Shown piece by piece: positions 1 through 45,474 of a DNA stretch of 45,474 nt. Positions within the stretch are counted from its first letter, which is position 1; the number at the start of each line of letters is the position of its first letter. The position numbers and the translations under genes are program-made. Location of the stretch: contig JAUXUN010000050.1 of the NCBI GenBank assembly GCA_030680855.1, positions 1 through 45,474 on the forward strand, given 5' to 3'. The stretch is from Aestuariivirga sp. GTDB taxonomy: Bacteria > Pseudomonadota > Alphaproteobacteria > Rhizobiales > Aestuariivirgaceae. Under the pieces are notes generated by a model, which did no database searches, was not told the DNA's origin, and saw nothing but the letters and a program-made list of their open reading frames with translations.

Positions 1-237
1 GACGGTCTCGCCGTCCTTCAAATCGGCAAGATGGAAGTAGTATCCGACACCGGCAAATGACTCGATGGACTCGGCCGGAATCCGGTCGAGGTCGGAGGGC
101 GCATAGCCCAGCCGCTCGGCAAGCTTCCGCCCCATCTCGAAATGAAACTCGTCATGCGGATTTTCAGCCACGTCGCGGTACATCGCCTTTACCTTCATTT
201 CAAGCTCGAGCGGATCGAATGCGGAAGCCATTGTCAT
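1..237 (-). CDS. SAM-dependent methyltransferase, ArsM/type 11-like (N-terminal part only)
   Basis: The first 79 codons of a minus-strand gene that runs off the left edge. The start is the ATG at 237, preceded by an AGGA about 8 nt upstream; a second in-frame ATG lies at 231. The visible part holds the segment RIPAESIESFAGVGYYF followed by DLKDGETV. In ArsM-like and type 11 methyltransferases this kind of segment comes just before the glycine-rich SAM-binding motif VLDLGSGxG, which lies outside the window. The likely role is methyl transfer from S-adenosylmethionine, possibly to arsenite, but the metal-binding cysteines of ArsM cannot be checked here. It is divergent from the AraC-type regulator gene, which may control it. 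Confidence 0.68.
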   Translation of the reverse strand, partial: MTMASAFDPLELEMKVKAMYRDVAENPHDEFHFEMGRKLAERLGYAPSDLDRIPAESIESFAGVGYYFHLADLKDGETV

Positions 238-267
238 AACCAATTTCCTGTGCAAGATTAAACCGCT

Positions 268-279
268 GCAAGGCCTTGC
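268..279. promoter_or_regulatory. 12-bp palindrome in divergent promoter region
   Basis: GCAAGGCCTTGC is a perfect 12-bp palindrome in the 168-bp gap between the methyltransferase start (237) and the AraC regulator start (406). Its position suits an operator for divergent control. AraC proteins usually bind direct repeats, so the assignment is weak and chance is possible in GC-rich DNA. Confidence 0.3.
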
Positions 280-405
280 GGGCCCGAAGCAGTCATTGCG
301 GCCACGTCATTTACGGGCGAACGGATTTTGCCCGAGACTCCGCCGACCGCGACCTATATCGTCGGCGAATGCTGGGGGACTTAACGTGCGACTGCGGATC
401 CCGCC

Positions 406-1443
406 ATGACCGAAACACCAGGATTGCCTGCCGAAACGCCATTCCGCGCAGAATCTGCGCCGGACCCAGTGGGTCTTGATGTGCTGTCTGATGTCTTGCG
501 TGTTTTCCACACTTCGGGTGCAGCGCTACTCAGGGGTGAATTCGCCGAGCCTTGGACTTTGGATATGCCGCACGGCAACGATGTTGCCGCATTGCTTCAC
601 TCGCGCCAGTCGAGAATCATTATGTTCCACATTGTTGCGGAGGGCGGATGCTGGGTGGATGTCGGCAGCGATTCCCGTGTCTGGCTCGGAAAGGGCGACA
701 TGATCGGCTTCCCGCTGGGGCATCAGCATTTCATGGGCGCGGGCGAGCGCGGACAGGCCGTGCGGCTAAGTTCGACGCTGCCACCCCCGCCATGGACCGG
801 CATGCCGATCGTCCGGCTCGGCTCGGACGGCCCCCTGACACAGATGATTTGCGTATATTTGCATTGCGACAAATTGCTGTTCAATCCGATCCTGGAGAGT
901 CTGCCTGCACAAATCGTCGTCCGGCCGAGGGAGGAAGCGGGCCACTGGATCGATGCCACGCTACGCTACATAATAGTCGAGTCCCTGGCAGGAAGCCAGG
1001 GCAGCAACGGCGTCATAGCCAGACTCACGGAACTCCTGTTTATCGAGATTTTGCGCCGGCACATGACCGAACTCCGCGGTGACAGCGGGTGGCTTGCGGC
1101 TCTCGGCGACCGTCACATGGCCAAAGCGCTGCAAGCATTGCACGGCAATCCGCGTCATCGCTGGACGGTTGCCGAACTTTCGTTTCATGTCGGAATGTCG
1201 CGCTCGGCCCTGGCTACCCGCTTTCACCATTTCCTCTCCCAAGCGCCAATGTCCTATCTGGCGAAATGGCGGTTTCAGCTTGCCGCACAGGCACTGCAAC
1301 GCGGCGACAAAGGCATTGCGCATGTCGCAGCCGAGATAGGCTATGAATCCGAAGAGGCGTTCAGCCGCGCTTTCCGCCGCCATGCGGGAGTAACGCCAAC
1401 AGAATGGCGCCGTGTCACCTCTTCGGCTTCCTCAGAGCAATGA
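406..1443 (+). CDS. AraC-family transcriptional regulator with N-terminal cupin
   Basis: A 345-residue DNA-binding regulator. Residues about 30-215 resemble the AraC cupin-type ligand-binding domain (Cupin_6 group). Residues about 240-340 are the tandem helix-turn-helix domain: the first HTH covers WTVAELSFHVGMSRSALATR, and the second contains VAAEIGYESEEAFSRAFRRH and the usual VTPTEWR ending. The length fits regulators of this group, which often sit beside oxidoreductase or detoxification genes. The start at 406 has no strong Shine-Dalgarno sequence. The gene is divergent from the methyltransferase gene, the best guess for its target. The effector is unknown. Confidence 0.88.
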   Translation: MTETPGLPAETPFRAESAPDPVGLDVLSDVLRVFHTSGAALLRGEFAEPWTLDMPHGNDVAALLHSRQSRIIMFHIVAEGGCWVDVGSDSRVWLGKGDMIGFPLGHQHFMGAGERGQAVRLSSTLPPPPWTGMPIVRLGSDGPLTQMICVYLHCDKLLFNPILESLPAQIVVRPREEAGHWIDATLRYIIVESLAGSQGSNGVIARLTELLFIEILRRHMTELRGDSGWLAALGDRHMAKALQALHGNPRHRWTVAELSFHVGMSRSALATRFHHFLSQAPMSYLAKWRFQLAAQALQRGDKGIAHVAAEIGYESEEAFSRAFRRHAGVTPTEWRRVTSSASSEQ

Positions 1444-1449
1444 CTAGAT

Positions 1450-1466
1450 CGGTTTTTCCCAAACCG
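1450..1466. terminator. Weak hairpin after the AraC gene
   Basis: CGGTTT and AAACCG form a 6-bp stem around a 5-nt loop directly after the AraC stop codon. Flanking ATCGG/CCGAT could extend it. There is no T-tract after the stem, so it would be a poor intrinsic terminator and may be only a chance palindrome. Confidence 0.25.
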
Positions 1467-1502
1467 GCCGATATGCATGAGAGTCTTGATTGGGAAATTT
1501 GA

Positions 1503-1630
1503 ACATCGAGATTGGCGTTAGGCGGCGAGCTGATCGCCAATGATGTGATGGTGCTGCTGAAGAAGCTGGGGACAGTGGATGCGAAGGTGGAGGGGAGGAT
1601 TGTGATTCAGTGGGGGACTTGCGCTCTATA
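1503..1630 (+). pseudogene. Possible coding remnant (unassigned)
   Basis: An open frame of 42 codons without a good start codon (only a TTG at 1512). It reads ELIANDVMVLLKKLG and then KVEGRIVIQW, which looks protein-like with amphipathic spacing rather than like a shadow frame. It ends at a TAA that overlaps the HigBA operator. It may be the C-terminal tail of a gene deleted during rearrangement near the toxin-antitoxin locus. I could not match it to a family, and it may be noise. Confidence 0.2.
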
Positions 1631-1647
1631 ACGTTATGCGTTATAGA
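1625..1647. promoter_or_regulatory. HigBA operator, perfect inverted repeat
   Basis: TCTATAACG (1625-1633) and CGTTATAGA (1639-1647) form a perfect 9-bp inverted repeat with a 5-nt spacer. The overlapping ATAACGTTAT (1628-1637) is itself palindromic, so the CGTTAT half-site occurs more than once. Type II HigA antitoxins bind such AT-rich palindromes just upstream of higB to repress their own operon. It lies immediately before the toxin reading frame. Confidence 0.65.
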
Positions 1648-1652
1648 AGCCC

Positions 1653-2171
1653 CTGACCCGCAGCTTCGCACGGCGTGATACGGAACTGGTCTGGCAGGGT
1701 ATCCGCTCACGGAGATTGCCGGACGATGTGCAGCGCGCTGGGCAACGGAAACTGAAATTGCTTGATGCGGCGGAAACCGTTGATGACTTGCGCGAACCGC
1801 CGAGCAACGGGCTTGAGTTGTTGAGGGGCGGCCGGAAGGGTTTCTGGTCAATCATGATTAACAGGCAATGGCGTGTGATTTTTAGATGGGTAAATAGCTA
1901 TGCTGAAGACGTTGAAATCATCGACTACCACTCGGCCGCGCAAGTCCGACTTGCTGCCAATTCCCTCGGTGGGCGAAATTCTGCTGGAGGAATTTCTGAA
2001 GCCATTGGAGCTTTCGCAAAATGCGCTGGCGCGCGCCATCGGTGTTCCGCCGCGCCGGATCAACGAGATTGTCCTGGGCAAACGGACGGTGACCGCCGAC
2101 ACAGATTTGCGCCTGACGCGCTATTTCAATCTATCGGAAGGTTTCTTTCTACGCTTGCAGATGAGCTATGA
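1653..2171 (+). CDS. higB: HigB/RelE-type toxin with abnormal start and run-on end
   Basis: Codons 1653-1931 match a complete HigB (RelE/ParE superfamily) mRNA-interferase toxin of about 93 residues. They contain RSFARRDTELVWQG, then RRLPDDVQ, LREPPSNGLELLRG, WSIMINRQWRVIFRW and the usual C-terminal VEIIDYH. Two things are odd. The position where the family has its initiator carries CTG (1653), an in-frame TAG lies at 1644-1646, and the first standard alternative (TTG at 1716) would remove about 21 residues. The usual stop after DYH is also missing, and the frame continues for 80 codons across higA to 2171. The toxin is therefore probably decayed, frameshifted, or translated from a rare start with a nonsense tail. 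Confidence 0.55.
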   Translation: MTRSFARRDTELVWQGIRSRRLPDDVQRAGQRKLKLLDAAETVDDLREPPSNGLELLRGGRKGFWSIMINRQWRVIFRWVNSYAEDVEIIDYHSAAQVRLAANSLGGRNSAGGISEAIGAFAKCAGARHRCSAAPDQRDCPGQTDGDRRHRFAPDALFQSIGRFLSTLADEL

Positions 2172-2235
2172 CCTGCGTGTTCAGCGCCGCGCCTTGGGCA
2201 ACAAGCTGGATTTCATCAAGCCATGGGCCGCATGA
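1900..2235 (+). CDS. higA: HigA-type antitoxin, XRE helix-turn-helix
   Basis: A 111-residue frame for the antitoxin partner of the HigB-like gene. Residues about 24-90 are the HigA helix-turn-helix: VGEILLEEFLKPLELSQNA, then VPPRRINEIVLGKRTVTAD and LRLTRYF. HigA proteins neutralise HigB and repress the operon. The only ATG (1900) lies inside the toxin gene and adds about 20 residues ahead of the usual HigA start near SDLLPIPSVGEIL, where no ATG is present. Loss of the toxin stop and of the normal antitoxin start at the same junction suggests a small deletion there. Confidence 0.75.
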   Translation: MLKTLKSSTTTRPRKSDLLPIPSVGEILLEEFLKPLELSQNALARAIGVPPRRINEIVLGKRTVTADTDLRLTRYFNLSEGFFLRLQMSYDLRVQRRALGNKLDFIKPWAA

Positions 2236-2280
2236 ACCGCGCGGGGGTTTGAAAAAAATGAAGCCAGAGAGCAGACTGGG

Positions 2281-2319
2281 TGGTCGGGTTGATCCCCGGC
2301 TCAAGGCCGGGGACGACCA
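2281..2319. repeat. Short palindromic intergenic repeat
   Basis: Outer arms TGGTCG/CGACCA enclose the inner arms CCCCGGC (2294-2300) and GCCGGGG (2306-2312). The result is a long hairpin of the kind that occurs as a dispersed repeat in alphaproteobacterial genomes. It lies between the converging higA and cupin genes and could act as a bidirectional terminator or mRNA stabiliser. Confidence 0.6.
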
Positions 2320-2348
2320 TGGAAAGTGGGGAGTGGCTCGTCAGTAAG

Positions 2349-2690
2349 CTAAATAAACTCGGCGCGGCGCGGGGTGAAGGTGTCGATCAGCAGACCTTTC
2401 TCCAAAGCCACGACGCCGTGGACGAGGTTTGGGGCGACGATGTAGCTGGCGCCGGGTGAGAGCCTGGCGGTGACACCGTCGATGGTGACGTCGAAGCTGC
2501 CTTCGGCCACGTAGCTCACCTGGGTGTGTGGGTGGGAATGGAGCGCGCCGACAGCATCCTTATCGAAGCTGAAGGCAACGAGCATGAGTTCCGGGCGCTG
2601 GGTCAGAACGGCGCGCCTGTTGCCGGGGGCGACCTCGGTCCAGACCGTGTCACCTGCGATGTTGAAAGCTTTGCCAATTTCCGTTGCCAT
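2349..2690 (-). CDS. Small cupin-domain protein
   Basis: A 113-residue single-domain cupin. The first cupin motif is HSHPHTQVSYVAEGSFDV (about residues 51-68, with H51, H53 and H55 and the downstream E63 as likely metal ligands). The second is the PGASYIVAPNLVHGV segment with its histidine. Such proteins bind a metal or small ligand; some are isomerases or dioxygenase-like, many have no known role. Divergent from the 3-hydroxyacyl-CoA dehydrogenase gene only 54 bp away, so the two may share a control region. The substrate cannot be read from the sequence. Confidence 0.8.
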   Translation of the reverse strand: MATEIGKAFNIAGDTVWTEVAPGNRRAVLTQRPELMLVAFSFDKDAVGALHSHPHTQVSYVAEGSFDVTIDGVTARLSPGASYIVAPNLVHGVVALEKGLLIDTFTPRRAEFI

Positions 2691-2744
2691 GGGGCCTTTA
2701 TAGCTGCGAATGTGCGTTCTTCAAGCCATCATCCGGAGTGCAAA

Positions 2745-3710
2745 ATGACCGCCGACCATCCTGTTACAGACACGGCCATTATCGGCAGCGGCTTCATTGG
2801 CCGGGCGTGGGCCATCAGCTTTGCGCGGGCCGGGGCGCGGGTGCGGCTTTGGGACCAGGCGGCGGATCAGACGGCCGGGGCTTTGGCTTATATCGGCGGC
2901 GTTCTGGAAGACCTTGCGCGGAATGACCTGTTGAATGGCAAGACGCCCAAGTCCGTGCTGAGCCTGATCTCGGTTGCTTCGAGCATGGCAGAGGCTTTGG
3001 CGGAGGCGACTTACGTGCAGGAAAACACGCCGGAGGTTTTGGCCACGAAGATAAAGGTTTTCGAGGCGCTGGACGGAGCGGCGCGAGCCGATGCGATACT
3101 GGCGAGTTCAACGTCAGCGCTTTTGCCGTCGCGTTTCACCGAGAATCTCAAGGGCCGGGGGCGCTGTGTTGTGGTGCATCCGATTAATCCGCCCTATCTG
3201 ATCCCGGCGGCGGAGATTGTTCCTTCGCCGTGGACGAGCCCAGAGACGGTTGAGCGGGCGCGGCGGTTTCTGGTTTCGGCTGGGCATGCGCCGCTGGTGA
3301 TGAAGCGCGAGCTTGACGGCTTCATCATGAATCGCATGCAGGGAGCACTTCTGGAGGAGGCCTTCCGGCTGGTGGCCGATGGCTATGCTTCGGTGGAAGA
3401 CATCGACATTGGGATCAGGGACGGGCTGGCGCTGCGCTGGTCGTTCATGGGACCGTTTGAAACCATGGACCTCAATGCGCCGGGCGGGGTGCGTGATTAC
3501 GCCCAACGCTATCAGGGCATTTACGAAAACCTGTTCGCCCAGATGCAGCGGCGGGTGGACTGGTCAGGCGAGGTCATGGGCAGGGTGGAAGCGGAGCGGC
3601 GGGCGCTGCTGCCGACGGAGCACTTGCAACAGCGCCAGGTGTGGCGCGACAAGCGCCTGATGGCGCTTCTCGCCCACAAACGCGGGCAAGCGAAAGGCGA
3701 GCTGGGTTAG
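2745..3710 (+). CDS. 3-hydroxyacyl-CoA dehydrogenase family, lambda-crystallin-like
   Basis: A 321-residue NAD-dependent dehydrogenase. The Rossmann motif GSGFIG is at residues 14-19, and the catalytic pair is His145 (in VVHPINPP) and Glu157, with Asn196 in FIMNRMQG. The C-terminal domain begins near residue 185. The GSGFIGRAWA start and the overall length fit the lambda-crystallin/L-gulonate 3-dehydrogenase branch, which also includes L-carnitine dehydrogenase, rather than the fatty-acid oxidation enzymes. The start at 2745 is chosen because CGGAG lies about 6 nt upstream; a longer frame upstream overlaps the divergent cupin gene. The substrate is a 3-hydroxy acid or its derivative, not determined. 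Confidence 0.82.
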   Translation: MTADHPVTDTAIIGSGFIGRAWAISFARAGARVRLWDQAADQTAGALAYIGGVLEDLARNDLLNGKTPKSVLSLISVASSMAEALAEATYVQENTPEVLATKIKVFEALDGAARADAILASSTSALLPSRFTENLKGRGRCVVVHPINPPYLIPAAEIVPSPWTSPETVERARRFLVSAGHAPLVMKRELDGFIMNRMQGALLEEAFRLVADGYASVEDIDIGIRDGLALRWSFMGPFETMDLNAPGGVRDYAQRYQGIYENLFAQMQRRVDWSGEVMGRVEAERRALLPTEHLQQRQVWRDKRLMALLAHKRGQAKGELG

Positions 3711-3739
3711 CCTACGAACCGGCGAAGCAGGCCGGAGAC

Positions 3740-4144
3740 TTACGGGGCCGTAAACTTTTTACCTAAGTTCAGGCCCGGAAGATCAAATGGGCCAGGGTGG
3801 TGCTTCTTCTTCCAGTGGTCCTTCTTCTTCCTGAACAGATGCGTGTACCGCGGCGCTGCAAAGTTGGTCGTATTTACATTGGATATGTTGACAGGCTGGT
3901 CGACAGTGTCGTCCCTCAGGTAGATATAATTGACCTGCGGCGGGGGCACATCGCTGCCGCCGTAGAAGTAGTTCACGCCATCGCGCTCCTTCTGGATAAT
4001 GCCAATCTGGCGCTGGTTGCAGACTTCCGGGGCGCTGCAATAGCTGTCCTGCTGGCGGTCGGCCTGGGCGGGACCCGCTGAAAGGCCAATGACCATGGTG
4101 GCGGCGAAACTCAAGGCAAGCGGCATACTCTTGTGTACAAACAT
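3740..4144 (-). CDS. Small secreted protein of unknown function
   Basis: A 134-residue protein with a clear Sec signal peptide: MFVHKSMP, a hydrophobic stretch, then a PAQA-D cleavage site near residue 28. The mature part has two nearby cysteines (SYCSAPEVC) that could form a disulfide, a DVPPPQVNYIYLRDDT stretch, and a lysine- and histidine-rich tail (KKKDHWKKKHHPG). The start at 4144 is supported by GGAGG five nt upstream; the upstream ATG would spoil the signal peptide. I do not recognise a family. It is divergent from the sulfur-metabolism gene at 4267, and periplasmic location is inferred. Confidence 0.6.
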   Translation of the reverse strand: MFVHKSMPLALSFAATMVIGLSAGPAQADRQQDSYCSAPEVCNQRQIGIIQKERDGVNYFYGGSDVPPPQVNYIYLRDDTVDQPVNISNVNTTNFAAPRYTHLFRKKKDHWKKKHHPGPFDLPGLNLGKKFTAP

Positions 4145-4207
4145 GACGTCCTCCATTATCCCCGCTGAAACGCTAGGAAGTGATTGAGTGCCTGTCAAGA
4201 GGATGCC

Positions 4208-4270
4208 ATGAGCGCCACACCCACTGCCGAAAGCCTTCACGCCCAATGGGTTGCGGGAGGCCAGCCATGA
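4208..4270 (+). CDS. Possible 20-residue leader peptide
   Basis: A short frame starts at ATG 4208 (MSATPTAESLHAQW...) and ends at a TGA that overlaps the ATG of the next gene as ATGA (4267-4270). This arrangement is typical of translational coupling, so it could be a leader peptide that tunes expression of the persulfide dioxygenase-rhodanese gene. It may equally be chance. Confidence 0.25.
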   Translation: MSATPTAESLHAQWVAGGQP

Positions 4271-5316
4271 TATTTCGTCAGCTTTTTGACAGTGTTTCTG
4301 GGACCTACAGCTATCTCATTGCCAGCCGCAAGGGGGCGGAAGCGCTGATCATTGATCCGGTGCTGGAGAAGGTGGACCGCTATCTGCAACTGATGAATGA
4401 GCTCGATCTCCGCCTGGTAAAGGCGGTGGACACGCATATCCATGCGGACCATGTGACGGGGCTCGGCGCGCTGCGCGACCGGACGCACTGCATGACGGTG
4501 ATGGGCGAACAATCCAAGGCCGATGTGGTTTCGCTGCGCCTGGGCGACGGAGACAAGCTCGAGATCGAGGGGGTGAGCCTTGACGTGGTCTATACGCCGG
4601 GGCACACGGATGATTCCTATTCCTTCACCATGGACGACCGGGTTTTCACCGGCGACACGCTGCTGATCCGCGGCACGGGGCGGACCGATTTCCAGAACGG
4701 CGATGCGCGGGCGCAGTATGACTCGATCTTCAACCGGCTGCTGAAGCTGCGCAACGATACGCTGGTGTATCCGGCGCATGACTACAAGGGCGACACGGTG
4801 AGCACGATCGGCGAGGAACGCCGGAGCAATCCGCGGCTGCAGGTGAAATCCGTCGACGAATATGTAGAGCTCATGGGCAACCTGAAACTGCCCAACCCGA
4901 AGATGATGGACGTGGCGGTGCCGGCCAACATGAAGATCGGGCTGGCGCAGGATGCGGTGGCGCGGAAGGGATGGGCGGTTTCGGCGGCCGAGGCGCTGAC
5001 CCTTGTGGGGCGGACGGATGTGGCACTGATTGACCTCCGGGAAAAATCGGAGCGCGAACGGCATGGCACAATTCCAGGCGCGCTCCATGAGCCCTATCCG
5101 AAACTGCGCGACAATCTCGGCAGCGGCGGATTGCTCAGCGCGCTGGGGGCGACGCGGCGGGTAGTGTTTTTCTGCGCCTATGGCGAGCGCTCGGCGATGG
5201 CGGTGCAGGCGGCACAGGAAGCGGGCATCACATCGGCCTGCCACATCCAGGGCGGGATCGCGGCGTGGAAGGATGCGGGTGGGCCGATGGAACAGGCGGT
5301 TGTGACCCGCAGCTGA
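4267..5316 (+). CDS. Persulfide dioxygenase-like MBL domain fused to rhodanese (Blh/ETHE1 type)
   Basis: A 349-residue two-domain sulfur enzyme. The N-terminal metallo-beta-lactamase domain has THIHADH (56-62), PGHTDD (111-116), FTGD (127-130), the ETHE1/Blh signature RGTGRTDF (135-142) and the metal ligand His171 in PAHD. The C-terminal rhodanese domain (about 240-345) keeps the active-site loop CAYGERS with Cys303. ETHE1 enzymes oxidise glutathione persulfide to sulfite, and rhodaneses move sulfane sulfur, so the fusion fits sulfide or persulfide detoxification. The start at 4267 follows GGGAGG by 6 nt. In several alphaproteobacteria such genes are controlled by the sulfide sensors BigR/SqrR; no such regulator is visible here. 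Confidence 0.88.
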   Translation: MIFRQLFDSVSGTYSYLIASRKGAEALIIDPVLEKVDRYLQLMNELDLRLVKAVDTHIHADHVTGLGALRDRTHCMTVMGEQSKADVVSLRLGDGDKLEIEGVSLDVVYTPGHTDDSYSFTMDDRVFTGDTLLIRGTGRTDFQNGDARAQYDSIFNRLLKLRNDTLVYPAHDYKGDTVSTIGEERRSNPRLQVKSVDEYVELMGNLKLPNPKMMDVAVPANMKIGLAQDAVARKGWAVSAAEALTLVGRTDVALIDLREKSERERHGTIPGALHEPYPKLRDNLGSGGLLSALGATRRVVFFCAYGERSAMAVQAAQEAGITSACHIQGGIAAWKDAGGPMEQAVVTRS

Positions 5317-5381
5317 CTTCAACCGTGTCAGAAAAACGTTTTCACTTCAAAATCTTAGCACAGTTCAACAAAGAGCAGCCT

Positions 5382-5415
5382 CAAATGCGCCGCATTTGAC
5401 GCCTTAATTTTTTCT
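5382..5415 (+). terminator. Hairpin and T-run after the MBL-rhodanese gene
   Basis: CAAATGCGCCGCATTTG (5382-5398) is a palindrome, followed after about 10 nt by a run of six T (near 5410). It lies about 65 nt after the MBL-rhodanese stop. The loop would be tight and the T-run is displaced, so it could be an operator instead of an intrinsic terminator. Confidence 0.4.
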
Positions 5416-5592
5416 TGGGGCCATGGATGCGGATAACTGAGGTTATTCAATACAATGGTCGTTGATCCAACCACCTCCAGACCGGACAGTTCTTTGCCAA
5501 TGGCGCCGCGCTTGCAGCGATCCGCGCGACTGCGGCACGCCTTGCGTTCACACCCAAGCCGGAAGCAACCAACATCGGGCGCGGGGCGCTCG

Positions 5593-6945
5593 ATGCCGCT
5601 GCGCATGAAGGGCAACTTATTCGCCTTCGTTGCGGCCCAGGTGCTGATTGCAGTTGTCGCGTTTGTTGTTGTCACCGACTACATAGCCGACGGCCCCATC
5701 AAGCGTGAGGTGTCGAATATTCTGTCGCCAGCAGAAGACACTGGCCGCAATGTGAAGTCTGACCAAGACGCGCCCATCGCGGCCAAGCCTCCCGCCGCGC
5801 TTGAAGAAGCCTCAAACCAGGAAACAACCGCTACTCAAGAGATCCCCTCAGATTCCGATCCAGCGGAATATCCAGCCACTGAAATTGAGAAGCAGGCAGC
5901 AACAGTTGAGCCGTTGCCAAAAGCTGAAGAGCCGCCAACAGCCCTGCTGGATGTTCCCACGCCTCCCGAGTCTGCGGAAATCCCGACCGCCGAAATTCAG
6001 AAGCCTGTTGTAGCAGTTGAGCCTGCGCCGCCCGCCGAAGAGCCGGCAGCATCGCTCATTCAGCCGCCGGCCGCGGAGAAAGCGGGCGAAGATGTGGTGG
6101 CGCTGGCGCCCATTCCCGACCTTACGCCACAGGCAGATGCGCCGACCCCAGCGCCAAGCGCTGATGCCACAAAGCCAACATTTGCCGATGGGCAGATGAT
6201 CCGCGATTGCAGCGAGTGCCCTGAACTGGCGGTGGTCAACGCGGGGCGGTTTGCGATGGGTGAGGGAAGCGAGGGCCTGGAATACCAGGTCAGCGTTACA
6301 GCCACGCAGGACGTTGCAATCACGGCACCTTTTGCGATCGGGCGCTATGAAATCACCTTTGACGAGTGGAGCCAATGCGTGGGCGATGGCGGCTGCACGC
6401 GCCAGCCCGGCGATGAAAACTGGGGACGCGGGCGACGCCCGGTCATCAATGTTTCGTTCAATGATATCACCCAGCAATACCTGCCTTGGCTGTCGGCCAC
6501 GACGGGATTCAGCTACCGCCTGCCGACGGAAGCCGAATGGGAATTTGCAGCACGCGGCGGCGCTGCGGCAGCGGCAGGCCAGGCCTACTCATTCGGCAAT
6601 GACGGGACTCTGCTTTGCCAGTATGGAAATTCCTCCGACAATGCGGAGACAGTCGGCGCCTGCAGCGACGGATTTGCCGCAACGGCGCCAGTGGGCTCGC
6701 TGAAACCAAATGGGCTCGGCCTGTTCGACATGCACGGCAATGTGTGGGAATGGACGGCCGACTGCTGGCAGCCGCAATATTCCGCCAAGGCTGCGAAACC
6801 GGCCGAGACCTGCACGACGCGCTTGCTGCGCGGCGGCTCGTGGGCAAGCAATGCAGCAGCGCTTCGCTCCGCCGCCCGGGGCTGGGAGAGCCAGGACAAG
6901 AGCAAGAATTCCATCGGATTTCGCGTGGCGCGAGCGCTGCCGTGA
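5593..6945 (+). CDS. Membrane-anchored FGE-sulfatase (SUMF1)-fold protein
   Basis: About 450 residues. A short basic N-terminus is followed by one membrane helix (about 7-28), then a long Ala/Pro/Glu-rich linker to about residue 195 that would span the periplasm. The C-terminal FGE-sulfatase domain has the usual landmarks AIGRYEITFDEW, YRLPTEAEWEFAARGG, GLFDMHGNVWEWTADC, LLRGGSW and a final IGFRVAR. The GGSW-to-SAARG region lacks the cysteine pair used by true formylglycine-generating enzymes, so this is probably a binding or structural version. The start is uncertain: an in-frame ATG at 5455 would add 46 basic residues. The next gene follows after 29 bp, suggesting one transcript and a joint envelope role. 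Confidence 0.78.
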   Translation: MPLRMKGNLFAFVAAQVLIAVVAFVVVTDYIADGPIKREVSNILSPAEDTGRNVKSDQDAPIAAKPPAALEEASNQETTATQEIPSDSDPAEYPATEIEKQAATVEPLPKAEEPPTALLDVPTPPESAEIPTAEIQKPVVAVEPAPPAEEPAASLIQPPAAEKAGEDVVALAPIPDLTPQADAPTPAPSADATKPTFADGQMIRDCSECPELAVVNAGRFAMGEGSEGLEYQVSVTATQDVAITAPFAIGRYEITFDEWSQCVGDGGCTRQPGDENWGRGRRPVINVSFNDITQQYLPWLSATTGFSYRLPTEAEWEFAARGGAAAAAGQAYSFGNDGTLLCQYGNSSDNAETVGACSDGFAATAPVGSLKPNGLGLFDMHGNVWEWTADCWQPQYSAKAAKPAETCTTRLLRGGSWASNAAALRSAARGWESQDKSKNSIGFRVARALP

Positions 6946-6974
6946 ATATCGCAGTTTGTAAAGGGGAGTACGCC

Positions 6975-8609
6975 GTGAAGAAAAGATCTTTCATTTCCTT
7001 ATCACTCATATCGCTTTCACTGGTGCTATTTGCGCTTCTCCTGTCAGTTGCAAGCGCCATGCCTGCCGGGGCGCAAGGGATGATTTCGGCTGAATCCGAG
7101 GAGACAAGCCCTGCGGATGCTGATCTTGGCGATCTAGGCAAAATGAGCACACAGGAAATATCCACTGTTCAACGCCTGCTGCGCCGGCTTGGCTATCTCA
7201 AGGACGACAACATGACCCGCACCATGGATGGGCCAACCATTGCGGCGGCACTGGCCCATCTCAAGAATGTGAACACGTCGCCCCAGGGCCTGACCGCCGA
7301 GAGGATGCTACGTTCGCTGTTCACTGCGGCGTGGATCAAGGAAGGCTGGGGGAGCGGCAGCGCCGACGGCCAGGACCTGGTGGTCGACAAGGCTGAAGTC
7401 AGGTTGGCCCAGGAGACGCTGAAGAAGCTCAAATATGAGCCGGGCCCCACTGACGGCGTGTTTGGACCGGCAACGTTTTCCGCCGTGGAACTGTTTCAGG
7501 AGGACAGCGGCCTGAATGTTACCGGCCTTCTGAGCCGCAACACGTTCCAGAACGTGACGCGGGCCCTGAACTTCGTGGACAGGAAACCAGTTGCCACGGT
7601 GCACATGCTCAACTGGCCGGACTACATGAACCCGGATACCCTGAGCAATTTCGAGAAGGAAACCAATATCCGCGTCATTCACGAGGTGTTTGCAAACTCA
7701 TCGGACACCAAGGACCTGCTGCTGCAAGGCTCACGGAGATATGATGTGATTGTGCAGGAAGGCGCGCAAATGCGCCAGGTCCTGGAAGGCGAGAACGCCG
7801 TTGAAGTCCTCGACCGGGCCAAGCTTCCCAATGCAGGATTTCTCGATCCGGCGGCGCTTGCCTACACAGGAGTTCTCGACCCCGGCAACAAGCATTCGGT
7901 TCCCTACATGTGGGGCACGGTGGGGCTTGGGGTGAACAAGGAAAAGGTGCGGGCGATCCGGCCTGACGCGCCGCTCAACTCGCTGGCAATGATTCTCGAT
8001 CCGGCGATAGCGGCCGACATGGCGAAATGCGGCATCGCGCTGATCGACGAGCCGATCGATGTCATCCCGGCCATGGTGACCTATCTGGGCGGTGACGTAA
8101 AAAACATCGGCATCACCGACCTTGAGGCGGTCGATGAAGCACTGTCGAGAGTCTCCACCTATATCAAGGTGGTTTCGACGGACAGCTACATCAACAGCCT
8201 GTCCGAAGGGAAATACTGCGTGGCCTGGGGCTATTCCGGCGACATCTTCTTCGCGCGCGACCTGGCAAATGAAAACAACGCCGGCACCATCGTCTACAAT
8301 GTCCCCAAGGAAGGTAGCCAGCTCTGGTTCGACCTGCTGGTCATTCCGAGCAAGGCGCAGAACAAGGCGGGGGCCTACCAGCTGGTCAACTACTTGCTAA
8401 AGCCCGAGGTGGCGGCGGCCAACACCAACTTCCTGCAATTCGCCAATGCGGTCGTGAACTCGGCGCCATTCATCGAGCCCGCGCTGCTGAAGGACCCGGG
8501 ACTCTACCCGCCGAAAAGCGTGCTGGAGCGGCTTACGGTGCAGCCGCCCATGGCGCTGAACGTCGAGGTGGAAATGAGACGGATCTGGGCCAGACTGAGC
8601 AAGGAATAG
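6975..8609 (+). CDS. Two peptidoglycan-binding domains fused to a PotD-like solute-binding domain
   Basis: A 544-residue exported protein starting at GTG 6975 after a good GGGGAG site. Residues 1-34 are a signal peptide ending near AGAQG. Two PG_binding_1-type helical repeats follow at about 62-112 (TVQRLLRRLGYL, DGPTIAAAL) and 142-195 (AQETLKKLKYEPGPTDG, FGPATFSAVELFQ). Residues about 205-540 resemble PotD/PotF periplasmic binding proteins: HMLNWPDYMNPDTLSNFEKE, YDVIVQEG, PYMWGTVGLGVNK, YCVAWGYSGD. PotD proteins bind spermidine or putrescine for ABC importers. No permease gene is adjacent. Tethering a polyamine-type binding domain to peptidoglycan is unusual and suggests a sensing or wall-bound role rather than plain import. 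Confidence 0.85.
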   Translation: MKKRSFISLSLISLSLVLFALLLSVASAMPAGAQGMISAESEETSPADADLGDLGKMSTQEISTVQRLLRRLGYLKDDNMTRTMDGPTIAAALAHLKNVNTSPQGLTAERMLRSLFTAAWIKEGWGSGSADGQDLVVDKAEVRLAQETLKKLKYEPGPTDGVFGPATFSAVELFQEDSGLNVTGLLSRNTFQNVTRALNFVDRKPVATVHMLNWPDYMNPDTLSNFEKETNIRVIHEVFANSSDTKDLLLQGSRRYDVIVQEGAQMRQVLEGENAVEVLDRAKLPNAGFLDPAALAYTGVLDPGNKHSVPYMWGTVGLGVNKEKVRAIRPDAPLNSLAMILDPAIAADMAKCGIALIDEPIDVIPAMVTYLGGDVKNIGITDLEAVDEALSRVSTYIKVVSTDSYINSLSEGKYCVAWGYSGDIFFARDLANENNAGTIVYNVPKEGSQLWFDLLVIPSKAQNKAGAYQLVNYLLKPEVAAANTNFLQFANAVVNSAPFIEPALLKDPGLYPPKSVLERLTVQPPMALNVEVEMRRIWARLSKE

Positions 8610-8661
8610 ATTTGCCAGGCCAGGGAAGACGCGTTGCCTGTCTTCCGCTATCCTGAGCGCC

Positions 8662-9267
8662 ATGAAAGACATCTTGATCAGGGATGCGGAGGCCGGTGAT
8701 GCGCGGGCTTTGGCGGAGGTTTCCGTCATGGCCGGGCGTGGGGTGATGGAACTGTTCTATGAAGGGCTGGTTCCGGGCAAGTCGGTGATTGACTGCGTGA
8801 TGGCGCGGCGCATTCTGGACCGGGACAGTTTCGCGACGTTCAGGCGGTGGCGGGTGGCGGCGGATGCCTCGGGACATTTTCTCGGGGCGATGAACAGCCT
8901 GCCGCATCAGGTTCTGATGACTGCGCCCGATGATCCGCTGCTGGATGAGGCGCGGCTCAAGCCCATTGCGGCGCTGCTGGAGCTCGAGGAAATCGCGGTT
9001 GGCAGCTATCATGTGAACATCATCGCGGTTTATCCGCAGCATCGGCGGAGCGGGGCGGGGGCTGCGCTGATGCGCGACGCGGAGCGGCAGGCGCGGCTGC
9101 AAAATTTCCGCAGCATGAGCCTTTGCACCTTTGAGGATGATCCCGGCCTTATGGGTTTTTACCGGCAGCAGGGGTATGAAACGCAGGCGCGCCGGGCAAT
9201 CGAGCCGCACCCGGCTATGCCCATGTCCGGACATTTCGTGCTGATGTCGCGGGAACTTCAGGGTTAA
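8662..9267 (+). CDS. GNAT-family N-acetyltransferase
   Basis: A 201-residue protein with the GNAT fold. The acetyl-CoA pyrophosphate-binding motif A is visible as EEIAVGSYHVNIIAVYPQHR followed by GAGAALMRDAE (about residues 109-145), and a late GFYRQQGYE strand-helix motif marks the end of the domain. These enzymes move an acetyl group from acetyl-CoA to an amine on a small molecule or protein; the acceptor is not evident. It begins 52 bp after the binding-protein gene and could be in its transcript. The start at 8662 agrees with the family N-terminus (ILIRDAEAGDARALAEV). Confidence 0.82.
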   Translation: MKDILIRDAEAGDARALAEVSVMAGRGVMELFYEGLVPGKSVIDCVMARRILDRDSFATFRRWRVAADASGHFLGAMNSLPHQVLMTAPDDPLLDEARLKPIAALLELEEIAVGSYHVNIIAVYPQHRRSGAGAALMRDAERQARLQNFRSMSLCTFEDDPGLMGFYRQQGYETQARRAIEPHPAMPMSGHFVLMSRELQG

Positions 9268-9279
9268 CCGTTCACAGCT

Positions 9280-9304
9280 TTACCCTGCGGCGGGGGCAGG
9301 GTAA
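9280..9304. terminator. Perfect 9-bp hairpin between genes
   Basis: TTACCCTGC (9280-9288) and GCAGGGTAA (9296-9304) pair perfectly around a 7-nt loop. The hairpin starts 13 nt after the acetyltransferase stop and ends 35 nt before the next start codon. No T-tract follows, so it may be a Rho-assisted terminator, an mRNA-stability element or an operator. Confidence 0.4.
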
Positions 9305-9339
9305 CTTCCGGGCAACCGCGACTCAAAAGAGGATTACCG

Positions 9340-10080
9340 ATGAAGATTTCCCAACGCCTTGCCTTCAGCCTGTTGATGTGTGCCGGCCTTGCTTTCGCCG
9401 CGCCTGTTGCTTCTGCCCAGGACGGGATGCGGCCCGTGGGGCAGCTCAACTATACGCCGGAGATGCAGACCGGGGTGTTCCAGCTGCGGCCGGACGACCG
9501 CGACATCCGCGCCATGCGCATCGAGGCGCGGGGCGGGGCGGTGGACATCCAGACGGTGCGGCTGGTTTACCGCAGCGGCGAGCAGGAGCGCTACAACATC
9601 CGTGAGCGGCTGCGGCCGGGGCAAACAACGGGGATCATCCGCAAGCAGAACCGCAGGCCCTTGCGCGCCGTTGAGGTGAGCTACATTCCGCAGGGGCAGG
9701 TGACGCTGGTGCTGCGCGCCAGCGCGGGCGGCGGGGGGCCGCCAGTTGCCACATGGAACGAACTTGGCTGCAAGAGCGTGGGTTTCCTGATCGACCGCGA
9801 CGTGGTGAACGTGAGCTCGGGGGAGTTCTACCGGGCGCTGCGCCTGCGCTCCACCGGCTTTGACATCGAGATGCTCGAGATGAACGTGCGCTTCGCCAAT
9901 GGCCAGCGGGATTCCTACCGGGTCAACAGCATCATCCGCTCAGGCGAGCGTTCGCAGCCCATCGACCTGCGGGGCGAACGCCGCCGCATTACGGCAATCG
10001 AGTTCATCTACCGCTCGCTGGGGCTTTCCACGCGAAAAACCCAGCTCTGCGTTGACGGACTGCAGATCGAGCGCGACTAG
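9340..10080 (+). CDS. Secreted protein with an internal domain duplication
   Basis: A 246-residue exported protein of unknown function (DUF2541-like by general pattern, not confirmed). Residues 1-26 are a signal peptide (LAFSLLMCAGLAFAAPVASA-Q). The mature chain has two copies of one beta-rich unit of about 70 residues: copy one near 47-115 (DIRAMRIEARGGAVDIQTV, then PLRAVEVSYIP) and copy two near 165-235 (FYRALRLRSTGFDIEMLEM, then ITAIEFIYRS). Both copies share the pattern of a strand, an R-x-Y turn and a closing A-[VI]-E-[VF] strand. It starts after AGAGG. The role is not known; periplasmic location is inferred. Confidence 0.72.
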   Translation: MKISQRLAFSLLMCAGLAFAAPVASAQDGMRPVGQLNYTPEMQTGVFQLRPDDRDIRAMRIEARGGAVDIQTVRLVYRSGEQERYNIRERLRPGQTTGIIRKQNRRPLRAVEVSYIPQGQVTLVLRASAGGGGPPVATWNELGCKSVGFLIDRDVVNVSSGEFYRALRLRSTGFDIEMLEMNVRFANGQRDSYRVNSIIRSGERSQPIDLRGERRRITAIEFIYRSLGLSTRKTQLCVDGLQIERD

Positions 10081-10092
10081 CGATCCGGCGGG

Positions 10093-10716
10093 CTATTTCA
10101 GCTCCGCCATCGAGGTGATCATGTGGGTGGCGAGGCCGTATTCGATGGCTTCGCTGCCGGAGAGCCAGAAATCGCGGTCGGTATCCTTTTCGATTTTCTT
10201 GATGGGCTGGCCGGTGGCCTCGGCGAAGAGCTTGTTGAGGCGCTCGCGCATCAGCAGCATTTCCTTGGCCTGGATGCCGATGTCGGTGACCTTGCCGCCG
10301 ACGCCGCCCGAGGGCGCATGGAGCAGGAAGCGGGTGTTGGGCAGGATGTAACGGTCCTGCCTGTCGGCGGCGATGTAGATCAGCGCCCCGGCGCTGGCCA
10401 CCCAGCCGGAGCCCAGCACGCGGACGCGCGGCTTGATGAACTTGATCATGTCATGGACCATGTCGCCGGATTCCACATGGCCGCCGGGGGACGAGATGAT
10501 CACGGTGATGGGATCATTGCCGGCCTGGGCCAGGGCAAAGAGATTGACGCAGACGCGCTCGGCCAGGGTGTGGTTGATCTCGCCGGTGATCATGACGATG
10601 CGGGAATCGAAATAATGCCTGTCGACCTGGCGGGAATTTTTCACGCTGCCGGGGGCGGCATCGTCTTCCTCGTCGGCAAGGCGGGAGGGCGGGATTGAGG
10701 CATTCGGAGTGAGCAT
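10093..10716 (-). CDS. ClpP-family serine peptidase, second ClpP paralogue type
   Basis: A 207-residue ClpP homologue with the full triad: Ser108 in GWVASAGA, His133 in FLLHAPSGG and Asp178 in EKDTDRDF. The oxyanion segment ISSPGG is at 75-80. It differs from housekeeping ClpP in its acidic N-terminus (LADEEDDAAPG), a G-W-V-A-S-A-G nucleophile elbow in place of G-x-A-A-S-M-G, and the absence of a clpX gene beside it. It probably forms a ring peptidase that degrades proteins fed by Clp ATPases, or a variant ring mixing with the main ClpP. Convergent with the duplicated-domain gene. Confidence 0.85.
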   Translation of the reverse strand: MLTPNASIPPSRLADEEDDAAPGSVKNSRQVDRHYFDSRIVMITGEINHTLAERVCVNLFALAQAGNDPITVIISSPGGHVESGDMVHDMIKFIKPRVRVLGSGWVASAGALIYIAADRQDRYILPNTRFLLHAPSGGVGGKVTDIGIQAKEMLLMRERLNKLFAEATGQPIKKIEKDTDRDFWLSGSEAIEYGLATHMITSMAELK

Positions 10717-10817
10717 TCTTGATCTCGCTGGTTTTGGGGGAGGATTCGGAGGCGATGATAGGGGCTGGCAGGCGGCTTGTCATCCCATGGGCACAGCTCT
10801 CTTCTTCTTGTCTGTCA

Positions 10818-10835
10818 TTCCGGGGAACGCCGGAA
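10818..10835. repeat. Short palindrome, TTCCGG/CCGGAA type
   Basis: TTCCGG, 6-nt loop, CCGGAA, preceded by TGTCA. A related hairpin, also starting TGTCATTCCGG, occurs at 24007-24036, so this is a dispersed repeat family. It is in the gene-free region upstream of the ClpP-like gene. Confidence 0.5.
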
Positions 10836-10849
10836 GAAGTAATGCCCAA

Positions 10850-10992
10850 CCTCGCCCTCGCGGATAGCGGGGGAGAGGTGTCTGCGAAGCAGACGGAGAG
10901 GGGGTGCCGGCCGTTGAGTCTCCGGCCAGCGCCCCCTCTCCGTCACGGGCTTTGCCCGCGCCACCTCTCCCCCAATTGCATTGGGGGCGAGG
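10850..10992. repeat. 143-bp nested palindromic (cruciform) repeat
   Basis: Nested inverted repeats fold the whole element into one long hairpin. The outer arms are CCTCGCCC and GGGCGAGG, the middle arms GGGGAGAGGTG and CACCTCTCCCC, and the inner arms GAGAGGGGG and CCCCCTCTC. Side hairpins lie between them (for example GTCTGC/GCAGAC). It encodes no protein. Elements of this form are dispersed intergenic repeats (MITE- or REP-like) in many Rhizobiales. A relative with different arms is at 18373-18502. Confidence 0.7.
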
Positions 10993-11195
10993 ATGAAGTG
11001 CGATTCACGTATCAATCAGCATCAGGCACAGCTTCGCCCTTGGTGAAAACGGTTATGCCGTTTCCGGGATAGAGAAGCGAAGGGTTGCGTGGACGCAAAC
11101 ACTCGCAGAAAAGCCGGTCGTGTAGTCCGGCGGTTGGCGCTTGCTCGCGCCCACGCTTTTGCGGCGGTTTTTGCCTCGGGGAAGAACTTGCAGAG

Positions 11196-11329
11196 CCCTA
11201 GATCGCACGGTGTCTGAGGTTTTCCGCTAGGGTTGTTTAGCCATTTAAGGCGCATGGACCGTAATATCCACGGGCCTTCCCTCCGGCTCCCGGGTGCCTG
11301 ATGAACGTTTCACCAGACCCGCAGGCGCC
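11196..11329. other. Structured region, possible non-coding RNA or leader (unassigned)
   Basis: Several stems nest here. GGCGC (11249-11253) pairs with GCGCC (11325-11329). Inside are ACCGT/ACGG around AATATCC, and a long stem from CGGGTGCCTGATGAA (11291-11305) with TTCACCAGACCCG (11309-11321) around a 3-nt loop. Outside, CCCTAG (11196-11201) pairs with CTAGGG (11227-11232). The fold works on either strand because it is palindromic. The minus strand is favoured because a TTGACA element lies upstream at 11412-11417. I compared it by eye with 6S RNA, RNase P, SRP RNA, tmRNA and common riboswitch motifs and found no convincing match. Confidence 0.35.
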
Positions 11330-11379
11330 ACATCCCCCCCATCACAGCCACCGTCGCGACCGAGACCCCTTCCGGGATG

Positions 11380-11415
11380 GACAGATAATTCCTAGTATAT
11401 AGGAATATATCTGTC
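11380..11415. promoter_or_regulatory. 36-bp near-perfect palindrome overlapping a TTGACA box
   Basis: GACAGATA-ATTCCTA (11380-11394), a 5-nt centre GTATA, then TAGGAAT-A-TATCTGTC (11400-11415). Only one extra A breaks the symmetry. A minus-strand TTGACA overlaps it (11417 to 11412), so it looks like an operator controlling transcription into the structured region; no good -10 was found at 17 nt. The remaining DNA from 10717 to 11583 has no gene that I can support. Confidence 0.55.
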
Positions 11416-11583
11416 AAGGGGATTTATTCATATTTTTTCTTTCGCCCGTGCCTGCCCAGAGATCAGAGGGAGCGAGTCCGGCGGAATGAACCCTTAATGA
11501 ACCTCCCTCTCAGGCAACGTTCAAATTCGATTCTGCATGCTCGCCTCCAAGTTGGGGCATTTTTTATGAGAAGGACTATTCAC

Positions 11584-12894
11584 ATGCCGAATCTTCGTCT
11601 TCTTAAAATTGCACTGCCGCTGGCAGGATTGGCCCTTTCGGCGCAGAACGCCAATGCGCAGTGGCCAAAATTTGACCACATCACGCTCACCCCCACGGGC
11701 ATTCCGCCGTTGCTTGTCGTTGAATCAGAAAACGGTTCGTCGTGGACGAAACTCAAGTCCTCGAACTTCCTCCTGTCCGGCATCGTGGACATCAAGATGG
11801 ACAAGGGAAAAGTCACGACATTCACGATAACCCATGGCTCAAAGAAAGTCCTGCCCTATGTAGGTGAAGCCGTGAACGGACCGAAGCACCTCAAGACCGA
11901 GGTTTCCTTTCAGTCATCCACCGGCAATCTCGGGATCGCCGCGCTCATGGCAATCAACGCGTGCAATGCCAAGCTCAAGACAGGGGCGGAGATTTACAGC
12001 GAACAGCATGCTCTGGTTACGACAGACCTCACACTGTCGGCGACTGCAAGCACGAACAAGCACACATTGACGCGTGACGGTTTTGGTTCCTTTCCATTGA
12101 GATTGAAATGCCTCGCCGTGCCGATCACCCAGGACGTTGTTCAGCCTGATCCCGCGCCGCCGGCTACCGATGTGAACGACTTAAAGCCGGGGCAGAAGTT
12201 CAAGGTGCGTTCGGCAGCGCTCGGCATCCACAAGCCGCAGTCCAACGTGTGCCCGACGACGGCGCAGATCAACGCCCGGTTTGAGACGAATTTCGACGGC
12301 AAGGTCACCTTCATCTACCGGCAGGCGGGCGGCGGCAAGTCCGCACCCATCACGGTGACATCGAAGAAAACGCCGAATGGAAAATTCATGGCCGTGCACA
12401 ACCAGGTTGTCGATATCAAGAAGGCCATGAACACGAAATACATGGTTGAAGTTGTTGGCAAGGGCATCATCTCGGACTGGAAAAGCCTGAATGTGACGTG
12501 CAAGATCGGCCTTGGCGGCGGCGGCGAAATTGCCAATCCGCCGGCGGTTCCCTTCAAGGTGTTGAGCGCGCAGCTTGGCATCAAGGGACCGAAGACCAAG
12601 GTTTGCCCGAACAAGGCAACGGTCATGGCATGGTTCAAGACGAACAAGCCAGGCAACGTGGGCTTCCGGCTGATGCGCGGGGATGGACCGGTTGGCCCGA
12701 TGATTTTTGTGCCATCAGTCAAGTCGGCGTCCGGCTACATGGCGACCTATTCCAAGACCATCCCGATCATCAACAGCATCAACACAAGCTATTCAGCAGT
12801 TGTTCCGGGCCAGGGTGGGCTGGCGAGCAATTTTGTGCCGCTGAAGGCAAGCTGCGCAGTTGGACTGCCCGGCGGTTTGGCCAAAAAACCATAG
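11584..12894 (+). CDS. Secreted repeat protein of unknown function
   Basis: A 436-residue exported protein starting at ATG 11584 with AGAAGGA 8 nt upstream; an ATG 18 nt earlier is possible. The signal peptide ends near NANA-QW (about residue 24). After a unique domain of about 180 residues come two homologous units of about 100 residues (near 205-305 and 330-432). Unit one begins FKVRSAALGIHKPQSNVCP and unit two FKVLSAQLGIKGPKTKVCP; each ends with a cysteine after a conserved beta strand (LNVTC, LKASC), so each may carry one disulfide. The repeats look like beta-sandwich binding modules. No family recognised; an extracellular or periplasmic role is inferred. Confidence 0.7.
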   Translation: MPNLRLLKIALPLAGLALSAQNANAQWPKFDHITLTPTGIPPLLVVESENGSSWTKLKSSNFLLSGIVDIKMDKGKVTTFTITHGSKKVLPYVGEAVNGPKHLKTEVSFQSSTGNLGIAALMAINACNAKLKTGAEIYSEQHALVTTDLTLSATASTNKHTLTRDGFGSFPLRLKCLAVPITQDVVQPDPAPPATDVNDLKPGQKFKVRSAALGIHKPQSNVCPTTAQINARFETNFDGKVTFIYRQAGGGKSAPITVTSKKTPNGKFMAVHNQVVDIKKAMNTKYMVEVVGKGIISDWKSLNVTCKIGLGGGGEIANPPAVPFKVLSAQLGIKGPKTKVCPNKATVMAWFKTNKPGNVGFRLMRGDGPVGPMIFVPSVKSASGYMATYSKTIPIINSINTSYSAVVPGQGGLASNFVPLKASCAVGLPGGLAKKP

Positions 12895-12953
12895 CGACAG
12901 GAGGGCAGGCGCGGTTTTTCCTCTTCCGTGCCTGCCGAAGTCCGCAACACATG

Positions 12954-14285
12954 CTAAACATCCAAAAAAATGGTGCGGAGGATTTCAGGCTTCCTTTCCA
13001 GTTCACGAAACATATAGACCAGCACGCGGCATCCAAAGTCAGTCTCAAATATGTCTTTTGCCTTGTAAAACCTCTTGCGCTCGGCCTTGGACAAGTTTGC
13101 AACAAAACGTTTCACAATCCTCTCGGCCTCGCGGTCTGCAAGACGCCTCTGTTTCTTTGTTGCCTTTGCCGGGGCCAGGGCTTTTCCGGAAAGCGCGGTT
13201 TCGAGTGCCTTGCCGTAAAAATCGACCAAATCATTTCGAAATGACTCGGGGCCATAGCTGATTGCTTCCTGCAACTGTTTCTCGAATATCGTTTTGTCTT
13301 TCAGGATTCGTTTGCAGAACAGCTTGTCCTTCCTGCTTCCCGCCTCAATAACCTCAATGGCGAAGAGATCGACAAACTCCACGATGTGGACAGAAGTCAT
13401 GGCGTCCAGCAACTTCTTGTCGAGCTGATCCGGAAGCTTCATGGATATGTAGGCATCGAACAGGGCAAGGGTCCAGCTTCTGCCGGAAGACTGATTGAGC
13501 GCGACTTCATCCACAAGCGCCTTGTAGGTTGCGGGATAGCTTTCCTTCATCAATGACATGAAGCGCTGCTTGAGCAGCGCCGTCTCCACCTCGTTTCGCA
13601 GCAATGGAGGCGCCTCCAGCAGCGGTGAAGGGGGGATCGGCACAAGCGAGATTTGCGTTGAGGAGTGGCTTGCGAGCCCCCCCGGGGAGACCCAAGTGAC
13701 ATCTATCCCGAGGAACCGCGCGTCGTTGGGCGTGAGCCAGCGCATCCGGCGGGGAGCCGCCTCGATGGCGTAAGCGGCGACCATTTCGCTGAATCCCAGT
13801 TTTTTCAGGATATAGCCGACGTAGGTGTTGGCTTCCGGGGATGGCTTTTCGTCGTGGCCTGGATCGAAAGCGGAGTGGAAACCTACTTGCGCGCTGCCTT
13901 CGATTGACCGCTGTTTGCCGCCCAGCCACATAATGCCGCAAGCCGAGGCGCAAGTGTTGCCGCTGCGTACGGTGGTGCTGAAGTTCTTCTGGCTTATAAG
14001 TTCAGCGATCCTCAAGCCATCGGCCAAACTGCCGCCATGACTTGAAAATGTGATCTCCGCTGTTTGGTACTTTGACGCAGCTTTGCTGAAGCGATCAAAA
14101 TCGCCGGCTACTACCTCCCCAACAAATGCAATTTCGACTTTCTTGCCCTTCTTATGGACGGTGACTTCGGCTGAAGTTGCCTCGCCCGCCAGCACTCCCA
14201 TCTGCGCGACGATCAGCGCAAGAAACATCGCAAAGCGGCGCAGTCCGGGGCGGGCATGAACCAGGATTTCGATGAGCATGGACAT
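12954..14285 (-). CDS. Exported ClpP/crotonase-fold protein (periplasmic ClpP-like)
   Basis: A 443-residue protein. The N-terminal membrane segment or signal peptide (about 17-39) ends near EATSAE. Residues about 40-200 have the ClpP-like core: ITFSSHGGSLADGLRIAELI (79-98) as the oxyanion strand-turn, the nucleophile elbow NTCASACGIMW with Ser114 flanked by Cys112 and Cys116, and GFHSAF with His137. This matches COG3904-type predicted periplasmic proteins related to ClpP. Residues about 220-440 are a helical, charged domain with no known family. The start at 14285 is supported by GGAGGAAGG just upstream; the frame extends further but without a better site. Confidence 0.68.
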   Translation of the reverse strand: MSMLIEILVHARPGLRRFAMFLALIVAQMGVLAGEATSAEVTVHKKGKKVEIAFVGEVVAGDFDRFSKAASKYQTAEITFSSHGGSLADGLRIAELISQKNFSTTVRSGNTCASACGIMWLGGKQRSIEGSAQVGFHSAFDPGHDEKPSPEANTYVGYILKKLGFSEMVAAYAIEAAPRRMRWLTPNDARFLGIDVTWVSPGGLASHSSTQISLVPIPPSPLLEAPPLLRNEVETALLKQRFMSLMKESYPATYKALVDEVALNQSSGRSWTLALFDAYISMKLPDQLDKKLLDAMTSVHIVEFVDLFAIEVIEAGSRKDKLFCKRILKDKTIFEKQLQEAISYGPESFRNDLVDFYGKALETALSGKALAPAKATKKQRRLADREAERIVKRFVANLSKAERKRFYKAKDIFETDFGCRVLVYMFRELERKPEILRTIFLDV

Positions 14286-14463
14286 CCAACCTTCCTCCGG
14301 CTTCGAAAGGAGCGCCAACTGCGTCATGCTGCCAACGGATTTCATCGGGTTTATTGGCCAAATGCACGATAGAAAGGGGAGCCTGTCAAGGCCCCGAATT
14401 GGACCTGCCACAATCCTGCCCATAGTCCAGAGCTAAAAATCCGCCCAGGAACGGAACTTGGGC

Positions 14464-15006
14464 ATGAATCGGCGAAACTTCATATTTGGCGCGGCGGCAC
14501 TGGTGCCGGGCTCGGCCTTTGCTGCGGCCAAGAAGAAGGCCATTCCCTATCGCGGGGCGGAAGTGGTTGAATTCACAACGCCTGAGAGGCGCGGCACGGT
14601 GATCGTCAACACCGAGGAAATGGCGCTTTATCATATCATCGGGCGGGAAACCGCCATCCGCTACGGCGTGGCGGTTGGCAAGGAAGGCTTTGACTGGGCG
14701 GGCATCGCCAAGGTGGGGCGCAAGGTCAAGTGGCCCGTGTGGACGCCGCCGGCCGCGATGATCAGGCGGCGGCCGGATTTGGAAAAATGGCGCAATGGCA
14801 TGCCCGGCGGGCGGGAAAACCCGCTTGGCGCGCGGGCGATCTATTTGTTTGCCGGCGGCCGCGACACGCTGTTTCGCATCCATGGCACCAATGAACCGCA
14901 GAGCATCGGAACGGCGGCATCCTCGGGCTGCATCCGCATGCTGAACGAGGAAGTGTCCGAGCTTTATGAGAGCGTGCAGATCGGCACGAAAGTCATTGTG
15001 ATCTGA
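14464..15006 (+). CDS. L,D-transpeptidase (YkuD family) with Tat-like signal
   Basis: A 180-residue exported enzyme. The N-terminus NRRNFIFGAAAL has the twin-arginine form and ends near AFA-AAK. The YkuD catalytic motif is complete: His140 in FRIHGTNEP, and Ser154, Gly155, Cys156 and Arg158 in SSGCIRM. These enzymes make 3-3 cross-links in peptidoglycan or anchor outer-membrane proteins to it using the active-site cysteine. The length fits the short ErfK/YbiS-type enzymes without extra wall-binding domains. It is convergent with the extensin-like gene, so two wall-modifying genes sit tail to tail. Confidence 0.88.
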   Translation: MNRRNFIFGAAALVPGSAFAAAKKKAIPYRGAEVVEFTTPERRGTVIVNTEEMALYHIIGRETAIRYGVAVGKEGFDWAGIAKVGRKVKWPVWTPPAAMIRRRPDLEKWRNGMPGGRENPLGARAIYLFAGGRDTLFRIHGTNEPQSIGTAASSGCIRMLNEEVSELYESVQIGTKVIVI

Positions 15007-15013
15007 ACCACCG

Positions 15014-15721
15014 TTAACGGCAGCTGCGATACCAGCCCATGTCGACGTGCAGGTGATCGTGATGGTCGGCGTTGTAATCGGGACTGAGGACCACGTTGAA
15101 ATAATCACAGGCGCCGCCCCGCACCTCGCGCAGGAACTCCGCCGGCGGCTGGCTGCCTTGCCAGTCTTGCTTCAGGGTAACGAGTTTTCCGCTGCGCAAA
15201 CGGAAGCCCGAGATATCGAAGGCATTGGCGGTGGCGTGTTCGCTGGCGGCGGATGAGCCGCGGATGTTGCGGCAGGAATAGGAGCCGAAATGGAGGAGTT
15301 CGGTGACGGGCTCGTTAAAGTATTTGCTTGCCGCGGGTTGCACGATGTTGTGCTCCCACATGAAGAGGCGGGCGGCGATGGCGCAGCGGGTTTCCTCCAC
15401 GTTCAGCGTTGCGGTTGAAAGGTTCGCAAGCTTGATGGTGTCCTGCTTGCTGCATTGTGCCGTATCAATTCGCGTCGGTTCGATGGCCACAGCTTTTCCG
15501 GCGCGGGCGAAGGCGGCGCGGCAATTTTCGGCGTTGGAGTCGATGCGTTTCAGCTTGAAGGGCGTGAGAAAATTGGATGCGGCATCGAGGTCCGGCAGGA
15601 CTAGGGGATCATATGCCCTGGGCCATTCAAAATATCCGAGCCGGGACAGGCCATAGGCTGACACGAGAAGCATAAGGATGAGCGCCAGAAGAAAGCGCAG
15701 ACGGCGGAAGGAAAGCGACAT
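15014..15721 (-). CDS. Extensin-like C-terminal domain protein
   Basis: A 235-residue protein with an N-terminal membrane helix (about 8-27) and an Extensin-like_C domain in the periplasm. The motifs SEHATANAFDISGF and DHHDHLHVDMG resemble the zinc sites of the D-Ala-D-Ala carboxypeptidase/MepA group (H-x6-D and H-x-H), so it is probably a peptidoglycan peptidase or binds such a metal. Four cysteines (in ENCRAAF, TAQCSKQD, ETRCAIA, YSCRNI) are likely disulfide formers. The family name comes from plant extensins, but the bacterial members are a separate wall-related group. Confidence 0.85.
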   Translation of the reverse strand: MSLSFRRLRFLLALILMLLVSAYGLSRLGYFEWPRAYDPLVLPDLDAASNFLTPFKLKRIDSNAENCRAAFARAGKAVAIEPTRIDTAQCSKQDTIKLANLSTATLNVEETRCAIAARLFMWEHNIVQPAASKYFNEPVTELLHFGSYSCRNIRGSSAASEHATANAFDISGFRLRSGKLVTLKQDWQGSQPPAEFLREVRGGACDYFNVVLSPDYNADHHDHLHVDMGWYRSCR

Positions 15722-15750
15722 TTGCGGTTTCTATAAGACTTTTTACCCAT

Positions 15751-15779
15751 TTGCCATGTTGCGGCGCACACGCTAAAAG
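15751..15779 (+). promoter_or_regulatory. Candidate promoter of the sdh operon
   Basis: TTGCCA (15751-15756), a 17-nt spacer and TAAAAG (15774-15779) lie 26 nt before the sdhC start. The -35 is fair and the -10 weak. A GAGG ribosome site follows just before the ATG. Confidence 0.35.
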
Positions 15780-15804
15780 AAATACAGGATTTCGAGGCGA
15801 TTGA

Positions 15805-16203
15805 ATGGCAAACGACAAGTCTGCGGCGCGTCCCCTGTCGCCACATCTGCAAATTTACCGGCCGATGCTCACCATGATGATGTCGATCGTGCACCGCATA
15901 ACGGGCATGGGGCTTTATTTCGGGATTATCCTGCTGGTGTGGTGGCTGACCGCTGCATCAATTTCCGATGGTTATTTTGATTTGGTGCAGGGGTTTTTCG
16001 GCCACTGGTTTGGCAGGCTGTTGCTGTTTGGCTTTACCTGGGCGCTGATCCACCATGCGCTGGGCGGGCTTCGGCATTTGTTGTGGGATACGGGACGCGG
16101 CTTTGATCTCAACCTCATAGAATGGTTGGCGCGGGCTAATCTGGCGGGCTCAATCGTTCTCACACTCTTGCTTTGGGTTATCGGCTATGGGGTGATGGCA
16201 TGA
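15805..16203 (+). CDS. sdhC: Succinate dehydrogenase cytochrome b556 subunit
   Basis: The first membrane anchor of complex II, 132 residues with three transmembrane helices. The quinone-site motif SIVHRITGMGLYFG (27-40) and the heme b ligand His84 in LIHHALGGLRHLLWD are in place. It anchors SdhAB to the inner membrane and passes electrons to ubiquinone. The gene ends at TGA 16201-16203, which overlaps the sdhD start as ATGA, so the two are translationally coupled. It heads the sdhCDAB operon. Confidence 0.95.
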   Translation: MANDKSAARPLSPHLQIYRPMLTMMMSIVHRITGMGLYFGIILLVWWLTAASISDGYFDLVQGFFGHWFGRLLLFGFTWALIHHALGGLRHLLWDTGRGFDLNLIEWLARANLAGSIVLTLLLWVIGYGVMA

Positions 16204-16544
16204 GCCCCGATAAATCCGGCACGCGGCATTTCTGGCAGCAGCGGGCAACGGCCATTGCCAATGTGCCGCTGGTTTTGTTTTTGCTGTGGTTCATCATTTC
16301 AAATTTGGATGCTACGCGGGCCGACGTGGTGGCGAGTGTGCAGAATCCCTTTAATGCACTCCTGCTTGTCTTGTCATTTGCTTCCATTCTCTGGCACATG
16401 CGGCTTGGCATGGAGATGGTGCTAGAGGATTATGTGCAGGATGAGCGCATGCTCCGCACCAGCCTTCTGCTCAATACACTTTTCACGGCGGCCATGGCTT
16501 TGGCGGCGCTCTATGCAATTCTCAAAATGGTTTTTGGTGCTTGA
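16200..16544 (+). CDS. sdhD: Succinate dehydrogenase hydrophobic membrane anchor subunit
   Basis: The second complex II anchor, 114 residues with three helices (about 20-36, 52-70, 86-111). It carries the heme ligand His66 in [16 protein letters not shown] and the nearby Asp77-Tyr78 pair that lines the quinone pocket. The start ATG at 16200 overlaps the sdhC stop, and its stop TGA (16542-16544) overlaps the sdhA start, showing a tight operon. Confidence 0.95.
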
Positions 16545-18343
16545 TGGCGGCGAAGAATTCCTATCCCATAACTGACCACAGCTTTGACGTGGTCGTGGTC
16601 GGCGCCGGAGGTGCCGGCTTGCGCGCCACGCTTGGCGCTTCGCAGGCCGGATTGAAAACCGCCTGCATATCCAAAGTTTTCCCGACACGCTCGCATACGG
16701 TGGCGGCTCAGGGCGGCATCGCCGCTTCGCTTTCCAACATGGGGCCCGATGACTGGCGCTGGCACATGTATGATACGGTGAAGGGTTCGGACTGGCTGGG
16801 CGACCAGGACGCCATTGAATATCTTTGCCGCCATGCGCCAACGGCGGTTTACGAGCTCGAGCATTTCGGCATGCCGTTTTCGCGCACCGAAGACGGCAGG
16901 ATTTACCAGCGCCCCTTTGGCGGCATGATGCAGAATTTCGGCGAAGGCCCGCCGGCCCAGCGCACCTGTGCGGCGGCTGACCGCACCGGGCACGCCATGC
17001 TGCACACGCTCTATGGCCAGTCGCTGCGCTACGAGACGGAATTCTTCATCGAGTATTTCGCGCTTGATCTCATCATGGAAAACGGCGTGTGCCGCGGCGT
17101 GATGGCGCTGTCGATGGAAGACGGCACCATCCACCGCTTCCGGGCGCACAAGTCCATTCTGGCCACGGGCGGCTATGGCCGGGCCTATTTCACCGCCACC
17201 TCGGCGCACACCTGCACCGGCGACGGCAATGCCATGGTGCTGCGCGCGGGACTTCCGCTGCAGGACATGGAATTCGTGCAGTTCCACCCCACCGGCATTT
17301 ACGGGGCGGGCTGCCTGATCACCGAAGGGGCCCGGGGCGAGGGCGGCTATCTCACCAATTCGGAAGGCGAGCGCTTCATGGAGCGCTATGCGCCATCGGC
17401 CAAGGACCTGGCGTCGCGTGACGTCGTCTCGCGGTCCTGCACCATTGAAATCCGCGAGGGCCGCGGCGTCGGGCCGCTGAAGGATCATATTCATTTGCAT
17501 CTCGAGCATCTCGATCCCGCCGTGCTGCATGAGCGGCTGCCGGGGATTTCGGAATCGGCCAAGATTTTTGCCGGCGTTGACCTGACGCGCGAGCCCATTC
17601 CGATCCTGCCCACGGTGCATTACAACATGGGCGGCATCCCCACGAATTATCATGGCGAGGCGCTGGCGGGGGATGCAAAGAATCCGGAAAAGACCGTTCC
17701 GGGGCTGATGGCGGTGGGGGAAGCGGCCTGTGTGTCCGTACACGGAGCAAATCGGCTGGGGAGCAACTCGCTCATTGACCTCGTGGTGTTTGGCCGTGCG
17801 GCTGGTTTGAAATGTGTTGAGGATATCAAGCCCAACGCACCGCACAAGGATTTGAAGAAAGATGCGGGCGAGGCGGCCATTGCGCGGCTTGACCGGTTCC
17901 GGAACGCTTCCGGCGATGCGCCCACGGCGGAATTGCGCTTGCGCATGCAGCGCGCCATGCAGGACAATTGTGCGGTTTTCCGCACGGGAGAGGTTTTGCG
18001 CGAGGGCGTGAAGAAGATTGCCGACATCTGGAATGCTACCGATGACATAAGGGTGACGGACCGTTCGCTGATCTGGAACAGCGACCTCATCGAAACGCTG
18101 GAATATGACAATCTGATCGTGCAGGCGGCGGTGACTGTCGAGGGTGCACTGGCGCGTGAGGAAAGCCGCGGGGCGCATGCCCGCGAGGATTTCCCGAAAC
18201 GCGATGACAAGGGCTGGATGAAGCACACGCTGAGCTGGACCGACGGGGCCAAGCGCAAGGTGAAGCTCGCCTACCGCCCAGTGCATGATTATACCATGTC
18301 GAAGGATATTGACTACATCAAGCCAAAGGCGCGGGTGTATTGA
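16544..18343 (+). CDS. sdhA: Succinate dehydrogenase flavoprotein subunit
   Basis: A 599-residue flavoprotein that oxidises succinate to fumarate. The FAD-binding Rossmann motif is [13 protein letters not shown] (about 16-28). His51 in SHTVAAQGG is the residue that carries covalent FAD. The active-site and substrate-binding segments [17 protein letters not shown] and [12 protein letters not shown] are intact. Start ATG 16544 overlaps the sdhD stop (TGATG). Length and motifs are normal for the family. It is followed not directly by sdhB but by a 180-bp gap with a palindromic repeat. Confidence 0.96.
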
Positions 18344-18372
18344 TGATGGTTGTGTGCATGTTCAGTTTCATT

Positions 18373-18502
18373 CCTTCTCCCCTTGAGGGAGAAGGTCCGG
18401 CAACGCCGGGGATGAGGGGGCCTTTTGGTCACCTACGGAACGCGCTGAAGCAGACCCCTCACCCGGCGCTTCGCGCCACCCTCTCCCTCAAGGGGAGAGG
18501 GG
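18373..18502. repeat. 130-bp palindromic repeat inside the sdh operon
   Basis: The left arm (18373-18395) and right arm (18479-18502) are complementary and each is itself palindromic around CTTGAGG/CCTCAAGG; smaller inner pairs (GATGAGGGG with CCCCTCAC) lie between. It fills the gap between sdhA and sdhB. It is a dispersed-repeat type similar in build to 10850-10992. In the transcript it would fold into a long hairpin and could change the SdhA:SdhB ratio by partial termination or mRNA stabilisation. Confidence 0.7.
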
Positions 18503-18523
18503 AAGAGAAGAACAAGAGCAATC

Positions 18524-19300
18524 ATGGTTGAATTTGCACTTCCACAGAACTCTAAGGTCCAGCCTGGCAAGGTCTGGCCGAAGCCTGCTGGCTCGAAGCT
18601 GCAGGAGTTCCGGATTTACCGGTGGAACCCGGATGACGGGAAGAATCCGCAAATTGACAGCTACCATGTGGACATGGAGCAGTGCGGGCCCATGGTGCTG
18701 GACGCCATTATCAAGATCAAGAATGAGCAGGACCCGACGCTGACCTTCCGCCGCTCGTGCCGGGAAGGGATTTGCGGCTCCTGCGCCATGAACATTGACG
18801 GCACCAATACGCTGGCGTGCTTGAAGGCATGCGACGAGGTTGAGGGGGCGGTCCGGATTTATCCGCTGCCGCACATGCCGGTGGTGAAAGACCTGGTGCC
18901 CGATCTCACGCGCTTTTACACGCAGCACCGGGCGATTGAGCCATGGCTCAAGACCACCACGCCGGAACCGGTGAAGGAATGGAAACAGTCGCACAATGAA
19001 CGGGCGCTGCTCGACGGACTGTATGAATGCATTCTTTGCGCCTGCTGCTCGACGTCGTGCCCTTCCTATTGGTGGAACGGCTACCGCTATCTCGGCCCTG
19101 CTGCTCTCTTGCAGGCCTATCGCTGGCTGATCGACTCGCGCGACGAAGCCAGGAAGGACCGCCTCGACAATCTTGAAGATCCGTTCAAGCTCTACCGCTG
19201 CCACACCATCATGAATTGCGCCAAGGCCTGCCCCAAGGGGCTGAACCCCGCAAAGGCCATTGCCGAAATCAAGAAACTGATGGTGGAACGGCTGTTATAG
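18524..19300 (+). CDS. sdhB: Succinate dehydrogenase iron-sulfur subunit
   Basis: A 258-residue electron-transfer subunit. The [2Fe-2S] ligands are Cys79, Cys84, Cys87 and Cys99. The [4Fe-4S] motif [11 protein letters not shown] (169-179) gives Cys169, Cys172, Cys175 and Cys179. The [3Fe-4S] motif supplies Cys226, Cys232 and Cys236 in [17 protein letters not shown]. The N-terminus MVEFALP and the overall length are normal for alphaproteobacteria. It moves electrons from the SdhA flavin to the quinone site in SdhCD. It starts after the palindromic repeat; the sequence AGAGG/AAGAG just upstream may serve as ribosome site. Confidence 0.96.
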
Positions 19301-19319
19301 CCCTTATGCTTATTGTTAG

Positions 19320-19339
19320 AATTGTGCTGCGGTGCAATT
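19320..19339. promoter_or_regulatory. Small inverted repeat upstream of acnA
   Basis: AATTG (19320-19324) and CAATT (19335-19339) lie in the 82-bp gap between sdhB and acnA, 44 nt before the start codon. TTAGAATTG resembles one half of iron-responsive Irr boxes, but the second half does not fit. A possible operator for separate control of acnA, weakly supported. Confidence 0.2.
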
Positions 19340-19382
19340 AGAGATATAGCCAGCCCCGAAGTTCCAGCCCAGGAAAGCCAGC

Positions 19383-22091
19383 ATGACCCCCACCTCCCTC
19401 GACAGTTTCAAATCCCGCAAAACCCTCAAGGTGGGGTCAAAAAACTACACCTATTTCAGCCTCAAGGCGGCGGAGAAGAATGGCCTCAAGGGCATTTCAA
19501 AACTTCCCTATTCGCTGAAAGTGCTGCTGGAAAACCTGTTGCGCCATGAGGATGGCCGCAGTGTCACCAAGGCGCATATAGAAGGTGTTGCCGATTGGCT
19601 GAAAAACCGGGGGCGGGACGAGATGGAAATCGCTTTCCGTCCGGCGCGCGTGCTGATGCAGGATTTCACCGGGGTTCCCGCGGTTGTCGATTTGGCCGCG
19701 ATGCGCGATGCGATGAAGGGTTTGGGCAAGAACCCCACCAAAATCAATCCGCTGGCGCCGGTTGATCTCGTCATCGATCATTCGGTGATGGTGGATTATT
19801 TTGCCTCGACGGGGGCGTTCAGGAAAAACGTCGAAATGGAATATGGCCGGAATGGCGAGCGCTACACATTTTTGAAATGGGGGCAGGGAGCCTTTGACAA
19901 TTTCCGCGTGGTGCCGCCGGGCACCGGCATCTGCCACCAGGTGAACCTGGAATATCTGGCCAAGACGGTGTGGACGCGCACCGACAAGGTGAAAGGCAAG
20001 CAGATAGCGACCGCCTATCCGGATACGCTGGTGGGCACCGACAGCCATACCACGATGATCAATGGCCTTGCCGTATTGGGCTGGGGGGTTGGCGGCATTG
20101 AAGCGGAAGCGGCCATGCTGGGCCAGCCCATTTCGATGCTCATTCCGGAAGTGATCGGCTTCAAGCTTGACGGGCGGTTGCCGGAAGGCACGACGGCCAC
20201 TGATCTGGTTTTGACGGTGACGCAGATGCTGCGCAAAAAAGGCGTGGTCGGGAAATTCGTTGAATTCCATGGGCCGGGTCTTGGCACGCTGGCTCTTGAG
20301 GACATGGCCACCATTGCCAACATGGCGCCGGAATATGGCGCGACCTGCGGCTTCTTCCCGGTGAATGCGGAGACGATTTCCTATCTCAAGGGCACGGCGC
20401 GGCCCGCCGCCCAGGTGGCGCTGGTTGAAAAATACGCCAAGGCGCAGGACATGTTCTGGACGCCGAAGGCGCTTGATCCGGATTTCACCGATGTGCTTTC
20501 GCTTGACCTGGCAACGGTTGTGCCGTCGATGGCCGGACCCAAGCGGCCGCAGGACAAGGTGGCCCTGACGGAGTCGGCTTCGGACTTTGCCAAGGTGATG
20601 GACACTGAATTCAAGAAGGCCGAGCAGCTCGGCCAGCGTTATAGCGTTGAGAATGCGAACTTCAACGTGGGCCATGGCGACGTGGTGATTGCCGCGATCA
20701 CGTCGTGCACCAATACGTCGAACCCCTCGGTGATGATCGGGGCGGGTTTGCTGGCGCGCAATGCGCAGAAGAAGGGCCTTACGGTGAAGCCATGGGTCAA
20801 GACTTCACTGGCGCCGGGAAGCCAGGTGGTCACCGAATACCTGAAGTCATCGGGACTGCAGAAGGACCTGGACAAGCTCGGCTTTGACCTGGTGGGCTAT
20901 GGCTGCACAACCTGTATAGGCAACTCAGGCCCGCTGCCGGAAAACATTTCCGAAGCGATCCGGAAGAATGATCTGGTGGCAGTGGCGGTGCTTTCGGGCA
21001 ACCGCAATTTCGAAGGCCGGGTGAACCCCGATGTGCGCGCCAATTATCTGGCGTCCCCGCCGCTGGTTGTGGCTTATGCACTGGCGGGTTCGATGAATGT
21101 GAATCTCATCACTGATCCGCTGGGCCATGATAAAAAGGGCAAGCCGGTTTACCTCAGGGACATCTGGCCGGATGCGAAGGCTGTGGCGGACTTCGTGCGC
21201 AGACACGTAACCCGCAAAGCCTTTGCCAAGCGTTACAAGGATGTGTTCAAGGGCGACACGGCCTGGCGCAAGATCAAGGTCACCAAGGGCCTCACCTATG
21301 CCTGGGACGAAAAAAGCACCTATGTGGCGAGCCCGCCCTATTTCACCGGCATGAGCATGACACCGGCGCCGGTGAAAAATGTGGCCGATGCGCGGGTGCT
21401 GGGCCTTTTCCTCGACTCGATCACGACGGACCATATTTCCCCGGCGGGCGACATCAAGGCAAGTTCGCCGGCGGGCCAGTATTTGAGCGCGCACGGGGTT
21501 GAGCGGGTTGATTTCAATTCCTACGGGGCGCGGCGCGGCCATCACGAAGTGATGATGCGCGGCACCTTCGCCAATATCCGCATCAAGAACCAGATGGTGC
21601 CCGGGGTGGAAGGCGGTTTCACCATTCACTATCCCTCGCTTGAGCAGATGCCGATTTACGATGCGGCGATGAAATACCAATCCACCGGCACGCCGCTGGT
21701 GATTTTCGCCGGCAAGGAATATGGCACGGGATCATCGCGCGACTGGGCGGCGAAGGGCACGAAACTTCTCGGCGTGCGCGCCGTGATCGCGCAAAGCTTC
21801 GAGCGAATCCACCGTTCCAACCTCATTGGCATGGGAGTTGTTCCCTTGCAATTCCAGGAGGGCGAAAGCTGGCAGGTTTTTGACCTGCGCGGCGACGAGA
21901 TTGTCACCATCAGCGGCCTGTCGGAAGGCCTGAAGCCGCGCTCGCAGCTTTCACTTGAAATCCAGCGGGCCGATGGCTCGGCGCTGGTGGTTTCAGTCCA
22001 GTGCCGGATCGATACGCTGGATGAGCTGGACTACTTCATGAACGGCGGCATCATGCCTTACGTGCTGCGCAATCTGGCCAATGCGGCTTGA
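19383..22091 (+). CDS. acnA: Aconitate hydratase A
   Basis: A 902-residue TCA-cycle enzyme that interconverts citrate and isocitrate through cis-aconitate. The [4Fe-4S] ligands are Cys442 in ITSCTNTSNP and Cys508 and Cys511 in GYGCTTCIGNSGPL. Other family segments are DSHTTMINGLAVLGWGVGG and the swivel-domain motif GTGSSRDWAAKG near the C-terminus, which binds substrate. The length matches the AcnA/IRP1 group. In Hyphomicrobiales acnA often has DUF1223 genes nearby, as here. No frameshift or missing residue was seen. Confidence 0.97.
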   Translation: MTPTSLDSFKSRKTLKVGSKNYTYFSLKAAEKNGLKGISKLPYSLKVLLENLLRHEDGRSVTKAHIEGVADWLKNRGRDEMEIAFRPARVLMQDFTGVPAVVDLAAMRDAMKGLGKNPTKINPLAPVDLVIDHSVMVDYFASTGAFRKNVEMEYGRNGERYTFLKWGQGAFDNFRVVPPGTGICHQVNLEYLAKTVWTRTDKVKGKQIATAYPDTLVGTDSHTTMINGLAVLGWGVGGIEAEAAMLGQPISMLIPEVIGFKLDGRLPEGTTATDLVLTVTQMLRKKGVVGKFVEFHGPGLGTLALEDMATIANMAPEYGATCGFFPVNAETISYLKGTARPAAQVALVEKYAKAQDMFWTPKALDPDFTDVLSLDLATVVPSMAGPKRPQDKVALTESASDFAKVMDTEFKKAEQLGQRYSVENANFNVGHGDVVIAAITSCTNTSNPSVMIGAGLLARNAQKKGLTVKPWVKTSLAPGSQVVTEYLKSSGLQKDLDKLGFDLVGYGCTTCIGNSGPLPENISEAIRKNDLVAVAVLSGNRNFEGRVNPDVRANYLASPPLVVAYALAGSMNVNLITDPLGHDKKGKPVYLRDIWPDAKAVADFVRRHVTRKAFAKRYKDVFKGDTAWRKIKVTKGLTYAWDEKSTYVASPPYFTGMSMTPAPVKNVADARVLGLFLDSITTDHISPAGDIKASSPAGQYLSAHGVERVDFNSYGARRGHHEVMMRGTFANIRIKNQMVPGVEGGFTIHYPSLEQMPIYDAAMKYQSTGTPLVIFAGKEYGTGSSRDWAAKGTKLLGVRAVIAQSFERIHRSNLIGMGVVPLQFQEGESWQVFDLRGDEIVTISGLSEGLKPRSQLSLEIQRADGSALVVSVQCRIDTLDELDYFMNGGIMPYVLRNLANAA

Positions 22092-22154
22092 TCCCTAAGG
22101 AACAATTTTTCTCTAGCGCCGTTTTATATGGTTGAATTCACAAGGAGCAAGACA

Positions 22155-22511
22155 ATGACCTATGTTGACGGATTTGTACTTCCCGTTCCCAAGAAGAACC
22201 TGGCGGCCTACCGCAAGATGGCGACCAAGGCGGGCAAGGCATGGATGAAGCATGGGGCGCTTTCCTATGTCGAGTCCGTGGCCGATGATGTGAAGCCGGG
22301 AAAGTCCACCTCTTTTCCGCAGAGCGTGAAACTCAAGGACGGTGAAACCGTGATCTTCGCGTGGGCCACCTACAAGTCCCGCAAGCACCGGGACCAGGTG
22401 ATGGCGAAGGTGATGAAGGACCCGACAATGTCAAATTACGACCTTAAATCACTGCCCTTCGACGGCAAACGCATGTTCTGGGGCGGATTTAAGAAACTGG
22501 TAGCCATGTAG
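22155..22511 (+). CDS. DUF1428 family protein
   Basis: A 118-residue cytosolic protein matching DUF1428: MTYVDGFVLPVPKKNLAAYR at the start, an inner YVESVADDVKPG, FAWATYKSRKHRD and the closing PFDGKRMFWGGF. The fold is a dimeric alpha-beta (ferredoxin-like) barrel related to antibiotic monooxygenase-like proteins; the function is unknown. The start at 22155 has AAGGAG 8 nt upstream. It is 63 bp after acnA and may share its transcript. Confidence 0.88.
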   Translation: MTYVDGFVLPVPKKNLAAYRKMATKAGKAWMKHGALSYVESVADDVKPGKSTSFPQSVKLKDGETVIFAWATYKSRKHRDQVMAKVMKDPTMSNYDLKSLPFDGKRMFWGGFKKLVAM

Positions 22512-22603
22512 GCCGGTTTCCGGCGCAAAACCCCTGCAAAAAGTGATCAGGCCTCACCGGCTCGTGAGTGGCTGATTGGCGCATTGGCTGCTATATCGGC
22601 CCT

Positions 22604-23347
22604 ATGACCTGTTCACTCACCCGCCGGAACGCCCTTGTCCTTGGTGCCGCCGCCATGTTTGCCAAACCCGCATTGGCGGCGGCAAAGCGCCCGGTTATCG
22701 TGGAGCTCTTCACCAGCCAGGGCTGTTCCTCCTGCCCGCCGGCGGATGCTTATTTCAAGGCTTTGAAAGACCAGCCCGACGTTTTGGCGCTGTCCTATCA
22801 TGTGGATTACTGGGATTACCTGGGCTGGCGCGATACGCTTGGCAGCCCGGAATGTTCACAGCGGCAATATGACTATGCCAAATCACGCGGCGACAGAAAC
22901 GTCTATACGCCGCAAACCATCATCAATGGCGGCAAGCATTTTGTCGGAAGCCAGCGGGCCAGTGTTTCCGGCGGCATTGACGCGGCAGGAAGCGAAGACG
23001 CAGCCGGCTGGGTCGACATGGAAATGACCCACAACAAGACTGATGTCTCGATCATCATTCCGGCCGGCAAGCCCACACGGGAAGCAACCCTGTGGCTCAT
23101 GGCATTTGCACCTTTTGTTTCAACGGAAATCAAGAAGGGCGAGAATGCCGGACGGACGATCGACTACTACAATGTGGTGCGCAAAATGGTGCCTGCCGGC
23201 ATGTGGCATGGCGAGGCGGCGAAGATCGTGCTGCCCAAGGGGAGCGTGGTTCCCGAGAGCTGCAAGGGCTGGGTGGCGCTGCTGCAGGAAGGCAATGTCG
23301 GGCGAGTCATCGGCGCTGCCACCGGCGGGACACGGCCCAACGCCTGA
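22604..23347 (+). CDS. DUF1223 exported thioredoxin-like protein
   Basis: A 247-residue exported protein. Residues 1-26 hold a Tat-like signal (TRRNALVLGAAAMFA, then ALAAAK). The DUF1223 domain begins VIVELFTSQGCSSCPPAD, giving Cys41 and Cys44 as a CxxC-type redox pair, followed by ALSYHVDYWDYLGWRD and VYTPQTIINGG. DUF1223 proteins have a thioredoxin-like fold, and alphaproteobacterial members are often found near acnA or cytochrome c maturation genes. A periplasmic thiol role is likely but not shown. Confidence 0.87.
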   Translation: MTCSLTRRNALVLGAAAMFAKPALAAAKRPVIVELFTSQGCSSCPPADAYFKALKDQPDVLALSYHVDYWDYLGWRDTLGSPECSQRQYDYAKSRGDRNVYTPQTIINGGKHFVGSQRASVSGGIDAAGSEDAAGWVDMEMTHNKTDVSIIIPAGKPTREATLWLMAFAPFVSTEIKKGENAGRTIDYYNVVRKMVPAGMWHGEAAKIVLPKGSVVPESCKGWVALLQEGNVGRVIGAATGGTRPNA

Positions 23348-23932
23348 TTATTGTGGAATCTTGTATTTCAAATGGGTGATGTGGGGCGAATTGACCGCGC
23401 GGTCACAGTGGAGTTCAAGAGGCGCTGCGCCAAAATTCTCGAATAACCTGCTGCCGCTGCCGAGCAGGACGGGAACAAGCTGGATGTAGACTTCATCGGC
23501 GAGCTTTTCCTTCAGCATTTGCTGCGCGACATCGGCGCCCATCACGATGATGACTTTTCCGGCCGCCGCCGCCTGGGCCTGCTTCAGGGCCTCTTCAACA
23601 CCCTCGTTGACAAAGGTGAAGGCAGCGCTTTCCATTTCAAGCCTGTCCAGTTTCTCGTGGGTGACGACAAAGCTCGGCACGGGGTAGGGCGTGTCCCCCC
23701 AATGCTGGAGGCCCACGTCATAGGTCCGCCGGCCCAGGACTACGGCGCCCACTTTCAACAGGAGTTCGCGGGCCATTCCCAAATCAATGGCGTTTTCCGG
23801 GCCGCCATGGAACATCCATTTGTGGAGCCTGTCGCCGCCCACGCCCATGGCGTTCTCCAGGCTGATCTCCGGCCCGGCGACGAAGCCGTCCAGCGACATC
23901 GAAAAGGTTAATACGACTTTCCCCACGCTCAC
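23348..23932 (-). CDS. Dihydrofolate reductase-like (RibD C-terminal domain) reductase
   Basis: About 194 residues. The YyaP/DHFR-like pattern is KVVLTFSMSLDGFVAGP at the start, GAVVLGRRTYDVG in the middle, VIIVMGADVAQQMLKE with the NADPH-binding glycine turn, and VPVLLGSGSRLFEN near the end. These proteins reduce pyrimidine- or pteridine-like compounds with NADPH; the substrate is unknown. The start is probably GTG at 23932 or 23926, because the family begins at the VVLTFS strand; an ATG farther upstream would add about 27 non-conserved residues. Confidence 0.82.
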   Translation of the reverse strand: MSVGKVVLTFSMSLDGFVAGPEISLENAMGVGGDRLHKWMFHGGPENAIDLGMARELLLKVGAVVLGRRTYDVGLQHWGDTPYPVPSFVVTHEKLDRLEMESAAFTFVNEGVEEALKQAQAAAAGKVIIVMGADVAQQMLKEKLADEVYIQLVPVLLGSGSRLFENFGAAPLELHCDRAVNSPHITHLKYKIPQ

Positions 23933-24006
23933 ACCCCAAACTTTCCGGAAGCGTATCACATCTTGCAGGCGGGGTGGCAAGAGGGTGGGCGCACTTGCTC
24001 TTTCCA

Positions 24007-24036
24007 CTGTCATTCCGGCGAAAGCCGGGAAGACAG
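24007..24036. repeat. Short palindromic repeat, second copy of the TGTCATTCCGG family
   Basis: CTGTC (24007-24011) pairs with GACAG (24032-24036) and TTCCGGC with GCCGGGAA around a GAAA-type loop. The sequence begins like the repeat at 10818-10835. A dispersed intergenic repeat of alphaproteobacteria. Confidence 0.6.
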
Positions 24037-24155
24037 AAGTCGGGGAGTTTTCTCCGCAATCACGAAATCGTCATCAACCTTTCTGCAACCATGCGGAAAA
24101 ACGATCCGTTCCTGTCAGTGTTGGTCAATCGACAACATTCAAACAGGAGTTCCCC

Positions 24156-24698
24156 ATGTTAAAATCATCACTCATTGCCCTTGCACTTGCGCTTGGCGCA
24201 TCATCCGCCTTTGCCGGCATGATGGTTGGCGGCGCTGAAATGTTCCCTGCCAGGAACATCATTGAAAACGCGGTCAACTCCAAGGATCACACGACGCTGG
24301 TGGCCGCCGTCAAGGCCGCGGGCCTGGTTGACACCCTGCAGGGCGATGGCCCCTTCACCGTATTTGCCCCGACCAATGACGCCTTTGGCGCGCTGCCTGC
24401 GGGCACGGTTGATGGCCTTTTGAAGCCGGAAGCAAAAGCCGCCCTGACCAAGGTTCTGACCTGCCATGTGGTTGGCGCCAAGGCGATGTCGGACGCGGTC
24501 ATGAAAATGGTGAAGGATGACGGCGGGGCACACAAGGTGAAAACCGTCGGCGGCTGCGAGATCACGCTGATGCTTGATGGCGGCAAGGTGACTGTGACCG
24601 ATGAAACTGGCGGCATTGCCAATGTGACGATTGCAGACGTCGAGCAGTCAAACGGTGTGATCCATGTGATCGACAAGGTTCTTTTGCCAAAGATGTAA
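24156..24698 (+). CDS. Fasciclin (FAS1) domain secreted protein
   Basis: A 180-residue secreted protein. The signal peptide ends near SSAFA-G (about 20). A single FAS1 domain follows: the H1 motif GPFTVFAPTNDAFGAL (about 65-80), the middle VLTCHVVGAK and the H2 motif IHVIDKVLLPK at the end. FAS1 domains mediate adhesion or matrix interactions. The two cysteines, in LTCHV and GGCEI, could form a disulfide. The start is well supported by AGGAG before ATG 24156. It stands alone, followed by a strong terminator. Confidence 0.9.
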   Translation: MLKSSLIALALALGASSAFAGMMVGGAEMFPARNIIENAVNSKDHTTLVAAVKAAGLVDTLQGDGPFTVFAPTNDAFGALPAGTVDGLLKPEAKAALTKVLTCHVVGAKAMSDAVMKMVKDDGGAHKVKTVGGCEITLMLDGGKVTVTDETGGIANVTIADVEQSNGVIHVIDKVLLPKM

Positions 24699-24719
24699 CA
24701 CGGCGACAGGAGTAGGCGG

Positions 24720-24750
24720 GACCGGGCATTTTTGTGCCCGGTCCTGTTTG
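24720..24750. terminator. Strong intrinsic terminator shared by converging genes
   Basis: GACCGGGCA (24720-24728) and TGCCCGGTC (24735-24743) form a perfect 9-bp GC-rich stem around TTTTTG. It lies between the fasciclin gene and the convergent asd gene and could end both transcripts. Confidence 0.75.
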
Positions 24751-24756
24751 CTTCTA

Positions 24757-25794
24757 TCAGGCGGCTTTCTTGAGCAGCCCGCGGTTGATCAGGCATTCGG
24801 CGATCTGCACGGTGTTGAGTGCTGCGCCCTTGCGCAGGTTGTCGGAGACGACCCAGAGGTTGATGCCGTTCTCGATGGTTGAATCCTCGCGGATGCGGCT
24901 GATGAAGGTGGCGAAATCGCCGACGCATTCAACCGGGGTGACGTAGCCGCCATCCTCGCGCTTGTCGACCACCATGCATCCCGGCGCCTCGCGCAAAATC
25001 TCGCGCACTTCTTCCGCCGAAATCGGCTGCTCGAACTCGATGTTCACCGCTTCCGAGTGGCCGACGAACACCGGCACGCGCACGCAGGTTGCGGTGAGCC
25101 TGATCTTGGGATCGAGAATCTTCTTGGTCTCAACCACCATTTTCCATTCTTCCTTGGTCTCGCCCGAGTCCATGAACACATCGATATGGGGGATTACGTT
25201 GAAGGCGATCTGCTTGGGGAACTTCCTGGGCGTCGGGGCGTCGGTCACAAAGATGCCCTTGGTCTGGTTCCACAGTTCATCGAGGCCTTCCTTGCCGGCG
25301 CCGGAGACGGACTGGTAGGTGGACACCACAACGCGCTTGATCCTGGCCACGTCATGCAGGGGCTTCAGGGCCACGACGAGCTGGGCTGTCGAGCAATTCG
25401 GATTGGCGATGATGTTGCGGCGCTTGTTGCGGGCCATGTATTCGACCAGCACATGGGCGTTCACTTCCGGAACGATCAAGGGCACTTCGGCGTCATAGCG
25501 CCAGCAGGAGGAATTATCGATGACGATGGAGCCAAGCGCTCCGATCCTGGGCGACCATTCCCTGGAGACGGCGGAGCCCGCCGACATCAGCACGAAATCC
25601 ACCTGGGAGAAGTCAAACTGCTCGAGGTCCTTGCACTTCAGGGTCCTGTCGCCGAAGGAGACCTCAACGCCCATGGATTTGCGCGAGGCGATGGCAAAGC
25701 ACTCATCGACGGGGAACTCGCGCTCGGCGAGGATATTCAGCATTTCGCGGCCCACATTGCCCGTGGCGCCGACGACTGCAACCTTGTAACCCAT
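24757..25794 (-). CDS. asd: Aspartate-semialdehyde dehydrogenase
   Basis: A 345-residue enzyme making L-aspartate 4-semialdehyde from aspartyl phosphate with NADPH, for lysine/diaminopimelate, threonine and methionine synthesis. GATGNVGRE (9-17) is the nucleotide-binding turn, Cys134 in NPNCSTAQL is the nucleophile, and GHSEAVNIEFEQP near residue 275 carries the acid-base histidine. The start at 25794 follows AAGGAG by 6 nt. From 25795 to 26091 (about 300 bp) I see no gene and no clear signal except T-runs near 25915-25940. Confidence 0.95.
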   Translation of the reverse strand: MGYKVAVVGATGNVGREMLNILAEREFPVDECFAIASRKSMGVEVSFGDRTLKCKDLEQFDFSQVDFVLMSAGSAVSREWSPRIGALGSIVIDNSSCWRYDAEVPLIVPEVNAHVLVEYMARNKRRNIIANPNCSTAQLVVALKPLHDVARIKRVVVSTYQSVSGAGKEGLDELWNQTKGIFVTDAPTPRKFPKQIAFNVIPHIDVFMDSGETKEEWKMVVETKKILDPKIRLTATCVRVPVFVGHSEAVNIEFEQPISAEEVREILREAPGCMVVDKREDGGYVTPVECVGDFATFISRIREDSTIENGINLWVVSDNLRKGAALNTVQIAECLINRGLLKKAA

Positions 25795-26091
25795 GGAAGT
25801 CTCCTTGATCTGGTCTCTGATCCGCCCGCTCTGGAGCCTTGGGGCTCCGCTTTCGGCATAGGGGTTTTCGGCCACCACCCCCGAGAGCGATGAGGCCGGG
25901 GATGAGGCTAGACGGTTTTTTTAGTTGGTTTTTTGAAAGTGGCGGAAAGGCGAGCCTGGCCTGCGATTGCGGGGGCAATCCGGTCTGAACGCATCGCTGA
26001 AACGGCGATAGTCATGATGGGCCTTTGTTTCCTGGTTCGGGCGGTTTCTAGCAGGTCGCCGCGCCCTGTCAACGGGGGGCCGAATTGGGGC

Positions 26092-26120
26092 TTGGCAGGG
26101 CGTTGCGTCTTGGCTATTCA
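26092..26120 (+). promoter_or_regulatory. Promoter of the tRNA-Ser gene
   Basis: TTGGCA (26092-26097), an exact 17-nt spacer and TATTCA (26115-26120) form a good sigma-70-type promoter 31 nt before the tRNA 5' end. Confidence 0.6.
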
Positions 26121-26150
26121 GCGGGGGCGACCACGGGCTTTAGGGCATGC

Positions 26151-26240
26151 GGAGAGGTGGCAGAGTGGTCGATCGCGTCGCACTCGAAATGCGAAGTACG
26201 CGCAAGCGTACCGGGGGTTCGAATCCCTCCCTCTCCGCCA
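26151..26240 (+). tRNA. tRNA-Ser (anticodon CGA)
   Basis: Ninety bases including an encoded CCA end. The acceptor stem GGAGAGG pairs with CCTCTCC. The anticodon CGA is at 26185-26187 in a GCACT-CGAAA-TGC loop context, which decodes UCG. A long variable arm (TACGCGCAAGCGTA) marks it as class II serine tRNA, and the T-loop GGTTCGAATCC is intact. Confidence 0.96.
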
Positions 26241-26346
26241 ATAAACGTAACCAACCTATTGATATGGCTGAATATCTTAGGCATGCTCACGCCGCCCCCA
26301 TATGGGAATGCACTGGCGCAAATGGTCAGCTGCGGTTCAGAAACGC

Positions 26347-27249
26347 TTATTCCAGCGGGCCGGCGGCAATTCCCTGCCAACGCATGAAGGCGGGAAGGTC
26401 CATGGCCGCGCCATTGCGCTCATTGTCCTGCAAGCTGTCGCTTCCGAAGGTATAGGTCGCGCCGAACTGGATCGTGTGGCTGTCGATAGGCCCTGCAGTG
26501 TCGTCCTGATCTGCAAAGTCACCTCTGTAGCCCACATAGAAGGCCCCCGGCCAGAAGTCAAAACGGTGTTGCAAGCGGGCGCCGACCGACCAGATATCCA
26601 TGTCATCATTGTCGTCATCCATCTCGCCACTCACATAGGCGGCTTCGGCCTGGATTAGCGTGTCAGCGCCGAAATAATGGCGGACCACGCCACGCGCGAA
26701 CAGGGCATCGCGGATCATGTCAACATCGTCGCTGCGTTCACTGTCCAGCCAGCCTGCCTGAAGATAGAATGTCCAGTCCCCCTGATAAAGCTGCGCCTCG
26801 GCGCCGGCGATATAATTCAACCCACCATCATCGCCGCCGCTGTCATTCGCAATGCTGACATCCCCCAAGGCGCCAAACACCCCCAGAGCCCCCATGTCGC
26901 TGCGCCCGTAGAGATGCAGACCGCCGCCGATCTGGCTTTGGTAGCTGTCGTCCGCATCACCATCGATCCAGGCATAATCTCCAAAAATATCGCCCTGGAT
27001 ATTCAAGTATTCGCCTGCTTCGACGTTGATGCGCCCCACTGCGCCGGTCGTGGAGAAGGAATCTTCTTCTTCAGAGTCAAGCGCTCCCCCGCTGAGGAAG
27101 CTGTAGCCGCTCTGTGATTCAAGCAGGAAGCGCACTGCAGGTCCGGCGCTGGTATCTGTGGTAGCATCCGCTGCGTGTGCGGCGCCTTGCAGGGCCGTGC
27201 CGGCTAGAGTTGAAATCACAAACAGCTTAAAAACCGAGTTGCTATCCAT
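26347..27249 (-). CDS. Probable outer-membrane beta-barrel protein
   Basis: A 300-residue protein with a signal peptide (about 1-26, ending AAHA-AD). The mature chain is rich in alternating aromatic and glycine strands separated by acidic turns (DGDADDSYQ, DDDNDDMD, DSGGDDGG), as in small outer-membrane porins; strands such as YFGADTLIQAEAAYVSG and GAFYVGYRGDFAD are typical. The C-terminus does not end in the usual aromatic residue, so the last strand may be internal (TIQFGATYTFG). The start at 27249 follows AGGGAG. The many Asp-rich loops could bind calcium. No specific family assigned. Confidence 0.68.
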   Translation of the reverse strand: MDSNSVFKLFVISTLAGTALQGAAHAADATTDTSAGPAVRFLLESQSGYSFLSGGALDSEEEDSFSTTGAVGRINVEAGEYLNIQGDIFGDYAWIDGDADDSYQSQIGGGLHLYGRSDMGALGVFGALGDVSIANDSGGDDGGLNYIAGAEAQLYQGDWTFYLQAGWLDSERSDDVDMIRDALFARGVVRHYFGADTLIQAEAAYVSGEMDDDNDDMDIWSVGARLQHRFDFWPGAFYVGYRGDFADQDDTAGPIDSHTIQFGATYTFGSDSLQDNERNGAAMDLPAFMRWQGIAAGPLE

Positions 27250-27404
27250 TGGTGTGGCTCCCTGCGCTGGATTCGTGTGGCAAAGTTTACTCAGAAGACC
27301 GTGATGAAACAAGCGGCACGGACAAGCGGGACGCGGTGCCGCGCCGATTTCCGTGGCTCGTGATATCTGCGCAACAAATAGTGCAGACAATCGGATATAT
27401 CCCC

Positions 27405-27448
27405 TTGACAATCTATTCCTATTGAGCTCATATGTTCCTGTTTTGTTC
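27405..27448 (+). promoter_or_regulatory. Promoter with LexA (SOS) box
   Basis: TTGACA (27405-27410) is the likely -35. The LexA box GTTC-N7-GTTC is exact (GTTC 27434-27437, CTGTTTT, GTTC 27445-27448) and matches the alphaproteobacterial consensus GTTCN7GTTC. It covers the -10/+1 zone, as expected for repression. The next start codon is 23 nt downstream. Confidence 0.72.
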
Positions 27449-27470
27449 AGTATGAATGATAGGAAGCATC

Positions 27471-28172
27471 ATGGACTGGAAGATCGACTGGGACCTGGCC
27501 ATCAAACGCAACAGCGACGCGCTCAAAGTGATAGTTGAAACGCTGTTCGCCCTGCTGGGGCTTGACGGCACAGATGCGGTTTCGCGGATTCCGCCGTCCC
27601 TGCACCGCGCCGTGCTGCGTGTCCTCCGTCCCGCCGAATCCGCCCTGCGCCGCCTGATTGTCATCGCGGCGCGCGGTGTCGTGGTGGAGCTGGCGCCGTC
27701 GCGGCCCATGCCCAAGGGACTTGTCATCGGAAAGGGCGGCGGGCCTTCCCTCCCCGCCTTCCAGCTCTACGATACGCGGAAAGATTTTCCGGAGCTGCGT
27801 GAGCCCCGGGTAAAATATTCGAAATATCCGCCGCGCATCCACTTCTTCGGGCCCGGTTCCAAGGTCGACGACCTGTGGCCCTCGCGTCCGCCCAAGCCCG
27901 CTGCTGCGCCGCCAGACGGCCTGGTGAATGCCCAGCGCATCGCCCGCCGGCTCGAGGCCCTCAGGCTGGCGCTCGATGATCTGCCGCGCCAGGCCAAGCG
28001 CCTGGCCCGCTGGCGGCTCCGGCGCGAGAGGGAAAAAGCCCCGAAGTTCCGCTCGCCGCTGCGCCCGGGCCGTCCGCCCGGTTCCCGCCGGAAGCCCGCG
28101 CACGAGGTCGATGAAATCCTCAACGAATGCCACGGGCTGGCCTGGGAGGCGCTGAAGCCCGACACGACCTGA
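27471..28172 (+). CDS. Unknown protein under probable LexA control
   Basis: A 233-residue cytosolic protein of unknown function. The start at 27471 has AGGAAG just upstream; an ATG at 27456 is also in frame. The chain starts with an amphipathic part (MDWKIDWDLAIKRNSDALK), then a segment of predicted helices to about 100, a proline-rich middle, and a strongly basic C-terminal third (RQAKRLARWRLRRERE, LRPGRPPGSRRK) that could bind nucleic acid. No enzyme motif is visible. The LexA box in its promoter suggests that it is made after DNA damage. It is convergent with the permease gene. Confidence 0.65.
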   Translation: MDWKIDWDLAIKRNSDALKVIVETLFALLGLDGTDAVSRIPPSLHRAVLRVLRPAESALRRLIVIAARGVVVELAPSRPMPKGLVIGKGGGPSLPAFQLYDTRKDFPELREPRVKYSKYPPRIHFFGPGSKVDDLWPSRPPKPAAAPPDGLVNAQRIARRLEALRLALDDLPRQAKRLARWRLRREREKAPKFRSPLRPGRPPGSRRKPAHEVDEILNECHGLAWEALKPDTT

Positions 28173-28297
28173 ACTGCTGCCCGCGCAAAAGCAGAAACCG
28201 TCCGTCCACGGATTAATATGATTCGCGGTGCCGCGGCTCTTACGATGGACGCGGTCGCAGTTATCGGCGTGCGCCAGATCACCACGGAGTATTTTTT

Positions 28298-29143
28298 TCA
28301 GTTGTGCTGCTTCGGAGTTTCGCTTTTCCCGGCGAGCCGTCTTCCCCGCCTCTCGAGCAACTGGACCGCCAGCAGCAGCAAGGCGGACAGCACGATCAGC
28401 AGCGTGGCCACTGCCGCGATGCCCGGGCTTACATATTCCCGCACCCCGCTGAAAATCTGCCGGGGCAAGGTGCGCTGCGTCGGTGCTGCCAGAAACAGGG
28501 TTACGACGATTTCATCGAAAGACGTGACGAATGCAAACAGGCCGCCAGACGCAATGCCGGGAAAGATGATGGGCAATGTCACGCGCCGGAAGGTCTTCAC
28601 GGGCGGCGCGCCCAGCGTTGCCGCGGCGCGCAGCAGGTTGTTGTCAAAGCCTTCGAGCGAAGCCAGAACCGTGATGACGACGAAGGGCACGGCGAGCACC
28701 GTGTGCGCCAGGATGAGCCCGAGATAGGTGCCGCTCAGGCCAATACCGGCGAAATGGAAATACATGCCGACGGCGGTGATCACGATCGGGATCAGCAATG
28801 GCGAGAGGATGACACCGATGATGGCGGGTTTCAGCGCGAAATTCATCCGCGAGAGGCCCGTGGCCGCAAGGGTGCCCAGGGCCATGGCAAGCGCGGTGGA
28901 TGAAAGCCCGATAAAAAGGCTGTTTTTCGCCGCATCGATCCACGCATCGCCTCTGAGGATATTCTGATACCATCGCAGCGACAGGCCGGGGAACGGAAAG
29001 ACGAGCAGATTGCCGGCGGTAAACGACATCGGAATGATGACGAAGATTGGCAGGACGAGAAAGCCGAGCACGACAAAGCAGACGCCGCGGGACAGGATGT
29101 ACCAGAAGCGGTCCTCGGCGGATGCGTGATGGGGCAGGCTCAT
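28298..29143 (-). CDS. ABC transporter permease, PotC-like
   Basis: A 281-residue inner-membrane permease with six predicted helices and the cytoplasmic EAA-type loop AAATLGAPPVKTFRRVTLP (about 190-208). The family is the spermidine/putrescine/2-aminoethylphosphonate type; the N-terminus (VIIPMSFTAGNLLVFPFP) is characteristic. It begins 3 bp after the PotB-like gene and pairs with it. No ATP-binding subunit gene is found in the window. Confidence 0.88.
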   Translation of the reverse strand: MSLPHHASAEDRFWYILSRGVCFVVLGFLVLPIFVIIPMSFTAGNLLVFPFPGLSLRWYQNILRGDAWIDAAKNSLFIGLSSTALAMALGTLAATGLSRMNFALKPAIIGVILSPLLIPIVITAVGMYFHFAGIGLSGTYLGLILAHTVLAVPFVVITVLASLEGFDNNLLRAAATLGAPPVKTFRRVTLPIIFPGIASGGLFAFVTSFDEIVVTLFLAAPTQRTLPRQIFSGVREYVSPGIAAVATLLIVLSALLLLAVQLLERRGRRLAGKSETPKQHN

Positions 29144-29146
29144 GTG

Positions 29147-30412
29147 CTACCTCATGAAATGGCTGAGTTTCACCAGCCTGCTGAACAGAACGAGCAGGAT
29201 GATGGTTGTGACAAGCAGCATGAGGCCGAGCGCCGAGGCCATACCCCAGTTGACCACCTCGTTGACATGATAAGTAATCATGTAGCTGAGCATCTGGTCG
29301 CGCGGACCGCCGACCAGCGCCGGCGTGATGTAATAGCCGAGCGCCAGTATGAAAACGAACATGAGGCCGGCACCGATTCCAGGCATGGTCTGCGGCAGGT
29401 AAACCCGCAGGAAGGCAATGCGCCGGTTTGCCCCCAATGAATGCGCAGCCCGCATGTGGCTCTCGGGGACCGACTTCATCACGCTGTAAAGCGGAAGGAT
29501 CATGTAGGGCAGAAGCACATGGGACATCGCCACGAGAGTTCCAAAGCGGTTGAATATCAGTTCCAGCGGCCGCTGGATGATGCCCGCGAATTGCAGCAAG
29601 CCATTCAGCGGGCCATTGCCCTGCAGGATGATGATCCAGGCCGTGGTCCGCACCAGAAGAGATGTCCAGAACGGCAGCAACACGGCGATCATCAGAATCC
29701 CGGCGATGAAGGGCGAAAGCCTTGTCAGCACATAGGCGGTGGGATAGCCGAGCAGCAGGCAAATGACAGCAACGGTCAGGCTGATCTCAAAGGTTCTGAA
29801 GAGGAGTGGAATGTAAAGGCGCTGTTCCGGCGGCTGCCGGATGATTTGGCCATCACGATCCTGTTTCAAATCGCCCGCCGCCAGCACGAACGCGGCGGTG
29901 AGCGGGCCTGTCTGGTATTTGAGGACGGCCCAATAGTCAGGGTCAAGCCAGCGCTTGTCGATCTCAACCAGAGTTTCCTTCCATGAGGGCGGCGCTTCAT
30001 CCGGCAGGCGGTTTGCCGTTTTCATGAGCAGGCTGCGGAAACCTTCCTCGAAATTGTTGAGGTTGCGGGCAATGACCGCCAATTCGCTTGAGCCGGGAAT
30101 TGCTTTTAGGTCAGCCACCAGCGCCGCGTAGGCCGCATCGGGAACATCGGCTGGCGAGATCCAGTACTCAAGCGCTGCATTGGTCTGGGGGAAGCTGCGG
30201 TGCAACAGGCCGTTGTCAACCGAACGGTACATGAACAGCAGGATGGGCACGATAAAGGCAAACACGAGCAGGGCCATCAGCGGCAGGACGAGAACCGAAT
30301 TGCGGAGCGCGCTCAGGCGCTGCGAACGGCGGACGGACTTCCGGACGCCGTTTGCATCGCGCAGGGCCGCGGCGGGGCTTTTGGCTGCAGGGCTGGTTCT
30401 CTCAAATTGCAT
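29147..30412 (-). CDS. ABC transporter permease, PotB-like with periplasmic insertion
   Basis: A 421-residue permease, longer than the usual PotB of about 280-310. After the first helix (about 40-60) comes a periplasmic loop of about 130 residues (roughly 66-198), then five helices. The EAA motif is AAHSLGANRRIAFLRVYLP (about 320-338). It partners the PotC-like gene. The likely substrate is a cationic amine or amino acid derivative. The ATG at 30412 has no visible ribosome site, and a GTGATCAC operator lies just 12 nt upstream, so the transcript may be leaderless. Confidence 0.87.
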   Translation of the reverse strand: MQFERTSPAAKSPAAALRDANGVRKSVRRSQRLSALRNSVLVLPLMALLVFAFIVPILLFMYRSVDNGLLHRSFPQTNAALEYWISPADVPDAAYAALVADLKAIPGSSELAVIARNLNNFEEGFRSLLMKTANRLPDEAPPSWKETLVEIDKRWLDPDYWAVLKYQTGPLTAAFVLAAGDLKQDRDGQIIRQPPEQRLYIPLLFRTFEISLTVAVICLLLGYPTAYVLTRLSPFIAGILMIAVLLPFWTSLLVRTTAWIIILQGNGPLNGLLQFAGIIQRPLELIFNRFGTLVAMSHVLLPYMILPLYSVMKSVPESHMRAAHSLGANRRIAFLRVYLPQTMPGIGAGLMFVFILALGYYITPALVGGPRDQMLSYMITYHVNEVVNWGMASALGLMLLVTTIILLVLFSRLVKLSHFMR

Positions 30413-30421
30413 TTGCGTTTT

Positions 30422-30432
30422 TTGTGATCACT
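30422..30432. promoter_or_regulatory. GntR-type operator, first copy
   Basis: TTGTGATCACT, with the 8-bp palindrome GTGATCAC at 30424-30431, lies between the PotB-like start (30412) and the regulator start (30493). The same core occurs in a perfect 18-bp palindrome at 33765-33782. It resembles FadR/VanR-type operators and probably binds the adjacent regulator. Confidence 0.6.
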
Positions 30433-30492
30433 CATTACAAGCAGCTAGGCTTCATTCACCAGAAGCGGGCTAACGGACGGGCAAATCAATAA

Positions 30493-31197
30493 ATGTCAGC
30501 ATTATCGCGCAAAATTCAGCATGTTTCTGATGAATCCGAGTCGGGGTTCGATGTTCCAAAGCTCAGCCGTAGCACGCTGAATGAAGAAGTCTATGAGCAG
30601 CTCAAGCAAGCGCTCATCTCCGGGAAAATAGCCCCGGGTTCCACCATGACGATCCGTTCGCTTGCCAGTTCCTTCGGCATCAGCGTGATGCCGGTGCGCG
30701 AGGCGCTGCGCCGGCTGGTTGCCGAGCACGTGCTGACGCTTCTGCCAAACCGCAGTGTCTCCCTGCCGGTGTTCACCCGCGAACGCTTCAACGAGATCAC
30801 GCGCATCCGCACCTCGCTCGAAGGCCTGGCCGCGGAGGAGGGTGCGCGCCACGTGACTCCCAAAATGCTGACCCACATGACTCATTTGACGAGCCTGATG
30901 GAGGCCAAGACGGCAGTCAGCCATACGGACACTTTGGCGTGGAACCGCGAGTTCCATTTCACGCTTTATACCGCCTCTAAGATGCCCACCCTGGTCAAGA
31001 TGATTGAATCGCTGTGGCTTCAGGCCGGCCCCTTGCTGCACCTGCAGCAGCGCGTCTTCGCCGCGCAGAAGCAACCGGTCTATGTGCAGCACCATCGCGC
31101 CATTCAGGCGATCAAATCCGGCAAGCCGGCCCAGGTGCGCGATGCAATCGTGGGCGACATCGAAGACGCCGCTGAAATCATCAGCGCGGCCCTGTAG
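30493..31197 (+). CDS. GntR-family regulator, FadR/FCD subfamily
   Basis: A 234-residue repressor or activator. The winged helix at about 26-92 reads EEVYEQLKQALISGKIAPGS, IRSLASSFGISVMPVREALR, then VLTLLPNRSVSLPVF. The C-terminal FCD ligand domain (about 100-225) has the typical histidine in WNREFHFTLYTASKMP and later HHRAIQAIKSG, which usually bind a metal and an organic acid. It is divergent from the permeases and convergent with the aminotransferase. The palindromes at 30424 and 33765 are likely its sites. The effector is probably the imported compound or a keto-acid intermediate. Confidence 0.9.
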   Translation: MSALSRKIQHVSDESESGFDVPKLSRSTLNEEVYEQLKQALISGKIAPGSTMTIRSLASSFGISVMPVREALRRLVAEHVLTLLPNRSVSLPVFTRERFNEITRIRTSLEGLAAEEGARHVTPKMLTHMTHLTSLMEAKTAVSHTDTLAWNREFHFTLYTASKMPTLVKMIESLWLQAGPLLHLQQRVFAAQKQPVYVQHHRAIQAIKSGKPAQVRDAIVGDIEDAAEIISAAL

Positions 31198-31202
31198 CGT
31201 CG

Positions 31203-32564
31203 TCATCGGTTGAATACGGCTTTGAACAGGTTTTTCCGGCTCACTAGGAATTCATCCACCGCAGCTGCAAGCTTGTCCGTTTCCGCTTCGGTCGTTTCAA
31301 CCGACAGGTTTCCCATGATGCGGCGGGCGATATAGATGCCGCCGTCGATCATATCGAGGTGAAACAGTTTTTTGAGGTCGGCCATTTCACCCTCGCGGCC
31401 TTCTTCACAGCGATCAAGGTCGTCGATGTTGCGCAGCGTTCCCTCATGAAAATGAATGCCAAAGATCGATCCAAACCCCGTGACAACCATCGGCAGCGCG
31501 TGTTTGGAGGCAAGGCCGTTGAGTTTCACCCGCAGCCGGTCGCCAAGCTCGTTCATGCGGTCGGACGCCTCCTGGGTGAGAATTTTGCTCAGCGCCACGT
31601 AGCCGGCAGACATGGCCACCACATTGTTATTGAAGGTGCCGCCGTGCGGGAATGCTCCTGGCTTTGACGGATCAAACCGACGCATGATGCCGGCTCGCCC
31701 GCCAAACGCGCCGATGGTGAGGCCGCCTGCAATGTATTTGCCAAGTGTTACGAGGTCGGGCTTCACGCCGAAATGCGCCTGCAACCCGCCGAAATGAACC
31801 CGCGATGTCATGACTTCATCGAAAATCAGCAGCACACCATGCTGTTCGGTTGCTTCGCGAAGCGCTGCGATAAAGGCGGGTGTGGCGGGCAAGGCACCGG
31901 CTCCGCCCTGCATGGGCTCAACGATCACGGCGGCAAGCTTGCCCGCGTGCCTGGCAATGTCGGAAGCCGCTTTTTCGGGATCATTGAACGTTGAGGTGAT
32001 AACCGGGAATGGCATGTTGAGCGGCGAGGGCCCGTGGCTGAAATAGAAGATGCTGCCATGGTAGGCGCCATTGAAGATCATGATGGCGTCCTTGCCGGAC
32101 ACTGCCCGAGCCGTGGCCATGGCGAGAAGGTTTGCCTCGGTGCCGGAATTGCAGAAGCGCAAAAGCTCCATGGCGGGAAAACGCTTCCGCAATTCTCCGG
32201 AAAGCTTCACTTCATGCTCGGTTGGCGCGCCGAAATTCAGGCCCTGTGCGATTGTCCGGGAAATTGTCTCGGCAATGAGGGCGTTGGAATGACCGAAGAC
32301 CCCGGCGGTGTATTCATTGATGAAGTCGATATAGCTGTGGCCGTCAACATCGGTAAGCCGACTTCCTTCACCTTTGGCGATATAGAGGGGAAATGGCGAG
32401 TAATGCACCGTGGTCCGCGTATTGCCGCCGGGCAAATGACCTTGGGCTTCTTCGCTGAGTTTTGCGCTGCGAGGATTGGCCGCCACGTAGCGGGCTTCCG
32501 CATCGCGCAGCACGGACGGCAGTTCCTCGTTTCGCAACGCATGCGCCAAGGCTGAATGTGTCAT
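31203..32564 (-). CDS. Class III aminotransferase, beta-amino-acid (VpAT/GSA) type
   Basis: A 453-residue PLP enzyme. The Schiff-base lysine is Lys276 in TLGKYIAGG, Asp249 in LIFDEVMTSR holds the pyridine nitrogen, and YHG (168-170) stacks on the cofactor. Segments such as FINEYTAGVFGHS, NSGTEANLLA and GTFNNNVVAMSAGY are very like the Variovorax beta-phenylalanine aminotransferase as I remember it, including the Arg (Arg50 in GGNTRTTV) that binds the beta-amino-acid carboxylate there. It is therefore more likely to convert a beta-amino acid to a beta-keto acid than to make aminolevulinate. The start at 32564 follows GGAG. It lies downstream of the binding-protein gene on the same strand. Confidence 0.87.
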   Translation of the reverse strand: MTHSALAHALRNEELPSVLRDAEARYVAANPRSAKLSEEAQGHLPGGNTRTTVHYSPFPLYIAKGEGSRLTDVDGHSYIDFINEYTAGVFGHSNALIAETISRTIAQGLNFGAPTEHEVKLSGELRKRFPAMELLRFCNSGTEANLLAMATARAVSGKDAIMIFNGAYHGSIFYFSHGPSPLNMPFPVITSTFNDPEKAASDIARHAGKLAAVIVEPMQGGAGALPATPAFIAALREATEQHGVLLIFDEVMTSRVHFGGLQAHFGVKPDLVTLGKYIAGGLTIGAFGGRAGIMRRFDPSKPGAFPHGGTFNNNVVAMSAGYVALSKILTQEASDRMNELGDRLRVKLNGLASKHALPMVVTGFGSIFGIHFHEGTLRNIDDLDRCEEGREGEMADLKKLFHLDMIDGGIYIARRIMGNLSVETTEAETDKLAAAVDEFLVSRKNLFKAVFNR

Positions 32565-32637
32565 GGATACTCCATCTGACGGCGGGAGAACGCAAACGGC
32601 GGGCAGCCATGATGGATGCCCGCCCGGATGCTGATGG

Positions 32638-33693
32638 TTACTGGGAAACCCAGGTATTAAAGCGTTCAGTCGCCTTAGACTGTTGGTCGACCCAGTACTC
32701 GTCACTATAGACTGCAGCCGATGCGGCCTTGTCGGGCGCTGTCGGCAGTGAGTCCCTGATCTCCTGAGACATGAGGTCATAGGCAGCGAGTGTGGGCACA
32801 CCATAGGAGAGATGCTTCACAAGCTCCGCCTGGGTTTCAGGCTTTGCATAGAAGGCAAGCAGCTTCTGAGCTGCCGCGGGATTTGGCCCCTTGGCGATTT
32901 TCACCCAATAGTCAGTGCCGACCCAGAAGCCTGAGCTCCAGCCGATGACAAGGTTGCGCTTGTTTTCCTTTGCAGCTCCCGTGACGCGGGCATTGAAGTT
33001 GATGTTCATAGCCACGTCACCCGCAAGCAAACGCTGCATGCCGTCAGCAGCGCTCTCCGACCAGAGAATGTGCGGCTTCAGCTCATCGAGCTTCTTGAAG
33101 GCCCGGTCAAAGCCTTCCGGCGAACGGAGCACGTCATAGATTTCTTCCTTTTTAACGCCATCGGCCATGAGCGCTATTTCGATCATGATGCGCGCATCCT
33201 TGTAGCAGCCGCGCTTGCCCGGCCACTTGGCCACATCCCAAAACTCCGCCCAGGACTTTGGTCCGTCCGTGATCTTGTCGCCGTCATAGGCCATCACCGT
33301 GGCCCAGATATCTGAAGCGATGCCGCAGTCATGGGCCGCATAGCCGATCTGCTTGTCGCGGCCGCCCAATGCGTCCCAGTCAAGCTTCTCGAAGATGCCT
33401 TCGTCGCAGCCCTGGATCACCTGGGGGCTTTCGAAGGGGACCACATCCCAAACGATTTTGCCCGCTTCCACCTGGCTGGTGATCTTGGCGTATTCACCGC
33501 CGAATTCCTCTTCGACGATCTTGATCCCGGTTTCCTTCATGAATGGCTCGAAAAGCGCCTTGCGGTAGGCATCCTGCCAGACGCCACCCCAGCCCACGAC
33601 AACAACCTGTTCCTGGGCGGATGCGTTGCTTGCGGCGAACATGGCAATGCCCGCGCCGAGCAATAACGGTTTCAGATAGGACAATACCTTCAT
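32638..33693 (-). CDS. Periplasmic solute-binding protein, PotD/polyamine type
   Basis: A 351-residue exported binding protein. The signal peptide ends near SNASA-QE (about 27). The mature start VVVVGWGGVWQDAYRKA and the segments VVPFESPQVIQGC, MAYDGDKITDGPKSWAEFWD and AGDVAMNINFNARV are those of the spermidine/putrescine/amine group. It would deliver substrate to the PotB/PotC-like permeases, which are encoded separately beyond the aminotransferase and regulator genes. The ribosome site GGGAGAG precedes the start. The aminotransferase gene follows 73 bp downstream, probably on one transcript. Confidence 0.9.
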   Translation of the reverse strand: MKVLSYLKPLLLGAGIAMFAASNASAQEQVVVVGWGGVWQDAYRKALFEPFMKETGIKIVEEEFGGEYAKITSQVEAGKIVWDVVPFESPQVIQGCDEGIFEKLDWDALGGRDKQIGYAAHDCGIASDIWATVMAYDGDKITDGPKSWAEFWDVAKWPGKRGCYKDARIMIEIALMADGVKKEEIYDVLRSPEGFDRAFKKLDELKPHILWSESAADGMQRLLAGDVAMNINFNARVTGAAKENKRNLVIGWSSGFWVGTDYWVKIAKGPNPAAAQKLLAFYAKPETQAELVKHLSYGVPTLAAYDLMSQEIRDSLPTAPDKAASAAVYSDEYWVDQQSKATERFNTWVSQ

Positions 33694-33741
33694 TCCACTC
33701 TCCCTCATTTGGTTCGCAAAGAGGCTGCCTCTTCGCCGCCA

Positions 33742-33782
33742 TTGACAGTTTATCAACTGCTGTTAGCTTGTGATCACAAGCT
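33742..33782. promoter_or_regulatory. Divergent promoter with perfect 18-bp GntR-type palindrome
   Basis: AGCTTGTGATCACAAGCT (33765-33782) is a perfect palindrome in the 148-bp gap between the binding-protein gene and the BKACE gene. A plus-strand TTGACA at 33742-33747 would place the operator over the -10 region, suiting repression. Its GTGATCAC core repeats at 30424-30431 beside the regulator gene. Confidence 0.7.
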
Positions 33783-33841
33783 CTGTGATGTTAGACTTAA
33801 CTTTAATGGCTTGTCAAACAAACGTGAAGCGGGAGGGCGTA

Positions 33842-34804
33842 ATGGCGGAAGAAACGGTTTCGGCAGCAAAATCAAAGGCCAGAAAGGTGATCATTACATG
33901 CGCGGTCACGGGCTCCGTCCACACCCCAAGCATGACGCCCTATCTGCCGATCACGCCCGACGAAATCGCCCGGGAATCGATTGCTGCCGCTGAAGCCGGC
34001 GCCTCTGTCATTCATCTGCACGCACGCGATCCCAAAACGGGGCAGCCTACGCCTGACCCGGCGGTCTTCATGCAATTCCTGCCGCGCATCAAGCAAAACT
34101 GCGATGCCGTCATCAACATCACCACCGGCGGCTCCCTGGGCATGAGCATCGAGGACAGGCTAGCGGCCCCGCTTCTGGCCCAGCCCGAACTCTGTTCGCT
34201 CAACATGGGATCCATGAACTTCGGCATTTTCCATGCCGGGGCAAAGATCAAGGAATGGAAATTCGATTGGGAAAAACCCTATATCGAGAAGACGCGCGAC
34301 ACCGTCGTTCCTAACACCTTTGCCCAGATTGAATCCTTCATCGAGCGGCTCGGCAAGGGTTGCGGCACGCGCTTTGAATGCGAATGCTATGATGTTGGCC
34401 ATCTCTACACGCTGGCCTATTACCTGGACCGCAAACTGCTGGAACCGCCACTCTTCGTGCAGACGATATTCGGCGTCATGGGTGGCATCGGTGCCCATCC
34501 GGAAGATCTCATGCACATGCGCCGCACCGCCGACCGGCTGTTCGGCTCTGACTATCAATGGTCGATTCTGGCGGCTGGACGGCACCAGATGAACATGATC
34601 ACCATTGGCGCCACCATGGGCGGCAATGTGCGCGTGGGGCTCGAGGACAGCATCTATCTGGGGGCAGGCACCCTTGCCAAGAGCAACGCCGAACAGGTGG
34701 CCAAGATCAGGCGCATTCTCATGGAATTGTCGCTGGATGTGGCAACCCCTCAGGAAGCGCGCCAGATGCTGAAGCTGAAGGGTGGTGACCGTGTCGCTTT
34801 CTGA
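33842..34804 (+). CDS. BKACE-family beta-keto acid cleavage enzyme (DUF849)
   Basis: A 320-residue metal-dependent enzyme. BKACE enzymes react a beta-keto acid with acetyl-CoA to give acetoacetate and a new acyl-CoA. The zinc ligands His58 and His60 lie in VIHLHARDP, and the third, by analogy with Kce, is Glu268 in VRVGLEDS. The TTGGSLG loop (94-100) and SLNMGSMNFG are typical. The start at 33842 is set by GGGAGG 5 nt upstream; an ATG at 33770 is inside the operator. The thioesterase gene begins 2 bp after its stop, so the acyl-CoA product is probably hydrolysed at once. Confidence 0.92.
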   Translation: MAEETVSAAKSKARKVIITCAVTGSVHTPSMTPYLPITPDEIARESIAAAEAGASVIHLHARDPKTGQPTPDPAVFMQFLPRIKQNCDAVINITTGGSLGMSIEDRLAAPLLAQPELCSLNMGSMNFGIFHAGAKIKEWKFDWEKPYIEKTRDTVVPNTFAQIESFIERLGKGCGTRFECECYDVGHLYTLAYYLDRKLLEPPLFVQTIFGVMGGIGAHPEDLMHMRRTADRLFGSDYQWSILAAGRHQMNMITIGATMGGNVRVGLEDSIYLGAGTLAKSNAEQVAKIRRILMELSLDVATPQEARQMLKLKGGDRVAF

Positions 34805-34806
34805 CA

Positions 34807-35262
34807 ATGGCTGAGGCCGGCCCCATGCGCTCCTTGAAGACGGTCGAAACATTTCGCGGCGTTGCCTATCCATGGTTGTGTGATTCCATGGGCCATATGA
34901 ACACGCAGCATTATTGCGCCCTGTTCGACGGCGCAACGTTTCACTACCTGGCGCTGATGGGCGGCCCGCGGCACTTGAAGGAAAGCCGGCGCGGCTGGGT
35001 CGACGCAAAGCAGACCATCGAATACCGCCGGGAAATCCTGTCGGGTGACCTGCTGGTGATCTCCACCGCCATGACCCGTGTTGGCCGCTCGTCGCTTGGC
35101 TTCCGCCATGAACTGGTTGACCTGGAGGACGGCGCCTTGCGCGCCACCAGCGATCATGTGGTGGTTCACTTCGATCTCGACAAGCGCGCATCCTTGACGC
35201 TTCCTGATGCAGTGGTGGCAAAGGCAAGAGAGTATCTCGATGACGACAGCAACACGGAGTGA
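34807..35262 (+). CDS. Hot-dog acyl-CoA thioesterase
   Basis: A 151-residue 4HBT-type thioesterase. The N-terminal segment WLCDSMGHMNTQHYCALFD has the catalytic Asp26 and the H-M-N turn (30-32) of 4-hydroxybenzoyl-CoA thioesterases. It is next to the BKACE gene as cdhB-type betainyl-CoA thioesterases are in carnitine operons, and likely releases the free acid from the acyl-CoA made by BKACE. Its end overlaps the FAD gene start by 23 bp, indicating coupled translation. Confidence 0.87.
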   Translation: MAEAGPMRSLKTVETFRGVAYPWLCDSMGHMNTQHYCALFDGATFHYLALMGGPRHLKESRRGWVDAKQTIEYRREILSGDLLVISTAMTRVGRSSLGFRHELVDLEDGALRATSDHVVVHFDLDKRASLTLPDAVVAKAREYLDDDSNTE

Positions 35263-36664
35263 GGGGCGCTGCCTCTGGCTGCGCCAGGCGATCCAGCCGG
35301 GCGAGGTGGATGCGCCCGTCCTCGAAGGAAATCAAACCGCCGATATCTGCATCGTTGGCGGGGGACTGGCCGGCTTGTGGACAGCGCTTGACCTCAAGGA
35401 GCGCGATCCGTCCTGCGATGTGGCAATCATTGAGGCCGATATCTGCGGCGGCGGGGCATCGGGACGGAACTCCGGCATGGTGCTGTCGCAATGGGCCAAG
35501 TTTGCGGCGCTGAAAGCCTTCTGTGGTGAGGCAGGCGCCATTGCCCTGGGCCACGCCTTTGCCGCGTCGGCGGGAAACATCGAGCGCTTTTGCAAGGCCA
35601 ATGGCATTGATGCGGAGATCCGCCCGGATGGCTGGATATGGGGCGCCACCTGCCAAAAGCATGTGGGATCATGGAACGGCATTCTGGAAAACCTGGAAAG
35701 CAGCGGGCTGCATCCCTTCACCCGTGTGACGGGCGCGGAGATCAGGGCGCTCTGCGGCACTGACCGATTCCTTGCGGGCATCCATGACCCCACTGCCGCA
35801 ACGCTTCATCCCGGCAAACTGGTGCGCGGCCTGCGCCGCGCTGCCTTGGCCAGGGGCATTCGCATTTTCGAGAATTCGCGGATGGTTAAGCTGGAGCGGC
35901 AAAATCCCGCGGTTGTCAAAACGCCCAAGGGGATGATGCGGTCACCGGTCTGCATCCTCACATTAAATGCCTGGTCAACATCCGTGCCCGAACTTCGCCC
36001 GTCGATCCTGGTGATTGCCAGCGATGACTCCGTAACCGAGCCGGCACCAGAACTCCTCGAAAAAATGGGTTATCTGCGGCGCCCCCTGATGGGTGACAGC
36101 CAAACTTTCGTGACGGGATTCAGGACCACCGCCGATCACCGCTTTCAACCCGGAATCACCGGCGGCATCATTGGATTTGGCAGCCTCGGCACCAACCGTT
36201 TCGAAGGCCGCTCGATACGCGAGGCCGATATCCGGGACTGCGTCAGCCGCGGCTTCCCGGCCTTCGCCGATCTGCCCTATGCCGACAGCTGGTGCGGGCC
36301 GATTGACCGCACACGCAGCGGCTTGCCACTCTTTGGCCCGTTGCCTGGCGCACCAAACATTTTCTATGGATTTGGCTTTTCCGGAAATGGCGTGGCGACG
36401 ACCCCGGTGACGGCGAAGATTCTCGCGAGCCTTGCCCTTGGCAAGAATGATGAATGGTCATCCTGCGGGCTTGTGCGGCCACCCGAAAGGTGGCTGCCAC
36501 CGGAGCCCATCCGTTACATCGGCGCCCACATGGTGCGCCAAGCAATCCGCCGCAAGGACCGGCTCGAACAGGAAAACCGCGTTCCCGGCCCCGTGGTCCG
36601 CGCCCTGGCTGCCATGGCGCCGGGAGGCATCACGACATCAACTATTGTCAGCCCCAGGAGGTGA
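35240..36664 (+). CDS. FAD-dependent amine/amino acid oxidoreductase (DAO family)
   Basis: A 474-residue flavoprotein. The dinucleotide-binding motif IVGGGLAGLWTAL is at 38-50, and the second flavin segment GGGASGRNSGM at 70-80. The late GFGFSGNGVATTPVTAKI motif is typical of DadA/PuuB-like oxidases. It would oxidise a secondary or primary amine, for example an N-substituted amino acid or a gamma-glutamyl-putrescine-like compound. The start at 35240 lies within the thioesterase gene. AGGAGG near its end serves the cupin gene. The substrate is not given by the sequence. Confidence 0.85.
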   Translation: MTTATRSEGRCLWLRQAIQPGEVDAPVLEGNQTADICIVGGGLAGLWTALDLKERDPSCDVAIIEADICGGGASGRNSGMVLSQWAKFAALKAFCGEAGAIALGHAFAASAGNIERFCKANGIDAEIRPDGWIWGATCQKHVGSWNGILENLESSGLHPFTRVTGAEIRALCGTDRFLAGIHDPTAATLHPGKLVRGLRRAALARGIRIFENSRMVKLERQNPAVVKTPKGMMRSPVCILTLNAWSTSVPELRPSILVIASDDSVTEPAPELLEKMGYLRRPLMGDSQTFVTGFRTTADHRFQPGITGGIIGFGSLGTNRFEGRSIREADIRDCVSRGFPAFADLPYADSWCGPIDRTRSGLPLFGPLPGAPNIFYGFGFSGNGVATTPVTAKILASLALGKNDEWSSCGLVRPPERWLPPEPIRYIGAHMVRQAIRRKDRLEQENRVPGPVVRALAAMAPGGITTSTIVSPRR

Positions 36665-36666
36665 TC

Positions 36667-37032
36667 ATGCCCGAAGCCAAATTGTTCAAACGCGCCGAAC
36701 TTCCGTTCAAGGATTGCATAACGCCGTCAGGCGTAACCCAGACCGCCCGGACCATCACCGCCAGCATCAGCAAACAGATGGGCGGCGGCATGGAGATCGG
36801 CGAAGATGTCTGCATTCACTGGACAACGCTCTATGACGAAATCCTTTTTATCCATAAGGGCACGATGATCGTGCGCACCAGCGCCGGCGAACTGGAATGC
36901 CACCCCGGGGATATTGTTTGGTTGCCCGAGGGCGTGACCCTCGACTATGACATGACCGGCAGGCGCTGCGAATACTTCTATTCGCTCTGCCCCATTGACT
37001 GGGCCAAGCGAAACAACATGGAAGAGCCATAG
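36667..37032 (+). CDS. EutQ-like cupin protein
   Basis: A 121-residue cupin of the ethanolamine-utilisation EutQ-like group. The core is TTLYDEILFIHKGTMIV, then LECHPGDIVWLPEGVTLDYD. The first motif lacks the usual two histidines (it has YDEILFIHKG), so metal binding may be weak or absent. It starts 2 bp after the FAD oxidoreductase stop, with AGGAGG overlapping that stop, so it is the last gene of the BKACE operon. The role is unknown; EutQ-type cupins accompany amine catabolism. Confidence 0.82.
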   Translation: MPEAKLFKRAELPFKDCITPSGVTQTARTITASISKQMGGGMEIGEDVCIHWTTLYDEILFIHKGTMIVRTSAGELECHPGDIVWLPEGVTLDYDMTGRRCEYFYSLCPIDWAKRNNMEEP

Positions 37033-37071
37033 TTTAGAAATCTTCTGCCTTGTTGATAGACTGGCTGCACA

Positions 37072-37102
37072 CCGGCCTCAGGAATGAAACCTGAAGGTCC
37101 GG
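37072..37102 (+). terminator. Imperfect hairpin after the BKACE operon
   Basis: CCGGCCTCAGG and CCTGAAGGTCCGG pair with two bulges around AATGAAA, 40 nt after the cupin stop. No T-run follows. A possible Rho-assisted end of the operon. Confidence 0.4.
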
Positions 37103-37239
37103 CAATTAACCTTGCATTAATCGTTAAATTGAAATTCCCGGCGCCCCTTGAAGTTCCCGTCAAATGGAACCTTTCTTTTATGACTTCTTTCTACTTTGCC
37201 GCAGAGGCCGAGCTATAGCCTCAAACCAGAGGATTAGTT

Positions 37240-38265
37240 GTGGCAAGCTTAGACGAACCGGGAACAGTCGAGGAAAACGCAATCGAATTCCTGGGAATCC
37301 GCCGCATTACGGCGGACGAGCTCGGTATCAAACGCTCAAAAAATGGCGCGAGTTTTTCCTACATCGACGACGGCAAGCGCAACATTTCCCGGACCAATTT
37401 GAAAAGAATTGCCGAGCTAGTCATTCCACCGGCGTGGTCGAATGTCCGCATTGCGACTGAAAAAGACGCGCATTTGCAGGCAGTGGGAAGAGATGCTGCG
37501 GGACGTTTACAATATATTTACCATCCTGAATGGGTTGAAGTCAGGGCTGCCGCGAAGGCATTCCGGCTAACTCAAATAGGGAGCGTGGTGGGCCGGCTGC
37601 GAACCTGCATAAAGCGCGACTTGGCCGATGGCACAGAGAACATGCCCCTGGCGGCCGCGGCCCGTATCGTCGACCTGCTGCATCTGCGCGCGGGCCATGA
37701 AGCCTATGCGGGCGACGAGGGCGGAAGAGGGGTCTCGACCCTGCTGAAGCGCCACCTGAAAATGGACAGCGATGGTTTTCATCTGGCATTCCGGGGCAAG
37801 GGCGGTAAGCACATCGACAAAAGTTGTGACGATCCATTACTCATCGCTGCCTTGAAGGAACTCCGCGCTTATCCAGGCGCCCGGCTCTTTAAACTGATAT
37901 CAAGCGATGGGTTCCGGCCCATGACGGCGGGAGACCTCAATCAATACCTTGCCGAAAGCTCCGGCAAGCCCATCACCGCAAAAGACTTTCGAACCTTGTT
38001 TGCGTCATCGGTAGCGCTGAATGAGTTCCAGAGTTTGGAAGCCCCAAGCACAACGGCTGCAGCACGGCGCGCAGTCGCGGCCGTCGCGCGGAAAATCAGC
38101 GCAGAGCTTGCGAACACACCAGCAGTGACCAGAAAAAGCTACATTCATCCCAGGATCATTGAAAGTTTCGAAAAGGGCGAGCTTGAGCATGCTGGGGACG
38201 CTCCAAGAAAGCGCAACCTGAGTTTGGCAGAGTCGAATCTCATGCAGTTTCTGCACACCACCTGA
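37240..38265 (+). CDS. DNA topoisomerase IB (poxvirus-type)
   Basis: A 341-residue type IB topoisomerase that relaxes supercoils through a 3'-phosphotyrosine intermediate. Catalytic residues by motif are Arg150 in LHLRAGHEAY, Lys187 in FRGKGGK, Arg251 in AKDFRTLFAS and Tyr301 in TRKSYIHP. The N-terminal part (about 15-105) is the DNA-binding lobe (IPPAWSNVRIA, YIYHPEW). It starts at GTG 37240 with AGAGGA before it. RxGNE-type motif deviation (RAGHEA) is the only oddity. It stands alone, not with Ku or ligase genes. Confidence 0.9.
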   Translation: MASLDEPGTVEENAIEFLGIRRITADELGIKRSKNGASFSYIDDGKRNISRTNLKRIAELVIPPAWSNVRIATEKDAHLQAVGRDAAGRLQYIYHPEWVEVRAAAKAFRLTQIGSVVGRLRTCIKRDLADGTENMPLAAAARIVDLLHLRAGHEAYAGDEGGRGVSTLLKRHLKMDSDGFHLAFRGKGGKHIDKSCDDPLLIAALKELRAYPGARLFKLISSDGFRPMTAGDLNQYLAESSGKPITAKDFRTLFASSVALNEFQSLEAPSTTAAARRAVAAVARKISAELANTPAVTRKSYIHPRIIESFEKGELEHAGDAPRKRNLSLAESNLMQFLHTT

Positions 38266-38274
38266 AAATCAACT

Positions 38275-39186
38275 TTAGGCAAGAGCCGCCGCAATCCAGG
38301 CGGCAGCCACGGCTCCGCCAGCGATGCCGGCGCATTTCCACTGCAAGCCTCGGTCCAGGGTCCAATCGCGGTCCCACCTTGCAAGCACCCAGCCCACGGC
38401 AATCCCTGATCCAAAGCCCAGCACATGGGCAAGCACATCGGTATTCTCGCCGCTGAGCCCCAGGAATGCCAGCAGCGCCAATCCGCCAGCCAGCGGCACC
38501 CAGTTGCGGAGGGTGGAGAGGGCATGATCCTGACGCCTTACCTGGCGCAATGCGGCGAGCAGGCCGATGCCGGCAAATATTGCCGTGGAGGCGCCAATCG
38601 ACGTGTGCTCCGGGGCTCGCACAAGTGTACTCAGAACGTTGCCCACTGTACCGGCGGTGATCATTGCGAGTGCCGCGACACCGGCGCCAGTGACCTGGGA
38701 CAGGAGCATCAGGAAAACCGTGCCGAAGACAAGATTGCCGAGAAGGTGCGCGCCACTCTGGTGCAGGCACAAGGCCGTTACAGCGCGCCACCACTCGCCC
38801 TTGAGGATCAATCCGGTCTGGGCCGCCCCGGCACTGATCCAGTCAAAAGAAAACGCTTCGTTGCGCCCGGCGGCAAAAAAGAACAGCAGCACGGTCCAAT
38901 AGACCATCGCCACTTCGACACGCGGCAGTGGCGGGCGCACCCAAACTCTCTCCGGCGGGCGACGGCGGTTCTCGCTGTCATAGGCCGCGAGCTCAGCATT
39001 GGCCCTTGCGGTATCGTCGCGCGCCACATACAGGGCGGTGAATTTGCCCTCCGGGGTAATCAACGACTGAATGCCCATGGCTGTCAAAACCAAGGCGTAT
39101 TGTTCAGCCTCGCCGCGCGTGGCGCAGCGCCGCACCTCAACTAGTTCGCCTTGCTCGCCTCGGTCCACACCGGCCATCTTGTCCAC
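38275..39186 (-). CDS. Rhomboid-family intramembrane serine protease
   Basis: About 303 residues. An N-terminal cytosolic part (about 1-90) resembles the small alpha-beta domain found before the membrane core in other bacterial rhomboids (RCATRGEAEQYALVLTAMGI). The rhomboid core has LHQSGAHLLGN (141-151), the catalytic Ser200 in SIGASTAIFA and His254 in LAHVLGFGSG. It would cut membrane proteins inside the bilayer. The start could be GTG 39186 or ATG 39177. Tail to tail with the topoisomerase gene at 9 bp. Confidence 0.88.
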   Translation of the reverse strand: MDKMAGVDRGEQGELVEVRRCATRGEAEQYALVLTAMGIQSLITPEGKFTALYVARDDTARANAELAAYDSENRRRPPERVWVRPPLPRVEVAMVYWTVLLFFFAAGRNEAFSFDWISAGAAQTGLILKGEWWRAVTALCLHQSGAHLLGNLVFGTVFLMLLSQVTGAGVAALAMITAGTVGNVLSTLVRAPEHTSIGASTAIFAGIGLLAALRQVRRQDHALSTLRNWVPLAGGLALLAFLGLSGENTDVLAHVLGFGSGIAVGWVLARWDRDWTLDRGLQWKCAGIAGGAVAAAWIAAALA

Positions 39187-39349
39187 ATTCCGCCCGCAGT
39201 TGGATTTGAAATAGGTAGTTGCAGGCGGCTATGCAAGCAGGATGACTCGTGTCCAAACCTGGAACCTCAGCGGGCTGAGCGGGCGCGAAGCCCTCAAGGT
39301 GTGCGCGCACTCATCGCGGCGATTACCGGTTAAGGAAGCGCTTTCGCCA

Positions 39350-40678
39350 TCACCGCTCGCTGAAGGCTGGCCCGTAAACCTTGAAAACCGGCTTGAGGAT
39401 ATAACGCAGGAATGATTTGGCGCCGATCACGATCTCGGCGGAGACCACCATGCCCGGTGAAACCACGGCATGGCCGGGAAGTTCCAATTCATCGAGACTG
39501 ACCGCCGCCTTGAAATAGAAATCGCCGTTTTCGCGCTGAAACGAGGAGGGCGAAATGCTTTCGACCTTGCCATGAATCTTGCCATAGATCGAGGAATCGA
39601 AGGCCGTGATCCGCAGTTCGGTCCGGTCGCCGATTTTCACATTCCCGATGTCATCAGGCCGCACCTGCACTTCGGCAACGAGCGGCACGTCTTCCGGCAC
39701 GATCCTGGCAAACGTGTCGCCGGGCATAATGACCTCGCCCGCGGATTTTACGGTCAGCACCTGCACGGCGCCGCTGACGGGCGCGCGCACTATGAGCCGG
39801 CTGAACCTGTCCTGCTGCTTGGCCAGCGCCTCATCGGTTTCCTTGAGACCGGCGGTAACTTTCGAAAGTTCCTCCGTCCATGAAAGTCTGGCCTTCGCAT
39901 CGGACGCCGCCAGCAGGCTGTTTGCTTCATCCAGGGCTTCTTTGGCTGAAGCGAGCTTTCCCTGGGAATTCAGCAGCTGGGTCCTGGTCTGCTCAAGGGT
40001 GGATTGGTCATTGTAATAGTCGCGCCGGGTGGCGAGCCCCTGCTTGAGCAAGTTGGCCTTGTCATCGAAAACCTGCTGCCGGATGGCTACCATGCCCTCC
40101 AGGGCCCTGGTTTCCTTCTCCAGATTGGCAATCTCGACATTGCGCTGCTCGATCCGCGATTGCAGGGTGCGGTGCTCGGCATTCCGCTCATTCATGCGCG
40201 TATCCAATACGGCCTGCTGCTCGGTTCCGAGGTCCATCCCGCTGAGCCGGAGGGGGGCGCCAGTCTTCTGTGAGAGGATCAATTGTTCGAGCTGCTTCTT
40301 CTGCTGCCTGAGATCATCCGAACGGGCCCGCAACTGCCCGAGGTCGCCGCCCGCCTGGTCAGGGGCAAGGCGCAGCAGGGGATCGCCCGCCCTCACCATG
40401 GCGCCGGGGTTCACATAGATTTCAGCGATGATTCCGCCCTCAAGGTGCTGGACGGCGCGGATATCGCCACGCGGAATAATCTGTCCAGGGGCAATGGCCA
40501 GCTCCCTGATCGGCGTGACGCTGGCCCAGAGCGTTGCCGCCAGCAAGATGATGCTGCCGGTGCGCAAGATCGTGCGCTGAATCCTGACGGGCCGCGCGTC
40601 TTCAAGTTCAAGCGGCAGAACGAAGGAATTCGATCCCGCCGCCGCACCGTCGGACTTGAGCCAGTTTGAAAGCTTCAT
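39350..40678 (-). CDS. Type I secretion membrane fusion protein (HlyD family)
   Basis: A 442-residue periplasmic adaptor. One N-terminal helix (about 38-58) anchors it in the inner membrane. A first lipoyl half follows (about 75-110, GGIIAEIYVNPGAMVRAGDPLLRL), then a long coiled coil (about 115-285), the second lipoyl half (VRAPVSGAVQVLTVKSAGEVI) and a beta-barrel C-terminal domain. It links the ABC exporters to an outer-membrane TolC-like channel, which is not encoded in the window. It starts 35 bp after the first ABC gene ends. The 39187-39349 gap holds no supported gene. Confidence 0.92.
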   Translation of the reverse strand: MKLSNWLKSDGAAAGSNSFVLPLELEDARPVRIQRTILRTGSIILLAATLWASVTPIRELAIAPGQIIPRGDIRAVQHLEGGIIAEIYVNPGAMVRAGDPLLRLAPDQAGGDLGQLRARSDDLRQQKKQLEQLILSQKTGAPLRLSGMDLGTEQQAVLDTRMNERNAEHRTLQSRIEQRNVEIANLEKETRALEGMVAIRQQVFDDKANLLKQGLATRRDYYNDQSTLEQTRTQLLNSQGKLASAKEALDEANSLLAASDAKARLSWTEELSKVTAGLKETDEALAKQQDRFSRLIVRAPVSGAVQVLTVKSAGEVIMPGDTFARIVPEDVPLVAEVQVRPDDIGNVKIGDRTELRITAFDSSIYGKIHGKVESISPSSFQRENGDFYFKAAVSLDELELPGHAVVSPGMVVSAEIVIGAKSFLRYILKPVFKVYGPAFSER

Positions 40679-40712
40679 CTTGTTGCCCCTAGCTTTGAAT
40701 ATGGTCTGGTGA

Positions 40713-42908
40713 TCATCCGGCGGCCCTGACATTCTGCGCCATAAGGCGCGGCACGATCTGTTCCGGTTTGCCCTGCGCCACGATATTGCCTTCCTGCAAC
40801 ACAACCACCCGGTCGGCGGCGCGCATGTGACTGGGCCTTGCCGTCGTCATGATAATCGTGCTGCGGCCCCGGGCTTTGGCGATCAGGCGCATCAGCGCCT
40901 CATCGCCTTCCCGGTCAAGGTGGTTGGCCGGTTCGTCAAGCAGGATGACCGGCGCTTCGGTCAAGAAGCTGCGCGCTATGGCGAGGCGCTGTATGAAGGA
41001 TAGCGACATGGCACGCCGGTTCACCGCGTTCAGCCGCGTTTCCAGCCCCTCCACCAAAATCGGATCGGCAACACTGATGCCAATGTTCTCGAGGGCGGCC
41101 ACCAGTTCCATATCGGTGGAATCGGCTGCCGCAAGCCGGAGGTTCTGGGCCACGGTGCCGTAAAAGAAGGCGGGATCCTGGCCAAGGAAGCTCAGCCTTT
41201 GGCGGAGTTCCCTTGGATCGATCTGGCGAAGATCAAGATCGTCGAGGCGGACGCTGCCGCTTTGCGACTGGTAAAGGCCCAGCATGATCTTCAGCAGGGT
41301 TGACTTGCCCGCGCCGCTTGGCCCGGTGACGGTTATGAATTCTCCCGCCTTCACATCGAGCGAAATGCCCTTGATCGTCAGATCTGAGCGGTTGGCATAG
41401 CGGAAGCAAACGCCGGCCAGCGACATCTGGCCGGAAAGCTCGAGCGCCGTGCCGGTAATGCGGCCCGGCTCCCGCTCAGGCTTTATCCTGATCAGCCTGT
41501 CCAACTGCCGGATGGTTCCAATGATGGTCTTGATCCGGTGCATCGAGAGGAAAACGGTCTGGATCGGCCCCAGAACCCTCCACGCAACAGCCATGATGGC
41601 AATGAGGGCGCCGATGGAAAGATTGCCTTGCATGACCTTAAGGGTGCCGAGCCAAAGCATTGCCGCGCCGGAAAGTGTCACCCCGGCCTGGGCCAGGACT
41701 TGCAGGGTATTGTTGTACTGCTGGCTGCGGAATTTGCTGAGAAGGTAATTGCGATAGGATTCCGACGTTCGCTGGAGCCAGACATCTTCCGCATTGTCGG
41801 CCCGGATGAGTTTGAGCCTTGTGCAGATTTCAATGAGCAGGGAATCCGATTTCGCCTTCCAGTCACCCATGTCCTGTATTTGTTTGGACAGGCCGGGTGT
41901 TGTACTCAGGCCGGCCAGCAAAAGAACCGCGGCGAAGGCCACGGGAACAAAACCAAGTGCTCCGCCCAAGGCGAAGATCATTATGAAAAAGATGATCGTG
42001 AAGGGGAGATCAATCAACGAGGTTGCGAGGCTGCCGCCAAACAACTCGCGCCCTACCTCAAGTTGCCTGAAGCGCGTCAGCTGAGCGGACAGCGGTGCGT
42101 TTTCGCTCATGCCGAGCGGCAGGCCGAGGACTGTGCGGAAGGCTCCTGTTGTCGCCAATGCGTCGAAGCGTGCGCCAAGCCGGGCAATGGCTGCCGCACG
42201 ATGGTGACGAAGCCGCAACTCCATTCCAACCACGGCCAGCCCGCCGATGAAGAGGAGGGTGAGCGTGTCGACCGATTTCCCGCCAATCGCCTTGTCGTAG
42301 ACATACAAGACATAGAATGAAACGGCGAGCCCAAGCAGGTTGATTGCCAGGCTTTGCCAGAACACCATTTTCAAACTGTCGCTGAACCTGCGGAGAAGCG
42401 GCCAAACAAAGCCATCGCGCTGCAATTGTTCCTGCAGCACGAAGGGATCGAGCAGGCGCACGATGTAAACTTCGCCCGCCAGCTTCCGCCGGTCCACGGT
42501 CTGCCATGCGGCGGTTTTGGAATCAAAGATCCGGGCCGTTCCGTTGGCGTCTACGGACTGGACGAAAACCAGGCTGTTGGGCGCGTTGGCGACGATGCAG
42601 GGACAATACTCATTGCGGATCCGGTGAGCCGGAACATTGACTTTTTCCGTTTCAATGCCAAGGCGGAGCACTACCGTCCGGAACATGGCCACATCAGTGA
42701 CCAGCGTCTCATGAGGCATGGCTTCGGCAATCTGCCGGGGCGTTCCCCGCCAGCCCACCGCCTCGGCAATGGGGACAACACAGGACAAAAGGCCTGGCGC
42801 TGATTCTGAACGGGGAAGCGAGGCGCCACGGGCGAAAACCTCGGCGATCCGGCGTTGTGCAACCCGGATCGGGTGCTGTGCGCCGTCGCTGGATGGAATA
42901 TCGGTCAT
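40713..42908 (-). CDS. Type I secretion ABC transporter with C39-like N-terminal domain
   Basis: A 731-residue exporter. Residues about 35-150 look like the C39-peptidase-like domain that binds RTX substrates in LapB/HlyB exporters; Cys43 is present but the catalytic histidine region reads NSLVFV, so proteolysis is unlikely. The membrane domain is about 180-455. In the ATPase, Walker A GPSGAGKST (about 528-536), the Q-loop FLGQDP and Walker B ILLDEP are intact. The signature is degenerate (MSLSFIQRL in place of LSGGQ) and the switch histidine is replaced (TTARPS). Start ATG overlaps the stop of the upstream ABC gene, pointing to a heterodimer. Confidence 0.9.
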   Translation of the reverse strand: MTDIPSSDGAQHPIRVAQRRIAEVFARGASLPRSESAPGLLSCVVPIAEAVGWRGTPRQIAEAMPHETLVTDVAMFRTVVLRLGIETEKVNVPAHRIRNEYCPCIVANAPNSLVFVQSVDANGTARIFDSKTAAWQTVDRRKLAGEVYIVRLLDPFVLQEQLQRDGFVWPLLRRFSDSLKMVFWQSLAINLLGLAVSFYVLYVYDKAIGGKSVDTLTLLFIGGLAVVGMELRLRHHRAAAIARLGARFDALATTGAFRTVLGLPLGMSENAPLSAQLTRFRQLEVGRELFGGSLATSLIDLPFTIIFFIMIFALGGALGFVPVAFAAVLLLAGLSTTPGLSKQIQDMGDWKAKSDSLLIEICTRLKLIRADNAEDVWLQRTSESYRNYLLSKFRSQQYNNTLQVLAQAGVTLSGAAMLWLGTLKVMQGNLSIGALIAIMAVAWRVLGPIQTVFLSMHRIKTIIGTIRQLDRLIRIKPEREPGRITGTALELSGQMSLAGVCFRYANRSDLTIKGISLDVKAGEFITVTGPSGAGKSTLLKIMLGLYQSQSGSVRLDDLDLRQIDPRELRQRLSFLGQDPAFFYGTVAQNLRLAAADSTDMELVAALENIGISVADPILVEGLETRLNAVNRRAMSLSFIQRLAIARSFLTEAPVILLDEPANHLDREGDEALMRLIAKARGRSTIIMTTARPSHMRAADRVVVLQEGNIVAQGKPEQIVPRLMAQNVRAAG

Positions 42909-44644
42909 GGCATCGCCCGGGTTGAATGGGATGGGGCAGGCTTTTCCAGAACTGGCGGAACCAATACGAGCTTTCCGGCCTCAAGGCGGTATGTCTCGTC
43001 GGCAACAGCCGCGAAAGACGGGCGATTGGTGATGATTATGGTTGTCGTAAAGCCCTTCAGCCGGCGGAGCCCACTGGCCAGCAATTGATCGCTGCTCATG
43101 TCCAGCGCACCGTTTGCCTCATCGAGGATCATCACTGCAGGGCGTCTGGCGATGGCGCGGGCAATTGCAATTCTCTGCACCAGGCCCGATGGCAGTTCGG
43201 CTGAGGGGCCTTCGGACATCACCGTCTGGTAGCCGAGCGGCAATTTGGAGATCTGGGCATCAAGTCCAATGAGCCTGGCGGCATGAACGGCGAGTTCGAT
43301 CTCGTCGCCCTTTCTGAACATGATGAGATTGTCCATGATGGTGCCGCGCATCATTGAGGCTCCTGGGCGGACAATCGCCAGATATTGTTTAAGTGCCGCG
43401 CCATCTGTGCGCGGATCGAAGCCGCCAACGCGGATTTCGCCGCTGTAATCGCACAGATAGCCGCAGATCAAATCCGCGAATGTTGATTTTCCCACGCCAT
43501 CGCGGCCGGTGATGGCAAGAATGCCGCCGGCAGGCACGGTAATTGAGACCCTGTCGAGAATCTTGCGGCTATCCTGGCCGTGATGGAACGAGACTCCGGC
43601 AAAGCGGATGTCCATGGGACCCTTCGTCCAAGCGGGGTGGGATGCTTCCTGCACGGGGGGAAGCTTGAGGAGGGGGCCTGCTTTTTCAAGACCCACGATT
43701 ACCGATTGCAGCTCGTTCCAGACTCCAACACAGCGCAGGAGTGGCTGCACCGCGCGACCGGCCAGCATGACACAGGCGACAAGTGCACCGATTGACAGTG
43801 TGCCGTTGATGACAAATATGGCGCCCACCGTTACCGTCACCATTTGCGTGAGGCCGGACAGGAGGTTGCCAAAGGCCTGGGTTTCTTCAGCCAGCCTGAT
43901 GGATGAAAATGAATGGGCGGCCAGGGTTTCCTGCAGCCGTTCGAAGCGCCGCTGCATCTGGCTTTCCATGGCGCTGGCCTTGATTGTGGGCAATCCGTTG
44001 ATCGCCTCAATCAGGAAATCGCGGGTTTTCATGTCTTCAACTGCCCGGCTTTCATTGGTTTTGCGCAAGCCGGCGCTCCGCTGGTGCGCGGCCACGCCTA
44101 GGATCAAAAACAGGACCAGCGGAATGGCGGCGAGCTGTCCGCCGACAATGATCATCAGTCCCACATAAAGAGCCACGAATGGAAGGTCCGCCAGGACAAG
44201 GCGGGACGGACTGCCGTGCCATTCGGCGTAGGCATTCAGGGCTTGGACGCGGTCGAGGTTCCGGCTGGCGGATTCGGTTTCCAGTAGCGAGGAAGGCGCG
44301 GCCATTACCCGTTTGAGAACTTCGTGATGGGTTCGCCAGGCAAGGGTTGTCGCATTCCAGCTGACAACATGATTTCTTGCTATCCTGAATATGGCTTCTG
44401 CCACAACCGTAAGCGCAACTACAATGACAAGCACCGCGAGCGTTTCCATCGCCTGCCGTGGAATGATGCGGTCATAAACCTGCATGATCGCCAGGGGCAT
44501 GACCAGCGCAAGAAGGTTAATGAGAACTGAAGAAACGACGACCATAGCCGGCATATCGAGACAGGCAGTGGCGAGGAGGGAAATGAGCCCCTGCCGCGTT
44601 CCCCCCTTCACAACCTTGTGTGCCTTTGCTGTTACATCCGTCAA
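42905..44644 (-). CDS. Type I secretion ABC transporter, second half-transporter
   Basis: A 579-residue exporter lacking a C39-type domain (PrtD-like build): membrane domain about 30-310, ATPase about 345-560. Walker A GRDGVGKST (about 379-387) and Walker B MILDEA are present. The Q-loop glutamine is lost (IVRPGA), the signature reads ELPSGLVQR and the switch histidine is Asn (ITNRPS). Both ABC subunits therefore miss the H-loop histidine, while each has other losses, consistent with an asymmetric heterodimer. It is the first gene of the operon, divergent from the large substrate gene. Confidence 0.88.
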   Translation of the reverse strand: MTDVTAKAHKVVKGGTRQGLISLLATACLDMPAMVVVSSVLINLLALVMPLAIMQVYDRIIPRQAMETLAVLVIVVALTVVAEAIFRIARNHVVSWNATTLAWRTHHEVLKRVMAAPSSLLETESASRNLDRVQALNAYAEWHGSPSRLVLADLPFVALYVGLMIIVGGQLAAIPLVLFLILGVAAHQRSAGLRKTNESRAVEDMKTRDFLIEAINGLPTIKASAMESQMQRRFERLQETLAAHSFSSIRLAEETQAFGNLLSGLTQMVTVTVGAIFVINGTLSIGALVACVMLAGRAVQPLLRCVGVWNELQSVIVGLEKAGPLLKLPPVQEASHPAWTKGPMDIRFAGVSFHHGQDSRKILDRVSITVPAGGILAITGRDGVGKSTFADLICGYLCDYSGEIRVGGFDPRTDGAALKQYLAIVRPGASMMRGTIMDNLIMFRKGDEIELAVHAARLIGLDAQISKLPLGYQTVMSEGPSAELPSGLVQRIAIARAIARRPAVMILDEANGALDMSSDQLLASGLRRLKGFTTTIIITNRPSFAAVADETYRLEAGKLVLVPPVLEKPAPSHSTRAMP

Positions 44645-44867
44645 GCGAAGCCCCCCAGACCCTAACAGTTACGTTTCCATAGTTAATGGACCATAAAAAA
44701 GGGATCTCTTTGCCGCCATCTGGATAAAATCATCTCCAATCCCTTGCCAATTCCTTAACTCAACTGGCGAAAACCCTTAATTTGAAACCGGCATTTACCA
44801 AATCACTACACCCTTCCCGATATCGTGAAACTTCAATAACTGCACCATTACGTGTGTCGGGAATATC

Positions 44868-45474
44868 ATGGCTTCGAACAGTGCCGCAGTGCCCCCACTT
44901 TCTGAACTCTCTGGAGTGATCGAGGAATTGCGCCGTCAATTGGCCTCAGCCAGTGACGCGCAAGTGGCAACGGAGGTGGGCCACCACCACCAAACCGTGC
45001 TTTCCAACATCATGCTCACTGGCGAGGAAACGGGCCAAGTCGCGTCGCCGGAAGATCTGGAAAAAAGTTCGGGAGCGGCGAAAGCAACTTCATTCAGCCC
45101 CGTTTCAAACTTCAAGAACGGCGCGGATCACAACACCTCCACGGATGCACCGGCGGCCCCGCCCACCTCGGCCCCGGATCAAATTCCTGCTGGGTCAGAC
45201 CTTATCAGTCACCACAATCAGTCCCCCTTCAACGGCCAGATCCTGACGCCTGATGTTCAACTGGCTCAAGCGGTACAACTCGCGGCTACGCCTCAGTCGC
45301 AGGCGGAACAATTTTCCCGGGCAGAGCCCCAGACAGCTATTGTCGATACCCAAACAGCTATTGTTGATACCAACGACGCTCCGGTGGCTTCCGTGCAGAT
45401 CGCCGACCAGTCCGCCGACGAGGATGCGGGCTTCAGCTTCACCGTGCCGGCGAACAGCTTCAGCGATGTCGACG
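44868..45474 (+). CDS. Large repeat-containing surface/exported protein, N-terminal part only
   Basis: The first 202 codons of a gene that runs off the right edge. There is no signal peptide, as expected for a type I secretion substrate. Residues 1-150 are disordered-looking and rich in Ala, Gln, Pro and Ser, with GHHHQ near 38-42. A tandem 7-residue repeat QTAIVDT occurs twice (about 155-168). Then DTNDAPVASVQIADQSADED and GFSFTVPANSFSDVD begin a cadherin-like/VCBS-type domain whose NDAP and sFsDvD motifs mark repeat arrays in giant adhesins. It is divergent from the type I operon, 223 bp away, and is probably its cargo. The gap has no clear promoter. Confidence 0.78.
   Translation, partial: MASNSAAVPPLSELSGVIEELRRQLASASDAQVATEVGHHHQTVLSNIMLTGEETGQVASPEDLEKSSGAAKATSFSPVSNFKNGADHNTSTDAPAAPPTSAPDQIPAGSDLISHHNQSPFNGQILTPDVQLAQAVQLAATPQSQAEQFSRAEPQTAIVDTQTAIVDTNDAPVASVQIADQSADEDAGFSFTVPANSFSDVD

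What the first reader, a model, noticed from the sequence alone, without database searches (positions are those of the whole stretch)
30493..37032. Possible undescribed beta-amino acid or amine catabolic pathway built on BKACE
Seen: a VpAT-like aminotransferase (Lys276, Arg50), a BKACE enzyme (His58, His60, Glu268), a thioesterase, a DAO-type FAD enzyme and an EutQ-like cupin, beside a PotD/PotB/PotC-like importer and a GntR regulator. Known: VpAT-type enzymes turn beta-amino acids into beta-keto acids, and BKACE cleaves beta-keto acids with acetyl-CoA. Inferred: the two steps join into one route whose acyl-CoA product is released by the thioesterase, with the FAD enzyme dealkylating or deaminating the substrate first. 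The known carnitine route uses a dehydrogenase that is absent from this cluster, so the substrate is probably new.
Basis: partly seen in the sequence, partly recalled or inferred. Interest (0 to 1): 0.78.

Follow-up and report, generated by a model that had tools for sequence, protein, structure and literature searches.

The report
Beta-amino acid breakdown gene cluster (BKACE)
A bacterium carries a conserved, apparently jointly controlled set of nine genes that most likely imports an unusual beta-amino acid and cuts it into usable acids, a kind of breakdown whose natural enzymes are poorly known, although the exact food molecule is still unidentified.

Summary
The aminotransferase groups with VpAT/MesAT, not with glutamate-1-semialdehyde mutases (100/100); all 7 cluster copies keep R41, E75 and R398 (VpAT numbering). 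Anchored on the FAD gene, the cluster recurs in 7 other genomes: of 8 loci, BKACE, FAD enzyme, cupin and GntR are in 8, aminotransferase and thioesterase in 7 each. A GATC-centred palindrome lies in a divergent intergenic region of every one; TTGTGATCACAA occurs at one place in the held genome. A carnitine-type BKACE with a dehydrogenase lies elsewhere in this genome, so this is probably not the carnitine route. Most likely: beta-amino acid to beta-keto acid, to acyl-CoA plus acetoacetate, to free acid. I think the FAD enzyme makes the same beta-keto acid from the N-alkyl form, in parallel with the aminotransferase; that is inferred and less sure. The substrate is unknown. New variant of a known kind; it makes the reportedly uncertain fate of beta-keto acids testable.

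The parts
28298..29143 (-). PotC-like ABC permease
   Evidence: Pfam BPD_transp_1 56 bits; best NCBIfam PotC 185 bits, below cut-off 326; found in 6 of 8 cluster loci
29147..30412 (-). PotB-like ABC permease
   Evidence: Pfam BPD_transp_1 38 bits; best NCBIfam PotB 150 bits, below cut-off 348; found in 6 of 8 cluster loci
30422..30431 (.). Second, partial copy of the operator word (TTGTGATCAC) in the PotB/GntR divergent intergenic region
   Evidence: 3 matches (2 places) in the window; 0 of 100 shuffles had 3 or more; also in L110, not in L111
30493..31197 (+). GntR/FCD transcriptional regulator
   Evidence: Pfam GntR 65.9 and FCD 68 bits; 8 of 8 cluster loci
31203..32570 (-). Class III beta-transaminase (VpAT/MesAT type)
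   Evidence: (2yku 402 bits, 4ao9 374, best GSAM entry 233), tree, residues; 7 of 8 cluster loci
32638..33693 (-). PotD-like substrate-binding protein, nearer to GABA- and opine-binding proteins than to PotD
   Evidence: 4i1d 157 bits, 4eq7/4euo 144 (GABA role recalled), 5l9g MotA 136, 6hly agropine 135, 1poy PotD 48
33766..33781 (.). Candidate GntR operator GCTTGTGATCACAAGC in the SBP/BKACE divergent intergenic region
   Evidence: TTGTGATCACAA occurs at one place in the held 3.73 Mb genome; same 14-base core at the same place in L110, L111, L164
33842..34804 (+). BKACE (beta-keto acid cleavage enzyme)
   Evidence: Pfam PF05853 355 bits; NCBIfam NF053538 525 bits against cut-off 430; PDB 3e02, 3e49, 8rip; tree
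34822..35262 (+). 4HBT-type acyl-CoA thioesterase (could start at 34807)
   Evidence: Pfam 4HBT_2 69.5 bits; best NCBIfam is the C-terminal part of carnitine 3-dehydrogenase, 39 bits, below cut-off 592
35237..36664 (+). DAO-type FAD amine oxidoreductase
   Evidence: Pfam DAO 197 bits; TIGR03329 444 bits, below cut-off 633; 8 of 8 cluster loci
36667..37032 (+). EutQ-like small cupin
   Evidence: Pfam EutQ 41.7 bits against 21; nearest PDB 4axo; 8 of 8 cluster loci

Best explanation
A single-regulon catabolic cluster for a beta-amino acid. The Pot-type importer brings in the compound. The class III transaminase turns the primary beta-amine into a beta-keto acid. BKACE condenses this with acetyl-CoA, giving acetoacetate and an acyl-CoA two carbons shorter. 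The thioesterase frees that acid. Acetoacetate is recycled by enzymes encoded elsewhere. The GntR protein controls both divergent intergenic regions through a GATC-centred palindrome. The confidence below is for this core. Added to it, at about 0.35: the FAD amine oxidase makes the same beta-keto acid from the N-alkylated (for example N-methyl) form, which a transaminase cannot use. Shown by sequence: gene identities, catalytic residues, joint conservation, the shared palindrome. Inferred: every reaction in this organism, the FAD role, the operator function. Unknown: the side chain and the role of the cupin.
For: Transaminase clade and residues. BKACE family and catalytic residues. Gene set conserved in 8 loci across the class. 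Palindrome in 8 of 8 loci, at one place in the held own genome. Acetoacetyl-CoA synthetase in the genome, 920 bits against cut-off 521. A beta-alanine transaminase feeding a BKACE works in E. coli (PMC11961710, passages). For the FAD part: FAD enzymes in phosphonate operons oxidise the N-methyl amine that the local transaminase cannot use (PMC10590968, passages), and our FAD enzyme's best NCBIfam family is 'putative aminophosphonate oxidoreductase'.
Against: No substrate is known. The FAD enzyme fails the TIGR03329 cut-off in all 6 cluster copies scanned, and its likeness to the Pbf enzymes is by family name and Pfam domain, not by alignment. L161 has BKACE, thioesterase, FAD enzyme and cupin without the transaminase nearby (its genome has one 49% identical elsewhere), and L200 lacks the thioesterase. 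Most transaminases of this clade are not next to a BKACE: 5 of the 37 loci fetched from the 64 non-own rows have one, 2 of these being the cluster itself. The 10-base operator word also occurs inside genes (L164:4665, L112:17269). No ATPase gene for the importer was found among the proteins scanned at 28298-38265.
Confidence: 0.62

Rival explanations
1. Same core, but a sequential role of the FAD enzyme: it works on another amine of the molecule, either before transamination or on the amino acid that the thioesterase releases, for example a GABA-like product of an N-acyl beta-lysine.
For: The SBP is related to the GABA- and opine-binding proteins. Amide-hydrolase-like genes join some clusters: M20-type amidohydrolase in L162 and L163, two C45/AAT-type hydrolases in L200, a DMFA2_C-domain (dimethylformamidase-like) gene in L161, that is 4 of 8 loci. 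The tested BKACE of the same larger clade takes neutral side chains. Two rhizobial plasmids pair another aminotransferase and BKACE with a DMFA2_C gene, a GNAT acetyltransferase and a deacetylase (L106, L241).
Against: No such hydrolase among the proteins scanned at window 28298-38265, nor by tblastn with the L163, L200 and L106 genes in L110, L111 and L164 (L164 is only 8.3 kb). The FAD enzyme is in all 8 loci, these hydrolases in 4, and of three different kinds.
Confidence: 0.25
2. Quaternary-amine variant: 3-amino-4-trimethylammoniobutanoate (aminocarnitine) or a relative is transaminated to dehydrocarnitine, cleaved to betainyl-CoA and hydrolysed to glycine betaine, with the FAD enzyme demethylating the product.
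For: The thioesterase's best NCBIfam match is the thioesterase end of carnitine 3-dehydrogenase. An MttB methyltransferase homologue flanks the G004 cluster.
Against: The BKACE clade differs from that of the BKACE next to the carnitine-dehydrogenase-like gene of the same genome. The thioesterase match is weak (39 and 36 bits), and 3 of the 5 cluster thioesterases scanned have no NCBIfam match at 1e-6.
Confidence: 0.1
3. The genes share a locus but not a pathway: FAD enzyme plus cupin form one module, transaminase plus importer another, and BKACE plus thioesterase a third.
For: L161 holds BKACE, thioesterase, FAD enzyme and cupin without the transaminase or the Pot importer, beside a peptide-type importer.
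Against: Seven of eight loci keep genes of all three modules together although order and orientation differ between the two subclades, and a GATC-centred palindrome sits in a divergent intergenic region of each.
Confidence: 0.1

Closest known systems
Aerobic carnitine breakdown (carnitine 3-dehydrogenase, BKACE, betainyl-CoA thioesterase)
   Same: BKACE plus a 4HBT-type thioesterase acting after a beta-keto acid is formed.
   Different: The beta-keto acid is made by a dehydrogenase, not a transaminase. The own genome's candidate genes (C31, L113: BKACE plus a 492-aa dehydrogenase-thioesterase-like protein, 511 bits against cut-off 592) are separate, and that BKACE falls in another clade.
Lysine fermentation (Kdd, Kce/BKACE)
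   Same: BKACE chemistry on a beta-keto acid; a HemL-like beta-transaminase is known in one variant (PMC3149608, passages).
   Different: There the keto acid comes from a dehydrogenase and the transaminase acts later, on 3-aminobutyryl-CoA; the passages seen name no thioesterase, FAD amine oxidase or cupin.
Pseudomonas N6-acetyl-beta-lysine pathway (recalled; of the 3 papers listed none treats it, by title)
   Same: Transamination of a beta-amino acid, then CoA-dependent cleavage of the beta-keto acid.
   Different: Needs an acetyltransferase and a deacetylase, which were not found in the window cluster; L106 and L241 resemble it more.
Transaminase plus BKACE module of the CORE cycle (PMC11961710, passages)
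   Same: Beta-alanine transaminase feeding BKACE in E. coli.
   Different: Synthetic, different transaminase, substrate beta-alanine.
PbfB/C/D FAD oxidoreductases with transaminase PhnW in phosphonate operons (PMC10590968, passages)
   Same: FAD amine oxidoreductase (PF01266) beside a PLP transaminase, making the same carbonyl from the N-methyl form.
   Different: Substrate is an aminophosphonate. Our FAD enzyme does not reach the TIGR03329 cut-off and was not aligned with the Pbf enzymes.
VpAT and MesAT beta-phenylalanine transaminases (4ao9, 2yku)
   Same: Same large clade and key residues.
   Different: V43 of the ring pocket is T in the window copy (V in the second subclade). The Variovorax orthologue of VpAT in hand (L034) has no BKACE match in the 19-kb stretch.

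Membership tests
Beta-transaminase (VpAT/MesAT type) | R41, E75, Y76, catalytic K267, R398 (VpAT numbering; roles of R41, E75, V43, Y76 from PMC9850050, passages; K267 and R398 recalled) | tested here: met
   R52, E86, Y87, K278, R417 in the window copy; R41, E75, K267, R398 in 7 of 7 cluster copies; Y76 in 6 of 7 (F in L111)
Beta-transaminase (VpAT/MesAT type) | V43 in the ring pocket | tested here: not met
   T in 4 of 7 cluster copies including the window, V in 3 of 7; StoTA also has T there (T38) and transformed all the beta- and gamma-amino acids tested
Beta-transaminase (VpAT/MesAT type) | Branches with VpAT/MesAT rather than with GSA mutases | tested here: met
   41 rows with VpAT and MesAT apart from 16 GSAM-like rows, 100/100; 9 of 9 of those GSAM-like rows scanned pass the HemL cut-off
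Beta-transaminase (VpAT/MesAT type) | Activity on beta-amino acids | not testable with these tools
   needs assay
Glutamate-1-semialdehyde mutase (HemL) | Curated HemL score cut-off | tested here: not met
   280 bits against 527 (TIGR00713), like the VpAT orthologue L034 at 259; the genome has 5-aminolevulinate synthase, 630 bits against 339
BKACE (PF05853) | Pfam cut-off and catalytic residues His, His, Glu (recalled) and Tyr (PMC12871164, passages) | tested here: met
   355 bits against 24.8; H58, H60, E268, and Tyr183 aligned with the Tyr of the CYDxxH stretch of 8RIP
NF053538 3,5-dioxohexanoate:acetyl-CoA transferase | Curated cut-off 430 bits | tested here: met
   525 bits. The name does not settle the substrate: 4 of 6 BKACEs from other contexts also pass (L106, L107, L114, L242; not L109, L113), as do both other cluster copies scanned
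Carnitine breakdown cluster | Carnitine 3-dehydrogenase in the cluster | tested here: not met
   none among the ten proteins scanned at 28298-38265; a candidate lies on C31
TIGR03329 aminophosphonate oxidoreductase | Curated cut-off 632.8 bits | tested here: not met
   444 bits in the window, 438-478 in 5 other cluster copies
PotABCD polyamine importer | PotB, PotC and PotD score cut-offs | tested here: not met
   PotB 150/348, PotC 185/326, PotD 53/582
Acetylated beta-lysine pathway | Acetyltransferase and deacetylase in the cluster (recalled) | tested here: not met
   neither among the ten proteins scanned at 28298-38265; an M20-type amidohydrolase only in L162 and L163 of the 8 loci

The most novel reading that the evidence does not exclude
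A dedicated natural pathway for beta-amino acids and their N-alkyl forms, in which a PLP transaminase and an FAD amine oxidase converge on one beta-keto acid that BKACE and a thioesterase then turn into acetoacetate and a free acid: a natural counterpart of a module that, in the papers I found, was only built synthetically, for a substrate that none of my searches tied to BKACE.
Probability: 0.3. Interest if true: 0.68.

Novelty: new variant of a known kind. Interest (0 to 1): 0.55.

Why it matters
Beta-amino acids occur in antibiotics, toxins and compatible solutes (recalled), but their breakdown is little known. A 2018 paper states that the further fate of the beta-keto acid after transamination of beta-phenylalanine remains uncertain and that it decarboxylates spontaneously (PMC6150868, passages). 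A cluster that couples a beta-transaminase to BKACE would capture that unstable keto acid as useful carbon. It names genes for a direct test and a likely dedicated regulator and operator with which to look for the inducer. It could also suggest a physiological role for part of a BKACE clade whose crystallised member, P. denitrificans BKACE15, is said to be of unknown role, with a gene context hinting at aromatic breakdown (PMC11961710, passages).

Tried and rejected
GSA mutase reading: rejected by tree, residues and scores. Carnitine route: rejected for this cluster. Malonate semialdehyde (from beta-alanine) as the natural substrate: not excluded, but a thioesterase for formyl-CoA seems needless (inference). 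Aromatic beta-phenylalanine or beta-tyrosine: possible for transaminase and BKACE, but gives the FAD enzyme nothing to do (inference). Reading the substrate from the NCBIfam name of the BKACE: rejected, since BKACEs from other contexts pass the same model. Shared words of 12-18 bases (1-4 mismatches) between the two intergenic regions: none found in window, L110 or L111; a 10-base word is shared in window and L110. The second palindrome type (ATTTGATCAAAT) was noticed by eye and script and not tested against shuffles. Sigma-70 and terminator scans: counts no higher than in shuffles, so not used. Literature searches: none of the listed papers, judged by title and abstract start, describes this cluster; passages of ten papers were seen and none was read whole; subscription journals are mostly not held.
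Full report
What is there. Nine genes in window 28298-37032 appear to form four transcription units. PotB and PotC (-) run away from GntR (+) across an 80-base gap. GntR converges on the aminotransferase (5-base gap). SBP and aminotransferase (-) run away from BKACE-thioesterase-FAD enzyme-cupin (+) across a 148-base gap; these last four are at most 17 bases apart or overlap (coordinates with the starts used).

Aminotransferase. The nearest solved proteins are the beta-transaminase MesAT (402 bits) and VpAT (374); the best GSA mutase entry scores 233. In a 57-row tree the 7 cluster copies lie with VpAT and MesAT, apart from 16 GSAM-like rows at 100/100; 9 of 9 of those rows scanned pass the HemL cut-off, while the Variovorax orthologue of VpAT (259 bits) and our enzyme (280 bits) do not (527 needed). 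Within the transaminase group the cluster copies form two supported subclades that the tree does not join: window/L110/L111/L164, and L162/L163/L200. The second also takes in L124 and L184, which are not in this cluster. R41, E75, K267 and R398 (VpAT numbering) are kept in 7 of 7 cluster copies; the two GSA mutases compared have S at 41 and 75. The genome has a 5-aminolevulinate synthase over cut-off, so it does not need a GSA mutase for haem (inference).

BKACE. It passes Pfam and the NCBIfam model named for 3,5-dioxohexanoate (525 bits against 430), but so do 4 of 6 BKACEs from other contexts, so the name does not identify the substrate. The eight cluster BKACEs form one group with weak support (80/67) made of two strongly supported halves (100/99 and 100/98; the tree carries long-branch warnings for some outer rows). 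The carnitine-type BKACE of the same genome lies outside it. BKACE15 of Paracoccus denitrificans (8RIO/8RIP), in the same larger group, has confirmed neutral substrates such as beta-ketohexanoate and 3,5-dioxohexanoate and also acts on malonate semialdehyde (PMC11961710, passages). A paper summarising the 2014 BKACE survey lists separate groups for uncharged and for positively charged substrates (PMC4922564, passages); I did not assign our enzyme to those groups.

Carnitine. On contig C31 of the same genome a different BKACE is followed by a 492-aa protein matching carnitine 3-dehydrogenase over its whole length, thioesterase part included (511 bits, below the 592 cut-off), and an SDR. Carnitine therefore probably has its own locus.

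Conservation. I anchored on the FAD gene, a third party to the claim under test. Taking matches of at least 50% identity (a line drawn after seeing the hits: the weakest cluster row is 50%, the best non-cluster row is 49%), there were 3 besides the own genome in 397 order genomes (G127, G259, G362), 2 in 385 class genomes (G490, G584) and 2 in 37 genus genomes (G004, G009). In the order and class searches at most 4 candidates per genome were scored, so these may be undercounts. With the window that makes 8 loci (maps). BKACE, FAD enzyme, cupin and GntR: 8 of 8. Aminotransferase: 7 of 8 and SBP: 7 of 8 (both missing in L161, whose genome has a 49% identical aminotransferase elsewhere). PotB and PotC: 6 of 8 (missing in L161; beyond the contig end in L164). 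Thioesterase: 7 of 8 (missing in L200; for G362 seen whole in L236). Gene order and orientation differ between the two subclades.

Controls. One search gave 17 further FAD rows at 41-49% identity; I fetched 13 loci covering 15 of them (the two G799 rows were not fetched, and several stretches end at contig ends). One of 13 had a BKACE (L225), and none an aminotransferase match above 30% identity. From the aminotransferase side, one search gave 64 rows outside the own genome; I fetched 37 (the 36 best-scoring plus one lower row, G584:C1:114286, taken out of order). Five of 37 had any BKACE match: the cluster loci L164 and L200, plus L184 (34% identity, 21 bases downstream), L196 (34%, about 5 kb away) and L188 (29%, about 7 kb away, opposite strand). 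So the pairing belongs to this cluster and a few others and is not a general trait of the transaminase clade. In a phylum sample of 398, besides the own genome only G362 (51%) and G911 (45%; neighbourhood not examined) matched at 1e-125.

Regulation. The SBP/BKACE gap holds a perfect palindrome, GCTTGTGATCACAAGC (33766-33781). TTGTGATCACAA occurs at a single place in the held 3.73-Mb genome. The 14-base core is present without mismatch at the same place in L110, L111 and L164. The looser TTNTGATCANAA, over 3.07 Mb of fetched loci with many overlapping copies, hits 16 loci: 13 are re-fetches of these four places and 3 are unrelated (L053, L089, L091). A partial copy lies in the PotB/GntR gap (30422-30431; 3 matches at 2 places, 0 of 100 shuffles had 3 or more) and in L110, not in L111. 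The other four loci carry ATTTGATCAAAT without mismatch in the SBP/aminotransferase gap (L163, L200; in L162 it overlaps the first codons of the SBP ORF as called) or in the FAD/GntR gap (L161); this second type was not tested against shuffles. That GntR binds these sites is inferred.

Optional genes. L162 and L163 also carry a PotA-like ATPase and an M20-family amidohydrolase (62% and 67% identical between the two). The M20 protein of L163 passes the general amidohydrolase model and scores 288 bits against a cut-off of 550 for the ectoine-pathway deacetylase DoeB2. L200 carries two C45/AAT-type hydrolases and a ChaC homologue; L163 has a ChaC homologue about 5 kb from the cupin. L161 carries a DMFA2_C-domain gene (322 bits) and a peptide-type SBP. 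So 4 of 8 loci have some amide-hydrolase-like gene, which hints that some carriers take up an amide form. No importer ATPase was found in the window cluster, nor a PotA match in L110, L111, L164 or L200.

Mechanism. Steps from beta-amine to acetoacetate plus free acid follow from established chemistry of the named families; none was assayed for these proteins. A synthetic pair of beta-alanine transaminase and BKACE works in E. coli (PMC11961710, passages). Acetoacetate can be activated by an acetoacetyl-CoA synthetase elsewhere in the genome (920 bits). For the FAD enzyme I prefer a parallel role: in phosphonate operons, FAD oxidoreductases of the same Pfam family oxidise the N-methyl amine directly to the carbonyl that the transaminase makes from the primary amine, because PLP transaminases need a primary amine (PMC10590968, passages). 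Our enzyme's best NCBIfam family is 'putative aminophosphonate oxidoreductase', below cut-off in all 6 cluster copies scanned; I did not align it with the Pbf enzymes themselves. The cupin's role is unknown.

Substrate. The SBP is closer to GABA- and opine-binding proteins than to PotD, which suggests an amino acid rather than a polyamine. The BKACE group suggests a neutral side chain. The thioesterase is weakly nearest to the carnitine-dehydrogenase thioesterase end in the window and L111 copies (39 and 36 bits), with no NCBIfam match at 1e-6 in three others. These clues do not yet agree on one molecule.

Verdict. A real, conserved and apparently co-regulated cluster. I hold the core route (transaminase, BKACE, thioesterase, one regulon) at 0.62, the parallel FAD role at about 0.35, and the full N-alkyl beta-amino acid reading at 0.3.

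Noticed in passing
L106:5957-11462 (Pararhizobium qamdonense p3) and L241:1368-11562 (Sinorhizobium chiapasense pA): DMFA2_C-domain gene, another class III aminotransferase, BKACE, GNAT acetyltransferase (50% match in L241) and histone-deacetylase-family deacetylase; L241 adds a 4HBT thioesterase and an SBP_bac_3-type amino acid importer. Candidate genes for an acetylated beta-lysine breakdown route.
   Followed up: partly
L109 (Rhizobium sp. CB3060 plasmid) 7173-13095: BKACE, thioesterase, beta-transaminase, CoA-transferase A/B and thiolase side by side: a self-contained transaminase-BKACE route with a BKACE of another clade.
   Followed up: partly
L113 (own genome C31) 1073-4213: Probable carnitine locus: BKACE, dehydrogenase-thioesterase-like protein, SDR.
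   Followed up: yes
L114 (own genome C47) 5396-14120: Second BKACE of the same NCBIfam type beside what read as SBP, two permeases, an ABC ATPase and a DAO-like FAD gene: a second BKACE-importer-FAD association in this genome (the FAD gene and SBP by reading only).
   Followed up: no
L161:5363-7675: DMFA2_C-domain gene (322 bits) just upstream of GntR in the one cluster that lacks the transaminase; the same domain accompanies BKACE in L106 and L241.
   Followed up: partly
L111:87-3340 (left flank of the G004 cluster): MttB-family methyltransferase (634 bits), a Pyr_redox_2-type flavoprotein and a 156-aa ORF next to PotC; may bear on N-methyl substrates or be unrelated neighbours.
   Followed up: partly
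L184:2303-4522: Beta-transaminase and a BKACE of another clade 21 bases apart on one strand, near genes that read as a branched-chain-type importer.
   Followed up: partly
L124 (G040) 8984-10300: Aminotransferase of the second cluster subclade (with L162/L163) but no match to the other cluster genes in the 19-kb stretch.
   Followed up: no
window:27456-28172: 238-aa ORF, not scanned for family, next to PotC; a 78% identical stretch lies at L114:16679 beside the C47 importer.
   Followed up: no
window:37240-38265: Bacterial topoisomerase IB by Pfam just right of the cupin gene; probably outside the cluster.
   Followed up: no
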